A stretch of 64,000 bases of DNA from Antedon bifida (Eukaryota > Echinodermata > Crinoidea > Comatulida > Antedonidae), in NCBI GenBank assembly GCA_963402885.1, contig OY727093.1:23311409-23375408 (forward strand), written 5' to 3'. Position numbers and translations under genes: made by a program. A model generated the notes under the pieces. That model did no database searches. It saw nothing but the letters and a program-made list of their open reading frames with translations, and was not told where the DNA came from. This document shows positions 1 through 64,000 of this stretch, piece after piece (position 1 is the first letter of the stretch; the number at the start of each line of letters is the position of its first letter).

Positions 1-141
1 ATTAATATTTTGTTAAATGTAGAGATTTCATTTCAATTTCTTCATTTCTATTTTCAACTTGGCTCTCCTCCTTGTTAAATATAGAGCAGTATGAAATATT
101 CTCACCATCCAACACATTAATTATTTGTATACTATTCGTAC

Positions 142-2063
142 CTGTTCAAATCCGGGTTCATTATGATATGGCTTGTCATTCAATAGAGACTGAATAGATA
201 TTAATACACTCATTAGGCTCTGAGCAGGGCTCCATGATGGACCAGGCCATGTTCTAAAGATTTTAACAAAAACAAGAAAATAAAAACCTCATTAATTATT
301 ATATTTTAATTTGAAGTACTGTACAAAAGTGTGAATTTTATTAATCATACTAGTATCAAGAGGACCCAACACAGATGTCCCCTTAATATGTGTCTAAATT
401 AGGGTGTCCAAAATAGTACTACCATGGATTTCGTCATTATTTTATTTAAGTTTTTATAGAGAGTAAAAAACATGCAAGAATTCTTACCCGATAGTACTCA
501 AACATACTTTTCCACTTTTATATAAGTTAGGGTTGAACCTAACTTGGCCACCACCAGTTGTAAGTAGCTTTACTCTGGGTGGATGTATTGGGTAGTTTGG
601 TGGAAAACGAATAAAAAAGTGGAAAAATCCTCCTTCATAAGGTGTGTCAAATGGACCAGTAATAAGTGCATGGACCTATAAAATAAATCAATAATATAAT
701 TATTACTTGATTTTATTGATTTTGGATGATTTGATATGTACAGTAATTAGGATCAATTGGCAATAAGAACAAACAATAAGAATTTATTTATCAGCCAATA
801 TGCAAGTTTAAACATGCCTAGCTAGTCTCTAGGCCCAAGGCATTCCATGATTTGTTTTTTATGCAAAAGGCATACTGTATGTTGTGTGCACAACACATGT
901 GCTGTGTTTTATACTTCCCGTCCCGAATTTAAAACGAACAAGTATGCAAAGTCCTGTTCACTGAATTATACTGTTATACAAATGAGTAGAATGTTGACAT
1001 GCTCGTGCGAAAGCTCCCTAGTAACAACAAACAGAGCACTAGACTGGTGAAATGGAAGCACAAGACAATAAGAAACTGTATAGCCTATTCTATAACTATA
1101 TTTTCTTACATTATTAGAAGAGAATCGTTTTAGAATACATGGAAAATCCAGACAGAAATACTTTGTATGGTGCCAGCATACAGTAGTGTAGTACATGACC
1201 AGCTAGGAGGGGGATTTAAACTGGTGTAATATGGACTAATTTTTAGAAGCCCGGTAGAGTGGATAGAGACATTGCCATATATAGGTGGGAATCCATATAG
1301 GCTAGGACTAAATCACTAGTGGATATCAACTTTTTAATTTTATGGGAGTTTACCAATAATAGCCAAGCCTACAGTAGTTTTAGTTTTATCAATTAGGCCT
1401 AGGCTAGTTAGCTTACCTTTGTTATATCTTCCTCAGGAACTATACACATACCTGGTGCAGGATCATTATAAATGCTAATAATATCACTGAAAAAAATAGA
1501 GTAATATTTAATAATATAACACATCAATCAACAATTATCCCTACTCATAATTAAACTCAAGAATAAAGATGCTGGAATTGGGAATGGGTCGGTTAGTTAT
1601 GCCTAGGGCTAGGCTTAAGTCATGTTCACAACGAGACCATATTTTATCCGGTTGCCTATAGGGATGTATTTTATTTTTATTTATTTTATGTCTTTAGGCA
1701 ATGTGGCCAAGGATTACCAATAGTGAATTAATCACTGTCCTATCAGATAGGTGGTAATCCCCCTGATGTAGATAGGGTTTCATACAGTTGTTTGGTGTGG
1801 TAGGTAGGCTAGTAGGCCCCAGCCCTAGCAGCAGTCCAGTGGCAAGCTGGCCTGGTCTAAAGAAGGTATGCCTACCCTAGGCCTAGCTAGTTAACCAGCT
1901 AGGAGAGGCGATCAAAATTAATTACACTTACTTACCGTTTAATCCGCATAATACATTGCGATGACACTGGCTCATTATCCCAATCCTTACTTGCAGAAGG
2001 ATCCCAAGGGCGAGAAACGTGTTTTTGAGCCGTGCTTAGCGTTTCCAATGGAGCCTCAGCCAT
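142..2063 (-). CDS. UBE2Z: UBE2Z-like ubiquitin-conjugating enzyme E2, 5' part (4 exons, continues past the left edge)
   Basis: E2 enzyme that carries ubiquitin (or FAT10 in vertebrates, charged by UBA6) as a thioester and passes it to targets. Four exons read on the minus strand: 1936-2063 (start codon 2061-2063), 1417-1486, 488-675 and 142-253, all with GT-AG borders and matching phases (2, 0, 2, 0). The peptides follow vertebrate UBE2Z closely: [42 protein letters not shown], then GKVCLSTIG with the catalytic cysteine, and [20 protein letters not shown]. The N-terminus before the UBC fold is about 35 residues, shorter than the long low-complexity N-terminus of the mammalian protein. The C-terminal part (after NEPGFEQ) must lie left of position 1. 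No frame break is seen. The start is the only ATG in frame that directly precedes the conserved exon. Seen: exons and motifs. Known: family role. Confidence 0.95.
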
Positions 2064-3426
2064 GTCTGTTTATGTTTTTATTTGCCAGATTTTATGCGGA
2101 ACAAGCACACTGCTTCCCGCATCAACACCAATTCATCCATGCATCACACATTGATGCTGCTGCGTCTAATAAACTTTTTCCTTATGGAGCGCCCTCAAAC
2201 ATTTTCAATTTGGCAACTTTTATAACCAACCAACAATTAAAAAGTAATATAAAAAGAGCTTGCTTTTATAGACTACACATTATGGAAGACAATAGGTGTG
2301 GCCACATTTATTACGTGAAAACGTATGGAGGTTAGATTTTCAACAAGATGGAAATGAATTCAACATGTTAAATTAATGTTAGAAAAGTGTATGTGTATTA
2401 AATCAGAGGCAGATTATCTTGAAACATGGTTATTACAAGTAGCAATTGATACTGAATTGATTGAGGAACGAAAGATTTGTTATACCGTTTAGTACGACTA
2501 CGAGGTTATTAGATGAGAGGAAAGTGAATTTCTTTTAAAAGGTATTACTTAAATCAACATACAGTCTTTCGTGGGAGTAGCCTACCTATATCCTCTTTTT
2601 TCTCCTTTATTCATACATTAGGCCTAATTGTCGTTAAGCAACATAAAGTGAAGTCACGATGTACTGAGGACTGCATGTTAAACACACGGGAAAATAATGT
2701 ATTGAAATTCTTTGAATTAGGTTAAATAAACACTCTTTTTTATTTATTAAACAAGTAATATCATATTTGATTGAATTTTAAAATGTTGATATCCAAAATA
2801 TATCACTAAAGCTGAGTATGTTTTTACTCATAAATAAGATTATCTTTATTTTAAAACACATTTACATTTATATTATACAATTATTTTTTCATTTGTTTTT
2901 GTTTGTAGATAATTAGGTCATCTGATTTTGGTCTACCACATTATGACTTCATGAATAAAAAAATGTATTTTTGTATTTTGTATTTTTTACCATAATAATT
3001 TTAAAAATAGCATTATTCGGCTAGTCATGACCCATTTACAATTCAACAGTTATGTTTCAAAAATAAAAAAATAACAATGTACAGTATAAATGTATTCATC
3101 TAGAATGAAAGTTCATTCGAAAGATATATTTTGCTTTTGAAAAAAATATTTTATTATTTATTATTTTGTCTTGTTATAAGTGAATTTTTTTTTCTACGGA
3201 AATGAACAACTAGATTAAAACTGCGAAATGGCCTATTCAAAGTCTTTTTTTTTATTAATCTTCATTTTTCATGTTTTTCTCGAGGAGAATACATCTTTAA
3301 AAGAATGTTTACAAATAGGTTGTGTGACGGGTTGTAACTCGAATCACAATTACTATGTAGTGAACAGTGAGCATACATAAGTTTTATACAAAATTATTAC
3401 GAAAATATAACGATAATATATATATC
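2064..3426. other. Intergenic: UBE2Z upstream region, no gene recognised
   Basis: AT-rich, with long A and T runs towards 3000-3260. It should contain the UBE2Z promoter, but I see no convincing TATA box or other core element. No coding-like ORF, no RNA gene. Confidence 0.6.
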
Positions 3427-4253
3427 GATAACGCCAACCACATTGAAACAGATATACCCATCTGGTAAGCGAACCTTCCATAACCGGAAATTCACGACAA
3501 CTTGGTACGGCAACCACAATATCATAAAAGTACCAATGACAACTGCAAACACAAAGGCTGATTTGATCTTGGGTCTTATCATATTTGTCGAATTCGATGC
3601 GACTTTTGTAACATTCTGAATACGATTTAGTTGCTGGAAAGTTAACTTACCAATGTGGTAATATGATTTGACTGTTAATGAAACTGGAATGAACATACAC
3701 AAAGCAGACATAGAAATTGCAAGAATAATGTTCCCTTCCAATTTGAGTGCACAAATAAATGAATAAGGATCATATCTGTTCTTCCCCAAACGTATGATGA
3801 CAAATATAAAAGGTTTATCCACGTCCAACACAACAAAATGATAACATTCCGTTTGCTCATTTTTAAATCGTAAAGTAAAGGGTTGATTATAGAATGGTAT
3901 CTTTCCACTGATATTGCACATAGAGTAGCAATGCTTGTTAGGTAACACTGTCCAATCATAGAAGAAGAAAACTCGCAGATCCAGTCTTGTAGAAATGGCC
4001 ATCCATCACATATAGAAGCAGTAAGAACAATAGGCATTACGAATAGTCCGACTGAAAGATCTGCGATTGCTAGATTTGCTACAAAGACATACGTTTTTGT
4101 GTGAAGTGATTCGACTGTGTAAATTACAGCAAGAGTTAAAGAATTACCAATAATTGCAAAAAGCATAATGATGACAAAAATGACTGTTCTGAATATTATT
4201 GTCACTGTGGTTGATGATTCTATTTCGGTAGAATTCATTGTCAACAATGTCAA
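3427..4253 (-). pseudogene. GPCR copy 1, frameshifted and 3'-truncated
   Basis: First member of the tandem GPCR family; see the intact copy at 7940-8875. It starts with the same residues (MTLLTMNSTEIESS) and is almost identical through TM1-TM4. A one-base deletion near 3810 (compare ggtttatcc here with ggttgaatcc in copy 2) then shifts the frame inside TM4. The family continues in another frame (TM4-TM6, including WLPYQVVVN) down to about 3427. There similarity stops, just before the part that would encode TM7, NPxxY and the C-terminal tail. Two independent lesions make it a pseudogene. The truncation coincides with the left edge of the tandem array, so it was probably truncated at birth by the duplication breakpoint. 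Confidence 0.85.
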
Positions 4254-6229
4254 ACGAAAAGTTTACTGTCAGCGTAAAAACAACTTCCAATTCTGTGTGT
4301 GTATACGGGAAATATAATATGAAATATGTTTAATCTGACTTCTTCAGCATTGTTTCCGCTGATTGGATGGATGTGCACCAAATTCAACCTATGGGGCGTG
4401 ATATTGTAAGAAGATGATCATAAAACGTGAGACGGATTCAATATCGTGTACGATATAAATAATTACATCTGAAACAAGGTAAATATTACCAGGTTAGATA
4501 GATGGTTCATGATAAAATACTTTTTGTTCGTAATAAGGGAGAAAAGAACAAAAATATAAAAGATTAAACAATTGATGAATATTAATCAATATAATTTGTA
4601 ATAACATAATTGTCTTTGACACTAAGTTATATGAGGATAAACTGGTTACTTAACGTTACTCTAACCAATATAAAATATAATTGTAGGCGCTTCCATTAAA
4701 CGAATACAATTTGTTTCAGTCTGCAACATAGATGGAGATGCAACAATACAGGCCATAATCAGCTAATATAAGACAGTAAAGCAGATTGGACTGCAGAGAA
4801 CCTTGAACAGATAGATCTCATTGGTTAAAATAGTTTATTCACACCTTTCTATAAATCAGGTGTGACCTTAAAAAGGGAAATCTAATAGTACACAAATTAA
4901 AACACGTTCCTATGATACAGTGAGTTAAATAGAATACCCAAATGCGGTCGTATCAAACAGTAGAATTGTCAGAAAAATCAGAATGAAATATCAGATGTCT
5001 TAAAAAAAAGAAATACAAGGAATGCTACCTGCAGATTTGTTAAGAACGTCGAACCAAAACTATAACTTGAGAAAATCATGAAGAAGAGAGTGCGTGCAGA
5101 AAGTGCACAGAAGCAAATTATAGTGACAGTGATTTAATAATACATGTTGTATTGATACTTTCAAAAGCTTTCTTATGTAATTTCCATGGAAGAGTGCAAC
5201 TAAAATATGCTTATTTTAGTTTAGTTTATATAACATCTATTTTTTCATTGTATTTTTACAAAGGTTATCAATATGTACCTTCCATAACAAAATGCTTATC
5301 CAATAATACACCTCCAAATGACGCCTCATCAACCTCATTAATTAAACTTGTCTATTTACAGAGAAATATCCTAATTTGTTAATTATCTTACTTCTATTAT
5401 GAAATGAAATATAATTGGATTTACTAGAATTTATAGTTAACGTATTTGTATTACACCATTCATACCTTGTTTAGCTGTTCATTAGCTTCATTTAGATTAA
5501 TTGTATTGCATGGAAAAGAATGAAATAAATTAGTCATACAAATAAACGAATGTCAAAATATTTAGATAAATTTATTTCAACAATATAATCATTATAATTC
5601 ATCGTATTGTAAATAGTTGATCTGTTTAAAAAAATCTAAATACTATTTTGCGTTATTGTTTGTCTGGAGTTGGAGAGACATTCTCTTTGACGACAGTGCC
5701 ATTTGCAGGTCTTGTCTGTCCTTAGTGTTCCATTATTATAATTGAAATAAATAAATATAATATTTATATTTTTTTTTGTTTTGTCGTAGGCTGGTTAAGC
5801 ACATCCCAGTTTTGTCTTGTGCTTTTGTGCACGCTTGTCTCTCATATATTTGCATTTTTGAAAAATGAGCATTAGCATGTAGACTGTTTAGGCGAACATC
5901 ATGGAACATTTGTCAAGTAATTTTGTTAATAACGCAATTATTTTCAATCACACATAATAAATACACAGGATTCAAAACTTTGGACTGGAGTAAAATGTTA
6001 AAAATATAACAGAATACTCAACACAAAAGGAACGAGGGAATATTGAGCGAGATTAGGAAGAGACAAATCATATTAATAAGAATGGTGGAGCAGCAAACAC
6101 AGTTGATAGAATATAGAATTCGAGGACTGTTGAAAATTGTGAAGAAGAGGAAGGAAAAGGATAGATGAAAGATTACAAACCGTAATACAATATTCTGAAC
6201 TAAAAGAAGAATAATAGAGAGCTTTGCAA

Positions 6230-6810
6230 GAAGACCTACCAAATGGCAGATTACAAGGTAGACATGAGTGTGGTTGCTATACATACTGTAGTATTATGTA
6301 CAGTACCTTTAATGACTTATACGGTGAAACAGTTTAGCAATATTTCAAATGTTGCATATTAATATCGCCTGATTCAGAATATCAATTTGTACAATTTTTT
6401 TAAAGTATTCTCTCATTAGTAACATTTATCGTAACAAGCCAACATCATAAAAAATTGTACTATGTGCTGTACATTGTAAATAATAATATTCTTTACAATA
6501 CATGGCCTATTGTAGGGCCTAAATTATAGAGAACTATGAAAGAGGATCTACGAAATGGCAGATTACAAGGTAGACATGAGGGTGGGTTGGTAGACATACT
6601 GTAGTATACAGTACTTTCATTAAGGACTTCGTCCTACGGTGAAACAGTGTAACAATATTTCAAATGTTGTATAATAATATCGCCAGATTCAGAATACAGT
6701 ATCAATTTTTACAATTTTGAGTAAGTATTCTCTCATCGTAACACGCCAATATCATAAACAAATTGTACTATGCTGTACATTGTAAATCATATTCTTTACA
6801 ATGCATGGCC
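6230..6810. repeat. Internal tandem duplication of about 300 bp in the GPCR spacer
   Basis: Two diverged direct copies, about 6230-6515 and 6535-6810. Each starts near a 'ggcagattacaaggtagaca' block and ends near 'tgctgtacattgtaaat' and 'catggcc'. The same pair is present in unit 2 (about 10850-11410) and unit 3 (about 28295-28875), so it predates the tandem amplification. No coding potential seen. Confidence 0.75.
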
Positions 6811-7284
6811 TTTATTGTAAATGTACTTATTTTAGTAGATTTTCATTGCCATCTTTTATCATTCCTCAATCTTTACTTCAATTATTTTAATGTATTTCAA
6901 TTCTCTTGTATGTACTTCAATTCCCTCTTTATGTATTTCAAGTATCTCTTAATATGTATTTCTAAATTCTGTCTTATTAAAAAAACATATCAAGTCGTTG
7001 TTTTGTATTGTTCCTATAAACGTTTCTTTTTTGGACAATGGGAATTAACAGAACTTGAGAATAGTTATTTCACTAAATCTCCGGCACCGTGCCTACTGTA
7101 CGTACGAAACACATGTTCTCGTGATCCTATCACATGCAAGACTTGATAAATAAAACGCTTATCTCTGAATTTGGAAAATATGTAGATATAGTAAAAAGGA
7201 TCTAGACCTGATTTAAATATTTGCTGTACTGCAATTTCAATCAGCTTTTATATATTTTTATGTATACCTTTGTTTGTATATTTT

Positions 7285-7318
7285 ATCAGGGAAGAGCGTA
7301 ATTTCACTCTTCCCTGAT
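7285..7318. other. Hairpin conserved in the array units
   Basis: 14-bp inverted repeat with one mismatch and a 6-nt loop: atcagggaagagcg, loop taattt, cactcttccctgat. Identical copies lie at 11934-11967 and 29348-29381. Function unknown. It may simply be duplicated with the unit. Confidence 0.6.
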
Positions 7319-7734
7319 TTCATGTAAGCCAAAGTTCTCAGCTATTGTTTGCTGGTTTGTACGGTATGTTATTTATACCATAATACATAAATACAATTAT
7401 TAGAATTTAACATGATAGAGAGTTCGAGGAAGGGAGTCGGACATCATAAGGATGGACGTAGGGAATAAGTAGTTTGAAATGACCACAAGTTTATAAAACA
7501 AAGTATAGCTTTTCTAAATACATGCATTATTATTAAACACATTTTTAGCAGTATGATAAACGCATGAGAAAGAACCTACTAGAATAAAGAGAAACTATAT
7601 TACTGTGGCAACAAAATGTGATGTTCCCCTATATTTCATTTCATTTCATTTAGACTATTCCTCTCAAAACAATAAAATGCACAAACATAATACATAACAG
7701 CAGAAAATGAGACAGGGCACTCCAAAAGTGAACT

Positions 7735-7866
7735 AAATCACTATCGGTGGGGACCCTTAATGAACACGATGATGTCATAATCACTACCATATTTGGGTAT
7801 ATCACTACCATATTTGGGCACATCACACTTTTTGGCCAAACTAGTTTGATAGTGTAGACAAAGCTT
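7735..7866. repeat. Dispersed short repeat (MITE-like), copy in unit 1
   Basis: AT-rich element with the motifs 'cactaccatatttggg', 'catcacactttttggcc' and 'gtgtagacaaagct'. Other copies: 12375-12508 and 37108-37226 (part of the array) and an independent, diverged copy at 44480-44567 inside an RNF31 intron. A related stretch lies near 13183-13232 inside the palindromic element. Presence at unrelated sites makes it a dispersed repeat. Terminal repeats are not clear. Confidence 0.6.
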
Positions 7867-7939
7867 TATTGAATTAACATAAAATGCACAGCAAATTGTG
7901 ACAGCCAATTATAGTAATGAAGTAGGCAATCAATTACAG

Positions 7940-8875
7940 TTAATATAACCATGGTCGATCGAAGATTTTGACGAATAATTGGTTAAGTCCGTGCCTAAAT
8001 GTCCTATTCATCAGAGAGTAAATTACTGGGTTACATGACGAGGTAGATAACGCTAACCACATTGAAATAGTTTTAAACCCATCTGGTAAACGCACCTTCC
8101 ATAACTGACAATTCACTACAACTTGGTACGGCAACCACAATATCATAAAAGTACCAATGACAAGTCCAAACACAAAGGCTGATTTGATCTTGGGTCTTAT
8201 CGTATTTGTCGAATTCGATGCAAGTGTTGTAACATTCTGAATACGATTTAGTTGCTGGAAAGTTAACTTACCAATGTGGTAATATGATTTGACTGTTAAT
8301 GAAACCGGAATGAACATACATAAAGCAGATATAGACATCGAAAACATAATGTTCTCTTCCCACTTGATCAGACAATTAAATGAATAAGGATCATATTTGT
8401 TCCTCCCCAATCCTATGATGACAAATATAAAAGGTTGAATCCACGTCCAGCCTAACAAAATGATAACATTCCGTTTGCTCATTTTTAAATCGTAAAGTAA
8501 AGGGTTGATTATAGAATGGTATCTTTCAACTGATATTGCACATAGAGTGGCAATGCTTGTTAGGTAACACTGTCCAGTCATAGAAGAAGAAAACTCGCAG
8601 ATCCAGTCTTGTAGAAATGGCCATCCATCACATATAGAAGCAGTAAGAACAATAGGCATTACGAATAGTCCGACTGAAAGATCTGCGATTGCTAGATTTG
8701 CTACAAAGACATACGTTTTTGTGTGAAGTGATTCGACTGTGTAAATTACAGCAAGAGTTAAAGAATTACCAATAATTGCAAAAAGCATAATGATGACAAA
8801 AATGACTGTTCTGAATATTATTGTCACTGTGGTTGATGATTCTATTTCGGTAGAATTCATTGTCAACAATGTCAA
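7940..8875 (-). CDS. Class A (rhodopsin-like) orphan GPCR, intact copy 2
   Basis: Intronless seven-transmembrane receptor of 311 aa for the plasma membrane; ligand unknown. Class A landmarks: N37 in GNSLTLAV (TM1), D65 in LAIADLS (TM2), C93 at the top of TM3, ERY (117-119) in place of DRY, tryptophans in GWTW (TM4), C168 in extracellular loop 2 for the disulfide, P190 (TM5), WLPY (247-250, TM6) and NPVIY (282-286, TM7), followed by a helix-8-like RTFRHGL. NST at residues 7-9 is an N-glycosylation site in the short N-terminus. The TM3 aspartate of amine receptors is absent (a threonine sits there), so an aminergic ligand is unlikely. The start could be M1 or M6 (MNSTEIESS). It is the only one of four copies that is complete. 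No introns and no coupling evidence. Confidence 0.9.
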   Translation of the reverse strand: MTLLTMNSTEIESSTTVTIIFRTVIFVIIMLFAIIGNSLTLAVIYTVESLHTKTYVFVANLAIADLSVGLFVMPIVLTASICDGWPFLQDWICEFSSSMTGQCYLTSIATLCAISVERYHSIINPLLYDLKMSKRNVIILLGWTWIQPFIFVIIGLGRNKYDPYSFNCLIKWEENIMFSMSISALCMFIPVSLTVKSYYHIGKLTFQQLNRIQNVTTLASNSTNTIRPKIKSAFVFGLVIGTFMILWLPYQVVVNCQLWKVRLPDGFKTISMWLALSTSSCNPVIYSLMNRTFRHGLNQLFVKIFDRPWLY

Positions 8876-11800
8876 ACGAAAAGTTTACTGTCAGCGTAAA
8901 AACAACTTCCAATTCTGTGCGTGTATACGGGAAATATAGTATGAAATATGTTTAATCTGACTTCTTCAGCATTGTTTCCGCTGATTGGATGGATGTGCAC
9001 GAAATTCAACTTATGGGGGCGTGATATTGTAAGAAGATGATCATAAAACGTGAGACAGAATTAATATCGTGTACGATATAAATATTTACATTTCAAACAA
9101 GGTAAATATTACCAGGTTAGATATAGAGGATTCATGATAAAATACTTTTTGGTGGTAATAAAGAACAAAAGAACAAAAATATAAAAGATTATACAAATTG
9201 ATGAATATCAGTCAATATTATTTGTAATAACAAGTTATATGAGGATAAACTGGTTACTTAACGTTACTCTAACCGATATAAAATATAATTGTAAGCGCTT
9301 CCATCAAACGAATACAATTTGTTTCAGCCTGCAACATAGATGGAGATGCAACAATACAGGCCATAATCAGCTAATATAAGACAGTAAAGCAGATTGGACT
9401 GCAGAGAACCCTGGACAGATAGATCTCATTGGTTAAAATAGTTTATTCACACCTTCTATAAATCAGGTGTGACCTAAAAAAGGGAAATCTAATGGTGTAC
9501 AAATTAAAGCACGTTCCTATGATACAGTGAGTTAAATAGAATACCCAAATGCTGTCGTATCAAACAGTAGAATTGTCAGAAAAATCAGAATGAAATATCG
9601 GATGTCTTAAAAAAAAAAGAAATACAAGGAATGCTACCTGCAGATTTGTTAAAAACGTCGAACCAAAACTATAACTTGAGAAAATCATGAAGAAGAGAGT
9701 GCGTGCAGAAAGTGCACAGAAGCAAATTATAGTGACAGTGATTTAATAATACATGTTGTATTGATACTGTCAAAAGCTTTCTTATGTAATTTCCATGGAA
9801 GAGTGCAACTAAAATATGCTTATTTTAGTTTAGTTTATATAACATCTATTTTTTCATTGTATTTTTACAAAGGTTATCAATATGTACCTTCCATAACAAA
9901 ATGCTTATCCAATAATACACCTCCAAATGACGCCTCATCAACCTCATTAATTAAACTTGTCTATTTACAGAGAAATATCCTAATTTGTTAATTATCTTAC
10001 TTCTATTATGAAATGAAATATAATTGGATTTACTAGAATTTATAGTTAACGTATTTGTATTACACCATTCATACCTTGTTTAGCTGTTCATTAGCTTCAT
10101 TTAGATTTAATTGTATTGCATGGAAAAGAATGAAATAAGTTAGTCATACAAAATAAACGAATGTCAAAATAATTAGATAAATTTATTTCAACAATATAAT
10201 CATTATAATTCATCGTATTGTAAATAGTTAATCTGTTTAAAAAAAATCTAAATACTATTTTGCGTTATTGTTTGTCTGGAGTTGGAGAGACATTCTCTTC
10301 GACGACAGTGCCATTGACAGGTCTTGTCTCTCCTTAGTGTTCCATTATTATAATTGAAATAAATAAATATAATATTTATATTTTTTTTGTTTTGTCGTAG
10401 GCTGGTTAACATCCCAGTCTTGTCTTGTGCTTTTGTGGACGCTTGTCTCTCATATATTTGCATTTTTGAAAAATGAGCATTAGCATGTAGACTGTTTAGG
10501 CGAACATCATGGAACAATTGTCAAGTAATTTTGTTAATAACGCAATTATTTTCAATCACACATAATAAATACACAGGAATAAAGACTTTGGACTGGAGTA
10601 AAATGTTACAAATATAACAGAATACTCAACACAAAAGGAACGAGGGCATATTGAGCGAGATTAGGAAGAGGCAAATCATATTAATAAGAATGGTGGAGCA
10701 GCAAACACAGTTGATAGAATATAGAATTCGAGGACTGTTGAAAATTGTGGAGAAGAGGAAGGAAAAGGATAGATGAAAGATTACAAACCGTAATACATTA
10801 TTCTGAACTAAAAGAAGAATAATAAAGAACTTTGACCTACCAAATGGCAGATTACAAGGTAGACATGAGTGTGGTTGCTATACATACTGTAGTATTATGT
10901 ACAGTACCTTTAATGACTTATACGGTGAAACAGTTTAGCAACATTTCAAATGTTGCATATTAATATCACTCATTCAGAATATCAATTTGTACAATTTTTT
11001 TAAAGTATTCTCTCATTAGTAACATTTATCGTAACAAGCCAACATCATAAAAAATTGTACTATGTGCTGTACATTGTAAATAATAATATTCTTTACAATA
11101 CATGGCCTATTTTAGGGCCTAAATAACAGAGAACTATGAAAGAGGATCTACGAAATGGCAGATTACAAGGTAGACATGAGGGTGGGTTGGTAGACATACT
11201 GTAGTATACAGTACCTTCATTAAGGACTTCGTCCTACGGTGAAACAGTGTAACAATATTTCAAATGTATAATAATAATATCGCCAGATTCAGAATACAGT
11301 ATCAATTTTTACAATTTTGAGTAAGTATTCTCTCATCGTAACACGCCAATATCATAAACAAATTGTACTATGCTGTACATTGTAAATAATATTCTTTATT
11401 CTTTCATGGCCTTTATTGTAAATGTACTTATTTTAGTAGATTTTCATTGCCATCTTTTATCATTCCTCAATCTTTACTTCAATTATTTTAATGTATTTCA
11501 ATTCTCTTGTATGTACTTAAATTCCCTCTTTATGTATTTCAAGTATCTCCTAATGTATTTCTAAATTCTGTCTTATTAAAAAACACATCAAGTCGTTGTT
11601 TTGCATTGTTCCTATAAACGTTTCTTTCAGGACAATCGGAATTAACAGAACTTGAGAATAGTTATTTCACTCAATCTCCGGCACCGTGCCTACTGTACGT
11701 ACGAAACACATATTCTCGTGATCCTATATCAGTTATTTTAAAGGTTAGAATGAAAACAGGGCAACATGCAAGACTTGATAATCAAAACATGTGACGCTTA

Positions 11801-12578
11801 TCTCTGAATTTGGAAAATATGTAGATATAGTAAAAAGGATCTAGACCTGATTTAAATATTTGCTGTACTGCAATTTCAATCAGCTTTTATATATTTTTAT
11901 GTATACCTTTGTTTGTATATTTTATCAGGGAAGAGCGTAATTTCACTCTTCCCTGATTTCATGTAAGCCAAAGTTCTCAGCTATTGTTTGCTGGTTTGTA
12001 CGGTATGTTATTTATACCATAATACATAAATACAATTATTAGAATTTAACATGATAGAGAGTTCGAGGAAGGGAGTCGGACATCATAAGGATGGACGTAG
12101 GGAATAAGTAGTTTGAAATGACCACAAGTTTATAAAACAAAGTATAGCTTTTCTAAATACATGCATTATTATTAAACACATTTTTAGCAGTATGATAAAC
12201 GCATGAGAAAGAACCTACTAGAATAAAGAGAAACTATATTACTGTGGCAACAAAATGTGATGTTCCCCTATATTTCATTTCATTTCATTTAGACTATTCC
12301 TCTCAAAACAATAAAATGCACAAACATAATACATAACAGCAGAAAATGAGACAGGGCCCTCCAAAAGTGAACTAAATCACTATCGGTGGGGACCCTTAAT
12401 GAACACGATGATGTCATAATCACTACCATATTTGGGTATATCACTACCATATTTGGGCACATCACACTTTTTGGCCAAACTAGTTTGATAGTGTAGACAA
12501 AGCTTTATTGAATTAACATAAAATGCACAGCAAATTGTGACAGCCAATTATAGTAATGAAGTAGGCAATCAATTACAG

Positions 12579-12681
12579 TTAATATAACCATGGTCGATCG
12601 AAGATTTTGACGAATAATTGGTTAAGTCCGTGTCTAAATGTCCTATTCATCAGAGAGTAAATTACTGGGTTACATGACGAG
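12579..12681 (-). pseudogene. GPCR copy 3, C-terminal fragment cut off by the insertion
   Basis: Encodes the end of TM7 (CNPVIYSLMN) and the tail RTFRHGLNQLF to the stop codon at 12579-12581, identical in sense to copy 2. It is separated from its N-terminal part (25469-26307) by the 12.8-kb element inserted inside the codons for the SSC sequence of TM7. An open frame runs on into the element up to 12767 by chance. Confidence 0.9.
12676..12681. other. Target site duplication, left copy (GACGAG)
   Basis: The uninterrupted site in copies 2 and 4 reads catgacgagg. Here catgacgag is followed by the element terminus AGTAGTAGATAAGG, and the same six bases recur right after the other terminus at 25469-25474. 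A 6-bp duplication is what Polinton/Maverick integrases make. Confidence 0.9.
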
Positions 12682-12801
12682 AGTAGTAGATAAGGTACTT
12701 CAGACCCAAAATGAATTTTCCTGATTACGTAATATCCGCCGGGTGTTTTTATAACAATGGTTAACAATGGGGATAGTATAAGACAGAGTATATCATTTCA
12801 C

Positions 12802-12832
<31 letters not shown>

Positions 12833-13103
12833 TTTATTCGGTCATCAATGTAAAAATAACCAGGAATGAGAATAGGCTAAAGCCCAAACAGATTCTGCAC
12901 TCACTCCATACAATACAGTCAGTTAAAGATAAAACCATATACAAGAAAAATACAAATAAATTATACATTTCACTAGAATTGTTATATAGATAGAAGTGAG
13001 ACAATATAATTTTTGTAAGATTTGATTGATGTATGCCGACATAATCCAAAGACATAAGTTATTTGATCCGGATATTATAACAATGACTAAAACAAAAAGA
13101 TGA

Positions 13104-13558
13104 ATGAAGTTAAATAATAAGTATGTCTTGATTGAACTATACCGACAAGTAATTAACCATCTTCCAGTCGGGAAAGGAATTTCACACCTTTTTGTCAAAC
13201 TAGTCTGATATGTAGACAGAGTTTCATTTTAGGATAATACAGTCGTTTGGACAAAGTTAATGAAGTTAAATAATAAGTATGTCTTGATTGAACTTTACCG
13301 ACAGGTAATTAATCATCTTCCGGATTTGTAGGGGTAGGAATTGAAAAGCAGTGACTCGGGGTGTTTGACATATTAAAGTTTAATGTGTGCCGTTATGATG
13401 TTACTTTCACTTTTTTGATGATTTTTGTTTTTCCAATGTTTAGGTTTATTCTCATTTAAATTGGTTACGTTTACGAAAAGATTTCTTTGTTTCCCTTTAA
13501 AATAAAACAAAAAGAATTGACATACTAAAGTTTAATGTGTAACGTCATGATGTTAGCA
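13104..13558 (+). repeat. Short direct repeats next to the element terminus
   Basis: Two pairs. A block of about 62 bp (motif 'gtatgtcttgattgaact') at 13104-13165 recurs at 13260-13322. A block of about 40 bp (motif 'aaagtttaatgtgt') at 13367-13406 recurs at 13519-13558. Mirrored in the right arm (24592-25046). Terminal direct repeats could be replication or processing signals, but this is speculation. Confidence 0.65.
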
Positions 13559-13776
13559 ATAATTTACAGTGGCGGGTTTTTTAAAGTTAGGCCAAGGTGT
13601 CGCGGTATAGCCCGGTAAGGGTGTTCGAGGAAGTGATGTCATTTAATCCTAATTCAGTAAAATTAATAAAACAAAAACAAAAATTAAGTAGGGACGCTAC
13701 TTACTATAAACTTAGTGTATATATACTGGAGTAAAACATCATTTTAATAATCAACCTGTACGAGTGATCTACCAGA

Positions 13777-15181
13777 ATGAATGCCTATAAACCAACAGTT
13801 GGTTTCACTCATTCCAAAAGAAAATCCACAGAATGCAACGTACCTTCTGAAAAGGTAAAGGATGACTACACAAAGGAACCAACAGAGGCACGTAAAAGTA
13901 ATGAAATAGATTTCACTCGGAAGCTAATCAAATCAGATAAGCAGCAGATGATTTCCCCATATTTTAAGTTTCCAGTGCACAAAATATCGAGAGAAAATTT
14001 AGATTGTGATTACATTCAACTTCTTGATAAAAGCTCAGCTGATACTTTGTATAAACAATGTGAGGAAGAGATTGAATATTTTACAGGTGATCTTGCAAAG
14101 GTGAAAGTGTTTGGTAGATGGTTTAATATACCTAGAAAACAGGTTAGTTTCTCTTTATTTTTTCTTCATGGTTTCATGACGTTAATGTAGGCTACATACT
14201 ATTACGTTTAAAAAGATGCATTTTTACATTTTAATTACCGGCCTACCGCACTGTTTTCGTTTTATCCAACAGAATAACAGTTAACCAAGCCTACAGCACT
14301 GTTTTCGTTTTATGCAACAGAATATTAACAGTTAACCAGAATCCAACTGATTATAATTGTATATACATAAGAGAAACATTTTTAATAGTATGTTTCAACT
14401 CTGACAGGTTTCTTATGGTGATACGGGTTTAACATACACATATTCAGGCAATATAGTGCCAGCCTTGCCATGGCCACCGTTCCTGAAAGATCTTCGAGAT
14501 TATTTGAAAGAAGTCACAGGGTTCTACTTCAATTTTGTTTTGGTTAACAGGTACATATTTATTATATATCTATATATGTTTATATTTGTTTTAATTAAAT
14601 AATGCAAAGCTTCCTTATGGTTACATTGTTTATACATTTTGTACATTTGATTTATTCTCAATTTTACTCTCAAGATTGTATAATTGAACAATATCAGTAA
14701 TCAGTCTTTTCGTCAACTATTAGAATCTCTCACTTTTTTTATCTGCACAAAACTGTGTTTAATTACGTTGTATGGTTTATTGTTTTTATACTAAAAAGTT
14801 AAGTGCAAAAAGGATATTTATTTTCTAGCGTAGGCCTATATTACAGTACAATTTTTTTATTTTAATTTTTGTTTCTTTACTAGATATGCAGACGGTAATG
14901 ATTCTATTGGTGAACATAAAGACGATGAGAAAGATATCAACAAATTTAGTTCAATTGCGTCCATTTCATTAGGTCAAACACGATTGTTTAGATTTCGCCA
15001 TGGTGCTACACGTGGAATGAGACACAAAAGAAGTATTGAACCAGTAAATGTTGATCTTAAACACGGTAGCTTACTATTGATGAATTATCCAACTAACGAG
15101 TATTGGTACCATTCGCTGCCTAAAAAACCATCCATCAAACTACCAAGAATAAATCTGACATTTAGAGATATTAAAAGATGA
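13777..15181 (+). CDS. ALKBH2-like DNA alkylation repair dioxygenase, left-arm copy (3 exons)
   Basis: Fe(II)/2-oxoglutarate dioxygenase of the AlkB family, which removes methyl or etheno lesions from DNA bases in the nucleus. Exons 13777-14142, 14408-14550 and 14884-15181 join in phase (0, then 2) to 268 aa, close to the usual length of about 260. ALKBH2 hallmarks: EEEIEYFTGDLAKVKVFGRW and IPRKQ, then SYGDTGLTYTYSG, FNFVLVNRYADG, the metal ligands H and D in GEHKDDE, the distal ligand H in NEYWYHSLP, the 2OG-binding arginines in PRINLTFRDI, and HGSLLLMNYPTN. No frame break, so it may be active. The N-terminus (about 70 aa) is basic and unconserved; I do not see a clear PCNA-binding motif. 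Poly(A) signals follow near 15690-15720. Introns show it was captured from a cellular genome, not through mRNA. Identical inverted copy at 22969-24373. Confidence 0.93.
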
Positions 15182-16306
15182 GAAAAGGTCAGGATTACTT
15201 TAGAACGCAAATCTTATTAGCAACAATTCATGAACAATTGTTCTAAATGTAATAGTTACATGTATTTGTGTTTTATCAAAATGTAATGGTTACCTAGCAT
15301 ACATTATTATTGGCGGCTGTCAAAAAACTATTTTTAACAATTCATTTCTTGTATCTTCCTTTTTTATTTATTGTAAAAAATTTTGAAATAATTAGTAGCA
15401 TGGTACAAGGAATCGGCCCGGGAAAAAATAACAACAACTAATTTAATTCTTCTTTTTCTGTTGAATTATTATTATTATGTTTGTGATGTGTATTGCAATA
15501 GATTTGTTTAATGAAATAAGTTAATTATGTTTTGACTTAATTTATGTCAGTGTAAATTTGTAAAAGTAGTTTTCCTATTTTAATTCATGGTAAATTTATT
15601 TCTTGACTTAATTTAATTTGTTTTCTGTTCTGTTGAAGTATTATTATTATGTTTTGTAAAGTGTAGTGCAATAGAATGTGTATTGAAATAAATTTTGTTT
15701 TTTAACAGCAACAATAAAAATGAAATTTGATCTTTGCGTGTTATTTAACTCCTGTATGATGTTTTTCTAATTTATTTATACCAAAAAAAAAAAAAACAAG
15801 TTTTTGAATTTGTTAAATGTAATTGCAAAAACACAAATGAATGTGATTAAAAAATATTCTGTTTACTTTTTTTTTTTATTTGAAACAGCAGTATTTTTAA
15901 CAGTAGTTATATTTTATATATAATAAGTGATATTACAAAAAATAAACATACAAAATGTATAAAGCATAGACTTATTAAATTTAAATACAATTTCTTTATT
16001 TCAAAATGAATTTCATTTTCTACGTGTTTTCAATTTTAAATCTTTTAAGAAAGACACAATACGTACTGCTAAAAAAAAAACGCACACAAAAGAAGACAAA
16101 TTTGAGACGCACGGTATGTAACGACACTTTCAATAAGAAGGTATATTATAAATGTATTTTTACCAAATTTATAAAGTAAATGGTTATTATTAAGAAATAT
16201 ACATTTTAGATAAATGATAACACATCTAAAATTAATTAGAGAGATCAATACAATATTGTGTTCATGATAATTTGTTTTGATGACTAGAGGAAACATCTGA
16301 AGAAAT
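15182..16306. other. Convergent 3' regions in the left arm
   Basis: Space between the 3' ends of the ALKBH2-like and Bcl-2-like genes. It holds two degenerate copies (about 15421-15560 and 15590-15755) of a 3'-end-like segment with 'attattattatg', AATAAA-type signals and 'aatttgatctttgcgtgtta'. A further inverted copy lies at 17900-18005, downstream of the small ORF at 18102-18272. So two genes of the element share a related 3' end. No gene seen. Confidence 0.6.
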
Positions 16307-16920
16307 TCAACGAAAAACAAGCGTTAACACCATACCAGTCACTAAGAATGCTACTACTCTGAAAAAAACATCTCCCTTCCTACACAGAAACAAATTCTGA
16401 ACGAAAATAGAAAATAAAAAAAAAAAATAAAAATTAGTAAACGAAACACGCACATTATAAATAAAATGAATAATTTAAGAATATTAGTTAAACTACGCAC
16501 GAACAAAAAACGAAACATACTAACCGATTCATCGTCATTACAAAGTTCAAATAACGAAAACTTTTCCTTGAAAAATCCACAGGAGACACGTTTTACATTT
16601 TCTAACTGCAATTCAGTGTCACATTGTGTCGCAACACATGTACATACAACGAGTCCTGTCACAAGTCTGCCGACATTTATTTTTCTATCGCTCATCATTT
16701 GTTCTAATACATAATACAGCGCTTCCGAAGAAATATCTTTACACAATTCTAACACATTAAAATTGTTTTCCAACTCTTTACAAGCACGAATAGTACTCTG
16801 GAGGATGGGTGAATTCAAAACAACTAACCCCGTCAATTTATATTCAATGTATGCTAAAACCACTTCCTCTAAATCAACCATAACGCTCGACAAACAATTG
16901 ATAATGGATGTAATGGTCAA
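16307..16920 (-). CDS. Bcl-2-like apoptosis regulator, left-arm copy (2 exons)
   Basis: Predicted compact Bcl-2 family protein. Exons 16525-16920 and 16307-16396 join in phase 0. In order: a BH4-like helix (VVLAYIEYKLTG, compare the YKL core of cellular Bcl-2 and Bcl-xL), almost no loop, a BH3-like segment (IRACKELENNF), a BH1-like segment (INVGRLVTGLVVC), a weak BH2 region, and after the intron a hydrophobic C-terminal tail (VVAFLVTGMVLTLVF) fit to anchor in mitochondrial or ER membranes. Lack of the long BH4-BH3 loop is typical of virus-encoded homologues. Pro- or anti-apoptotic activity cannot be told from sequence. Start: M at 16920 or the downstream M at 16881, which directly precedes the BH4-like helix and seems better. 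Mirror copy at 21230-21843. Confidence 0.75.
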
Positions 16921-17566
16921 GAAAGTTACAACTTAAAACATTTATTTTTGTTTTTTAAAAAGAAGTTGTAACATAGAAACTAATTTTGTCAGGAAATGTA
17001 TTTTTATCATTTATGTGGTTTATTTGTGTTTAGAAAGTTACAACATTAACATTTAATTTGGTCAAAAATGTGAATATACGGAGCCGATATTCAGTGTCAC
17101 ATTGTGTCGCAACACATGTACATACAACGAGTCCTGTCACAAGTCTGCCGACATTTATTTTTCTATCGCTCATCATTTGTTCTAATACATAATACAGCGC
17201 TTCCGAAGAAATATCTTTACACAATTCTAACACATTAAAATTGTTTTCCAACTCTTTACAAGCACGAATAGTACTCTGGAGGATGGGTGAATCCAAAACA
17301 ACTTACCCCGTCAATTTATATTCAATGTATGCTAAAACCACTTTCTCTAAATCATCCATAACGCTCGACCAACAATTGATAATGGATGTAATGGTCAAGA
17401 AAGTTACAACTTAAAACATTTATTTTTGTTTTTTAAAAAGAAGTTGTAACATAGAAACTAATTTTGTCAGGAAATGTATTTTTATCATGTATGTGGTTTA
17501 TTTGTGTTTAGAAAGTTACAACATTAACATTTAATTTGGTCAAAAATGTGAATATACGGAGCCGAT
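16611..17566 (-). repeat. 478-bp tandem duplication within the left arm
   Basis: Units 16611-17088 and 17089-17566 are near-identical and carry the 5' two thirds of the Bcl-2-like coding region with its upstream sequence. They differ by a few substitutions (for example in the codons after KLTG). Mirrored at 20584-21539. Confidence 0.9.
17089..17359 (-). pseudogene. Partial upstream duplicate of the Bcl-2-like gene, left arm
   Basis: Carries the start codon (17357-17359), the BH4-like helix and, after an in-frame TAA (17303-17305), the BH3- and BH1-like segments. It then runs into the duplicated flank and ends without BH2 or tail. The TAA lies in 'ggggtaagt', which is TTA in the complete copy; it could also serve as a splice donor, but the nearest acceptor (31 bp on) would break the frame. 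Most simply it is a dead fragment. Confidence 0.65.
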
Positions 17567-17757
17567 TGTAATTTTTAATCCTTAGTATAGTGAGAGAATT
17601 TATAGACAAAAAAAGAGCGAACGGAAATTAATGATTGCAGATTAAACATATAGAAATGGATTGAAATTGGAAATCCACATGATCAAAGAAAAGAAACCCA
17701 TTGTTTCGACAGAAGCTAATGACATTTACAAAGGATGACACAGTTTGAATAGAGTAA

Positions 17758-17850
17758 TTACCGTATAACATAATTAAATTTTACACCACCAATACTACCG
17801 GGGTGTTTAGGATCGTAATATACTTTTCTTAAGTACTCATCCATACTCAT
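17758..17850 (-). pseudogene. Remnant resembling the N-terminus of Polinton-type integrase, left arm
   Basis: 30-codon ORF beginning MSMDEYLRKVYYDPKHPGSI. From memory of the family, DDE integrases of Polintons and adintoviruses begin with a segment of the type 'L..IYYDPKHPGSFGGV..LY'. The match covers about 20 residues and then stops at TAA; zinc-binding and DDE parts are absent. It could be a leftover of an autonomous parent. Mirrored at 20300-20392. Confidence 0.5.
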
Positions 17851-18101
17851 TACCCTCAATCACCCAAATGAAAACTTAATAAATAAATCAAATACTTAAA
17901 TAACACGCAAAGATCAAATTTCATTTTCGTTGTTGCTTTTAAAAGAAAAAACACAACCTTTATTTTAACACACATTCTATTTCAATATACTTTACAACCA
18001 TAATAATAATAAACTTTACCGAAAAGAAATAAGAATTATAAAAATATATAACATTAATTTAAAAAAAAAAAGTGTTAAGATAATATTTAAATTTGTACAA
18101 A

Positions 18102-18272
18102 TTACAATTGGTTAAGAATCTTATTAAAAAGTTCTGAATCATTTGTAATCAACTTTATGGCTTTATCGAACGCATCAACATTGATACAACGTAAATGAAA
18201 GTAGTTTAGCGCCCATTCAAAATGGGTAGAGCTATTGTCCACAAGTTTCAAATGATTGTGAAAAATATACAT
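18102..18272 (-). CDS. Unassigned small ORF or terminal exon, left arm
   Basis: 56 codons from ATG (18270-18272) to TAA, preceded by a T-rich tract ending in AG at 18286-18287. It may be the last exon of a gene that would start nearer the centre. The composition looks protein-like (EWALNYFHLRC, DAFDKAIKLI). No family recognised. A 3'-end-like segment follows at 17900-18005. Mirrored at 19850-20020. Confidence 0.35.
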   Translation of the reverse strand: MYIFHNHLKLVDNSSTHFEWALNYFHLRCINVDAFDKAIKLITNDSELFNKILNQL

Positions 18273-18386
18273 ACGAATAAAACAGCTATATATATATATA
18301 AAAAAAAAAATAATGATTCAGTGTTATAATTTTATTTACCTGTCATTATGTTAAATAAAACATATTCTAAATTAAATTTATATCAT

Positions 18387-18682
18387 GTTAGATATATTTT
18401 CAAGAACATTTGTTACATAAAAATTAAATTTGTAAAGAAATTTGTTACATAAGATAAATTTGTTAAGAAGTTTGTTTCATAAAAATATTTGTGTAGATAA
18501 ATTTGTTACATGAAAATAAATTTTTCAAAATAATTGTTACATAAAAATAAATTTGTAAAGAAATTCGTTACATAAATTTATTTTTTACAAGAAGTTTGTA
18601 ACAGAAAATTATTTTGCTAAGAATTAGTTGCATCAATTGATTTTATCAACCGTATGTAACATAAAGAATTATTTTGTTGAAA
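18387..18682. repeat. Degenerate minisatellite, left arm
   Basis: About eight loose repeats of roughly 30-36 bp built from 'tttgttacataaaaat' and 'aaatttgtaaagaa'. Mirrored at 19440-19735. No coding potential. Confidence 0.65.
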
Positions 18683-18896
18683 AAAATATTTTGTCATTCA
18701 ATCCATTTGTTCAATAGGCCTAGTTCGTTTAAGTTTTTAAGAATTATTTGTGTAATATTCTTGTATATAAGAGAATTTATTTTTAACCTTTGTAATTATT
18801 TTGTAAATATCATTTATGCAATATTTTTGTGTGTAAATATTTGAATTTATTTATACTTTTTGTATGGAAATAATTATAAATACTGTTTGTGTTTAC

Positions 18897-19025
18897 ATGC
18901 GTGTCATAGTAGAGTCCGCAGAGACCTACAGATTTAAATTTAGAAATTCAAACAGAGTTAAAGATATGTCCATCAGGGAATGGCTGAATGAGCTCTCCCA
19001 TTATTTAAAATGTTGGATGAAATAG
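18897..19025 (+). CDS. Short ORF next to the palindrome centre, left arm
   Basis: 42 codons (begins MRVIVESAETYRFKF) ending 18 bp before the left arm ends. It may be the edge of a larger gene cut at the fold-back point. Low confidence that it is expressed; no family recognised. Mirrored at 19097-19225. Confidence 0.25.
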   Translation: MRVIVESAETYRFKFRNSNRVKDMSIREWLNELSHYLKCWMK

Positions 19026-19043
19026 GCTAATGTAAAAGAAGAT

Positions 19044-19078
19044 CATTATTTATAACTTGATAAAATGCCTGCAGCATC
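19044..19078. other. 35-bp unique spacer at the centre of the palindrome
   Basis: The only sequence in the element present once. The arms meet as 'taaaagaagat', spacer, 'atcttctttta'. In a snap-back model this is the loop where the replicating strand turned back on itself. Confidence 0.85.
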
Positions 19079-19096
19079 ATCTTCTTTTACATTAGC

Positions 19097-19225
19097 CTAT
19101 TTCATCCAACATTTTAAATAATGGGAGAGCTCATTCAGCCATTCCCTGATGGACATATCTTTAACTCTGTTTGAATTTCTAAATTTAAATCTGTAGGTCT
19201 CTGCGGACTCTACTATGACACGCAT
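19097..19225 (-). CDS. Short ORF next to the palindrome centre, right arm
   Basis: Inverted identical copy of the 42-codon ORF at 18897-19025; unassigned. Confidence 0.25.
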   Translation of the reverse strand: MRVIVESAETYRFKFRNSNRVKDMSIREWLNELSHYLKCWMK

Positions 19226-19849
19226 GTAAACACAAACAGTATTTATAATTATTTCCATACAAAAAGTATAAATAAATTCAAATATTTACACACAAAAATA
19301 TTGCATAAATGATATTTACAAAATAATTACAAAGGTTAAAAATAAATTCTCTTATATACAAGAATATTACACAAATAATTCTTAAAAACTTAAACGAACT
19401 AGGCCTATTGAACAAATGGACTGAATGACAAAATATTTTTTTCAACAAAATAATTCTTTATGTTACATACGGTTGATAAAATCAATTGATGCAACTAATT
19501 CTTAGCAAAATAATTTTCTGTTACAAACTTCTTGTAAAAAATAAATTTATGTAACGAATTTCTTTACAAATTTATTTTTATGTAACAATTATTTTGAAAA
19601 ATTTATTTTCATGTAACAAATTTATCTACACAAATATTTTTATGAAACAAACTTCTTAACAAATTTATCTTATGTAACAAATTTCTTTACAAATTTAATT
19701 TTTATGTAACAAATGTTCTTGAAAATATATCTAACATGATATAAATTTAATTTAGAATATGTTTTATTTAACATAATGACAGGTAAATAAAATTATAACA
19801 CTGAATCATTATTTTTTTTTTTATATATATATATAGCTGTTTTATTCGT

Positions 19850-20020
19850 ATGTATATTTTTCACAATCATTTGAAACTTGTGGACAATAGCTCTACCCAT
19901 TTTGAATGGGCGCTAAACTACTTTCATTTACGTTGTATCAATGTTGATGCGTTCGATAAAGCCATAAAGTTGATTACAAATGATTCAGAACTTTTTAATA
20001 AGATTCTTAACCAATTGTAA
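19850..20020 (+). CDS. Unassigned small ORF or terminal exon, right arm
   Basis: Inverted copy of 18102-18272. Acceptor-like 'tatatatatag' ends at 19836 and the open frame starts there. A 3'-end-like segment with AATAAA-type signal follows at about 20150-20250. Confidence 0.35.
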   Translation: MYIFHNHLKLVDNSSTHFEWALNYFHLRCINVDAFDKAIKLITNDSELFNKILNQL

Positions 20021-20022
20021 TT

Positions 20023-20078
20023 TGTACAAATTTAAATATTATCTTAACACAGTACAAATTTAAATATTATCTTAACAC
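20023..20078. repeat. 28-bp tandem duplication found only in the right arm
   Basis: Two copies of a 28-bp unit (core 'acaaatttaaatattatctt'), at 20023-20050 and 20051-20078. The left arm has one. It accounts for the whole length difference between the arms. Confidence 0.95.
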
Positions 20079-20299
20079 TTTTTTTTTTTAAATTAATGTT
20101 ATATATTTTTATAATTCTTATTTCTTTTCGGTAAAGTTTATTATTATTATGGTTGTAAAGTATATTGAAATAGAATGTGTGTTAAAATAAAGGTTGTGTT
20201 TTTTCTTTTAAAAGCAACAACGAAAATGAAATTTGATCTTTGCGTGTTATTTAAGTATTTGATTTATTTATTAAGTTTTCATTTGGGTGATTGAGGGTA

Positions 20300-20392
20300 A
20301 TGAGTATGGATGAGTACTTAAGAAAAGTATATTACGATCCTAAACACCCCGGTAGTATTGGTGGTGTAAAATTTAATTATGTTATACGGTAA
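20300..20392 (+). pseudogene. Integrase N-terminus-like remnant, right arm
   Basis: Inverted identical copy of 17758-17850; see there. Confidence 0.5.
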
Positions 20393-20790
20393 TTACTCTA
20401 TTCAAACTGTGTCATCCTTTGTAAATGTCATTAGCTTCTGTCGAAACAATGGGTTTCTTTTCTTTGATCATGTGGATTTCCAATTTCAATCCATTTCTAT
20501 ATGTTTAATCTGCAATCATTAATTTCCGTTCGCTCTTTTTTTGTCTATAAATTCTCTCACTATACTAAGGATTAAAAATTACAATCGGCTCCGTATATTC
20601 ACATTTTTGACCAAATTAAATGTTAATGTTGTAACTTTCTAAACACAAATAAACCACATACATGATAAAAATACATTTCCTGACAAAATTAGTTTCTATG
20701 TTACAACTTCTTTTTAAAAAACAAAAATAAATGTTTTAAGTTGTAACTTTCTTGACCATTACATCCATTATCAATTGTTGGTCGAGCGTT

Positions 20791-21061
20791 ATGGATGATT
20801 TAGAGAAAGTGGTTTTAGCATACATTGAATATAAATTGACGGGGTAAGTTGTTTTGGATTCACCCATCCTCCAGAGTACTATTCGTGCTTGTAAAGAGTT
20901 GGAAAACAATTTTAATGTGTTAGAATTGTGTAAAGATATTTCTTCGGAAGCGCTGTATTATGTATTAGAACAAATGATGAGCGATAGAAAAATAAATGTC
21001 GGCAGACTTGTGACAGGACTCGTTGTATGTACATGTGTTGCGACACAATGTGACACTGAAT
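20791..21061 (+). pseudogene. Partial upstream duplicate of the Bcl-2-like gene, right arm
   Basis: Inverted copy of 17089-17359, with the same early TAA (20845-20847) and the same loss of the 3' part. Confidence 0.65.
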
Positions 21062-21229
21062 ATCGGCTCCGTATATTCACATTTTTGACCAAATTAAATG
21101 TTAATGTTGTAACTTTCTAAACACAAATAAACCACATAAATGATAAAAATACATTTCCTGACAAAATTAGTTTCTATGTTACAACTTCTTTTTAAAAAAC
21201 AAAAATAAATGTTTTAAGTTGTAACTTTC

Positions 21230-21843
21230 TTGACCATTACATCCATTATCAATTGTTTGTCGAGCGTTATGGTTGATTTAGAGGAAGTGGTTTTAGCATA
21301 CATTGAATATAAATTGACGGGGTTAGTTGTTTTGAATTCACCCATCCTCCAGAGTACTATTCGTGCTTGTAAAGAGTTGGAAAACAATTTTAATGTGTTA
21401 GAATTGTGTAAAGATATTTCTTCGGAAGCGCTGTATTATGTATTAGAACAAATGATGAGCGATAGAAAAATAAATGTCGGCAGACTTGTGACAGGACTCG
21501 TTGTATGTACATGTGTTGCGACACAATGTGACACTGAATTGCAGTTAGAAAATGTAAAACGTGTCTCCTGTGGATTTTTCAAGGAAAAGTTTTCGTTATT
21601 TGAACTTTGTAATGACGATGAATCGGTTAGTATGTTTCGTTTTTTGTTCGTGCGTAGTTTAACTAATATTCTTAAATTATTCATTTTATTTATAATGTGC
21701 GTGTTTCGTTTACTAATTTTTATTTTTTTTTTTTATTTTCTATTTTCGTTCAGAATTTGTTTCTGTGTAGGAAGGGAGATGTTTTTTTCAGAGTAGTAGC
21801 ATTCTTAGTGACTGGTATGGTGTTAACGCTTGTTTTTCGTTGA
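21230..21843 (+). CDS. Bcl-2-like apoptosis regulator, right-arm copy (2 exons)
   Basis: Inverted identical copy of the gene at 16307-16920. Exons 21230-21625 and 21754-21843, donor gttagt (weak), acceptor after a T-rich tract. The second methionine (21269) precedes the BH4-like helix. If splicing fails, the frame runs on 55 codons into the intron and loses the membrane tail. Its expression would depend on a promoter in 20584-21230, which is itself duplicated. Confidence 0.75.
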
Positions 21844-22968
21844 ATTTCTTCAGATGTTTCCTCTAGTCATCAAAACAAATTATCATGAACACAATATTGT
21901 ATTGATCTCTCTAATTAATTTTAGATGTGTTATCATTTATCTAAAATGTATATTTCTTAATAATAACCATTTACTTTATAAATTTGGTAAAAATACATTT
22001 ATAATATACCTTCTTATTGAAAGTGTCGTTACATACCGTGCGTCTCAAATTTGTCTTCTTTTGTGTGCGTTTTTTTTTTAGCAGTACGTATTGTGTCTTT
22101 CTTAAAAGATTTAAAATTGAAAACACGTAGAAAATGAAATTCATTTTGAAATAAAGAAATTGTATTTAAATTTAATAAGTCTATGCTTTATACATTTTGT
22201 ATGTTTATTTTTTGTAATATCACTTATTATATATAAAATATAACTACTGTTAAAAATACTGCTGTTTCAAATAAAAAAAAAAAGTAAACAGAATATTTTT
22301 TAATCACATTCATTTGTGTTTTTGCAATTACATTTAACAAATTCAAAAACTTGTTTTTTTTTTTTTTGGTATAAATAAATTAGAAAAACATCATACAGGA
22401 GTTAAATAACACGCAAAGATCAAATTTCATTTTTATTGTTGCTGTTAAAAAACAAAATTTATTTCAATACACATTCTATTGCACTACACTTTACAAAACA
22501 TAATAATAATACTTCAACAGAACAGAAAACAAATTAAATTAAGTCAAGAAATAAATTTACCATGAATTAAAATAGGAAAACTACTTTTACAAATTTACAC
22601 TGACATAAATTAAGTCAAAACATAATTAACTTATTTCATTAAACAAATCTATTGCAATACACATCACAAACATAATAATAATAATTCAACAGAAAAAGAA
22701 GAATTAAATTAGTTGTTGTTATTTTTTCCCGGGCCGATTCCTTGTACCATGCTACTAATTATTTCAAAATTTTTTACAATAAATAAAAAAGGAAGATACA
22801 AGAAATGAATTGTTAAAAATAGTTTTTTGACAGCCGCCAATAATAATGTATGCTAGGTAACCATTACATTTTGATAAAACACAAATACATGTAACTATTA
22901 CATTTAGAACAATTGTTCATGAATTGTTGCTAATAAGATTTGCGTTCTAAAGTAATCCTGACCTTTTC

Positions 22969-24373
22969 TCATCTTTTAATATCTCTAAATGTCAGATTTA
23001 TTCTTGGTAGTTTGATGGATGGTTTTTTAGGCAGCGAATGGTACCAATACTCGTTAGTTGGATAATTCATCAATAGTAAGCTACCGTGTTTAAGATCAAC
23101 ATTTACTGGTTCAATACTTCTTTTGTGTCTCATTCCACGTGTAGCACCATGGCGAAATCTAAACAATCGTGTTTGACCTAATGAAATGGACGCAATTGAA
23201 CTAAATTTGTTGATATCTTTCTCATCGTCTTTATGTTCACCAATAGAATCATTACCGTCTGCATATCTAGTAAAGAAACAAAAATTAAAATAAAAAAATT
23301 GTACTGTAATATAGGCCTACGCTAGAAAATAAATATCCTTTTTGCACTTAACTTTTTAGTATAAAAACAATAAACCATACAACGTAATTAAACACAGTTT
23401 TGTGCAGATAAAAAAAGTGAGAGATTCTAATAGTTGACGAAAAGACTGATTACTGATATTGTTCAATTATACAATCTTGAGAGTAAAATTGAGAATAAAT
23501 CAAATGTACAAAATGTATAAACAATGTAACCATAAGGAAGCTTTGCATTATTTAATTAAAACAAATATAAACATATATAGATATATAATAAATATGTACC
23601 TGTTAACCAAAACAAAATTGAAGTAGAACCCTGTGACTTCTTTCAAATAATCTCGAAGATCTTTCAGGAACGGTGGCCATGGCAAGGCTGGCACTATATT
23701 GCCTGAATATGTGTATGTTAAACCCGTATCACCATAAGAAACCTGTCAGAGTTGAAACATACTATTAAAAATGTTTCTCTTATGTATATACAATTATAAT
23801 CAGTTGGATTCTGGTTAACTGTTAATATTCTGTTGCATAAAACGAAAACAGTGCTGTAGGCTTGGTTAACTGTTATTCTGTTGGATAAAACGAAAACAGT
23901 GCGGTAGGCCGGTAATTAAAATGTAAAAATGCATCTTTTTAAACGTAATAGTATGTAGCCTACATTAACGTCATGAAACCATGAAGAAAAAATAAAGAGA
24001 AACTAACCTGTTTTCTAGGTATATTAAACCATCTACCAAACACTTTCACCTTTGCAAGATCACCTGTAAAATATTCAATCTCTTCCTCACATTGTTTATA
24101 CAAAGTATCAGCTGAGCTTTTATCAAGAAGTTGAATGTAATCACAATCTAAATTTTCTCTCGATATTTTGTGCACTGGAAACTTAAAATATGGGGAAATC
24201 ATCTGCTGCTTATCTGATTTGATTAGCTTCCGAGTGAAATCTATTTCATTACTTTTACGTGCCTCTGTTGGTTCCTTTGTGTAGTCATCCTTTACCTTTT
24301 CAGAAGGTACGTTGCATTCTGTGGATTTTCTTTTGGAATGAGTGAAACCAACTGTTGGTTTATAGGCATTCAT
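22969..24373 (-). CDS. ALKBH2-like DNA alkylation repair dioxygenase, right-arm copy (3 exons)
   Basis: Inverted identical copy of 13777-15181. Exons 24008-24373, 23600-23742 and 22969-23266. Both copies are transcribed from near the ends of the element towards its centre. Confidence 0.93.
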
Positions 24374-25317
24374 TCTGGTAGATCACTCGTACAGGTTGAT
24401 TATTAAAATGATGTTTTACTCCAGTATATATACACTAAGTTTATAGTAAGTAGCGTCCCTACTTAATTTTTGTTTTTGTTTTATTAATTTTACTGAATTA
24501 GGATTAAATGACATCACTTCCTCGAACACCCTTACCGGGCTATACCGCGACACCTTGGCCTAACTTTAAAAAACCCGCCACTGTAAATTATTGCTAACAT
24601 CATGACGTTACACATTAAACTTTAGTATGTCAATTCTTTTTGTTTTATTTTAAAGGGAAACAAAGAAATCTTTTCGTAAACGTAACCAATTTAAATGAGA
24701 ATAAACCTAAACATTGGAAAAACAAAAATCATCAAAAAAGTGAAAGTAACATCATAACGGCACACATTAAACTTTAATATGTCAAACACCCCGAGTCACT
24801 GCTTTTCAATTCCTACCCCTACAAATCCGGAAGATGATTAATTACCTGTCGGTAAAGTTCAATCAAGACATACTTATTATTTAACTTCATTAACTTTGTC
24901 CAAACGACTGTATTATCCTAAAATGAAACTCTGTCTACATATCAGACTAGTTTGACAAAAAGGTGTGAAATTCCTTTCCCGACTGGAAGATGGTTAATTA
25001 CTTGTCGGTATAGTTCAATCAAGACATACTTATTATTTAACTTCATTCATCTTTTTGTTTTAGTCATTGTTATAATATCCGGATCAAATAACTTATGTCT
25101 TTGGATTATGTCGGCATACATCAATCAAATCTTACAAAAATTATATTGTCTCACTTCTATCTATATAACAATTCTAGTGAAATGTATAATTTATTTGTAT
25201 TTTTCTTGTATATGGTTTTATCTTTAACTGACTGTATTGTATGGAGTGAGTGCAGAATCTGTTTGGGCTTTAGCCTATTCTCATTCCTGGTTATTTTTAC
25301 ATTGATGACCGAATAAA

Positions 25318-25348
<31 letters not shown>

Positions 25349-25468
25349 GTGAAATGATATACTCTGTCTTATACTATCCCCATTGTTAACCATTGTTATA
25401 AAAACACCCGGCGGATATTACGTAATCAGGAAAATTCATTTTGGGTCTGAAGTACCTTATCTACTACT

Positions 25469-25474
25469 GACGAG
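25469..25474. other. Target site duplication, right copy (GACGAG)
   Basis: Partner of 12676-12681. The GPCR sequence resumes here as gacgaggtagataacg. Confidence 0.9.
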
Positions 25475-26307
25475 GTAGATAACGCTAACCACATTGAAAT
25501 AGTTTTAAACCCATCTGGTAAACGCACCTTCCATAACTGACAATTCACTACAACTTGGTACGGCAACCACAATATCATAAAAGTACCAATGACAAGTCCA
25601 AACACAAAGGCTGATTTGATCTTGGGTCTTATCGTATTTGTCGAATTCGATGCAAGTGTTGTAACATTCTGAATACGATTTAGTTGCTGGAAAGTTAACT
25701 TACCAATGTGGTAATATGATTTGACTGTTAATGAAACCGGAATGAACATACATAAAGCAGATATAGACATCGAAAACATAATGTTCTCTTCCCACTTGAT
25801 CAGACAATTAAATGAATAAGGATCATATTTGTTCCTCCCCAATCCTATGATGACAAATATAAAAGGTTGAATCCACGTCCAGCCTAACAAAATGATAACA
25901 TTCCGTTTGCTCATTTTTAAATCGTAAAGTAAAGGGTTGATTATAGAATGGTATCTTTCAACTGATATTGCACATAGAGTGGCAATGCTTGTTAGGTAAC
26001 ACTGTCCAGTCATAGAAGAAGAAAACTCGCAGATCCAGTCTTGTAGAAATGGCCATCCATCACATATAGAAGCAGTAAGAACAATAGGCATTACGAATAG
26101 TCCGACTGAAAGATCTGCGATTGCTAGATTTGCTACAAAGACATACGTTTTTGTGTGAAGTGATTCGACTGTGTAAATTACAGCAAGAGTTAAAGAATTA
26201 CCAATAATTGCAAAAAGCATAATGATGACAAAAATGACTGTTCTGAATATTATTGTCACTGTGGTTGATGATTCTATTTCGGTAGAATTCATTGTCAACA
26301 ATGTCAA
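25469..26307 (-). pseudogene. GPCR copy 3, N-terminal part, disrupted by the element
   Basis: Encodes residues 1-280 of the receptor, the same as intact copy 2 as far as read, up to ALSTSS in TM7. The frame then runs into the element terminus and stops at 25426. Without NPxxY and helix 8 it cannot be a normal receptor. Absence of other lesions says the insertion is recent relative to the duplication. Confidence 0.9.
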
Positions 26308-29300
26308 ACGAAAAGTTTACTGTCAGCGTAAAAACAACTTCCAATTCTGTGCGTGTATACGGGAAATATAGTATGAAATATGTTTAATCTGACTTCTTCA
26401 GCATTGTTTCCGCTGATTGGATGGATGTGCACCAAATTCAACCTATGGGGCGTGATATTGTAAGAAGATGATCATAAAACGTGAGACGGATTCAATATCG
26501 TGTACGATATAAATAATTACATTTGAAACAAGGTAAATATTACCAGGTTAGATAGATGGTTCATGATAAAATACTTTTTGTTCGTAATAAGGGAGAAAAG
26601 AACAAAAATATAAAAGATTAAACAATTGATGAATATTAATCAATATAATTTGTAATAACATAATTGTCTTTGACACTAAGTTATATGAGGATAAACTGGT
26701 TACTTAACGTTACTCTAACCAATATAAAATATAATTGTAGGCGCTTCCATTAAACGAATACAATTTGTTTCAGTCTGCAACATAGATGGAGATGCAACAA
26801 TACAGGCCATAATCAGCTAATATAAGACAGTAAAGCAAATTGGACTGCAGAGAACCTTGAACAGATAGATCTCATTGGTTAAAATAGTTTATTCACACCT
26901 TTCTATAAATCAAGTTTGTGACCTTAAAAAGGGAAATCTAATAGTACACAAATTAAAACACGTTCCTATGATACAGTGAGTTAAATAGAATACCCAAATG
27001 CAGTCGTATCAAACAGTAGAATTGTCAGAAAAATCAGAATGAAATATCAGATGTCTTAAAAAAAAGAAATACAAGGAATGCTACCTGCAGATTTGTTAAG
27101 AACGTCGAACCAAAACTATAACTTGAGAAAATCATGAAGAAGAGAGTGCGTGCAGAAAGTGCACAGAAGCAAATTATAGTGACAGTGATTTAATAATACA
27201 TGTTGTATTGATACTTTCAAAAGCTTTCTTATGTAATTTCCATGGAAGAGTGCAACTAAAATATGCTTATTTTAGTTTAGCTTATATAACATCTATTTTT
27301 TCATTGTATTTTTACAAAGGTTATCAATATGTACCTTCCATAACAAAATGCTTATCCAATAATACACCTCCAAATGACGCCTCATCAACCTCATTAATTA
27401 AACTTGTCTATTTACAGAGAAATATCCTAATTTGTTAATTATCTTACTTCTATTATGAAATGAAATATAATTGGATTTACTAGAATTTATAGTTAACGTA
27501 TTTGTATTACACCATTCATACCTTGTTTAGCTGTTCATTAGCTTCATTTAGATTAATTGTATTGCATGGAAAAGAATGAAATAAATTAGTCATACAAATA
27601 AACGAATGTCAAAATATTTAGATAAATTTATTTCAACAATATAATCATTATAATTCATCGTATTGGGTATTGTAAATAGTTGATCTGTTTAAAAAAATCT
27701 AAATACTATTTTGCGTTATTGTTTGTCTGGAGTTGGAGAGACATTCTCTTTGACGACAGTGCCATTTGCAGGTCTTGTCTGTCCTTAGTGTTCCATTATT
27801 ATAATTGAAATAAATAAATATAATATTTATATTTTTTTTTGTTTTGTCGTAAGCTGGTTAAGCACATCCCAGTTTTGTCTTGTGCTTTTGTGCACGCTTG
27901 TCTCTCATATATTTGCATTTTTGAAAAATGAGCATTAGCATGTAGACTGTTTAGGCGAACATCATGGAACATTTGTCAAGTAATTTTGTTAATAACGCAA
28001 TTATTTTCAATCACACATAATAAATACACAGGATTCAAAACTTTGGACTGGAGTAAAATGTTAAAAATATAACAGAATACTCAACACAAAAGGAACGAGG
28101 GAATATTGAGCGAGATTAGGAAGAGACAAATCATATTAATAAGAATGGTGGAGCAGCAAACACAGTTGATAGAATATAGAATTCGAGGACTGTTGAAAAT
28201 TGTGAAGAAGAGGAAGGAAAAGGATAGATGAAAGATTACAAACCGTAATACAATATTCTGAACTAAAAGAAGAATAATAGAGAGCTTTGAAAGAAGACCT
28301 ACCAAATGGCAGATTACAAGGTAGACATGAGTGTGGTTGCTATACATACTGTAGTATTATGTACAGTACCTTTAATGACTTATACGGTGAAACAGTTTAG
28401 CAATATTTCAAATGTTGCATATTAATATCGCCTGATTCAGAATATCAATTTGTACAATTTTTTAAAAGTTATCTCTCATTAGTAACATTTATCGTAACAA
28501 GCCAACATCATAAAAAATTGTACTATGTGCTGTACATTGTAAATAATAATATTCTTTACAATACATGGCCTATTGTAGGGCCTAAATTATAGAGAACTAT
28601 GAAAGAGGATCTACGAAATGGCAGATTACAAGGTAGACATGAGGGTGGGTTGGTAGACATACTGTAGTATACAGTACTTTCATTAAGGACTTCGTCCTAC
28701 GGTGGAACAGTGTAACAATATTTCAAATGTTGTATAATAATATCGCCAGATTCAGAATACAGTATCAATTTTTACAATTTTGAGTAAGTATTCTCTCATC
28801 GTAACACGCCAATATCATAAACAAATTGTACTATGCTGTACATTGTAAATCATATTCTTTACAATGCATGGCCTTTATTGTAAATGTACTTATTTTAGTA
28901 GATTTTCATTGCCATCTTTTATCATTCCTCAATCTTTACTTCAATTATTTTAATGTATTTCAATTCTCTTGTATGTACTTCAATTCCCTCTTTATGTATT
29001 TCAAGTATCTCTTAATATTTATTTCTAAATTCTGTCTTATTAAAAAAACATATCAAGTCGTTGTTTTGTATTGTTCCTATAAACGTTTCTTTTTTGGACA
29101 ATCGGAATTAACAGAACTTGAGAATAGTTATTTCACTAAATCTCCGGCACCGTGCCTACTGTACGTACGAAACACATGTTCTCGTGATCCTATCACATGC
29201 AAGACTTGATAAATAAAACGCTTATCTCTGAATTTGGAAAATATGTAGATATAGTAAAAAGGATCTAGACCTGATTTAAATATTTGCTGTACTGCAATTT

Positions 29301-29615
29301 CAATCAGCTTTTATATATTTTTATGTATACCTTTGTTTGTATATTTTATCAGGGAAGAGCGTAATTTCACTCTTCCCTGATTTCATGTAAGCCAAAGTTC
29401 TCAGCTATTGTTTGCTGGTTTGTACGGTATGTTATTTATACCATAATACATAAATACAATTATTAGAATTTAACATGATAGAGAGTTTGAGTAAGGGAGT
29501 CGGACATCATAAGGATGGACGTAGGGAATAAGTAGTTTGAAATGACCACAAGTTTATAAAACAAAGTATAGCTTTTCTAAATACATGCATTATTATTAAA
29601 CACATTTTTAGCAGT
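25475..29615. repeat. Tandem array unit 3 (mosaic)
   Basis: The GPCR part and the first tens of bases upstream agree with unit 2 (for example 'gtgcgtgtatacggg'). From about 26430 the spacer agrees with unit 1 (for example 'accaaattcaacctatgggg', where unit 2 differs). The unit breaks off at 29615 after 'tttttagcagta' and resumes at 36964. Spacer 26308-29615 holds no supported gene. Confidence 0.8.
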
Positions 29616-30179
29616 ACTACTTATACTACTACTAATAATACTACTAGGCCTATCTGCATTAAATAAAAATAAGAAAATGTCCCTTTTTTGTTAGACAACC
29701 AAATTAATAAAAACGGATGTACTCTATCTCTAGGCCTGGTGTATTCCTAATTAATAACTTGTTTAGGTAGAGAGTGTTATTTATTATGACTATTTCTAAA
29801 ATAGGCATAAAAACTAGGCTACGCCTAGCCTAGGCCTACCTACTTTTATTTTTAATTGAAGGGGAGTTAGAGTTAGTTTTGTTGTTGGGAATCGGAAGAC
29901 TCACGGCAACTTCCTTGCTTGCTTGAAATTGATAACCGCATGCAAAAATTGGCCGTTATCATCTTTCCTTTTTTCGCGTAAATTTTGTTGATATAAATTA
30001 ATCATCTATCATTCATTGATTATAGCAGGTACCATGTAGCATTTGGAGACTATATAAAGTCAATTTGAAAACAGTAGGCAATAACTATGGAGGTATAAAC
30101 TCCATGCAATAACAGTGCCTTGGTAAATTTGCATAATATGCTAGGAGGCCTAGGCCCAGGCCAGGCCTCCGAACCAAAG

Positions 30180-30202
30180 ATTGTATAGCGGCGCTATACA
30201 AT
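30180..30202. other. Perfect palindrome upstream of the kinase gene
   Basis: 11-bp arms around a single base: attgtatagcg, g, cgctatacaat. About 165 bp upstream of the TATA-like box; possible dimeric factor site, function unknown. Confidence 0.5.
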
Positions 30203-30343
30203 TTTTGTCCTAACTGTACGAAAATGATCGATATAATTTCGAAAAGCGTATCATGACAACCATAGAACATTCCGACCGTTCTTTTCACCGCGCGTAGAAC
30301 AAAAAGATGCATTTCGAACGTGCACGCATACGCGCTACTTATC

Positions 30344-30350
30344 TATATAA
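30344..30350 (+). promoter_or_regulatory. TATA-like box of the kinase gene
   Basis: TATATAA in 'atctatataagcagcg', about 160 bp before the proposed start codon. A TCAGTT initiator-like sequence lies at 30401, but at more than the usual distance. Supports a transcription start near 30375. Confidence 0.5.
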
Positions 30351-30508
30351 GCAGCGCATCAGCCACCTAAAAATCGACAGCAACCTGAGATTTCTCTCTA
30401 TCAGTTGTTTTAACGTGTGATGTGTATAGTATCAAAGAATATACATAACGTGTTACTAAGCAAAATTCGAATTCGAAAACTATTCTAAGATTCTGTTTTA
30501 ACCAAGCA

Positions 30509-33160
30509 ATGGCCACCAACAAATCGATTGAGCTTCAACAAGGCATCATGGACCAACCAAATGAAGAAGAGTAGGTCTAAGCCCATGCTTTTTTTTGGAC
30601 TGTGAACAAATGTTTTGTTTGTTTTGTTCGGCCTAGGCCTACTAGGCTAGGCCTAGGCCTAATAGTACTAGGCCTACCTAGGACTAACCCAACTATTATA
30701 AAATGACAGGCCCTAGCATAGGCCTAGCGTAGGCTAGGAGGCCTAGGAAGTACCCTACTAGCCTAGTACTACTACTACTAGGCTAGCTAGGTTGGGTGTG
30801 TAGAAAGCGACGACCTCGAATTGGACGACCCCAACGACCCGGGCGACCTCGAATTGGACGACCTAGAATTGGACGACCCATAACACGAAACCGACGACCC
30901 CTATAGCCTAGCCTAGGCGTTAGGCTTAAGTGTGGTATAACATCCCGAAGCCGAACATAGCCAAAGATCTTTAAACCATACCTTATATAATACTCGCAAG
31001 CAAGCAATTGATTGAAAAAATACAGAAATATCGCCATTTGATACTGAATGTGTCGAAACGAACAAACGAACAGATATGGAACGCCAAGAGTGCATCATTA
31101 AAACTGCATTCGACTCGATTAGCACACGAAATATCATAAACATGGCAAACAAGGTAAAAACGGCCCCCTTTTCAGCGGCGGGTAAGGTTTGCTCAGTGGA
31201 TTGGTCATTGGTATTTCGACAAACATATTAAAAAGAAATTCAAAAGAAATAAATATTATACATTACATGGTTAAACCATGGACGTATAATTACATCTTCT
31301 TCATATAACGAACACTATAGGCCTACCAAGCAGCGTGTTACGAACATGTGCATGGGGAGGGCCATAAGAAAGCTTTACATTTCACATATGCATTGTATAC
31401 GGTCAAACCTTACCCGCCGCTGAAAAGGGGGCCGTTTTGACCTGGGTTGCCATGTTTATGATATTTCGTGTGCTAATCGAGTCGAATGCAGTTTTAATGA
31501 TGCACTCTTGGCGTTCCATATCTGTTCGTTTGTTTGTGTCGACACATTCAGTATCAAATGGCGATATTTCTGTATTTTTTCAATCAATTGCTTGCTTGCG
31601 AGTATTAAATAAGGTATGGTTTAAAGATCTTTGGCTATTTTCGGCTTCGGGGCGGGATGTTATACCACGCTTAGGCCTAGGCTAGGCTATAGGGGTCGTC
31701 GGTTTCGTGTTATGGGTCGTCCAATTCTAGGTCGTTCAATTCGAGGTCGCCCGGGTCGTTGGGGTCGTCCAATTCGAGGTCGTCGCTTTCTACACACCCT
31801 AGCTAGGTTAGCCTATTCTATAACTAGGCTAGGCTAGCCTCTAGGCCTCGCTAGCTACCTACCTACCTAGGCCTCTTTAATTTAGTAGTACTACTAGCTA
31901 GTAGTAGGCCTAGGTAGTAGCCTACTAGAGAGTAGGCTAGTTCTGTAGTAGGCCTAGGGCCTAGGCCCTAGCTAGCCTAGGCCCTACTTGGTAGGCCTAC
32001 TACGTAGGCCCTAGGCCAGGCCTAGTCTACCCGGAGTAAGGGTAGCTTTAATTAATAAATTGGTAATTTGTTATTTAAGGCAAAATCCTAGGTTAGGCCT
32101 AGGCCTATCTACTCTAAAGCCTAGTCGTAGACCAAATTAGCAGACTAGCCTCTAGGCCTATGCCATGTAGGCGTAATAAATAGTATTCTAGCTTATGCCT
32201 AGCTAGGACTAGGTCTAGTATACTAGCCTAGGCTAGGCTAGAGGCCTAGGCCTACACGCCTTCTTTCCTAATCCTAGTCTAGTCTAGTCTAGCTATCTAG
32301 GCCTAGAGGTCTGTGCGTAAAACTAAATATATAGCCTATCGCTAGTAGTAGGCCTAGGCTAGGCTAGGCCAAGTAGGATAAAGTACTAGGCTAGGTTAGG
32401 TAGTAGTAGTAGTAGTAGTAGTAGTTGTAGTAGTAGTAGTAGTAGTAGTATAGTTAGTACTAATTAAAAGGTAGCCTAGGTCTAGCCTCTATCTACTAGG
32501 CCAAACTGTAGGCTAGACTAGAGAGAGACTTTCAACATAGGTAGGGCCCTGAAGCAGGCCTATTAGTAATATACTAGATAGGTAGCCTAGCTAAACTAGG
32601 TCTAAGCTAACCTAGGCATAATTAATAGAAATCTTATTCTTAGGCTTAGGTAATTAGGCGCTATAACTAGCCTACCTAGTAGATTAAGTAGGCCACTAGC
32701 CTAGACCTATTCCTACTGCCTATATGTAATAATAATAAATAATAAATACAGCCATGGCCTAGACTAGGCCTAGTTCTTGGCTCTGCTGTAGTCAAGGTAG
32801 GCAGAAACGTGAGTGTAATTTGTATACTAGCTCCTGAACTTACTAATACTAGGATAGTTTTTGTATGGCATAGCCCTGATAACATGCCGAGTGTAGGCCT
32901 ACAAAGCTGATCGCTATTCTTTAGTACTACTGGAACTTGGTCTACTATTGAAATTATTATCGAATAATCTAGTGTAACTGTTATGAATTAATTATGTTTT
33001 GTTTTGAATTAAGTAGATCTCAACAAGATGTACCCCAGAAAGCAAGAAGAAAGTCAATATTTAGAAGGATTTTGACAGCAGTAATTCATCTTTTTTGTAT
33101 CAGAAGTGATGAATCAGCGGATAGCAACTTGAGTTCGTCATCGTCGTCGTCGTCGTCGTT

Positions 33161-33239
<79 letters not shown>

Positions 33240-34496
33240 TCATCATCATCATCATCACCACCTTCATCATCACAATCGTCTGTGAGGCCACGGTCATCGA
33301 CATTCGCGCTTTCTCCTGGCCAAATACTTGCCATACCAGGTCTATCACCCGGAAAGATCAGTCTTCCAAGGCAACGTGATCGTAGTGCGGCGTCATCATC
33401 CTCGGCATCTATCGCTTCTCCATCCCGGTGTATTTTAAAAAAACCAACATCCGCGTTATCAACTGGTGAGCTTTCACAAAGGAAACGTTTGGGTAGTGTT
33501 CCATCATCTTCTTCATCGCAATGGCCATTGTCATCTGTAAGTAGCTTCGATAGTGCGTCGACAAGTAACACCACCACCTCACCAACATCCGTCCTTAACT
33601 CTAGAGATGCTACAGCAAAACTTTCGGAAATGCTGCCGCCTATGAGGTTGTTGGATAGCACATGCGTCTCTCACCTTTGTAATCCCGTACGTCTTGGGCA
33701 GGGAAGTTATGGACGTGTTGACTTGATGTCATCAAATCTTTTTCCAGGTCATCAACTCCTTGTCGCAGTCAAAACGGCCTTTTTGGATAGTTATAACAAT
33801 CCTGATGAAGCATGGTACCAGATGGTTATGGAAGCGCGTGTTATGAAGTTTTTATACGATCTACCTTCTGTTCCTCAAGTCTTTGGCGTTTTTCGCCAAG
33901 GTCAAGTATGCTGTATGGTACAGGAGTTTATTGGCAACATTCGCAGCATGTGTAGTACAACATTTCTGCAGGTATTGCAAACAGGACAACCTTCATTAAG
34001 TGCGCTTGAATGTATGTCTATGGCAATAGAAGTGGTCACTGCTCTCAATACCATCCATCAAAGAGGACTGCTTCACAATGACGTAGCGCTTAGAAATATC
34101 TTAATCCACCACGATGGAACAACATATAGAGCGAAGATTACAGATTTCGGGATGGCATGCAGATTGCAATACCCAAGAGAACATAAGAAGTTAACCTTTT
34201 CATCGATGGACGAGGGCCTGAAGTTCCGACAAGATTATCCGGACTTGGCACCAGAAAAATATCTTAATGGTGCTTGCGATTCAGTTAAGGGTGACGTGTA
34301 TTCCGTCGGTCATGCTTTGAAGATCATAGCACTAGCAATTGGAAGTAGGGAGATGATTGACCTTGGACAGGCTTGTACGGCATTCAATGCGGATGATCGA
34401 CTATCTCTAGGTCTTGTAATCAACATCTTGAATACCATCCAAGAAAATGAAAAGATAATTCCAACATGCCGGGGTATTAACCAGCGTTTGATTTAA
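30509..34496 (+). CDS. Protein kinase with poly-serine N-terminal region (2 exons)
   Basis: Exon 1 30509-30570 (begins MATNKSIELQQ), donor gtaggt; exon 2 33017-34496 after acceptor taagtag. They join in phase 2 to 513 aa. If the splice is wrong, exon 2 is still open from ATG 32994. Order: basic stretch (KARRKSIFRR), about 40 serines coded mostly by TCG repeats (33136-33258), serine-rich linker, kinase domain from about residue 240. Motifs: glycine loop GQGSYG, VAVK lysine, HNDVALRN (HND in place of HRD, catalytic D kept), DFGMA, APE in LAPEKY. It could thus be active; 'VALRN' recalls tyrosine kinases, but no subfamily is recognised. Cytosolic or nuclear; no signal peptide. Poly(A) signal at 34657-34662. 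The 2.4-kb intron carries an inverted repeat and the TAGGCCTA-rich stretch. Confidence 0.8.
30794..31799. repeat. Inverted repeat (arms about 397 bp) in the kinase intron
   Basis: Arms 30794-31191 and 31404-31799 pair with few mismatches around a loop of about 212 bp. Outer parts carry short tandem repeats of 'gacgacctcgaattg' type. Transcription through it would give a long hairpin RNA. Could be a fold-back MITE; no target duplication identified. Confidence 0.85.
31026..31153 (+). other. Exon-like open stretch inside the inverted repeat
   Basis: An open frame (including MERQECIIKTAFDSI and ISTRNIINMA) is bounded by acceptor-like 'aaaaatacag' and donor-like 'aaggtaaaa'. The mirrored copy near 31430-31557 on the minus strand keeps the frame but has gtcaaa at the donor. 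It could be an alternative exon of the kinase gene, but its end phase does not fit exon 2. No family recognised. Confidence 0.25.
33136..33258 (+). repeat. (TCG)n/(TCA)n coding microsatellite
   Basis: Encodes the serine run of the kinase. Pure TCG in the middle, TCA at the 3' end. The antisense frame gives a long aspartate run, which is not a gene. Confidence 0.95.
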
Positions 34497-36303
34497 ACAT
34501 AATTTTTTATTATTCACATTCGTGGCGTTCAAATATTAAACGAATAATATAGTAGTAATATTGATAATATAAACATCAGTAATAATATAAAAAGCATATT
34601 CATCAATGTTTGTTTCTCTCTCTTTAAGTTTCTTATGTTCATACTTAAGTTTCAAAAATAAATATAATAATAGTATATGTAACAATAACAATATTAAAAA
34701 CGAACCTGTTGCTATTGGTAAGTATTGTATCTAAGTAAGTATATACGATTTTGTATTAATTATTGTGTATAATTTCCAAAGTTAATAAATTAAAAATGTA
34801 ATGTGTAAATAACTAGCTAGATTTGTCACTGTAATAATGTTAATATATAATTAATAATGCTAATGATTCTATATTGAGAAACATAAAGGCACCATCGCGT
34901 TCATTGTATCGCAAATATTTTCCTATATTAGTTATTATATTAGTTATTATAATGTGTTAATGCTATTGTATTTTTTTCTATCCTAGTTTGCCAACGAAAC
35001 AGCAACTACGGTATACATGACGTTTATTCAGGACAATCCTTTAACACGTCATAGGTAAATTACTTACTGTATTGTATTTAAAATAATATTTTTTTTTTAC
35101 TTTTAAGATTTAGCATACTTAAAAAAGTACTGTAGGCCTACAGTTAGTATAACTTTATAATTTGTTTTTTTTTTCATTTTCACGAAACCCTGCCACGACT
35201 GATATCTCGGATGAATACCGGTAAGAATATTCAATCGCAATTTTAATTAATTTCAATAAAAATAATATAATTATTAACTTAGTAGTTTGACACTTTTAAG
35301 TTAATTTTTATAACTCTGAATTATTTTCTTTCGATTTATATTTCTGTTCGAGGGCACTACTCTACAACCTACAAGGAAATCGACTTGGAGATGATGTTGT
35401 TCAAGCAAAAGTTATATATATTTCATGTAAAACAATCACATTCGTTATTAATTTACGGTTGAGTCTGGCTTAACCCAGTTGAATTAAGCGTTTACACACA
35501 AATATTGTTTCATAGCTTGGTATTTTTTCCCTAGATTTACGGCAACCACTACAACAACATGTCCCCGAAATGTTAGGTAAGTAATTAACCAATCATATAT
35601 TTCGAGTCTAGCTTGTAACTGTTAAACCAAACGTTTTACTTATAAATATTTGTTTATAAATTTATATATTTTTTTCTTTTCATGTACGACGGGAACTACG
35701 ACAACCAAGGAATTAATGCAAGATATTGTTCTCAACATTTTAGGTAAAAACAACAACTTCGAGTCTAACTTGCGAAATTTTAACCATACAAATATGTATG
35801 TTTATAACTTTTATACACTTTCTTTTCATGTACGACAACTACCACAACTCATCACCAAGGAATGAATGCAAGATGATGCTCTCAACATTTTAGGTAAAAA
35901 CAACAAATCACATGCAGTAAAACAAGTCTAATTTTATCCATAAAAATATTTATTTTGTTTTTAACTTTGTATTATATTATGTTTTTTTTTTTTTTCATGA
36001 ATACGGGAACCTTTTTTCATGTACTATAAAAATGGTTTTAATGAGCACTTCACGGGTACAGTATTTAATTTTTTTATTTTTTTTTGTCAACATAATTTGT
36101 TGCTTTAGGTCTACGTGTAACGGATTGAACAAAGTAGGCCTAAAGTATTCAGTATCGGGTAGTGCATTAGTAACAGAGTTGACCTAATAATAATTATTAT
36201 GCCTAATAGATCAAACGATTAAGGAACTTCTTCTTTAATACAATACTGTTTGGTAGTTTAGAATACCATGCCACATAGTGGTGTACACGATCTAGCTCAT
36301 TTA
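34497..36303. other. Downstream region of the kinase gene; degenerate short repeats
   Basis: After the 3' UTR the sequence is AT-rich. Between about 35340 and 35930 several diverged segments share 'acgacaact/caaccaaggaatgaatgcaag' and 'ctcaacattttaggtaa' (clearest pair 35680-35790 and 35826-35935). They look like a degenerate tandem repeat of roughly 140 bp. No gene seen. Confidence 0.5.
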
Positions 36304-36643
36304 TTAAGCTGCTTTCACACCGCGCTCGGATTCTTGAGGTACCATGAGAAAAGTATCATGGAAAATGGGTTCAGTTGTAAAACATACGAATCGTTCACAC
36401 TGAATTCGTACGATTTGAGTACGTACATGATTCGGGTTTCAAATTCGTAGCGATGGATCAAGAAGCCATTTGTTTTCTGAAATCGTACGATGTTTTTCTT
36501 TCGTCCAATCAGCTTTGAGTATGAATGACTTTGCTTGACATCGGATATCAGATTTCTTGATCGATGTAAAAGCACGCCCAATGGTAGAAATATTTTTCTT
36601 AGGACGCCGGACCGAATCCGGGCGCGATGTGAAAGTGGCTTAA
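36304..36643. mobile_element. MITE with TTAA flanks
   Basis: Imperfect terminal inverted repeats, left 'gctgctttcacaccgcgctc' and right (reverse complement) 'gccactttcacatcgcgccc', each followed inward by ggattc. TTAA on both sides (36304-36307 and 36640-36643). TTAA duplication is typical of piggyBac-type transposases. About 330 bp, no coding capacity. Confidence 0.7.
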
Positions 36644-37107
36644 GGGGTTTTAGATTACTACGGATTTTGTAATTAGTAGTTTGTAATTACTACGGAAATT
36701 CGGCCTAATTTTACGGACGTAGAGAAATGAAAAAAAAATCCACTGACCGCCGTTAAATTGTGCGCGGTTAATTTTACGCTGCATTCAGTCAATTTACATA
36801 TAGACTCTTCCAACACTGGACTTCTTTAACGGACGTTAATGGTTAATATATGCCTATGATGAAGTGGGATCTAAATTTTAATTTAGTGGCAGAAAAAAAC
36901 ATTTAGTATGAAATTAAGGTTGTTGCCCGGGCAACTGGGGCAACACCCCTGCGTCCGCCCCTGCTACTAGAATAAAGAGAAACTATTACTGTGGCAACAA
37001 AATGTGATGTTCCCCTATATTTCATTTTATTTCATTTATTCCTCTCAAAACAATAAAATGCACAAACATAATACATAACAGCAGAAAATGAGACAGGGCC
37101 CTCCAAA

Positions 37108-37226
37108 AGTGAACTAAATCACTATCGGTGGGGACCCTTAATGAACACGATGATGTCATAATCACTACCATATTTGGGCACATCACACTTTTTGGCCAAA
37201 CTAGTTTGATAGTGTAGACAGAGCTT
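37108..37226. repeat. Dispersed short repeat, copy in unit 3/4
   Basis: Same element as 7735-7866, slightly shorter. Confidence 0.6.
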
Positions 37227-37304
37227 TATTGAATTAACACAAAATGCACAGCAAAGTGTGACAGTCAATTATAGAACTTTAATGAAGTAGGCAATCAATT
37301 ACAG

Positions 37305-38197
37305 TTAATATAACCATGGTCGATCGAAGATTTTGACGAATAATTGGTTAAGTCCGTGTCTAAATGTCCTATTCATCAGAGAGTAAATTACTGGGTTACA
37401 TGACGAGGTCGATAACGCTAACCACATTGAAATAGTTTTAAACCCATCTGGTAAACGCACCTTCCATAACTGACAATTCACTACAACACAAAGGCTGATT
37501 TGATCTTGGGTCTTATCATATTTGTCGAATTCGATGCAAGTGTTGTAACATTCTGAATACGATTTAGTTGCTGGAAAGTTAACTTACCAATGTGGTAATA
37601 TGATTTGACTGTTAATGAAACCGGAATGAACATACATAAAGCAGATATAGACATCGAAAACATAATGTTCTCTTCCCACTTGATCAGACAATTAAATGAA
37701 TAAGGGTCATATCTGTTCCTCCCCAATCCTATGATGACAAATACAAAAGGTTGAATCCACGTCCAGCCTAACAAAATGATAACATTCCGTTTGCTCATTT
37801 TTAAATCGTAAAGTAAAGGGTTGATTATAGAATGGTATCTTTCAATTGATATTGCACATAGAGTAGCAATGCTTGTTAAGTAGCACTGTCCAGTCATAGA
37901 AGAAGAAAACTCGCAGATCCAGTCTTGTACAAATGGCCATCCATCACATATAGAAGCAGTAAGAACAATAGGCATTACGAATAGTCCGACTGAAAGATCT
38001 GCGATTGCTAGATTTGCTACGAAGACATACGTTTTTGTGTGAAGGGATTCGACTGTGTAAATTACAGCAAGAGTTAAAGAATTACCAATAATTGCAAAAA
38101 GCATAATGATGACAAAAATGGCTGTTCTGAATATTATTGTCACTGTGGTTGATGATTCTATTTCGGTAGAATTCATTGTCAACAATAGGAAACGCAA
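37305..38197 (-). pseudogene. GPCR copy 4, 49-bp deletion through TM6
   Basis: Open from MRFLLLTMNSTEIESS through TM5 and the third intracellular loop. A 49-bp deletion just left of 37487 then removes most of TM6, including WLPY, and shifts the frame. TM7 with NPVIY and the original stop (37305-37307) remain downstream out of frame. The upstream start region is also rearranged relative to the other copies. It is more diverged than copies 1-3, so it is the oldest split. Confidence 0.88.
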
Positions 38198-38877
38198 GTG
38201 TTAGCCTACTGTTAAGCCGGAGGGAGTTATTCGTTTCCTATAGTATAAGCGAAAAACGTGTTCTGTGTGTATACGGGAATTATAATATGGAATGTTATAA
38301 TCCGATTTCAATCCATCATTCTTTCCGTTGATTGGATGGATGTCTCAATAAAACTCAACTCATGGGGGCGTGATATCGTAAAACAAAGATCATAAAACGC
38401 GAGACGGATTTTTTTTAAACAACCAATATCGTGTACAATATAAATAATTACATATGAAACAAGGTAAATGTCACCAGGTTAGATATAGATGGTTCATAAT
38501 AAAATACTATTTTTGTGGTAATAAAAATAAAAGAACGAAAATGTATAAGTTTGAACAATTGATTAGGCCTATTATCAGTAATTTATTTGTAATAACGCAA
38601 GTGTCTTTGACACTAATTTACTTAACTTGATTCTAATCTTTAACCAATATCATATGTATATTATTTTAAGCGTTTCCATTGATTGGATATAATTTGCATC
38701 ATGCAACATAGACAGAGATGCAATAATTCAGGCCTCAGTCGGCTATGAAACAGTAAAGCAAATTAGACAGAGAACTATGTACAGAAATGGGTTACATTAG
38801 TTTATTCACACCTTTTATAAATCAGGTGTGACCTAAAAAAGAGAAATCTAATGGTATACAAATTAAAAGCACGTTAG
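37411..38877. repeat. Tandem array unit 4 (truncated)
   Basis: Homology to the other units runs through the GPCR and about 680 bp upstream, with more substitutions, and stops at 'aaaagcacgtt' (38877). There a sequence beginning 'agattcagattcgattta' takes over, perhaps the end of a retroelement. Confidence 0.8.
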
Positions 38878-41112
38878 ATTCAGATTCGATTTATTAAGTC
38901 ATTCATACATAGTACAATGATAATTGTTTTCTTGGCAGAAAAACATAAGCAAAACAATACAATACACACATACTATTTACATTCATGATCCACATGGAAC
39001 TAACAACAACAACAACTGATCAAGCAATATAAAATACAAAAGACCCAATGGTCTATCTTTGGAACTCATTGTTGTGTAGTCAAATAGCGCTAGGTAAGAA
39101 TGAAAATTTATGTATATTTGTTTTAACTGGAATTGTTGTTAATCTTTCATATCTGGTAACTTACTAACTGAGATTATGAGATTCATCAGCTAAAATACTA
39201 TTTAATTTAGATATTATTTCATCATTACACATTTGTGTGATATCTTTAATCTCGACGTTACTATGATGAATTATTATAATACCAAAATGCTGTCTTTTCA
39301 AATAAAAGAACGTGTAAACAGAAACAGGAGAGTGAGTATAGTCATCATCACATATCCTTCTATTGGAAGCTGAAACAGTAGAATAGGCCTACAGTTAAAT
39401 ACTAATTAAATATTGGAGGTCTTAAATAATACAAGATTGCTGCCGAAACAAGACTTGATCTGGAACGGTGGGGTTATTTCAATATTCAATATTTGTGTAT
39501 TAATCACAGCATTCCGGTATCTATCATAAGTGTGTCATATCATCTGTGTAATACAACATCTTACTCAAACCAAGTACCATGATTTATTTTACGGGCGCAG
39601 AGAGACAGCATAAAATACACATGGCCAGACAACAACAGTAGGGACTTTCAGATTTTCACGTCGACAGCTACCCTATAACGTCATGTTTTTGATCTGATCA
39701 TGTACTAGGCGACTGACACATGGACTAGCACATTTGAGTCACGTCCACATGGGTCGTAGTCGACTGTTACTCGTCGACATATTCAGATTAAGTGGACATT
39801 TACGTTGACGTGCCAGTGAACGTATGACGTAATGACCTTGTATCTAGTACAATTGCGGTAATTTTGATACTCCATAGTGTAGATGCGCAGTAACAGACAA
39901 ACGTACAAACTCTCTAATTTATAATATAGATACACACATCTCAACTCAATAGAGCGATATAATTGTCAAACATACTTATTACAATGTTGGACAATAATAA
40001 CACAGTAGTGATGGAGACTTTCTCCTTTAGATTTGACGCAGAAGTATCTGACACTCCAATTCCAAGTGGTTTATATGCAAACTAACTATGAACCATAAAG
40101 AAGTTCAATAACTGCAATAAATGTGTTTCGTCTATACAATTACAGATTCGTTTTAAGCAACATTAATAAAAACATGACACAGTTATAATTTGCTTTATTT
40201 TAATCAGAAATGTAAAAATTCATATTTAGCTTTCCAACCTCAATTTCAATAACTAAGTAGCTTCGCTTCAGTGAGCTAAGTCAATTGGTCAGATTTTTGC
40301 ATAGTTAAAAGCACATTTGAGAATTTGTGGGTTCTTATTCAATTGGGATAAAATTATATAATTAAAAAACCCGTTTTGTACAAATCCATGGGTTGTCTTA
40401 AATTTATGTAGTGCGTACATGAACCGATTCAATTTTTGATTTCTTTACCAATATTTACCATATCTAATCATAGTCTTTTTATTTACAAATATTGTCAAAT
40501 TAAGTATATGTGAAAAAAGAAAAAGAAAACTCATAAATGTAAAATATCAAACAGAATACAGTATATGAATGAATGAATTTTACATAATTTTGTTGATGAT
40601 ATTGCACAAAAAAAAAGAAAAAAAAACCCCAATTTTTCAATAACACAAAGATTCCTTTCTGCCTCCTGCAATTTAAAAACGACTAGGTAGAATATTATAA
40701 CTTATGAATTGTATTATAGTTTTTATTATTTTATGTTTTTATTTTCCTTATTTCAACTATTTATTGATATTTTAGCCTATATAATATTACACATTCATAA
40801 TTAAAACAAGTTAGATTGGAATATAAAAATACAATAATCATTTTTACATTAAAAAGATTGTCACTAATAGAAGCTGAAGTCAATTATTTATTTTTTAATA
40901 TCTATTTTTGAAAGTTGAAATATTAAATATTGTCGTTTATTATATATATATATTTTTTAAAGAAAAACAAAATCGGTTGTAAGGTTCTTCTTTTTTAGTA
41001 CTCTTGGGCGAGATTACTTTTGCAGACAAAAAGGGGAGAGAGATTCTTTTCGAGATGGGCTCTTTTTCTGGGCTTCTTTTCGAGGTTTTCGTTATTCCTG
41101 TATCACTGCTTT
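38878..41112. other. Intergenic between the GPCR array and RNF31
   Basis: 38878-39100 resembles the end of a non-LTR element or SINE. The rest is AT-rich with no recognised gene. A TTTATT at 40936-40941 (AATAAA on the minus strand) is a plausible poly(A) signal of RNF31. Confidence 0.45.
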
Positions 41113-44100
41113 TTAATTGATAGGAAACTTTGTCTGCACCATCTGGAAAGATGAATAATAACAGTAAAATATTTAAATAATACATCCGATATATATTCTT
41201 AAATTATAGCAGGCACCAATATAAATTGCGTAACATGAACCAGACACTTCTTGAGTTTGGCTGGCACAAAATAGTTTGGGCTTAAAGATGTACTGTATTG
41301 TCCCCTAAAAACATGAAAAATGAAGATTAATAAAATCATAATAAGAAAAAGAACCCCGAAAATGACAAAATAAATGGTTAAATTCTTAAAACCAAAAACC
41401 CTGACGTAATTAAAAAAAACATTTTTTTCAGGGGACAATATATCTTTAACAAAAAAGTAGTGATGTGTACGTGATACTCACTTGCACAAGACGTTTTCTG
41501 TAAACGTCTTCATGTTCCATTTGATGTATCTCAGGTACTTTCATGTCATGACGTTCGATACACATTCTCAACTGTTCAACAGTTAAAATTTCAGCTGGAT
41601 CAATATTATTTTTATTAATCAAACTGACAAGATACTCCTTGTAATGCACTCTGAAAAACCCCAACAAACTAATTAAAATCTCTTTGATACTAATGGTACT
41701 ATGCTTGATTAAAATAGTACACTTTCGATATTTGTTTTACAGAAAATTGAACATGCTGTACTTTTCTTGAATTAAAATGAAATATTGAACATTTACACAT
41801 ACTCGCACAATCCTGCATTTTGAGCTTTTACACACTTTCCACACATTTGATCTACTAGAGTTTCCTTTTGCTCTTGCACAGTACATCCAGCATTTTGGTT
41901 ACCATTCCTTGGTTCTATGTCAAATTCTACTTCACCATTCTGTAGCATAAAATTGAATATTAAATAAAATATAGAATTGATTACTTTACAGTATAACGGA
42001 TATACACTTAGGTCATTTGGTAAACTCTGCAATAATGTCGTCCTTCTATAGGTCAGTTATAGAGAGTGTCATAACGTATTCTTTAACGGTATGGTTCGGT
42101 AGCGCTACCGAAAATGAAAAGCGTGACCTAAATAGAATAGTCAAGACAGCATCGTGTATAATTGAATCTGCACAATTGCCTTTGGTGAACATATTTTCGA
42201 ATCGTCTTCTGAAAAAGGCAGTGGCTATCAAAGATGATCAATTTAATCCGGCCTCTAGTATGTTCCAGTTGATGTGCAGCGGTCGGCGATTTCGTTCTAG
42301 TAAGGCCAATAAGGCACGATTTACAAATAGTTTCTTTCCAGGAGCTATTAGAGCCTCAAACATCATGTAGACACTTTTTGTAATGTTTTTGTTTTGAGTA
42401 CGTGTTGTGTCCGTTGGATATTGTGCTTCGCCAACAGAGCAAACAGAATTTCTGTTTTTTTCGTAAAAATGACAATAAATGATACTTGACGTTACTTGAC
42501 TTGACACAGTACATTTTTCACTACAAACACTACTATAGTGAATTGAAACAAAATTCAAACTCAAAAGTCACGGACATAAGCTGATTACAATATACTTGAA
42601 AAAAAACCCCAAAACCATGTGCTAGTACAGCCTCGAATTTTTACCAATCTATTACTCTATGATCATACCTGCAGTAACTGCTGTAGTTCATGAACATTTT
42701 GATCTCTTAGATAAAACAAGCAATATCTAGGATGATGTGCATGCATTCCTTTCTTGGCACAAGATTTGTATTTCCTACAAGTCTGACATAAACCATCATA
42801 AAATGTTAATTTTCAAATAAAAAACAATGTATTTTTGATCAATTTGAAAAAAAAGTAATTAGGCTAGTATGTACTGAAAAGAAAATGCAAAATGTTTTCA
42901 AATGCTGGGATGCCTTGTGTGGTAGTAAGTAAAATGATACACATAAGCAAATTAGTAAGCTGCTATAATATTCCGAGCAATCAAACTGAACAAAAAACGA
43001 CAAAAGTAAAAAAATAAAAATTAAAATCGATAGGCTTCACAGGGAAATCCTTACATAAAATTAAGAAAAAACATTACAATTACAAATAGTAATTTAGCTA
43101 CTGTCAAACATATTAAATATTTAAAAAGGTTAAAATTGCATGACAAAACTAAATAATGTTTGGAATCGAAATAAGCACACATTTATATACTGTACTTACC
43201 GAAGAATATTCCTGGTTGCAGCCACTACAGAATCCGTGTTTACAATTTGTACACGTAAAGTGCAAACAGCCTCCTCTAGCAAGATCATATCTTGCGTTAC
43301 ATTTAGGACAATCTAAAGGTTGAATTATTAACAGTAATAATTATAAACACAATAATTCATGAAGATGGTATATCTGTAGCTGATCGTAGAAAACCTCAGT
43401 ATCGTACACAAAAACATATACCAATTATGATTATGATAACAATAATTATTATATCCGTGAATAAGTGCATTTTGTAGGATTGTAGATAATAAATAAATCA
43501 TTTTATTTGACAAATCCAAAAGAAATTACTCACATTCTTTAGCTTTCGCCATCTTGGCTGATGGCTTGATCACAAGTGATCCGGTCCATAAATCAGATTT
43601 TTTGCCGACTTTTACTCTTAATATATCAATATAAATGCTGCCATCATTGTTCAGAAAGTGTACTTTAATGTATCAGAAAGTATACTTTTATGTATCAGAA
43701 AGTTAAAATATGTTGCTATTTGTCATGCAAACACAACAAAGGAGTTTTACCTATTCCATGAATCTCTAGATATCTGTCAACTTTTGCAGCCTGGGCATCA
43801 GGGTTATTGTCTTGTTTCCATTGCTTAAATTGTTTACATGTCAGTCCGTCATGTTGTGCCTCCCACTTTAGATTGATGAAAAGAAAAAACAAATATTAGC
43901 TAATACCTCAACTTCCTTAGCTTCCACCTTAATTCTGCATTTATAACAAATTGCGATTAGTTAATTACATTTTAGCCAAGGGCTGATATCGAAAATTAGG
44001 CAAGCAAGGATAATGTATTGTGTTTATAATTGTTATATGAACATATTTGATTTCAGTAACAAAGAGTCTCAAGTTGACCATCATCCCACAGCCTAAATGT

Positions 44101-47100
44101 GGTCCAGAATTAGGATCATGGTCCGGGATATTCCCTCCAAAATGTAATGGAGTCTTTAGCTAATACCGTTCAGGGGTTTGAATTTGGTAAAGAGATCCCT
44201 GGTCTGAAATTAGTAAAAAAACAAAATCGTGGTGCAGAATTTGGATCCTGGTCCGGAACATTGCCTCCAAAATGTAATAGCGTTATTGTTATTGTTGGTG
44301 TTTGGCAAAGATCCGCTTCAAATTTGTAGAATATTAAAAATGTGTTCACCCTAATCCGGATTTCCTCAATGTCTTCCGTGACCATATCTCATTGTGGTTT
44401 AAATGTGGTAAAGTTTCGTCTTTTAAGCTCTGTCTAAACTATAACACTTTATGTGACAAAAATATGTGATATATACGGAAATGATGATGTCATTTCACTA
44501 CCATATTTGGAAACATCACACTTTTTTACTAGTTTGACTAGTTTGATAGAGTAGGCAGAGCCTGCTAACAGACAAATACAAAAACAAACAGGAATAAATA
44601 TTGCAGACAGAAATATAAATTCTCTATAAGTTCTTAAGTTTACCTTCTCTTTACATTCAAAGCATGTGTACTGTTTACATTCTGGACACTGCAATTTACA
44701 TCCAATTCTTTGATTAATAAAACCATAACCACACTAGAAGAAAGCAAAACGATATTTTTTTGGGGGGGAATTAAGACGATTTTCGGAAACAAGCCCTATA
44801 AAATATAGCAGAATAGCACTGACAAAGTGAAATTAAATTAAAACATTATGACTTTCGGGCTGCCCAATCCAGGGCCGTAGCCAGGATCTGTCAAGGTGGG
44901 GTTCGGACACTAAGTATTTGGGCACACCCCTTGATTGCCGGAAATGGTACTCTCGCACATAACATTCATGATAAATGGCACCGCTATTTGGCCGAAAAAA
45001 ACACTCTCATGCAGCATGCTACCGATCGTACTTTTTTCCTCCTCCTCACACACGTGGACTATTTAAAGGACGATAACATTTGTTGCCGTATGTTAGATAC
45101 GCGTGCTCTGCGCGGAACCGCCGATTGTTTGATCATTCACTCGGTATTCGTATTTATTTTTCAGGTGAAAATCGGCAATTCATTTACAACTCTTAGAAAT
45201 TTACAGACACGTATCTCTTGACGTACGCTCATACAGAGAAGAATGTATGAGTTATTCACGAACGAGTTTACGAATTTTTCAATTTACGAATAACCTTTTG
45301 TACTGTGGGGCACGTATTTGGAGGATTTTCAGAAATGAGGGTGAGGTACTGTCGGCGATGGGGGTTCGCAGTCGGTTAAGGGCGTTCGCTGTAAAGTGGG
45401 GTTCGCCCGAACCATAAAACCCCCATGGCTACGGGCCTGGGTACCACGACCAATTCGTCTAATGAGGCTTGCTTAGATAGTGGCACTGTGTAGCCATTGT
45501 GAAGCGCGCTGGAGCACCATATTTTAATATCAACTGCTTACGTGTGAACACCATCTGAATCTTTCATCATCCATTAATGATATGTCTCTTAATTTTCGAT
45601 GAAGCAAATCAAAAACATCTCTCTCGAGCAAACTTTGCAACTTTAAAAAAGAAAGTTTGAAAAGTACAGTGATAAAATAAAAAAAAGAATATAAGCCATT
45701 AGTGTAGCTAGTTTCGAGGGAATACTGAAAATAGGTAATTGTGTACGTTTTGGGTTTACTGGGCAAATAGACATGCCAGATAAAAATTATTGCGAGTATT
45801 CCCACCGATTGTCCAGATACGATTTCTACTGTAAGGTACTGTAACTTACCATAGGGTCAATTTTTGCAAAATAATCAGAAACTTCAGCTTTGTCCATGTC
45901 TTTAAGTTTTGGGAGACTACAAGAAGGACATGAGACATCAACAATATTCTTGTCTTTGATGCAAGTTGTATAGTGTTTAGAAAGGCATTCTTCACAAAAC
46001 CAACACTGCTTGTCTTGGGAACAATATGGAGACTGCCGAATCTAAAAAAATTTAAATTTGGTTGTAAGTGCAGTAGTGTGTGCAGAGGGGCGGATATAGG
46101 ACGATTTTAAGGGTGACTTTGTGAGTGACGGAAGTAAACCAGGCTAGGGCCAGGGAACTTGTAAGGGGCCGGTGGGTGCTTTCAATCGGTTTACGGGCAC
46201 ATAAATATGGTCAATTTCCGATACACATTTATTTAAGAATTTGAAACTAATTGTGTGTTGTTTTGCTATTGTATTATAATAAATGAATTTGACTGGCAAC
46301 ATGGTGGGTGTCATTCAAAACAATTGTGCAGATAATGAGCTCTGTTGTGATTAAATACCTGAGTCATTGGAAAATCAGTTAAACATATAGGGCAATTTTT
46401 TCTATTGTCATTGTCTAGTTTCCATTGCTGAAATAGTTCACATGTCTGTCCATCATAATGTGCTTCCCACTTTAGAAAGAATAATAAAACAAAATAATAG
46501 TAATAATTATTATGGCAATCACATTAAAACCAGTTTGACTTCTCTGAAAAGAAAATTATCATAGTAATATAATAGTTAGTAACTTGGTAATAGTATATTT
46601 AGAATATATAACAAAAATAGCATTAGCTTTACAATCAGAATAAAATGATCACTACAAAAACATGTTATGTCCGTTGTCACTGGATTATCCTGCGTTTAGT
46701 CTGTGTTCTTACGTTTACCTTTTCTTTACATTCAAAGCATGTGTACTTTTTACATTCTGGACACTGCATTTTACATCCAATTCTTTCATTAATAAAACCA
46801 CAACCACACTAGAAGAAAGCAAAACGATATTATTTTGGGGGGAATTAAGACGATTTTCGGAAACAAGCCCTATAAAATATAGCAGAATAGCACTGACAAA
46901 GTGAAATTAAATTAAAACATTATGATTTTCGGGCTGCCCAATCCAGGGCCGTAGCCAGGATCTGTCAAGGTGGGGTTCGGACACTAAGTATTTGGGCACA
47001 CCCCTTGATTGCCGGAAATGGTACTCTCGCACATAACATTCATGATAAATGGCACCTCTATTTGGCCGAAAAAAACACTCTCATGCAGCATGCTACCGAT

Positions 47101-50100
47101 CCTCACACACGTGGACTATTTAAAGGACGATAACATTTGTTGCCGTATGTTAGATGCGCGTGCTCTGCGCGGAACCGCCGATTGTTTGATCATTCACTCT
47201 GTATTCGTATTTATTTTTCAGGTGAAAATCGGCAATTCATTTGCAACTCTTAGAAATTTACAGACACGTATCGCTCTTGACGTACGCTCATACAGAGAAG
47301 AATGTATGAGTTATTCACGAACGAGTTTACGAATTTTTCAATTTACGAATAACCTTTTGTACTGTGGGGCACGTATTTGGAGGATTTTCAGAAATGAGGG
47401 TGAGGTACTGTCGGCGATGGGGGTTCGCAGTCGGTTAAGGGCGTTCGCTGTAAAGTGGGGTTCGCCCGAACCATAAAACCCCCATGGCTACGGGCCTGGG
47501 TACCACGACCAATTCGTCTAATGAGGCTTGGTTAGATAGTGGCACTGTGTAGCCATTGTGAAGCGCGCTGGAGCACCATATTTTAATATCAACTGCTTAC
47601 GTGTGAACACCATCTGAATCTTTCATCATCCATTAATGATATATCTCTTAATTTTCGATGAAGCAAATCAAAAACATCTCTCTCGAGCAAACTTTGCAAC
47701 TTTAAAAAAGAAAGTTTGAAAAGTACAGTGATAAAATAAAAAAAAGAATATAAGCCATTAGTGTAGCTAGTTTCGAGGGAATACTGAAAATAGGTAATTG
47801 TGTACGTTTTGGGTTTACTGGGCAAATAGACATGCCAGATAAAAATTATTGCGAGTATTCCCACCGATTGTCCAGATACGATTTCTACTGTAAGGTACTG
47901 TAACTTACCATAGGGTCAATTTTTGCAAAATAATAAGAAACTTCAGCTTTGTCCATGTCTTTAAGTTTTGGGAGACTACAAGAAGGACATGAGACATCAA
48001 CAATATTCTTGTCTTTGATGCAAGTTGTATAGTGTTTAGAAAGGCATTCTTCACAAAACCAACACTGATTGTCTTGGGAACAATATGGAGACTGCCGAAT
48101 CTAAAAAAAAATGTAAATTTGGTTGTAAGTGCAGTAGTGTGTGCAGAGGGGCGGATATAGGACGATTTTAAGGGTGACTTTGTGAGTGACGGAAGTAAAC
48201 CAGGCTAGGGCCAGGGAACTTGTAAGGGGCCGGTGGGTGCTTTCAATCGGTTTACGGGCACATAAATATGGTCAATTTCCGATACACATTTATTTAAGAA
48301 TTTGAAACTAATTGTGTGTTGTTTTGCTATTGTATTATAATAAATGAATTTGACTGGCAACATGGTGGGTGTCATTCAAAACAATTGTGCACATAATGAG
48401 CTCTGTTGTGATTAAATACCTGAGTCATTGGAAAATCAGTGAAACATATAGAGCAATATTTTCTATTGTCATTGTCTAGTTTCCATTGCTGAAATAGTTC
48501 ACATGTCAGTCCATCATAATGTGCTTCCCACTTTAGAAAGAATAATAAAACAAAATAATAGTAATAATAATTATTATTATGGCAATCACATTAAAACAAG
48601 TTTGACTTCTTTGAAAAGCAAATTATTATAGTAATATAATAGTTAGTAACTTGGTAATAGTATGTTTAGAATATATAACAAAAATAGCATTAGCTTTACA
48701 ATCAGAATAAAATGATCACTACAAAAACATGTTATGTCCGTTGTCACTGGATTATCCAGTGTTTAGTCTGTGTTCTTACGTTTACCTTTTCTTTACATTC
48801 AAAGCATGTGTACTTTTTACATTCTGGACACTGCATTTTACATCCAATTCTTTCATTAATAAAACCATAACCACACTAGAAGAAAGCAAAACGATATTTT
48901 TTTCGGGGGGGAATTAAGACGATTTTCGGAAACAAGCCCTATAAAATATAGCAGAATAGCACTGACAAAGTGAAATTAAATTAAAACATTATGATTTTCG
49001 GGCTGCCCAATCCAGGGCCGTAGCCAGGATCTGTCAAGGTGGGGTTCGGACACTAAGTATTTGGGCACACCCCTTGATTGCCGGAAATGGTACTCTCGCA
49101 CATAACATTCATGATAAATGGCACCTCTATTTGGCCGAAAAAACACTCTCATGCAGCATGCTACCGATCCTCACACACGTGGACTATTTAAAGGACGATA
49201 ACATTTGTTGCCGTATGTTAGGTGCGCGTGCTCTGCGCGGAATCACCGATTGTTTGATCATTCACTCGGTATTCGTATTTATTTTTCAGGTGAAAATCGG
49301 CAATTCATTTGCAACTCTTAGACATTTACAGACACGTATCGCTCTTGACGTACGCTCATACAGAGAAGAATGTATGAGTTATTCACGAACGAGTTTACGA
49401 ATTTTTCAATTTACGAATAACCTTTTGTACTGTGGGGCACGTATTTGGAGGATTTTCAGAAATGAGGGTGAGGTACTGTCGGCGATGGGGGTTCGCAGTC
49501 GGTTAAGGGCGTTCGCTGTAAAGTGGGGTTCGCCCGAACCATAAAACCCCCATGGCTACGGGCCTGGGTACCACGACCAATTCGTCTAATGAGGCTTGCT
49601 TAGATAGTGGCACTGTGTAGCCATTGTGAAGCGCGCTGGAGCACCATATTTCAATATCAACTGCTTACGTGTGAACACCATCTGAATCTTTCATCATCCA
49701 TTAATGATATGTCTCTTAATTTTCGATGAAGAAGATCAAAGACATCTCTCTCGAGCAAACTTTGCAACTTTAAAAAAGAAAGTGGAATGTGTAAAAAGTA
49801 CAGTGATAAAATAAAAAAAAAAGAATATAAGCCATTAGTGTAGCTAGTTTCGAGAGAATACTGAAAATAGGTAATTGTGTACGTTTTGGGTTTACTGGGC
49901 AAATAGACCTTTAGTGAAACTCACTGTTTTTCCTGCCAGATAAAAATTATTGCGAGTATTCCCACCGATTGTCCAGATACGATTTCTACTGTAAGGTACT
50001 GTAACTTACCATAGGGTCAATTTTTGCAAAATAATCAGAAACTTCAGCTTTGTCCATGTCTTTAAGTTTTGGGAGACTACAAGAAGGACATGAGACATCA

Positions 50101-53100
50101 ACAATATTCTTGTCTTTGATGCAAGTTGTATAGTAGTTAGTAAGGCATTCTTCACAAAACCAACACTGCTTGTCTTGGGAACAATTTGGAGACTGCCGAA
50201 TCTAAAAAAAAATTGTAAATTTGGTTGTAAAAATCGTAAGTGACGATGACATTTTGGTTTTAAAGCTGTCTATACATCACATTTTTTATTCACATAAAGT
50301 TAGATAATGTAGACAGAGCAGTTAATAAATATGGTGGTGATTAGGGTTGTATGTGTAGTTCTAAGTTTATTATCTGTTTGCATTATCTCTGCTTTTTACC
50401 AATTTTAAATAATAAGAATTTACTCTCGTTGATTTATTGAATAACATAATGATATTCATTCATTTATTGATTCAATCTCGGAATCTTTGGTCCATAGAAA
50501 GAAAAAATTACATATAAATTAATTAAAAATAAACAAAACTGTACTAATTACTACTACTCATCTCAGGATGACATTCCACCTGGAGAGCATCTTTGACTTT
50601 GATATAAGACGTTGCCTAATAATCGTTGTGACTAAAACAATAATAAATAGTTTGGCAAAATAAGAGATAAGAACCTAGCTCTATACGGCATACCCCTTAG
50701 AGCCGCCACTTCCACAGGCCTATGCATGTACAAAAACACCGGATACTTACCGGAAACCGTATTTATAAATAATTTGAAAAAAAATCACCAACTGTACCTG
50801 CGTCATTGGATAATCCTTATTACACATAGCGCATCTTTTTCTACCACCCTGAGAAGGCGCTTGAGTAGTCCTGTACGATGTTTTTGAACACGCACCACAG
50901 ATGGAAGAACCTGTGTCCACATTACAGAAGGTACAATGTGGACAATCCCATCCAATGCTTTGAGTGTTGTCAGAAGGAATAACCACTGATGTTGCCTGTG
51001 TAGTTTCATTTACAACAGAAGCCCATTTTAGGTGTTCCATATTAGGCCTACTATTACTCTCTGGAACTATTATGGAAGCTGGTTCCGGATCTTCAAATCT
51101 ACGCTCCGTATGTATTGAGGTAGGCCTAATGTAACTGTAGCCGTGAATAATAGTGTGAAGTTCTTTAGGGTTAGGATGCTTATTGTCCAGGTATTTTTTA
51201 ATTTCAACTTGAGCTATCATAAGGTCTGTAACTATATTTAGGACACGATCTTCGTCAGGGTGGTTGACATCGGGGAAAGATAACCCATCATAATTTGATA
51301 CGGTATATCCAAGCTGAAAAAGTACTGCTTTTGATCCCTAAACAGTCAGAATACAATTAATAACACAATAATATTGCACGATTTTCCTCATTGTGGTTAT
51401 GTCAAGTAATAGAAATATGGTTTTAATTTGGAACCTTTTACCTGCATTACATAACCAGATTTTTACTCCTTGTTCTTTCACATAAGATCACGTACTAACT
51501 TGTATGTGTACGATGAAAAAGGAAACTTTAACTTTAAACGCACGGTCATTCGCATGCCAATCTGGCTAATTTCAAATAATGTCTAGATGTTGGAAACTTA
51601 GAAAATGGAAACATAGTGTTGAAGTTGAAACTCAACAATTATGCTTATCTATATATAAATTATGGTTAATTCTGACATAGGCGAGCACAATGCAAAAACT
51701 TCGGTACAAATCTCCGCCTTGGATATCTACCATATCTATCTCAGATGTATCGCGAAACGTAGATTTTATAACATTAGTGTTCAGTTCGACGCTATTGTTC
51801 CATATTTCTATCTTAGGAAGATATTATAAAGGGTTTTATAAGACATTTTCTGATTTCAATCGGTAAATTTTAACTCTACGCGCGGTAAGTAATTTCCGGG
51901 TTCACGGTAAGGTGTGTCAATCACCTTGCAAGTTCCCTGCATGGTTGGTTTCAACCAGGGAGTTGTCCCTGTTTAAACCTTGGCCGTTTGGTTTTTTGTT
52001 TATTTTCGGACCGCGCGTGTGAAGGATAGTACTGTAGTACATAAAGATCAAATTAAATATATTCATAAAACATAGGAGTAAATTGTGGGAAATAATTATA
52101 TAAAATTACATCGAGAGAATTGTTGAGTAAGCTGCCAGGACTTTATGTATACTATGCATGCGCTATCTGTGTCCCGTCAGGACCCTGGGATACTTCTGCC
52201 CATGTTGCAAGCCGTCTAAAACGTCTTCCTTCTTAGGCCAAAACGGCTCACTGTGTCGTGGAATAATGTATTAATTATACCAATTAGGATGGTATTTATT
52301 TGAATAAACGCCCGGAACACCTCCCCAATAAAACATCAATTAAAATAATTATCGCCAAAACTCCCCACCCCCATCCAAATACCATCTAATTAACGCCCAT
52401 CCACATTTATACACACAATATTGTATTATATTTATAACACAATTATACTATTTTTGAGTAGATTTCATCGGACTGTTATCTAGGCCTACAATTTATCAAG
52501 CATTTGTTATTCTTTTTTACCACTTTTCATATATACAATAAACACTATATAAAACGCTATTAATCATCTAAGACACTGTGAAACAGGTTAGTGAGTAGGT
52601 TTAGTTTTACGAATATCAAAAGCATTTAAATAATGGTAACCGATCGAAATCGTCCAGGCCAGAATGTCCTTCTAAAACTTTTTACCCGAGTCATTATCAT
52701 TCCGAGAACCATCGTCTACACTTCCTAGAGGGGGAGCGAGCGAAGCGAGCTCACCCTCTAGTTATTCAAATTAGCATTCATTTATGCTCAATTTTATCAT
52801 TACAGTATTAGTATTCAGTTACTGTTTATTTCAAATATGCCTAGCGTAAGTAGAGGAAATATAATTTCTGAAACATTGTATTAAACAGTGTTTAATTTTA
52901 AATATTTTATCTAAGTTTATATAATATCCACAGAGAACAGTGAAAAACACGTTCAAGTAATATTCTAAAAAAAGTCTAAAAAATAAAATGACTAAAAGAA
53001 GCTTACGTTACCTCAACAACTTCAATTTCGTTTTTATATATTTCATCTGAAAATGAAATTATCTTCCATGTTGGTGGTCGTCTTGCTGCAGGGTTTAATA

Positions 53101-54431
53101 GAATGCGTCCATAGTTTTCCAATTGTTTAAAAGCAGTTTTAATCAATTGAAGAGCTTCACTTTCTTTCTACGACATAATTACACAAGATTATTCGATAAA
53201 ATACGTACGTAAAGATTTCACTTATAAGGCCTAGTCGATTTGTATCAATACTGTTTGTATTTTTATACCATTTTACAGTCATTTCATGATAATAATTGTT
53301 AATAATGGTTGTCTTACAGTACATATCGCATTGTTATGATGATTGGTATGTATTTAGCATTAGCTTACATATAATACGTTATTTTATATGAAGCCAGTGG
53401 AATGTATGTCTTATTGCCAGTGTCAAGACGGATTAGATAATGCCCATAATGATGATGATATATTTATTGTTTCACACAAAATCCTGAGGAACATATTTCC
53501 AAACTAAAAGAGGTGCTCAAAAGGTTGAAAAAGCAAATCTAAATGTTACATTTGGAAAATGAATTCTTAGAACATGTAATTGGGCAAAGATTTTAAGTGA
53601 ATGATAAGTTTCCGAGTGTAGATATATTTGATTGATTAGTGTATAATATTTACTGTTGAGTTAATACTGTAGTACATGCAAAGGTATACAAATATATCTA
53701 CTAGAATTCATAATCATCCACAAACTAAATATTAAACACAATGCTGACAGATGTTATCAGAACTGAGACAATACCGAATTCTTTTATATAGTATCTAATC
53801 AGTTGCATTATCGAATTTGTATTTACTTATAAAGGGTTTACACCATCATACTGAAAACCATGTAGTGTCATTGTCTAAAGAGTACAAAGTTCTTTATAGA
53901 ACCACTAGTTTACCTTTTTTAACGTTAACAATAAAACAAAATGTTCAGTCAACTAAACATTGTTAATGGCAATGAAATGTGTTATACCTTAGGTAATTCT
54001 GATTTTTGTTGAAGAAAAAATAAAGGATATTTCATATGAATAAAGAGCAGTGACGTGACGTTTCAACCAAAAACGTATGTAAACCTTCAAGTTATATGAT
54101 TGCTTTGGTTACAAGGAGTCCGTTTGAGTGTGATTGTACAGATTTAAATTAAAATTATATTGATTTAAAAAAAAATTGAGTTGTCGATGCTGTTAAATAA
54201 ACATAATATTCATACCTTTCCACCAAGGTTATTCCCCAGCAATGGGCCAATATCGATGACAGCATAATGTCCCAGAAATGAACTGTCGTTTCTTAAAATG
54301 TCAACAGCAATTGACATCGCCTGCCTTCTTCCCCAATATTTAGAAATTATCTTCCTCACAAAATTACCATTCTGCTCTTCCCGCAGATTGTTCATAATTC
54401 CCAATCGTGCAGTTTTGGTTTCCTCCTCCAT
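41113..54431 (-). CDS. RNF31: RNF31/HOIP-like RBR E3 ubiquitin ligase with three RING1-IBR modules (20 exons)
   Basis: HOIP is the catalytic subunit of LUBAC; it makes linear (Met1) ubiquitin chains in NF-kB signalling. Exons: 54216-54431, 53012-53167, 50798-51337, 50010-50201, 49669-49767, 48786-48875, 48420-48530, 47909-48100, 47601-47699, 46719-46808, 46359-46469, 45850-46041, 45542-45640, 44644-44733, 43751-43865, 43200-43312, 42669-42782, 41803-41939, 41482-41650, 41113-41142. All phases fit; product about 984 aa. Order: PUB ([27 protein letters not shown]), one NZF ([10 protein letters not shown]), RING1 start (RCAMC) joined straight on, three RING1-IBR copies, RING2 with the catalytic cysteine in [11 protein letters not shown], and the linear-chain domain ([11 protein letters not shown], as in human). 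The UBA for HOIL-1L/SHARPIN and other zinc fingers of the human protein are absent. Start M at 54431 chosen; an in-frame M at 54476 is possible. Confidence 0.93.
42017..42506 (+). mobile_element. CR1/L2-like LINE fragment (end of reverse transcriptase ORF and tail)
   Basis: Open frame 42017-42370 with features of the C-terminal RT-ORF of CR1/L2-like elements: [49 protein letters not shown]. It ends with a short tail of 'acttgac' repeats at 42482-42506. 5'-truncated, inserted in an RNF31 intron in the opposite orientation. Confidence 0.8.
44100..44567. repeat. Repeats in the RNF31 intron left of the triplication
   Basis: A diverged direct repeat of about 55 bp ('ccctccaaaatgtaatgg' and 'gcctccaaaatgtaatag') at 44100-44155 and 44230-44285, then a diverged copy of the dispersed repeat of 7735-7866 at 44480-44567. 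Confidence 0.55.
44630..46060 (-). repeat. RNF31 RING1-IBR segment, copy a (3'-most)
   Basis: Holds the exons for the RING1 second half (45850-46041), linker helix (45542-45640) and IBR first half (44644-44733), all 0-0 phase. The IBR exon here reads [20 protein letters not shown]. It is spliced to the only ordinary IBR end exon (43751-43865) and on to RING2, so this is the copy in the standard position. Its intron carries a MITE. Confidence 0.9.
44869..45440. mobile_element. Non-autonomous DNA transposon (MITE), copy in segment a
   Basis: Terminal inverted repeats 'ccagggccgtagcc' and, inverted, 'ccaggcccgtagcc'; about 572 bp. An ORF inside (44931-45221) is not conserved in length between copies and I do not count it as a gene. 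Target duplication not clear. Confidence 0.75.
46359..46469 (-). other. Hybrid exon joining IBR end to RING1 start (between copies b and a)
   Basis: 37 codons, phase 0-0. The first part ([17 protein letters not shown]) matches the IBR end exon at 43751-43865. The last part ([13 protein letters not shown]) matches the end of the exon 50798-51337 ([13 protein letters not shown]), which opens RING1. This makes the duplicated module seamless. Confidence 0.9.
46700..48126 (-). repeat. RNF31 RING1-IBR segment, copy b (middle)
   Basis: Exons 47909-48100, 47601-47699 and 46719-46808. Nearly identical to copies a and c, with coding differences (for example [20 protein letters not shown], and N for K in SQDNQC). 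Zinc-ligand cysteines in RING1 (QCWFCEEC type and CPSC) are kept. Confidence 0.9.
46943..47499. mobile_element. Same MITE, copy in segment b
   Basis: Same position in the duplicated unit as 44869-45440, so it was there before the triplication. It lacks about 15 bp present in copy a. Confidence 0.75.
48420..48530 (-). other. Hybrid exon joining IBR end to RING1 start (between copies c and b)
   Basis: Same structure as 46359-46469, with [17 protein letters not shown] and [13 protein letters not shown]. The cysteine pair of RING1 is kept. Confidence 0.9.
48770..50230 (-). repeat. RNF31 RING1-IBR segment, copy c (5'-most)
   Basis: Exons 50010-50201, 49669-49767 and 48786-48875. Similarity to the others ends on the right at about 50230, shortly after the acceptor. 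Slightly different RING1 (CLTNYYTTC) and a short insertion near 49905-49930. Confidence 0.9.
49012..49567. mobile_element. Same MITE, copy in segment c
   Basis: Third copy by duplication of the host segment. An open frame of 156 codons (49074-49544) is probably fortuitous. Confidence 0.75.
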
Positions 54432-55516
54432 ACTGAATAACTGATTCTCTCTTGCGGAAGTGATTATATATAACACATAGGCCTAACACACGAGTTTACC
54501 CTTCACATTTGATTGGTTAATTTTGTATATCACGTGCCATTAATCATTTTGTAAGTAAGTTCAGTAAAGTTCTAACCATGTTGAATGCCCTAGTCGTCGA
54601 CATTCAATTAAAGATAGAAGCGTTGGATTCAATGAATAAACATCTATTTTCGAATAGTAGGTATGTTGGAAATCAAATAATGAATATTTGGTAATCGTCA
54701 AATCAAATCACATATGTTTTATTCCTCCTCAAAAACACATACAAAAAAAGACACACACAAAAAGAGTAGGTGGGCTCTGTTTCATTGGATAGAACTGTCG
54801 ACATTTCAACTCATAACATTTTATGAACTAAATATCACCGTTATGTGTATTACATATAGTTCTATGTAAAGATGTTTGATTTCGTTTTTAAAGCGTTTTA
54901 ATGTTTCGATCAAATACATTTCACAAGGTGAACGAGCCCACGCTATTCCACATGGTATTACACTCGTTTTGTACTTTTGCCGTCTCTCGCCGGTAGGGGG
55001 AGACACGTTCGACGTTCAGTATTCAACGTTCAGTCGGGTAAGTTTTCACAATTAACTATACACTCCCCCCCCCCCCCCCCCCACCTCCTGCTTATTAACG
55101 TTTAACACTTTATAATACGATTCATCCACTGTTTTATTAGATTAAAAATTGTAATGTATGCCTAGTAAAAGAAACTTTCGTTACACTGGCACATTTAATT
55201 TTGTGCATATTTCTGATACAAACAATCTGCAACACTTTATAATTCATACTGTTTATTATATTAAAGAATTTTGCTGTATTATTATTAATCCGCTTCAGTT
55301 GTTTAATGTTACAATAAGATAAAGATTCACGTACTGTATTAATAGTATGCTATTAGGTAAAACATTTTAGTAGCCCCACCTGTTATTCAACTTCTAAGTA
55401 TACCTAAGTATTCAACTTCAATTGTGGAATTTTAGTTACTGGTACTTCGCCATAGCGAAGTGTGTGCATATTTCTGATATAAATAACACTGCTCCTTTTT
55501 TAAGGTAACAATTTTA

Positions 55517-55593
55517 GTCTCTACTCTACAGCCCACTATGTCGGTCGGTTGGTCGGTAAACATTAACTTGAGCACGTGACTGCAGCCATGTAT
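55517..55593 (+). repeat. Dispersed repeat with GTCGGTCGG core, copy 1
   Basis: Shared order: 'ctctaca', 'cactatgtcggtcggt', 'gcacg.gactgcag.catgt'. Copies at 59819-59912 (actin intron) and 63372-63443 (inside the LINE fragment). Same orientation in all three. Confidence 0.7.
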
Positions 55594-56098
55594 ATGGTAC
55601 TGCATACAGTATTCTACACAACAGACGCCACGGCCTGGGCTCAGCCAGACAAATTCGTTATTGTATTGAAATCCACTTTCAATTTGGGTAAGTTATATTG
55701 TACTGGCACAACTCATTTTTAAAATCCTTATTATATTAATCAACCAACAAATAAAAAGTTTACTATACTAATGAATAACACAAATAAAAAAGTAATCAAT
55801 AACCTGGTAAGATTTGCCTTTTTCGCATAGGCCTATAAAAAGACTAAATATGTTGCTGTTACTACTATACTTTTTAATTATATGTATTTTTTTCTATTAT
55901 TGTACTTGGGCCAGTGGCCTACATTCTATTGAATAAATGAATGAATGTACTGGCACAATTTTGTGCATATTTTAAAAATATAATGACAGTTCCATTTGTT
56001 AGTGTAACATTTTATTAACATTTATGTATAACAATAAAAGTATAAATATATAAATTATGTGAATAAATGATGTAATTTTTCCTATTAATAAACAGACC

Positions 56099-56239
56099 AT
56101 GGCTGAAATGACAAACGAAATCAAGTTAGAAGGATTAATAAAGACAATAAAGGATTTCTGGAATGTGTCGAGACACAGTAGCATAATAATACTAAATAAA
56201 TTTGTTGGTACGGATTGGAACATCAATGATTTACTTTAA
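56099..56239 (+). CDS. Possible small ORF of 46 aa
   Basis: Starts MAEMTNEIKLEGLIKTIKDF in a good start context (acc atg g), preceded by 'taataaacag', which could be an acceptor. It ends with TAA. Looks protein-like but no family recognised and no conservation can be judged. Confidence 0.25.
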   Translation: MAEMTNEIKLEGLIKTIKDFWNVSRHSSIIILNKFVGTDWNINDLL

Positions 56240-58203
56240 TAACCCCTTTATTGTTATTACATTAGTTTTACATTATATATTCAGTACGTTTATTTATTCA
56301 TTTAATACATTTCCATCCAGGTATTTTTTTGTCCTGGATTCCTGTTGAGAAAAACATTATTTATTTTCTCCATGGATGGTGGTATACCAAATCAAATGTA
56401 ACATACCTGTTATATCCGCTACACCTTCCGACATCTAATCACCAGCATTAAATGAACACCTCGGAAAGATATAAACTCGCATGTATTAAAAATCTTAACG
56501 GTGAGCTGATTTTCAAAAGAAAAATATTTAGAAATGTTTACTCATCTACTTTTTTCATAAAAAATGCATAATGTATATTTTTTTGTGAGAAGTCGATACA
56601 AGTAATGCTCGCTCCATCCAGGGTTTTCACAGCCCAAATATATTTTAAATTTTAATTTAAATGGCACATTACACAGAAATTACATGCGTGATCATTGACT
56701 GGAACTTATATAATTATATTTTATTATAAATCCTTTTTGATCAGGCAATTCACTTTACAAGAATAGTTGAATTGAATAGTTGGGTATTAAACGTACATTT
56801 CACCTTGACTATACATACAATACTTTGTCTTCTGTGGGTTTCTACAATTGCATTTCATTTTTTCAGAATGGTTCCTGTTTTGCCATTGGTTTTGCCATGG
56901 TTTTGCTAACCATAGTATTATGCATATGATATGTCGTATGCCTGATCAAGACTATTGATAGCCTTGGGCCGATTTCAGTAGTTATTACACACATAGAAAT
57001 ACTAAGTAGGCCTAATACCTTCACATCCTTTTATTTATGTCAAACTTCAGGACATACTAGAATTGTTATTAGCTATATATCTATCATTGGAAATACCCGA
57101 ACACAATTTAGGTAGGTTATTTGTTATTACTGTACTATTTAAAGTTGCAAAGAATCAACCTGAATATCACTAAATAATAGCAGATCGCTGTAGTGTTTTT
57201 ATTCAAGCGATTTAAGAGTCTTCGGGATAACACCGACGTTGAACCTACTCATACGAGGCGGCGAACTTTACCCCGATGGGATTAGCTAGTGTTCGTACTG
57301 TGGTGTTCACTTCTAGTTTATCCTTTGTTGAGGAGTATTATGGAGGGGATTTAGAGATCTAATACTTAACGAACCTAATAATATTAGAACCTGAACGAGC
57401 AGCTAGCCTGAGCCTACGCCTAAACACATAGTAAGAGTAATGTATTTTTCATTCGATTTATGTCCACTTTTTATGGAGTACCAGTTAAAATATGAAGAAA
57501 CCAACAAATTGGGAATATTTATTGCATATCTCGAAGCGATGAATTATCAAATGCAGTATTTTGGTTGATGTTTGCTTCTTCTAGCTAGGCCTACACCAAC
57601 CAAATCCATGTTATTCGTTCGGTTCGGCTTAGCCTACAGCCGAATTGCGTGGTCCGGTATATAAAACACATATTTACTAGGCTTTCATCGGGACATCGTA
57701 AAAAATGAACAACTGTACAGAATCGACACCAACTCAGCCCCAACCTAGGTGGGGCTGAGTTGAGGCGATTTTGAAAATATGAAATCTCTAGATGGTCGGA
57801 AATTGCACTCTCACGTTATTATAAATGTATTAACAATTGATATTTTAAATATGAAAACTGAGGTACTAGCCTATTAAAAGGTGAAATTTTCCCCCATAGG
57901 CCTATTTTGAATAAAAGCGTCACAAGTCAGCGTTTGAACATGGCGGAAAAGAGTGTTTGTCCAGGGCCGTCGACACGACCTGTGGCGAAGCGAACTTTGT
58001 AAAATGAAGTCCCCACCCCCTAAATCCGCCCTGCCACCCCCACACAACGTATTAAAGACTTACGATAAGCTTGGGTTGTGTCGGAGGTGGAGGTTATGAC
58101 TTCAGGTACGTGCCAAGACCAGCTATTACAACAACACCCATACCAATCAATTAGTAGATCACTCTTTTATTTGGAATTGTACATGTTCGTGAATAGACTG
58201 CGG

Positions 58204-58687
58204 TAATAGAGAGGTTTCGCAATCTTACGAATACGATAACGAAAACGGATACGTCACGCACACGTATTCGTTTTCGTAAGCCAGTAAAAACCTGTTTCGC
58301 ATGGCAACGAAATATTGAGGGCGCCGTCCAAAATATGACTGCGGTAAATTTGAGCGAAGCGCAGGTACTATGTACGTGCTTGGCTACCTAGGCCTAGCGT
58401 AACATCAAAGCGAGTGAGGACTTTAAAAACTGCTATTTATCAAAATTGACCTGGCATTTTAGTAAATTACTTTAGTAAATTATTTTCAATAAATCTATAA
58501 TTATATTATAATCATGAATCATTTCTGATTCAAATGCAAAATGTGCAGAATAGATCAAAAAGTATACTCGTTTTGTAGTTACGAATATGACTGGTGATAT
58601 TCGTCAACACGAATACGCTTTACGAATATGAAATGGGGATCAGCTCAAAAGTTATCGTATTCGTAAGGTTGCGAAACCTCCCTATTA
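58204..58687. mobile_element. MITE with 37-bp terminal inverted repeats
   Basis: Left end 58204-58240 (taatagagaggtttcgcaat...) and right end 58651-58687 pair with 3 mismatches. 484 bp, no coding capacity. The outermost TAA makes a TA-type target (Tc1/mariner or similar) possible but not shown. Confidence 0.85.
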
Positions 58688-59037
58688 GCATTTTGCATAG
58701 CACGCTCACATACAATGTGCACACTTGTGTTCATAATGTGAGTGTACCATGCACATGCCTCGCCAGGCTATATTGTTATTATTCAGTAATGTGGTTTACC
58801 GTTTGGCCTATTGTTATTTGAAACATTTTAGTTGCACAGTACTAGACATAGTTGTAATGGACGAAAAAATACGAAATAAACTTACATTCGTTATTGCACA
58901 TCTTGATAGTGACATTGGATTATATTGACTTCTAGGCATATAATATTATTTTTATTTGTCTTTACTTTATTTAAAAATTATTTTTACAAACTTTTTTCAG
59001 AAAGTTCTGATAATAATAGTAAATTTGTATAGCAAAA

Positions 59038-61960
59038 ATGATCACCAATGATTACCACGAAGAGCTAAAACCACTTGTTATCGACATTGGTTCAGACATG
59101 TGCAAAGCGGGGTTTGCAGGCGATGATGCCCCAAAGGTCGTGTTCCCAACTTTAACTGGAAGACAAAGCAAACAGGTATCGCAAATAAGTCTCATAAGAT
59201 AAAGAACATTTGTTTATGTAATTTTCTGATTAGATTATACCATAATAGTGTCTTTTAACATGTTTACAACATTGAACAATTGCTTTGTCTGATCTGATTG
59301 TTTATGGGTTTTTTTCCATTTTGGTAAGTCACAAATGGCACGGATGGTACGAAATGAAGACATATTATATATTGGCAACGAAGCACAATCAAATCGAAGT
59401 AGGCTTACTCTGAAATGTCCAATAGAACATGGTATTGTAACCAATTGGGACGACATGGAAAAAATATGGCACCATTGTTTTCACAATGAACTTCGGGTTG
59501 AGCCTAATAAACACCCGATACTACTGACAGAAGTGCCACTTAACCCTACAGCGAACCGAGAGAAAATGACACAGGTAGGTAGTAGGCTAATAGTATTTTA
59601 ATTGAATAAGTCGTATCGACTAAATTTCTGAAATTAAACTATTATTTTTAATATTATTATTTTTTGCTTTTATACCCAAAACAAAAAAATATTAAAAAGC
59701 TTATTAGAACTATAGTACATTATATTGAACCATAATAAGAAACGTATTAATCACAACAATGGAAAAAAATAATAGGCCTACAATTTTATTGCAGTTGTTG
59801 AAAGAACAAAGTTGCAGAGTATACTTTTTATACTCTATAGTTCACTATGTCGGTCGGTCGGTCGGTCTGTCTATCGGTCCGTTATCACTATACATTGTAG
59901 CACGCGACTTAATGTTGTTTATTGTAATGATTATAAGAAATAACGTTCCTATTGAACCATATTTTATAGTAGGCGTAATATAACATACTATATTTTGCCA
60001 AAAACAATAAAAGGTTGAAAAATCACAATTTTTTTTAACAAAAAGTGAAAACAGTATTTATACATAAGCTTAGATTTTTTTTTATTTTTAGACAAATAAA
60101 TGCAGAAATTTTAACATTTTGTGTCATCTGTTGGTAGTTTCAGTATTTCTGAAAATCTCAACTTATGTCTGATTTCGCTTGAGTGTGTGTCTTATATATA
60201 ATTGTTTAGAATAAAATGTATTATGGAGATTCTTTTTATTAAATATAAAAAAAATGTACAATTAATATATGATACATGATGAGAGTAAAATGAATCTTCA
60301 AAAACTATCGACTCTTTTGTATATATTATTTCTGATCATGTATTTTAGTAGGTGGTAATATAAACTGTATACCGATACTGTAGAAGACAACACCTTTATC
60401 ACAAAGGCAGAAAAACGAAAAATTATAATTTTGTATTGACACTAAACAGGTTTATGAATAAAACATTGTAGTTCAAACGAACTGATTTTAATTACAACCA
60501 CTACAATAATAACAGATTATGTTCAATGGGAACTGAATTCTTGTTTTTACACTGCAATAAAAAAGGAAACTATGCACCACTGGTTAATCGAATTCCTATT
60601 CTAAATCACTGTGATTTAAAGAGAACATAAAAAACCCTCCTGGATAGACTTCCTATTTTGAAGCATTACACTGAGGTTCAATGGGAACTGACATTGTGTT
60701 AACAACCACTGCAATAAAAACGTACATAAGGCAATGCGTAGTTTAATAATTTATTCATTTTTACATCCTATATTTACAGTATTCATTATGGATCAATAAC
60801 AACCAATTTTGTTAAATTACGTCAAAAAGCATTTATCTGTTCATATTTGTAATTGGACAGTAAAGTAACGCTTCAAGCAGTAAACTATAGTACTACTACT
60901 TTTTACAAAAGAAGTTTCATTTCATTGGTTAGTACAATTAATATTCCTTAAACCGGGGCATAACCATATTGACCAAGGCAGATTTTGGAATACCTTCCCA
61001 GGACTGTGCTGTGTATAACCTTACCAACAGACACAGCACACTCAACGTACTTTCTGTCATTTTCCGAATTATTTCGGATTTCTAGATTATGTTTGAGACA
61101 TTCGACGTACCTGCAATGTACATAACCACACAAGCTGTTCTGTCTCTGTACGCTGTAGGAAGACGTACTGGCATAGTTTTTGATTCAGGAGAGGACGTTT
61201 CCTATATTGTTCCAATCTACGAAGGATATGCACTTCCATACGCTATAGAACGAGTTGATTTAGCTGGACGGCATATTACTGAACATTTAGCAAGGATTAT
61301 TTATGAACGTGAATATTCACGGAAGGTAAGTTAATATTCTTAGCTTTGGCAGACAAATATTTTGTCTCTCGTCTGGACAACATGTTATTCAACCAGTTTG
61401 TACACTAAATAAAATTACTATAAGTAGTGCTTTTCTTGTAGCTGGAAAAAGAAATTGTTCGAGACATAAAGGAAAAGCTCTGTTACGTCGCTCTTGATTT
61501 TAAAGAAGAAATGAATACAGCCGCAGTAACTAATTCCATTGAAAAAAGTTACGAAGTGCACAACAGAGACTACATAACAATCGGAAACGAACGATTTCGA
61601 TGTCCCGAAATCCTCTTCCAACCATCGCTTGTAAGAAGAAAACATTGTGGAATTCATCAAATGATAGTTGACAGTATAGTAAAATGTAACGTTGACATTC
61701 GTAAAGAACTTTATCAAAATTGTGTGATGTCGGGTGGTTCTACAATGTATCCAGGAATTGCGGATCGTCTGCAAAAAGAAATGACGACACTAGTACCGAC
61801 CGGTACCGAGGTAAAAGTAATAGCTCCCCATGATCGCAAGTATTCGGCATGGAAAGGGGGATCTATGCTAGGATCTTTGTCAACTTTCCAACAGATGTGG
61901 ATTAGTAAACTGGAATACGAGGAATTCGGCCCTCGGGTGGTGCAAAGGAAGTGCTTTTAA
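59038..61960 (+). CDS. Divergent actin-like protein (4 exons)
   Basis: Exons 59038-59175, 59329-59574, 61086-61325 and 61442-61960, all phase 0; 380 aa against 375 for actin. Collinear with actin end to end: phosphate loop 1 [54 protein letters not shown], phosphate loop 2 [34 protein letters not shown], and the C-terminus KCF. It differs strongly where actin is most constrained: the D-loop and its flank ([19 protein letters not shown] replaces the usual GVMVGMGQKDSYVG type) and several surface residues. Hence an actin paralogue or orphan actin-related protein, perhaps with tissue-restricted use (such as testis), rather than a cytoplasmic actin. A 'ttttttcag' at 59000 suggests a 5' UTR intron. 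AATAAA at 62073-62078. Confidence 0.92.
59819..59912 (+). repeat. Dispersed GTCGGTCGG repeat, copy 2, in actin intron 2
   Basis: See 55517-55593. Intron 2 (59575-61085) is otherwise AT-rich with no other feature. Confidence 0.65.
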
Positions 61961-62599
61961 GTTAAATTATATAATAGTTATATGGCCAACAATACCTTCA
62001 ATATACTGTTATGTCTATAACTGTTGTGTCTATGTAAGAGTAGTGTTCTAAACGTGTGTTTAGCTAATATGAAATAAAATAAATGAATGTAGGGTACATG
62101 GAAATTATAGTCTACTGTAACAGATTTAGGTTGCTGCAAACCAATTATATTAGTACAGTTCAACTTTTATTGTAATAAAACAAACTATTTTGTACATGTA
62201 AATGTTAAATTAGAAAAAAAATTCAGTATAATATAATTGTGTTCAGTGAAAAAAAAAAACTAACAAATAACTAACTAAATAAACAAACATTTAGGCTCTT
62301 GACAAAAAGTAATACATTATTGAAAAATAGCATTCAAGAACAAATTAGTTTTATATTACCCCATATTGATATACCATAAGTAAGATTGAGTAAAATAGAA
62401 GATAAAGTTGATAACGAATAAAAATAGTAAGGGACCGATTATATAATTATTTTCTTTTTTTTGGTCTTATGTGGGTTTATCCTGCTTTTACTTACTTTTC
62501 ATATAAATATAGTAATTTATACATAGTTTTCTGCCATTGTATTTTTGTTATCATATGTTTACATACATGATTTTGTTATTGTAATCATTTATCTATCCA

Positions 62600-63830
62600 T
62601 TATCATTATTTACCATAATTGTTATGATTTTTATACATATCTTTTATTCTATTTCCAAAACCTGTTTTTTTTCTTTAAGACCAGAAACTTTGTTAACCCA
62701 GATTTTCTTCTAAGGCAGTTTACCAAATATGGATTCCCACTTAACCTGTGCCGTTGGTGTAATATATTTAGCATCTATTATGAGTGTATTTAATTGTCTA
62801 GAAGTCATATTCAAGACCTTGTTATTTGTGATAAGTATATCATTTACATTAATGTCACATGTTGATTTTAAAATACATTACCATTCTTGTGGAATGGCTT
62901 TCAATATACAAGAATATTCGCTAATCCAAGTTTGTGTACATCTTAACCCTCTTTTTATCTCTATCACAGGCTTAAACTATTATTTATCACATCACTTATT
63001 TTTACAAACCCCTGATCCAGTTAGGCCCTACAGGTATATAAAGGCTTCTTTTTAATACATATAAGCGCATTACTCCATAATGGTTGATTAATAATATTAA
63101 TAATCATCATAGCTTATTGTTTTCTTATTTAATATTATTACAAGTATTAGCAACTGAGATTGAATTAATAACCGAGAGATAAAAAGGTGGTACGGATATA
63201 TTACACGGAACTTTTGATATATTTTAGGGTAATGACTTTGGGCCTATTTTTTCTATATAAAATGTTGGTAAATATTTCCATTTGGCGTCATCGTTTTCAT
63301 ACAGTCTCCTGTACCATTTAACTTGGACAGATTTTATCTGAGATCTGAAATCTACCATTTTTAGACCACCTTGACTCTACAGCTAACTATGTCGGTCGGT
63401 TGGTCGGTTGAGCACGCGACTGCAGTCATGTATATGGCCTTGTTAAAAAATTAATTTGTCCACCTCTTTTATTATTTTTTCTGGTAATAGTAAAATGCTG
63501 GAATTGTATATCATTTTTGAGAGTGCTAATGTTTTTACAATATTAATTCTTCCAAAAAAGTGAGGTGTCTTTTCTTCATGTTTATAGGGTATTTTCTAAT
63601 GCATCAACTTTTTATTTCCAATTCTTTTGATAACAATATTCCTTATCATGTCCAACATAGATACATAATATCCGAATTGGTGTGGATGTCCAAGAAATGT
63701 TACCATTTGTGTCCTTACAGTCTCTTAAACTGCCAAGCCAAAAAGCATTTGTTTTATTCTTATTCATTTTAATCCAGAAGGACCGCAGAGCTTTTGGCAG
63801 AACAGTTTCCAGATGCAGAAAAACCCTGCA
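62600..63830 (-). mobile_element. L1-like LINE fragment (C-terminal part of RT ORF)
   Basis: Read on the minus strand with stops and frame changes: NKNKTNAFWLGSL, LTFLGRINIVKTLALSKMIY, GGLKMVDFRSQIKSVQVKWY, RRLYENDDAKWKYLPTFYI, MTSRQLNTLIIDAKYI and VKWESIFGKLP, in the usual order of L1/Tx1-type elements. Decayed and interrupted at 63372-63443 by the GTCGGTCGG repeat. It may run on beyond 63830. Confidence 0.8.
63372..63443 (+). repeat. Dispersed GTCGGTCGG repeat, copy 3, nested in the LINE
   Basis: Splits the LINE between the segments ending in 'KEVDKLIF' and starting with 'GGLKMVDF', so it is mobile and younger than the LINE. Confidence 0.7.
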
Positions 63831-64000
63831 ATAATTTTATGGACAATAAGCCTATGCTGTACTGAGTAAAGGAAGCTTTACATTAAAGAGTGAACCATCT
63901 CAGGAGTGAACACTGAGGCTATCAAGTGTTTAGGGTTAGAGTGGAACTCACGAAACGACCAATTTATTGTAAAGTAGTAGGAAAACTGACTAAGACGGCT

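Follow-up and report, generated by a model that had tools for sequence, protein, structure and literature searches.

RBR ubiquitin ligases are regarded as fixed RING1-IBR-RING2 machines. RNF31/HOIP, whose human form builds linear ubiquitin chains, binds HOIL-1L and SHARPIN through its UBA and has OTULIN and CYLD/SPATA2 among its further partners. Marine invertebrate alleles can differ from one another as much as the repeat copies described below. Published studies report that the N102D substitution in the PUB domain abolishes OTULIN binding, with N85A likewise having an effect (PMC4017264), that the C6HC pattern of the IBR includes a His ligand (PMC2904391), and that exon duplications in human Parkin result in loss of function (PMC3730226). 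No description of an RBR protein with a repeated RING1-IBR was recognized in a literature search that ran mostly outside subscription papers. Here, we describe a gene, found in a 64,000-nucleotide stretch of Antedon bifida DNA (the window), whose predicted product carries three RING1-IBR modules (A, B and C) ahead of a single RING2.

Gene Model and Domain Organization

The gene runs along the minus strand from an ATG at 54431 to a stop codon ending at 41113, and consists of 20 exons separated by 19 introns, all of which are GT-AG (Table 1). The predicted product is 984 aa long, and its frame contains no internal stops, as the original prediction had stated. Exons E1 to C7 are each entered in phase 0, so that the repeated block consists of symmetrical exons, again as proposed. 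An open frame between C7 and F8 (43526-43672) was considered as an extra exon and rejected, since the direct joining of C7 to F8 reproduces the conserved linker. An Rfam search gave no match.

Table 1. Features of the predicted gene, listed in the direction of transcription, and the repeated block.
Feature	Position	Strand	Basis
Exon E1: start codon and N-terminal PUB region	54216..54431	-	Gene model; PUB match from residue 45; alignment
Exon E2: PUB domain; human positions 85 = Ile, 102 = Asp (PIM pocket)	53012..53167	-	Gene model, alignment
Exon E3 (540 nt): PUB end, short linker, NZF, first zinc pair of module A RING1	50798..51337	-	
Exon A4: remainder of RING1, module A	50010..50201	-	Gene model, ligand alignment
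Exon A5, module A: linker between RING1 and IBR, first Cys of IBR	49669..49767	-	Gene model, ligand alignment
Exon A6: IBR core, module A	48786..48875	-	Gene model, ligand alignment
Fused exon B1 (111 nt): module A IBR end (His836 position = Tyr) and first zinc pair of module B RING1, in frame	48420..48530	-	
Exon B4: remainder of RING1, module B	47909..48100	-	Gene model, ligand alignment
Exon B5, module B	47601..47699	-	Gene model
Exon B6: IBR core, module B	46719..46808	-	Gene model, ligand alignment
Fused exon C1 (111 nt): module B IBR end (His836 position = Tyr) and module C RING1 start	46359..46469	-	
Exon C4: remainder of RING1, module C	45850..46041	-	Gene model, ligand alignment
Exon C5, module C	45542..45640	-	Gene model
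Exon C6: IBR core, module C	44644..44733	-	Gene model, ligand alignment
Exon C7: module C IBR end with usual His ligand and usual IBR-RING2 linker	43751..43865	-	
Exon F8: RING2 with catalytic Cys (human C885) and H887	43200..43312	-	
Exon F9: RING2 end, LDD start	42669..42782	-	
Exon F10: LDD	41803..41939	-	
Exon F11: LDD	41482..41650	-	
Exon F12: C-terminus and stop codon	41113..41142	-	Gene model
Three-copy block, probably homogenized	44630..50213	-	

The product matches human RNF31/HOIP (PDB 5edv) with E=8.3e-94, and its predicted PUB domain matches PDB 4p09 from residue 45 on, with E=6.1e-18. Pfam placed the LDD (PF18091, E=1.1e-26) and the IBR above the cut-off and PUB below it; Pfam alone is too weak here for RING1 and NZF. 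The NZF, which had no Pfam match up to E=1, was recognized by eye in exon E3 as Trp-x-Cys-x2-Cys ... Cys-x2-Cys. RING1, IBR and RING2 follow one another in order, and the C885 and H887 positions are kept, as in an RBR E3 ligase. However, the rule of one RING1 and one IBR is broken by the modules at residues 291-454, 455-618 and 619-784. A one-module query accordingly found three matches in the product, compared with one in each of the 120 relatives examined (of 166 found), none of which has more than one module. At the level of the gene model, this confirms the predicted three tandem modules before a single RING2 and the order PUB-NZF-(RING1-IBR)x3-RING2-LDD, a layout found in none of these relatives.

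All three copies retain 15 of the 16 RING1 and IBR zinc ligand positions. The remaining one, corresponding to human H836 in the IBR, is His in module C and in all 120 relatives examined (of 166 found), whereas modules A and B have Tyr, with a His one residue earlier. The expectation that the ligands would be kept in each copy thus holds for 15 positions and fails at one, and the change may weaken modules A and B. Similarly, the suggestion of a new architecture stands insofar as the layout differs from that of every relative examined, but must allow for two modules without the standard IBR His. Module C retains its zinc ligands and is followed, beyond C885 and H887, by conserved R935, D936, Q974, E976 and D983 positions, which are LDD residues with a role in chain linkage. 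None of the invariant Cys and His positions of RING2-LDD has changed. RING2-LDD position 916 is Ser, compared with Cys in 74 of 81 relatives and Ser in 5 of 81.

Structure of the Repeated Block

Three direct copies, spaced by about 2.06-2.10 kb, were detected without reference to the gene model, with identities of 94.7-96.8% over 1.5-3.5 kb (gaps counted). When substitutions are considered, the block interior is about 98-99% identical between copies. Similarity to the other copies ends near 50213 for A, on the 5' side of exon A4, and near 44630 for C, on the 3' side of exon C6; outside these limits, the introns align no better than shuffled sequences (29 and 61 of 200 shuffles reached the score). 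Each copy also has differences of its own: A carries an insertion of 24 nt, C one of 17 nt, and B has 7 private substitutions, and there are radical amino acid changes private to B. At two-state substitution sites, copy B agrees with C throughout the 5' half (12 of 12) and with A at the last six (6/6), the sites in between being divided 4 to 2.

Fused exon B1 matches C7 at 14 of 21 residues and the end of E3 at 9 of 15. Its silent divergence from these parent exons is 0.19-0.36, compared with 0.03-0.04 within the block, although few silent sites enter these values. Fused exon C1 differs from B1 by four substitutions, all of them amino acid changing. A simple recent triplication is ruled out by the much greater divergence of the outer introns, and of the exons from which the fused exons derive, compared with the interior; the earlier description of copies differing by a few substitutions therefore applies to the block interior only. 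The window contains other near-identical duplications, among them a 12.8-kb stretch that forms an inverted copy of itself at 99.4% identity.

Among the copies, divergence is higher in exons than in introns (2.4-2.9% against 0.7-1.5%), with p=0.12 for AB, 0.06 for AC and 0.005 for BC. Protein-altering changes make up 14 of 19, compared with 82% of sites (p=0.36), as expected without constraint, and the recent changes among copies show no sign of purifying selection. In neutral simulations of 200 runs, 20% amino acid change produced a mean of 14.2 stops and a minimum of 5, and 10% change a mean of 7.3 and a minimum of 2, compared with none observed in the 984 codons.

A Divergent RNF31 Paralog

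Over RING1-LDD, the product is 66% identical to A. mediterranea RNF31 (P0001, 1414 aa), whereas the ALKBH2 encoded in the window is 97% identical to its A. mediterranea counterpart, a closeness that by itself assigns the window to A. mediterranea or a near relative of it. This yardstick is a single gene with several paralogs in A. mediterranea, of which the 97% match is clearly the nearest; on this basis, orthology to A. mediterranea RNF31 was ruled out. By its sequence, the gene represents a divergent paralog of RNF31 and not simply the animal's RNF31. In the tree, it sits beside A. mediterranea RNF31 on a branch twice as long, with a support of 92/90 that falls below the tool's star threshold for this fork.

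PF16678, the HOIP UBA, had no match in the product up to E=1, whereas it is present in A. mediterranea RNF31 and in the Anneissia japonica RNF31-like protein (P0002). Two stretches of the A. mediterranea protein, one of about 440 and one of 315 residues, lack a counterpart in this gene, the latter lying between NZF and RING1; a B-box-like stretch, seen by eye, is retained in that protein. In the alignment with human PUB, the PIM pocket carries N85I and N102D. The RNF31/HOIP-type identity originally assigned is upheld by the PDB 5edv match and the LDD, but for a divergent paralog with an altered pocket and no UBA match. Among A. mediterranea proteins, no close match was found for candidates of 541-1722 aa, nor with a two-module query (328 aa) for candidates of 180-574 aa, the latter a weak negative that returned a single distant match of 29% identity over 38% and recovered no RNF31. 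The gene may thus be lost, unexpressed or unannotated in that species.

Discussion

The best explanation, to which we give about an even chance, is a divergent feather-star RNF31/HOIP paralog in which the RING1-IBR module was multiplied and modules A and B serve in upstream docking; the sequence itself shows the gene model, the domain order, the residue changes and the divergence pattern, whereas the history, expression, docking role and uncoupling are parts of it that we infer. The two breakpoints of an old tandem duplication would have lain in the exon ending on the first RING1 zinc pair and in the IBR-ending exon, and their junction would have become a fused exon that kept the frame and set a further RING1 immediately behind an IBR. 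The inner exons and introns would later have been homogenized, and unequal crossing-over within this near-identical interior would have expanded two modules to three. That the duplication is old and the homogenization later is suggested by the contrast between the unalignable outer introns and the block interior. Module C, RING2 and the LDD would catalyze as HOIP does, given the conserved zinc ligands, catalytic Cys, H887 and LDD residues. Modules A and B, with their shifted IBR His and without the usual IBR-RING2 linker, would dock E2 or ubiquitin rather than catalyze, or else be left out of some transcripts. The three RING1s might, as originally suggested, hold several charged E2s for the single RING2. 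Lacking a UBA and having an altered PIM pocket, the protein would no longer be coupled to HOIL-1L/SHARPIN, nor to OTULIN and CYLD/SPATA2. A bolder version, which we consider doubtful, is a natural linear-ubiquitin ligase freed of its partners and brakes, in which the two extra modules form an array, variable in copy number, that docks E2~ubiquitin and allosteric ubiquitin before one catalytic RING2, and the modules are recently diverging.

How far the copy number can be trusted depends on the assembly. Two haplotypes, or repeat passes, might have been stitched in tandem, so that the true number is two or variable; the identity between copies is within the allelic range of marine invertebrates, and the window has other near-identical duplications. 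However, each copy has its own differences, and the two fused exons, which are in frame and differ from one another, have clearly diverged from their parents and must sit between two modules, which calls for at least two modules in tandem. We therefore regard an artefact as unlikely: a pure assembler loop is disfavored and misassembly is hard to invoke for two tandem modules, but the third could stem from haplotype stitching, and exactly three is less sure. A rather unlikely course is that of a paralog becoming a pseudogene, still open but no longer useful, with its extra modules drifting. The long branch, the missing UBA match, the altered PIM pocket, the unconstrained exon differences, the radical changes in B and the lack of a close A. 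mediterranea protein are all consistent with decay, but no exon, splice site or invariant RING2-LDD Cys or His position is disrupted, and about 14 stops would be expected under neutrality where there are none.

The same copies could mainly feed alternative splicing, with most transcripts skipping copies to yield a single-module enzyme for which the array is harmless. Any set of block exons could be skipped in frame, since all are in phase 0, but the copies have similar-looking splice sites, so that nothing marks A or B for skipping, and we find it improbable that this is the array's main use. More improbable still is diversifying selection on the extra modules, perhaps driven by an arms race with ubiquitin-acting microbial effectors, by which the copies would bind different E2s or evade inhibitors. 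The exon excess over introns and the predominance of protein-altering changes are in its favor, as is position 701, which adjoins a RING1 ligand and is Met, Ile and Ile in the three modules; yet there is no excess of replacements, and some of the exon differences are close to the edges of the block, where older ones survive.

If real, a natural protein with three RING1-IBR modules for a single RING2 would make it possible to ask directly whether RING1 must adjoin the RING2 that it feeds, and whether extra allosteric ubiquitin sites raise activity. If the protein is made, it would offer a view of how HOIP behaves without the UBA and OTULIN docking. The locus would also be a clear case of multiplication of a ubiquitin-ligase domain by an in-frame, exon-joining duplication followed by concerted evolution.

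Among known systems, ARIH2, Cullin-9 and RNF144A are of the same RING1-IBR-RING2 type, but match weakly (E 1e-7 to 2e-4; RNF144A by RING1 alone) and without LDD or PUB. The RNF31-like protein of the crinoid Anneissia japonica (1477 aa) has the shared domains in the same order and is 59% identical to the gene, but has one RING1-IBR and PF16678. A. mediterranea RNF31, the nearest relative among those examined, likewise has one RING1-IBR and keeps the PF16678 stretch. Compared with human RNF31/HOIP, the LUBAC catalytic subunit, the gene has three RING1-IBR modules, no UBA match, N85I and N102D in the PUB, and a shifted IBR His in two modules, while sharing with it the order of predicted PUB, NZF, RING1, IBR, RING2 with its catalytic Cys, and LDD.

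Gene Model and Domain Order

The RNF31/HOIP-like gene is complete within the window and comprises 20 exons and 19 introns, all GT-AG, with 2952 nt of coding sequence (stop codon not counted) encoding 984 residues. Its limits and length agree with the original prediction, as does the domain order PUB, NZF, three RING1-IBR modules (A, B and C from the N- to the C-terminus), RING2 and LDD. RING1 to LDD matched human RNF31/HOIP (PDB 5edv, E = 8.3e-94), the PUB region matched entries such as PDB 4p09 (E = 6.1e-18), and Pfam placed LDD and IBR above and PUB below its cut-off. When A. mediterranea RNF31 was used as a one-module query, the product was matched at residues 291–454, 455–618 and 619–784 with similar scores (240.9, 240.0 and 249.7 bits). 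The repeat was also detected, without any gene model, as three direct DNA copies spaced about 2.06–2.10 kb apart. Exon E3 spans PUB, then NZF, then directly RING1, and every exon of the near-identical block that holds the three copies is in phase 0, as predicted.

Coordinates of the gene and of other features in the window
Feature	Position	Strand	Remarks
RNF31/HOIP-like gene	54431 (ATG) to 41113 (end of stop)	minus	
Block with three copies	about 44630–50213		
Element in the exon 5–exon 6 intron of each copy	44869–45440, 46943–47499, 49012–49567		inverted-repeat-like ends CCAGGGCCGTAGCCAGG ... CCATGGCTACGGGCCTGG; part 100% identical across the three copies
Open frame within intron of the gene	41981–42370	plus	looks like end of a non-LTR retrotransposon reverse transcriptase
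Inverted copy	12682–25468		12.8 kb, 99.4% identical to itself, centre near 19075; ALKBH2 exons and a 2 × 478-nt tandem repeat, each present as a mirror pair
Direct copies	3427–12686, 25465–29616, 36964–38186		several copies of one segment, about 92–99% identical, differing completeness; contains a frame resembling a rhodopsin-type GPCR
Open frame	32973–34493		507 codons, long poly-Ser run; presumably a kinase-like C-terminal part
Exon-like frames	59293–61957	plus	appear to resemble actin

The inverted copy is either a real palindrome or an assembly fold-back. ALKBH2 appears to have expanded in this lineage; some of the A. mediterranea ALKBH2-like proteins (P0124, P0125, P0133) carry an extra PF02229 domain, and these proteins are encoded on contigs differing in length.

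Comparison with Relatives

The relatives compared were 120 matches listed of 166 proteins found, mostly vertebrate RNF31. Each was matched once by the one-module query, and none of the 120 showed a second RING1-IBR module; for shorter relatives the search was weak. A RING2-LDD query matched 13 of the 120 in two pieces, either consecutive (10) or with a weak first piece of about 12 bits (3), none of which we take for a second RING2. No RBR protein with a repeated RING1-IBR was found in an open-access literature library, searched mostly at the level of listings.

Zinc Ligands and Catalytic Residues

In all three modules, Cys occupies the RING1 ligand positions 699, 702, 717, 719, 722, 725, 744 and 747 (human HOIP numbering), and seven Cys positions of the IBR are retained. 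PMC2904391 gives the IBR pattern as C6HC, the assignment of which to numbered residues was made in this analysis. All 120 listed relatives and module C have His at position 836; A and B have Tyr there, with a His one residue earlier, which gives His-x5-Cys instead of His-x4-Cys. The prediction that each copy keeps its zinc ligands therefore holds at 15 of 16 RING1-IBR positions and fails at position 836 in A and B.

Every Cys and His position of RING2-LDD that is invariant among the 81 of 120 listed relatives that could be placed by pattern is retained, as are C885 and H887. At position 916 the gene has Ser (Cys in 74/81, Ser in 5/81). T731, whose change to Ala in human HOIP is described in PMC12441119 as lowering E2 binding, is Thr in all three modules. 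At the allosteric site, every module has Arg in place of T786 and Ser in place of V789, positions that also vary among other relatives.

Paralogy and Predicted Changes in Interactions

ALKBH2 in the window (three exons joined) shares 97% identity along its whole length with an A. mediterranea protein, against 70–77% for other crinoid ALKBH2 matches, which places the window in that species or in a near relative of it. Over RING1-LDD, the RNF31-like gene shares only 66% with A. mediterranea RNF31. In a tree retaining 10 of 16 rows, the gene stood beside A. mediterranea RNF31 after the split from Anneissia, with support of 92/90 (below the tool's star threshold) and a branch twice as long (0.37 versus 0.18). 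We conclude that the gene is a paralog of A. mediterranea RNF31.

No counterpart was found in the product for 442 residues of A. mediterranea RNF31 between the PUB tail and NZF, or for 315 residues between NZF and RING1. These stretches contain a B-box-like part, recognized by eye, and the UBA (PF16678, database listing). In the PUB of the product, human positions 85 and 102 are Ile and Asp, whereas six aligned relatives have Asn at both (mouse numbering is one lower). By pattern, Asn was present in every parsed relative (97/97 at position 85 and 95/95 at 102, with 23 and 25 of the 120 listed unparsed). According to PMC4017264, N102D abolishes OTULIN binding and N85A is among the changes lowering it 10- to 50-fold; isolated HOIP is thought to be restrained by its own UBA (PMC12441119). 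The missing UBA and N85I/N102D therefore suggest that the paralog should be cut off from its usual partners and brakes.

Origin and Number of Modules

The fused exons B1 and C1, of 111 nt each, resemble the IBR-end exon C7 in their 5' part (B1: 14/21 residues), while their 3' part corresponds to the final stretch of E3, which carries the first RING1 zinc pair (B1: 9/15). A tandem duplication with both breakpoints within exons would yield such a junction, which here is in frame and falls at a domain border. Silent divergence between fused exons and their parents was 0.19–0.36 (about 2–3 silent changes each), compared to 0.03–0.04 among copies within the block. The introns past the block edges aligned no better than shuffled sequence (29/200 and 61/200 mononucleotide shuffles reached the score). 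The far greater divergence of fused-exon parents and outer introns suggests an old duplication with a homogenised interior.

At two-state substitution sites, counted by hand from the alignment with edge columns excluded, copy B equals C at 12/12 in the 5' half and A at the last 6/6; between them, B equals C at four and A at two, and at seven more B alone differs. Unequal crossing-over that started with two modules, perhaps aided by the intron 5–6 element, would produce this pattern; so would older differences that persisted at the outer margins of A and C. Because every copy carries changes of its own, among them insertions of 24 nt in A and 17 nt in C, the repeat is unlikely to stem from a simple assembler loop. 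At least two modules are needed to account for the fused exons. The third copy could reflect haplotypes stitched together; other near-identical duplications occur in the window.

Selection

Amino-acid change on the branch to the gene was estimated at about 20%, using the pairwise identities over RING1-LDD (66, 59 and 65%). Neutral simulation of the whole coding sequence gave 14.2 stops on average at 20% change, with at least five in each of 200 runs, and 7.3 on average, at least two, at 10%. The 984-residue frame has no internal stops, which argues that selection maintained the open frame through much of the gene's past.

More recent change looks different: between copies, divergence is 2.4–2.9% in exons and 0.7–1.5% in introns (BC p = 0.005, AC p = 0.06, AB p = 0.12). 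Of 19 exon changes, 14 alter the protein (15 when the two changes in one Leu codon are averaged over paths), a share as expected without constraint (p = 0.36). These results speak for modules now under relaxed or changing constraint, and against a strict need for all three.

Proposed Working

In the reading that we favour, the gene is real and is a divergent paralog of HOIP, with no fewer than two modules and probably three. Module C keeps the usual linker from IBR to RING2 and, together with RING2 and LDD, is predicted to catalyse as HOIP does. In A and B, the IBR is followed after a few residues by the next RING1, and because the RING2-leading stretch of C and the relatives is missing, these modules would at most dock E2 or ubiquitin. 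Splicing could set the number of modules, since every block exon is in phase 0. Human HOIP has one RING1-IBR, whereas this gene is predicted to have three, together with the changed PUB positions 85 and 102; A. mediterranea RNF31 contains PF16678 and the B-box-like stretch, to which this gene has no counterpart.
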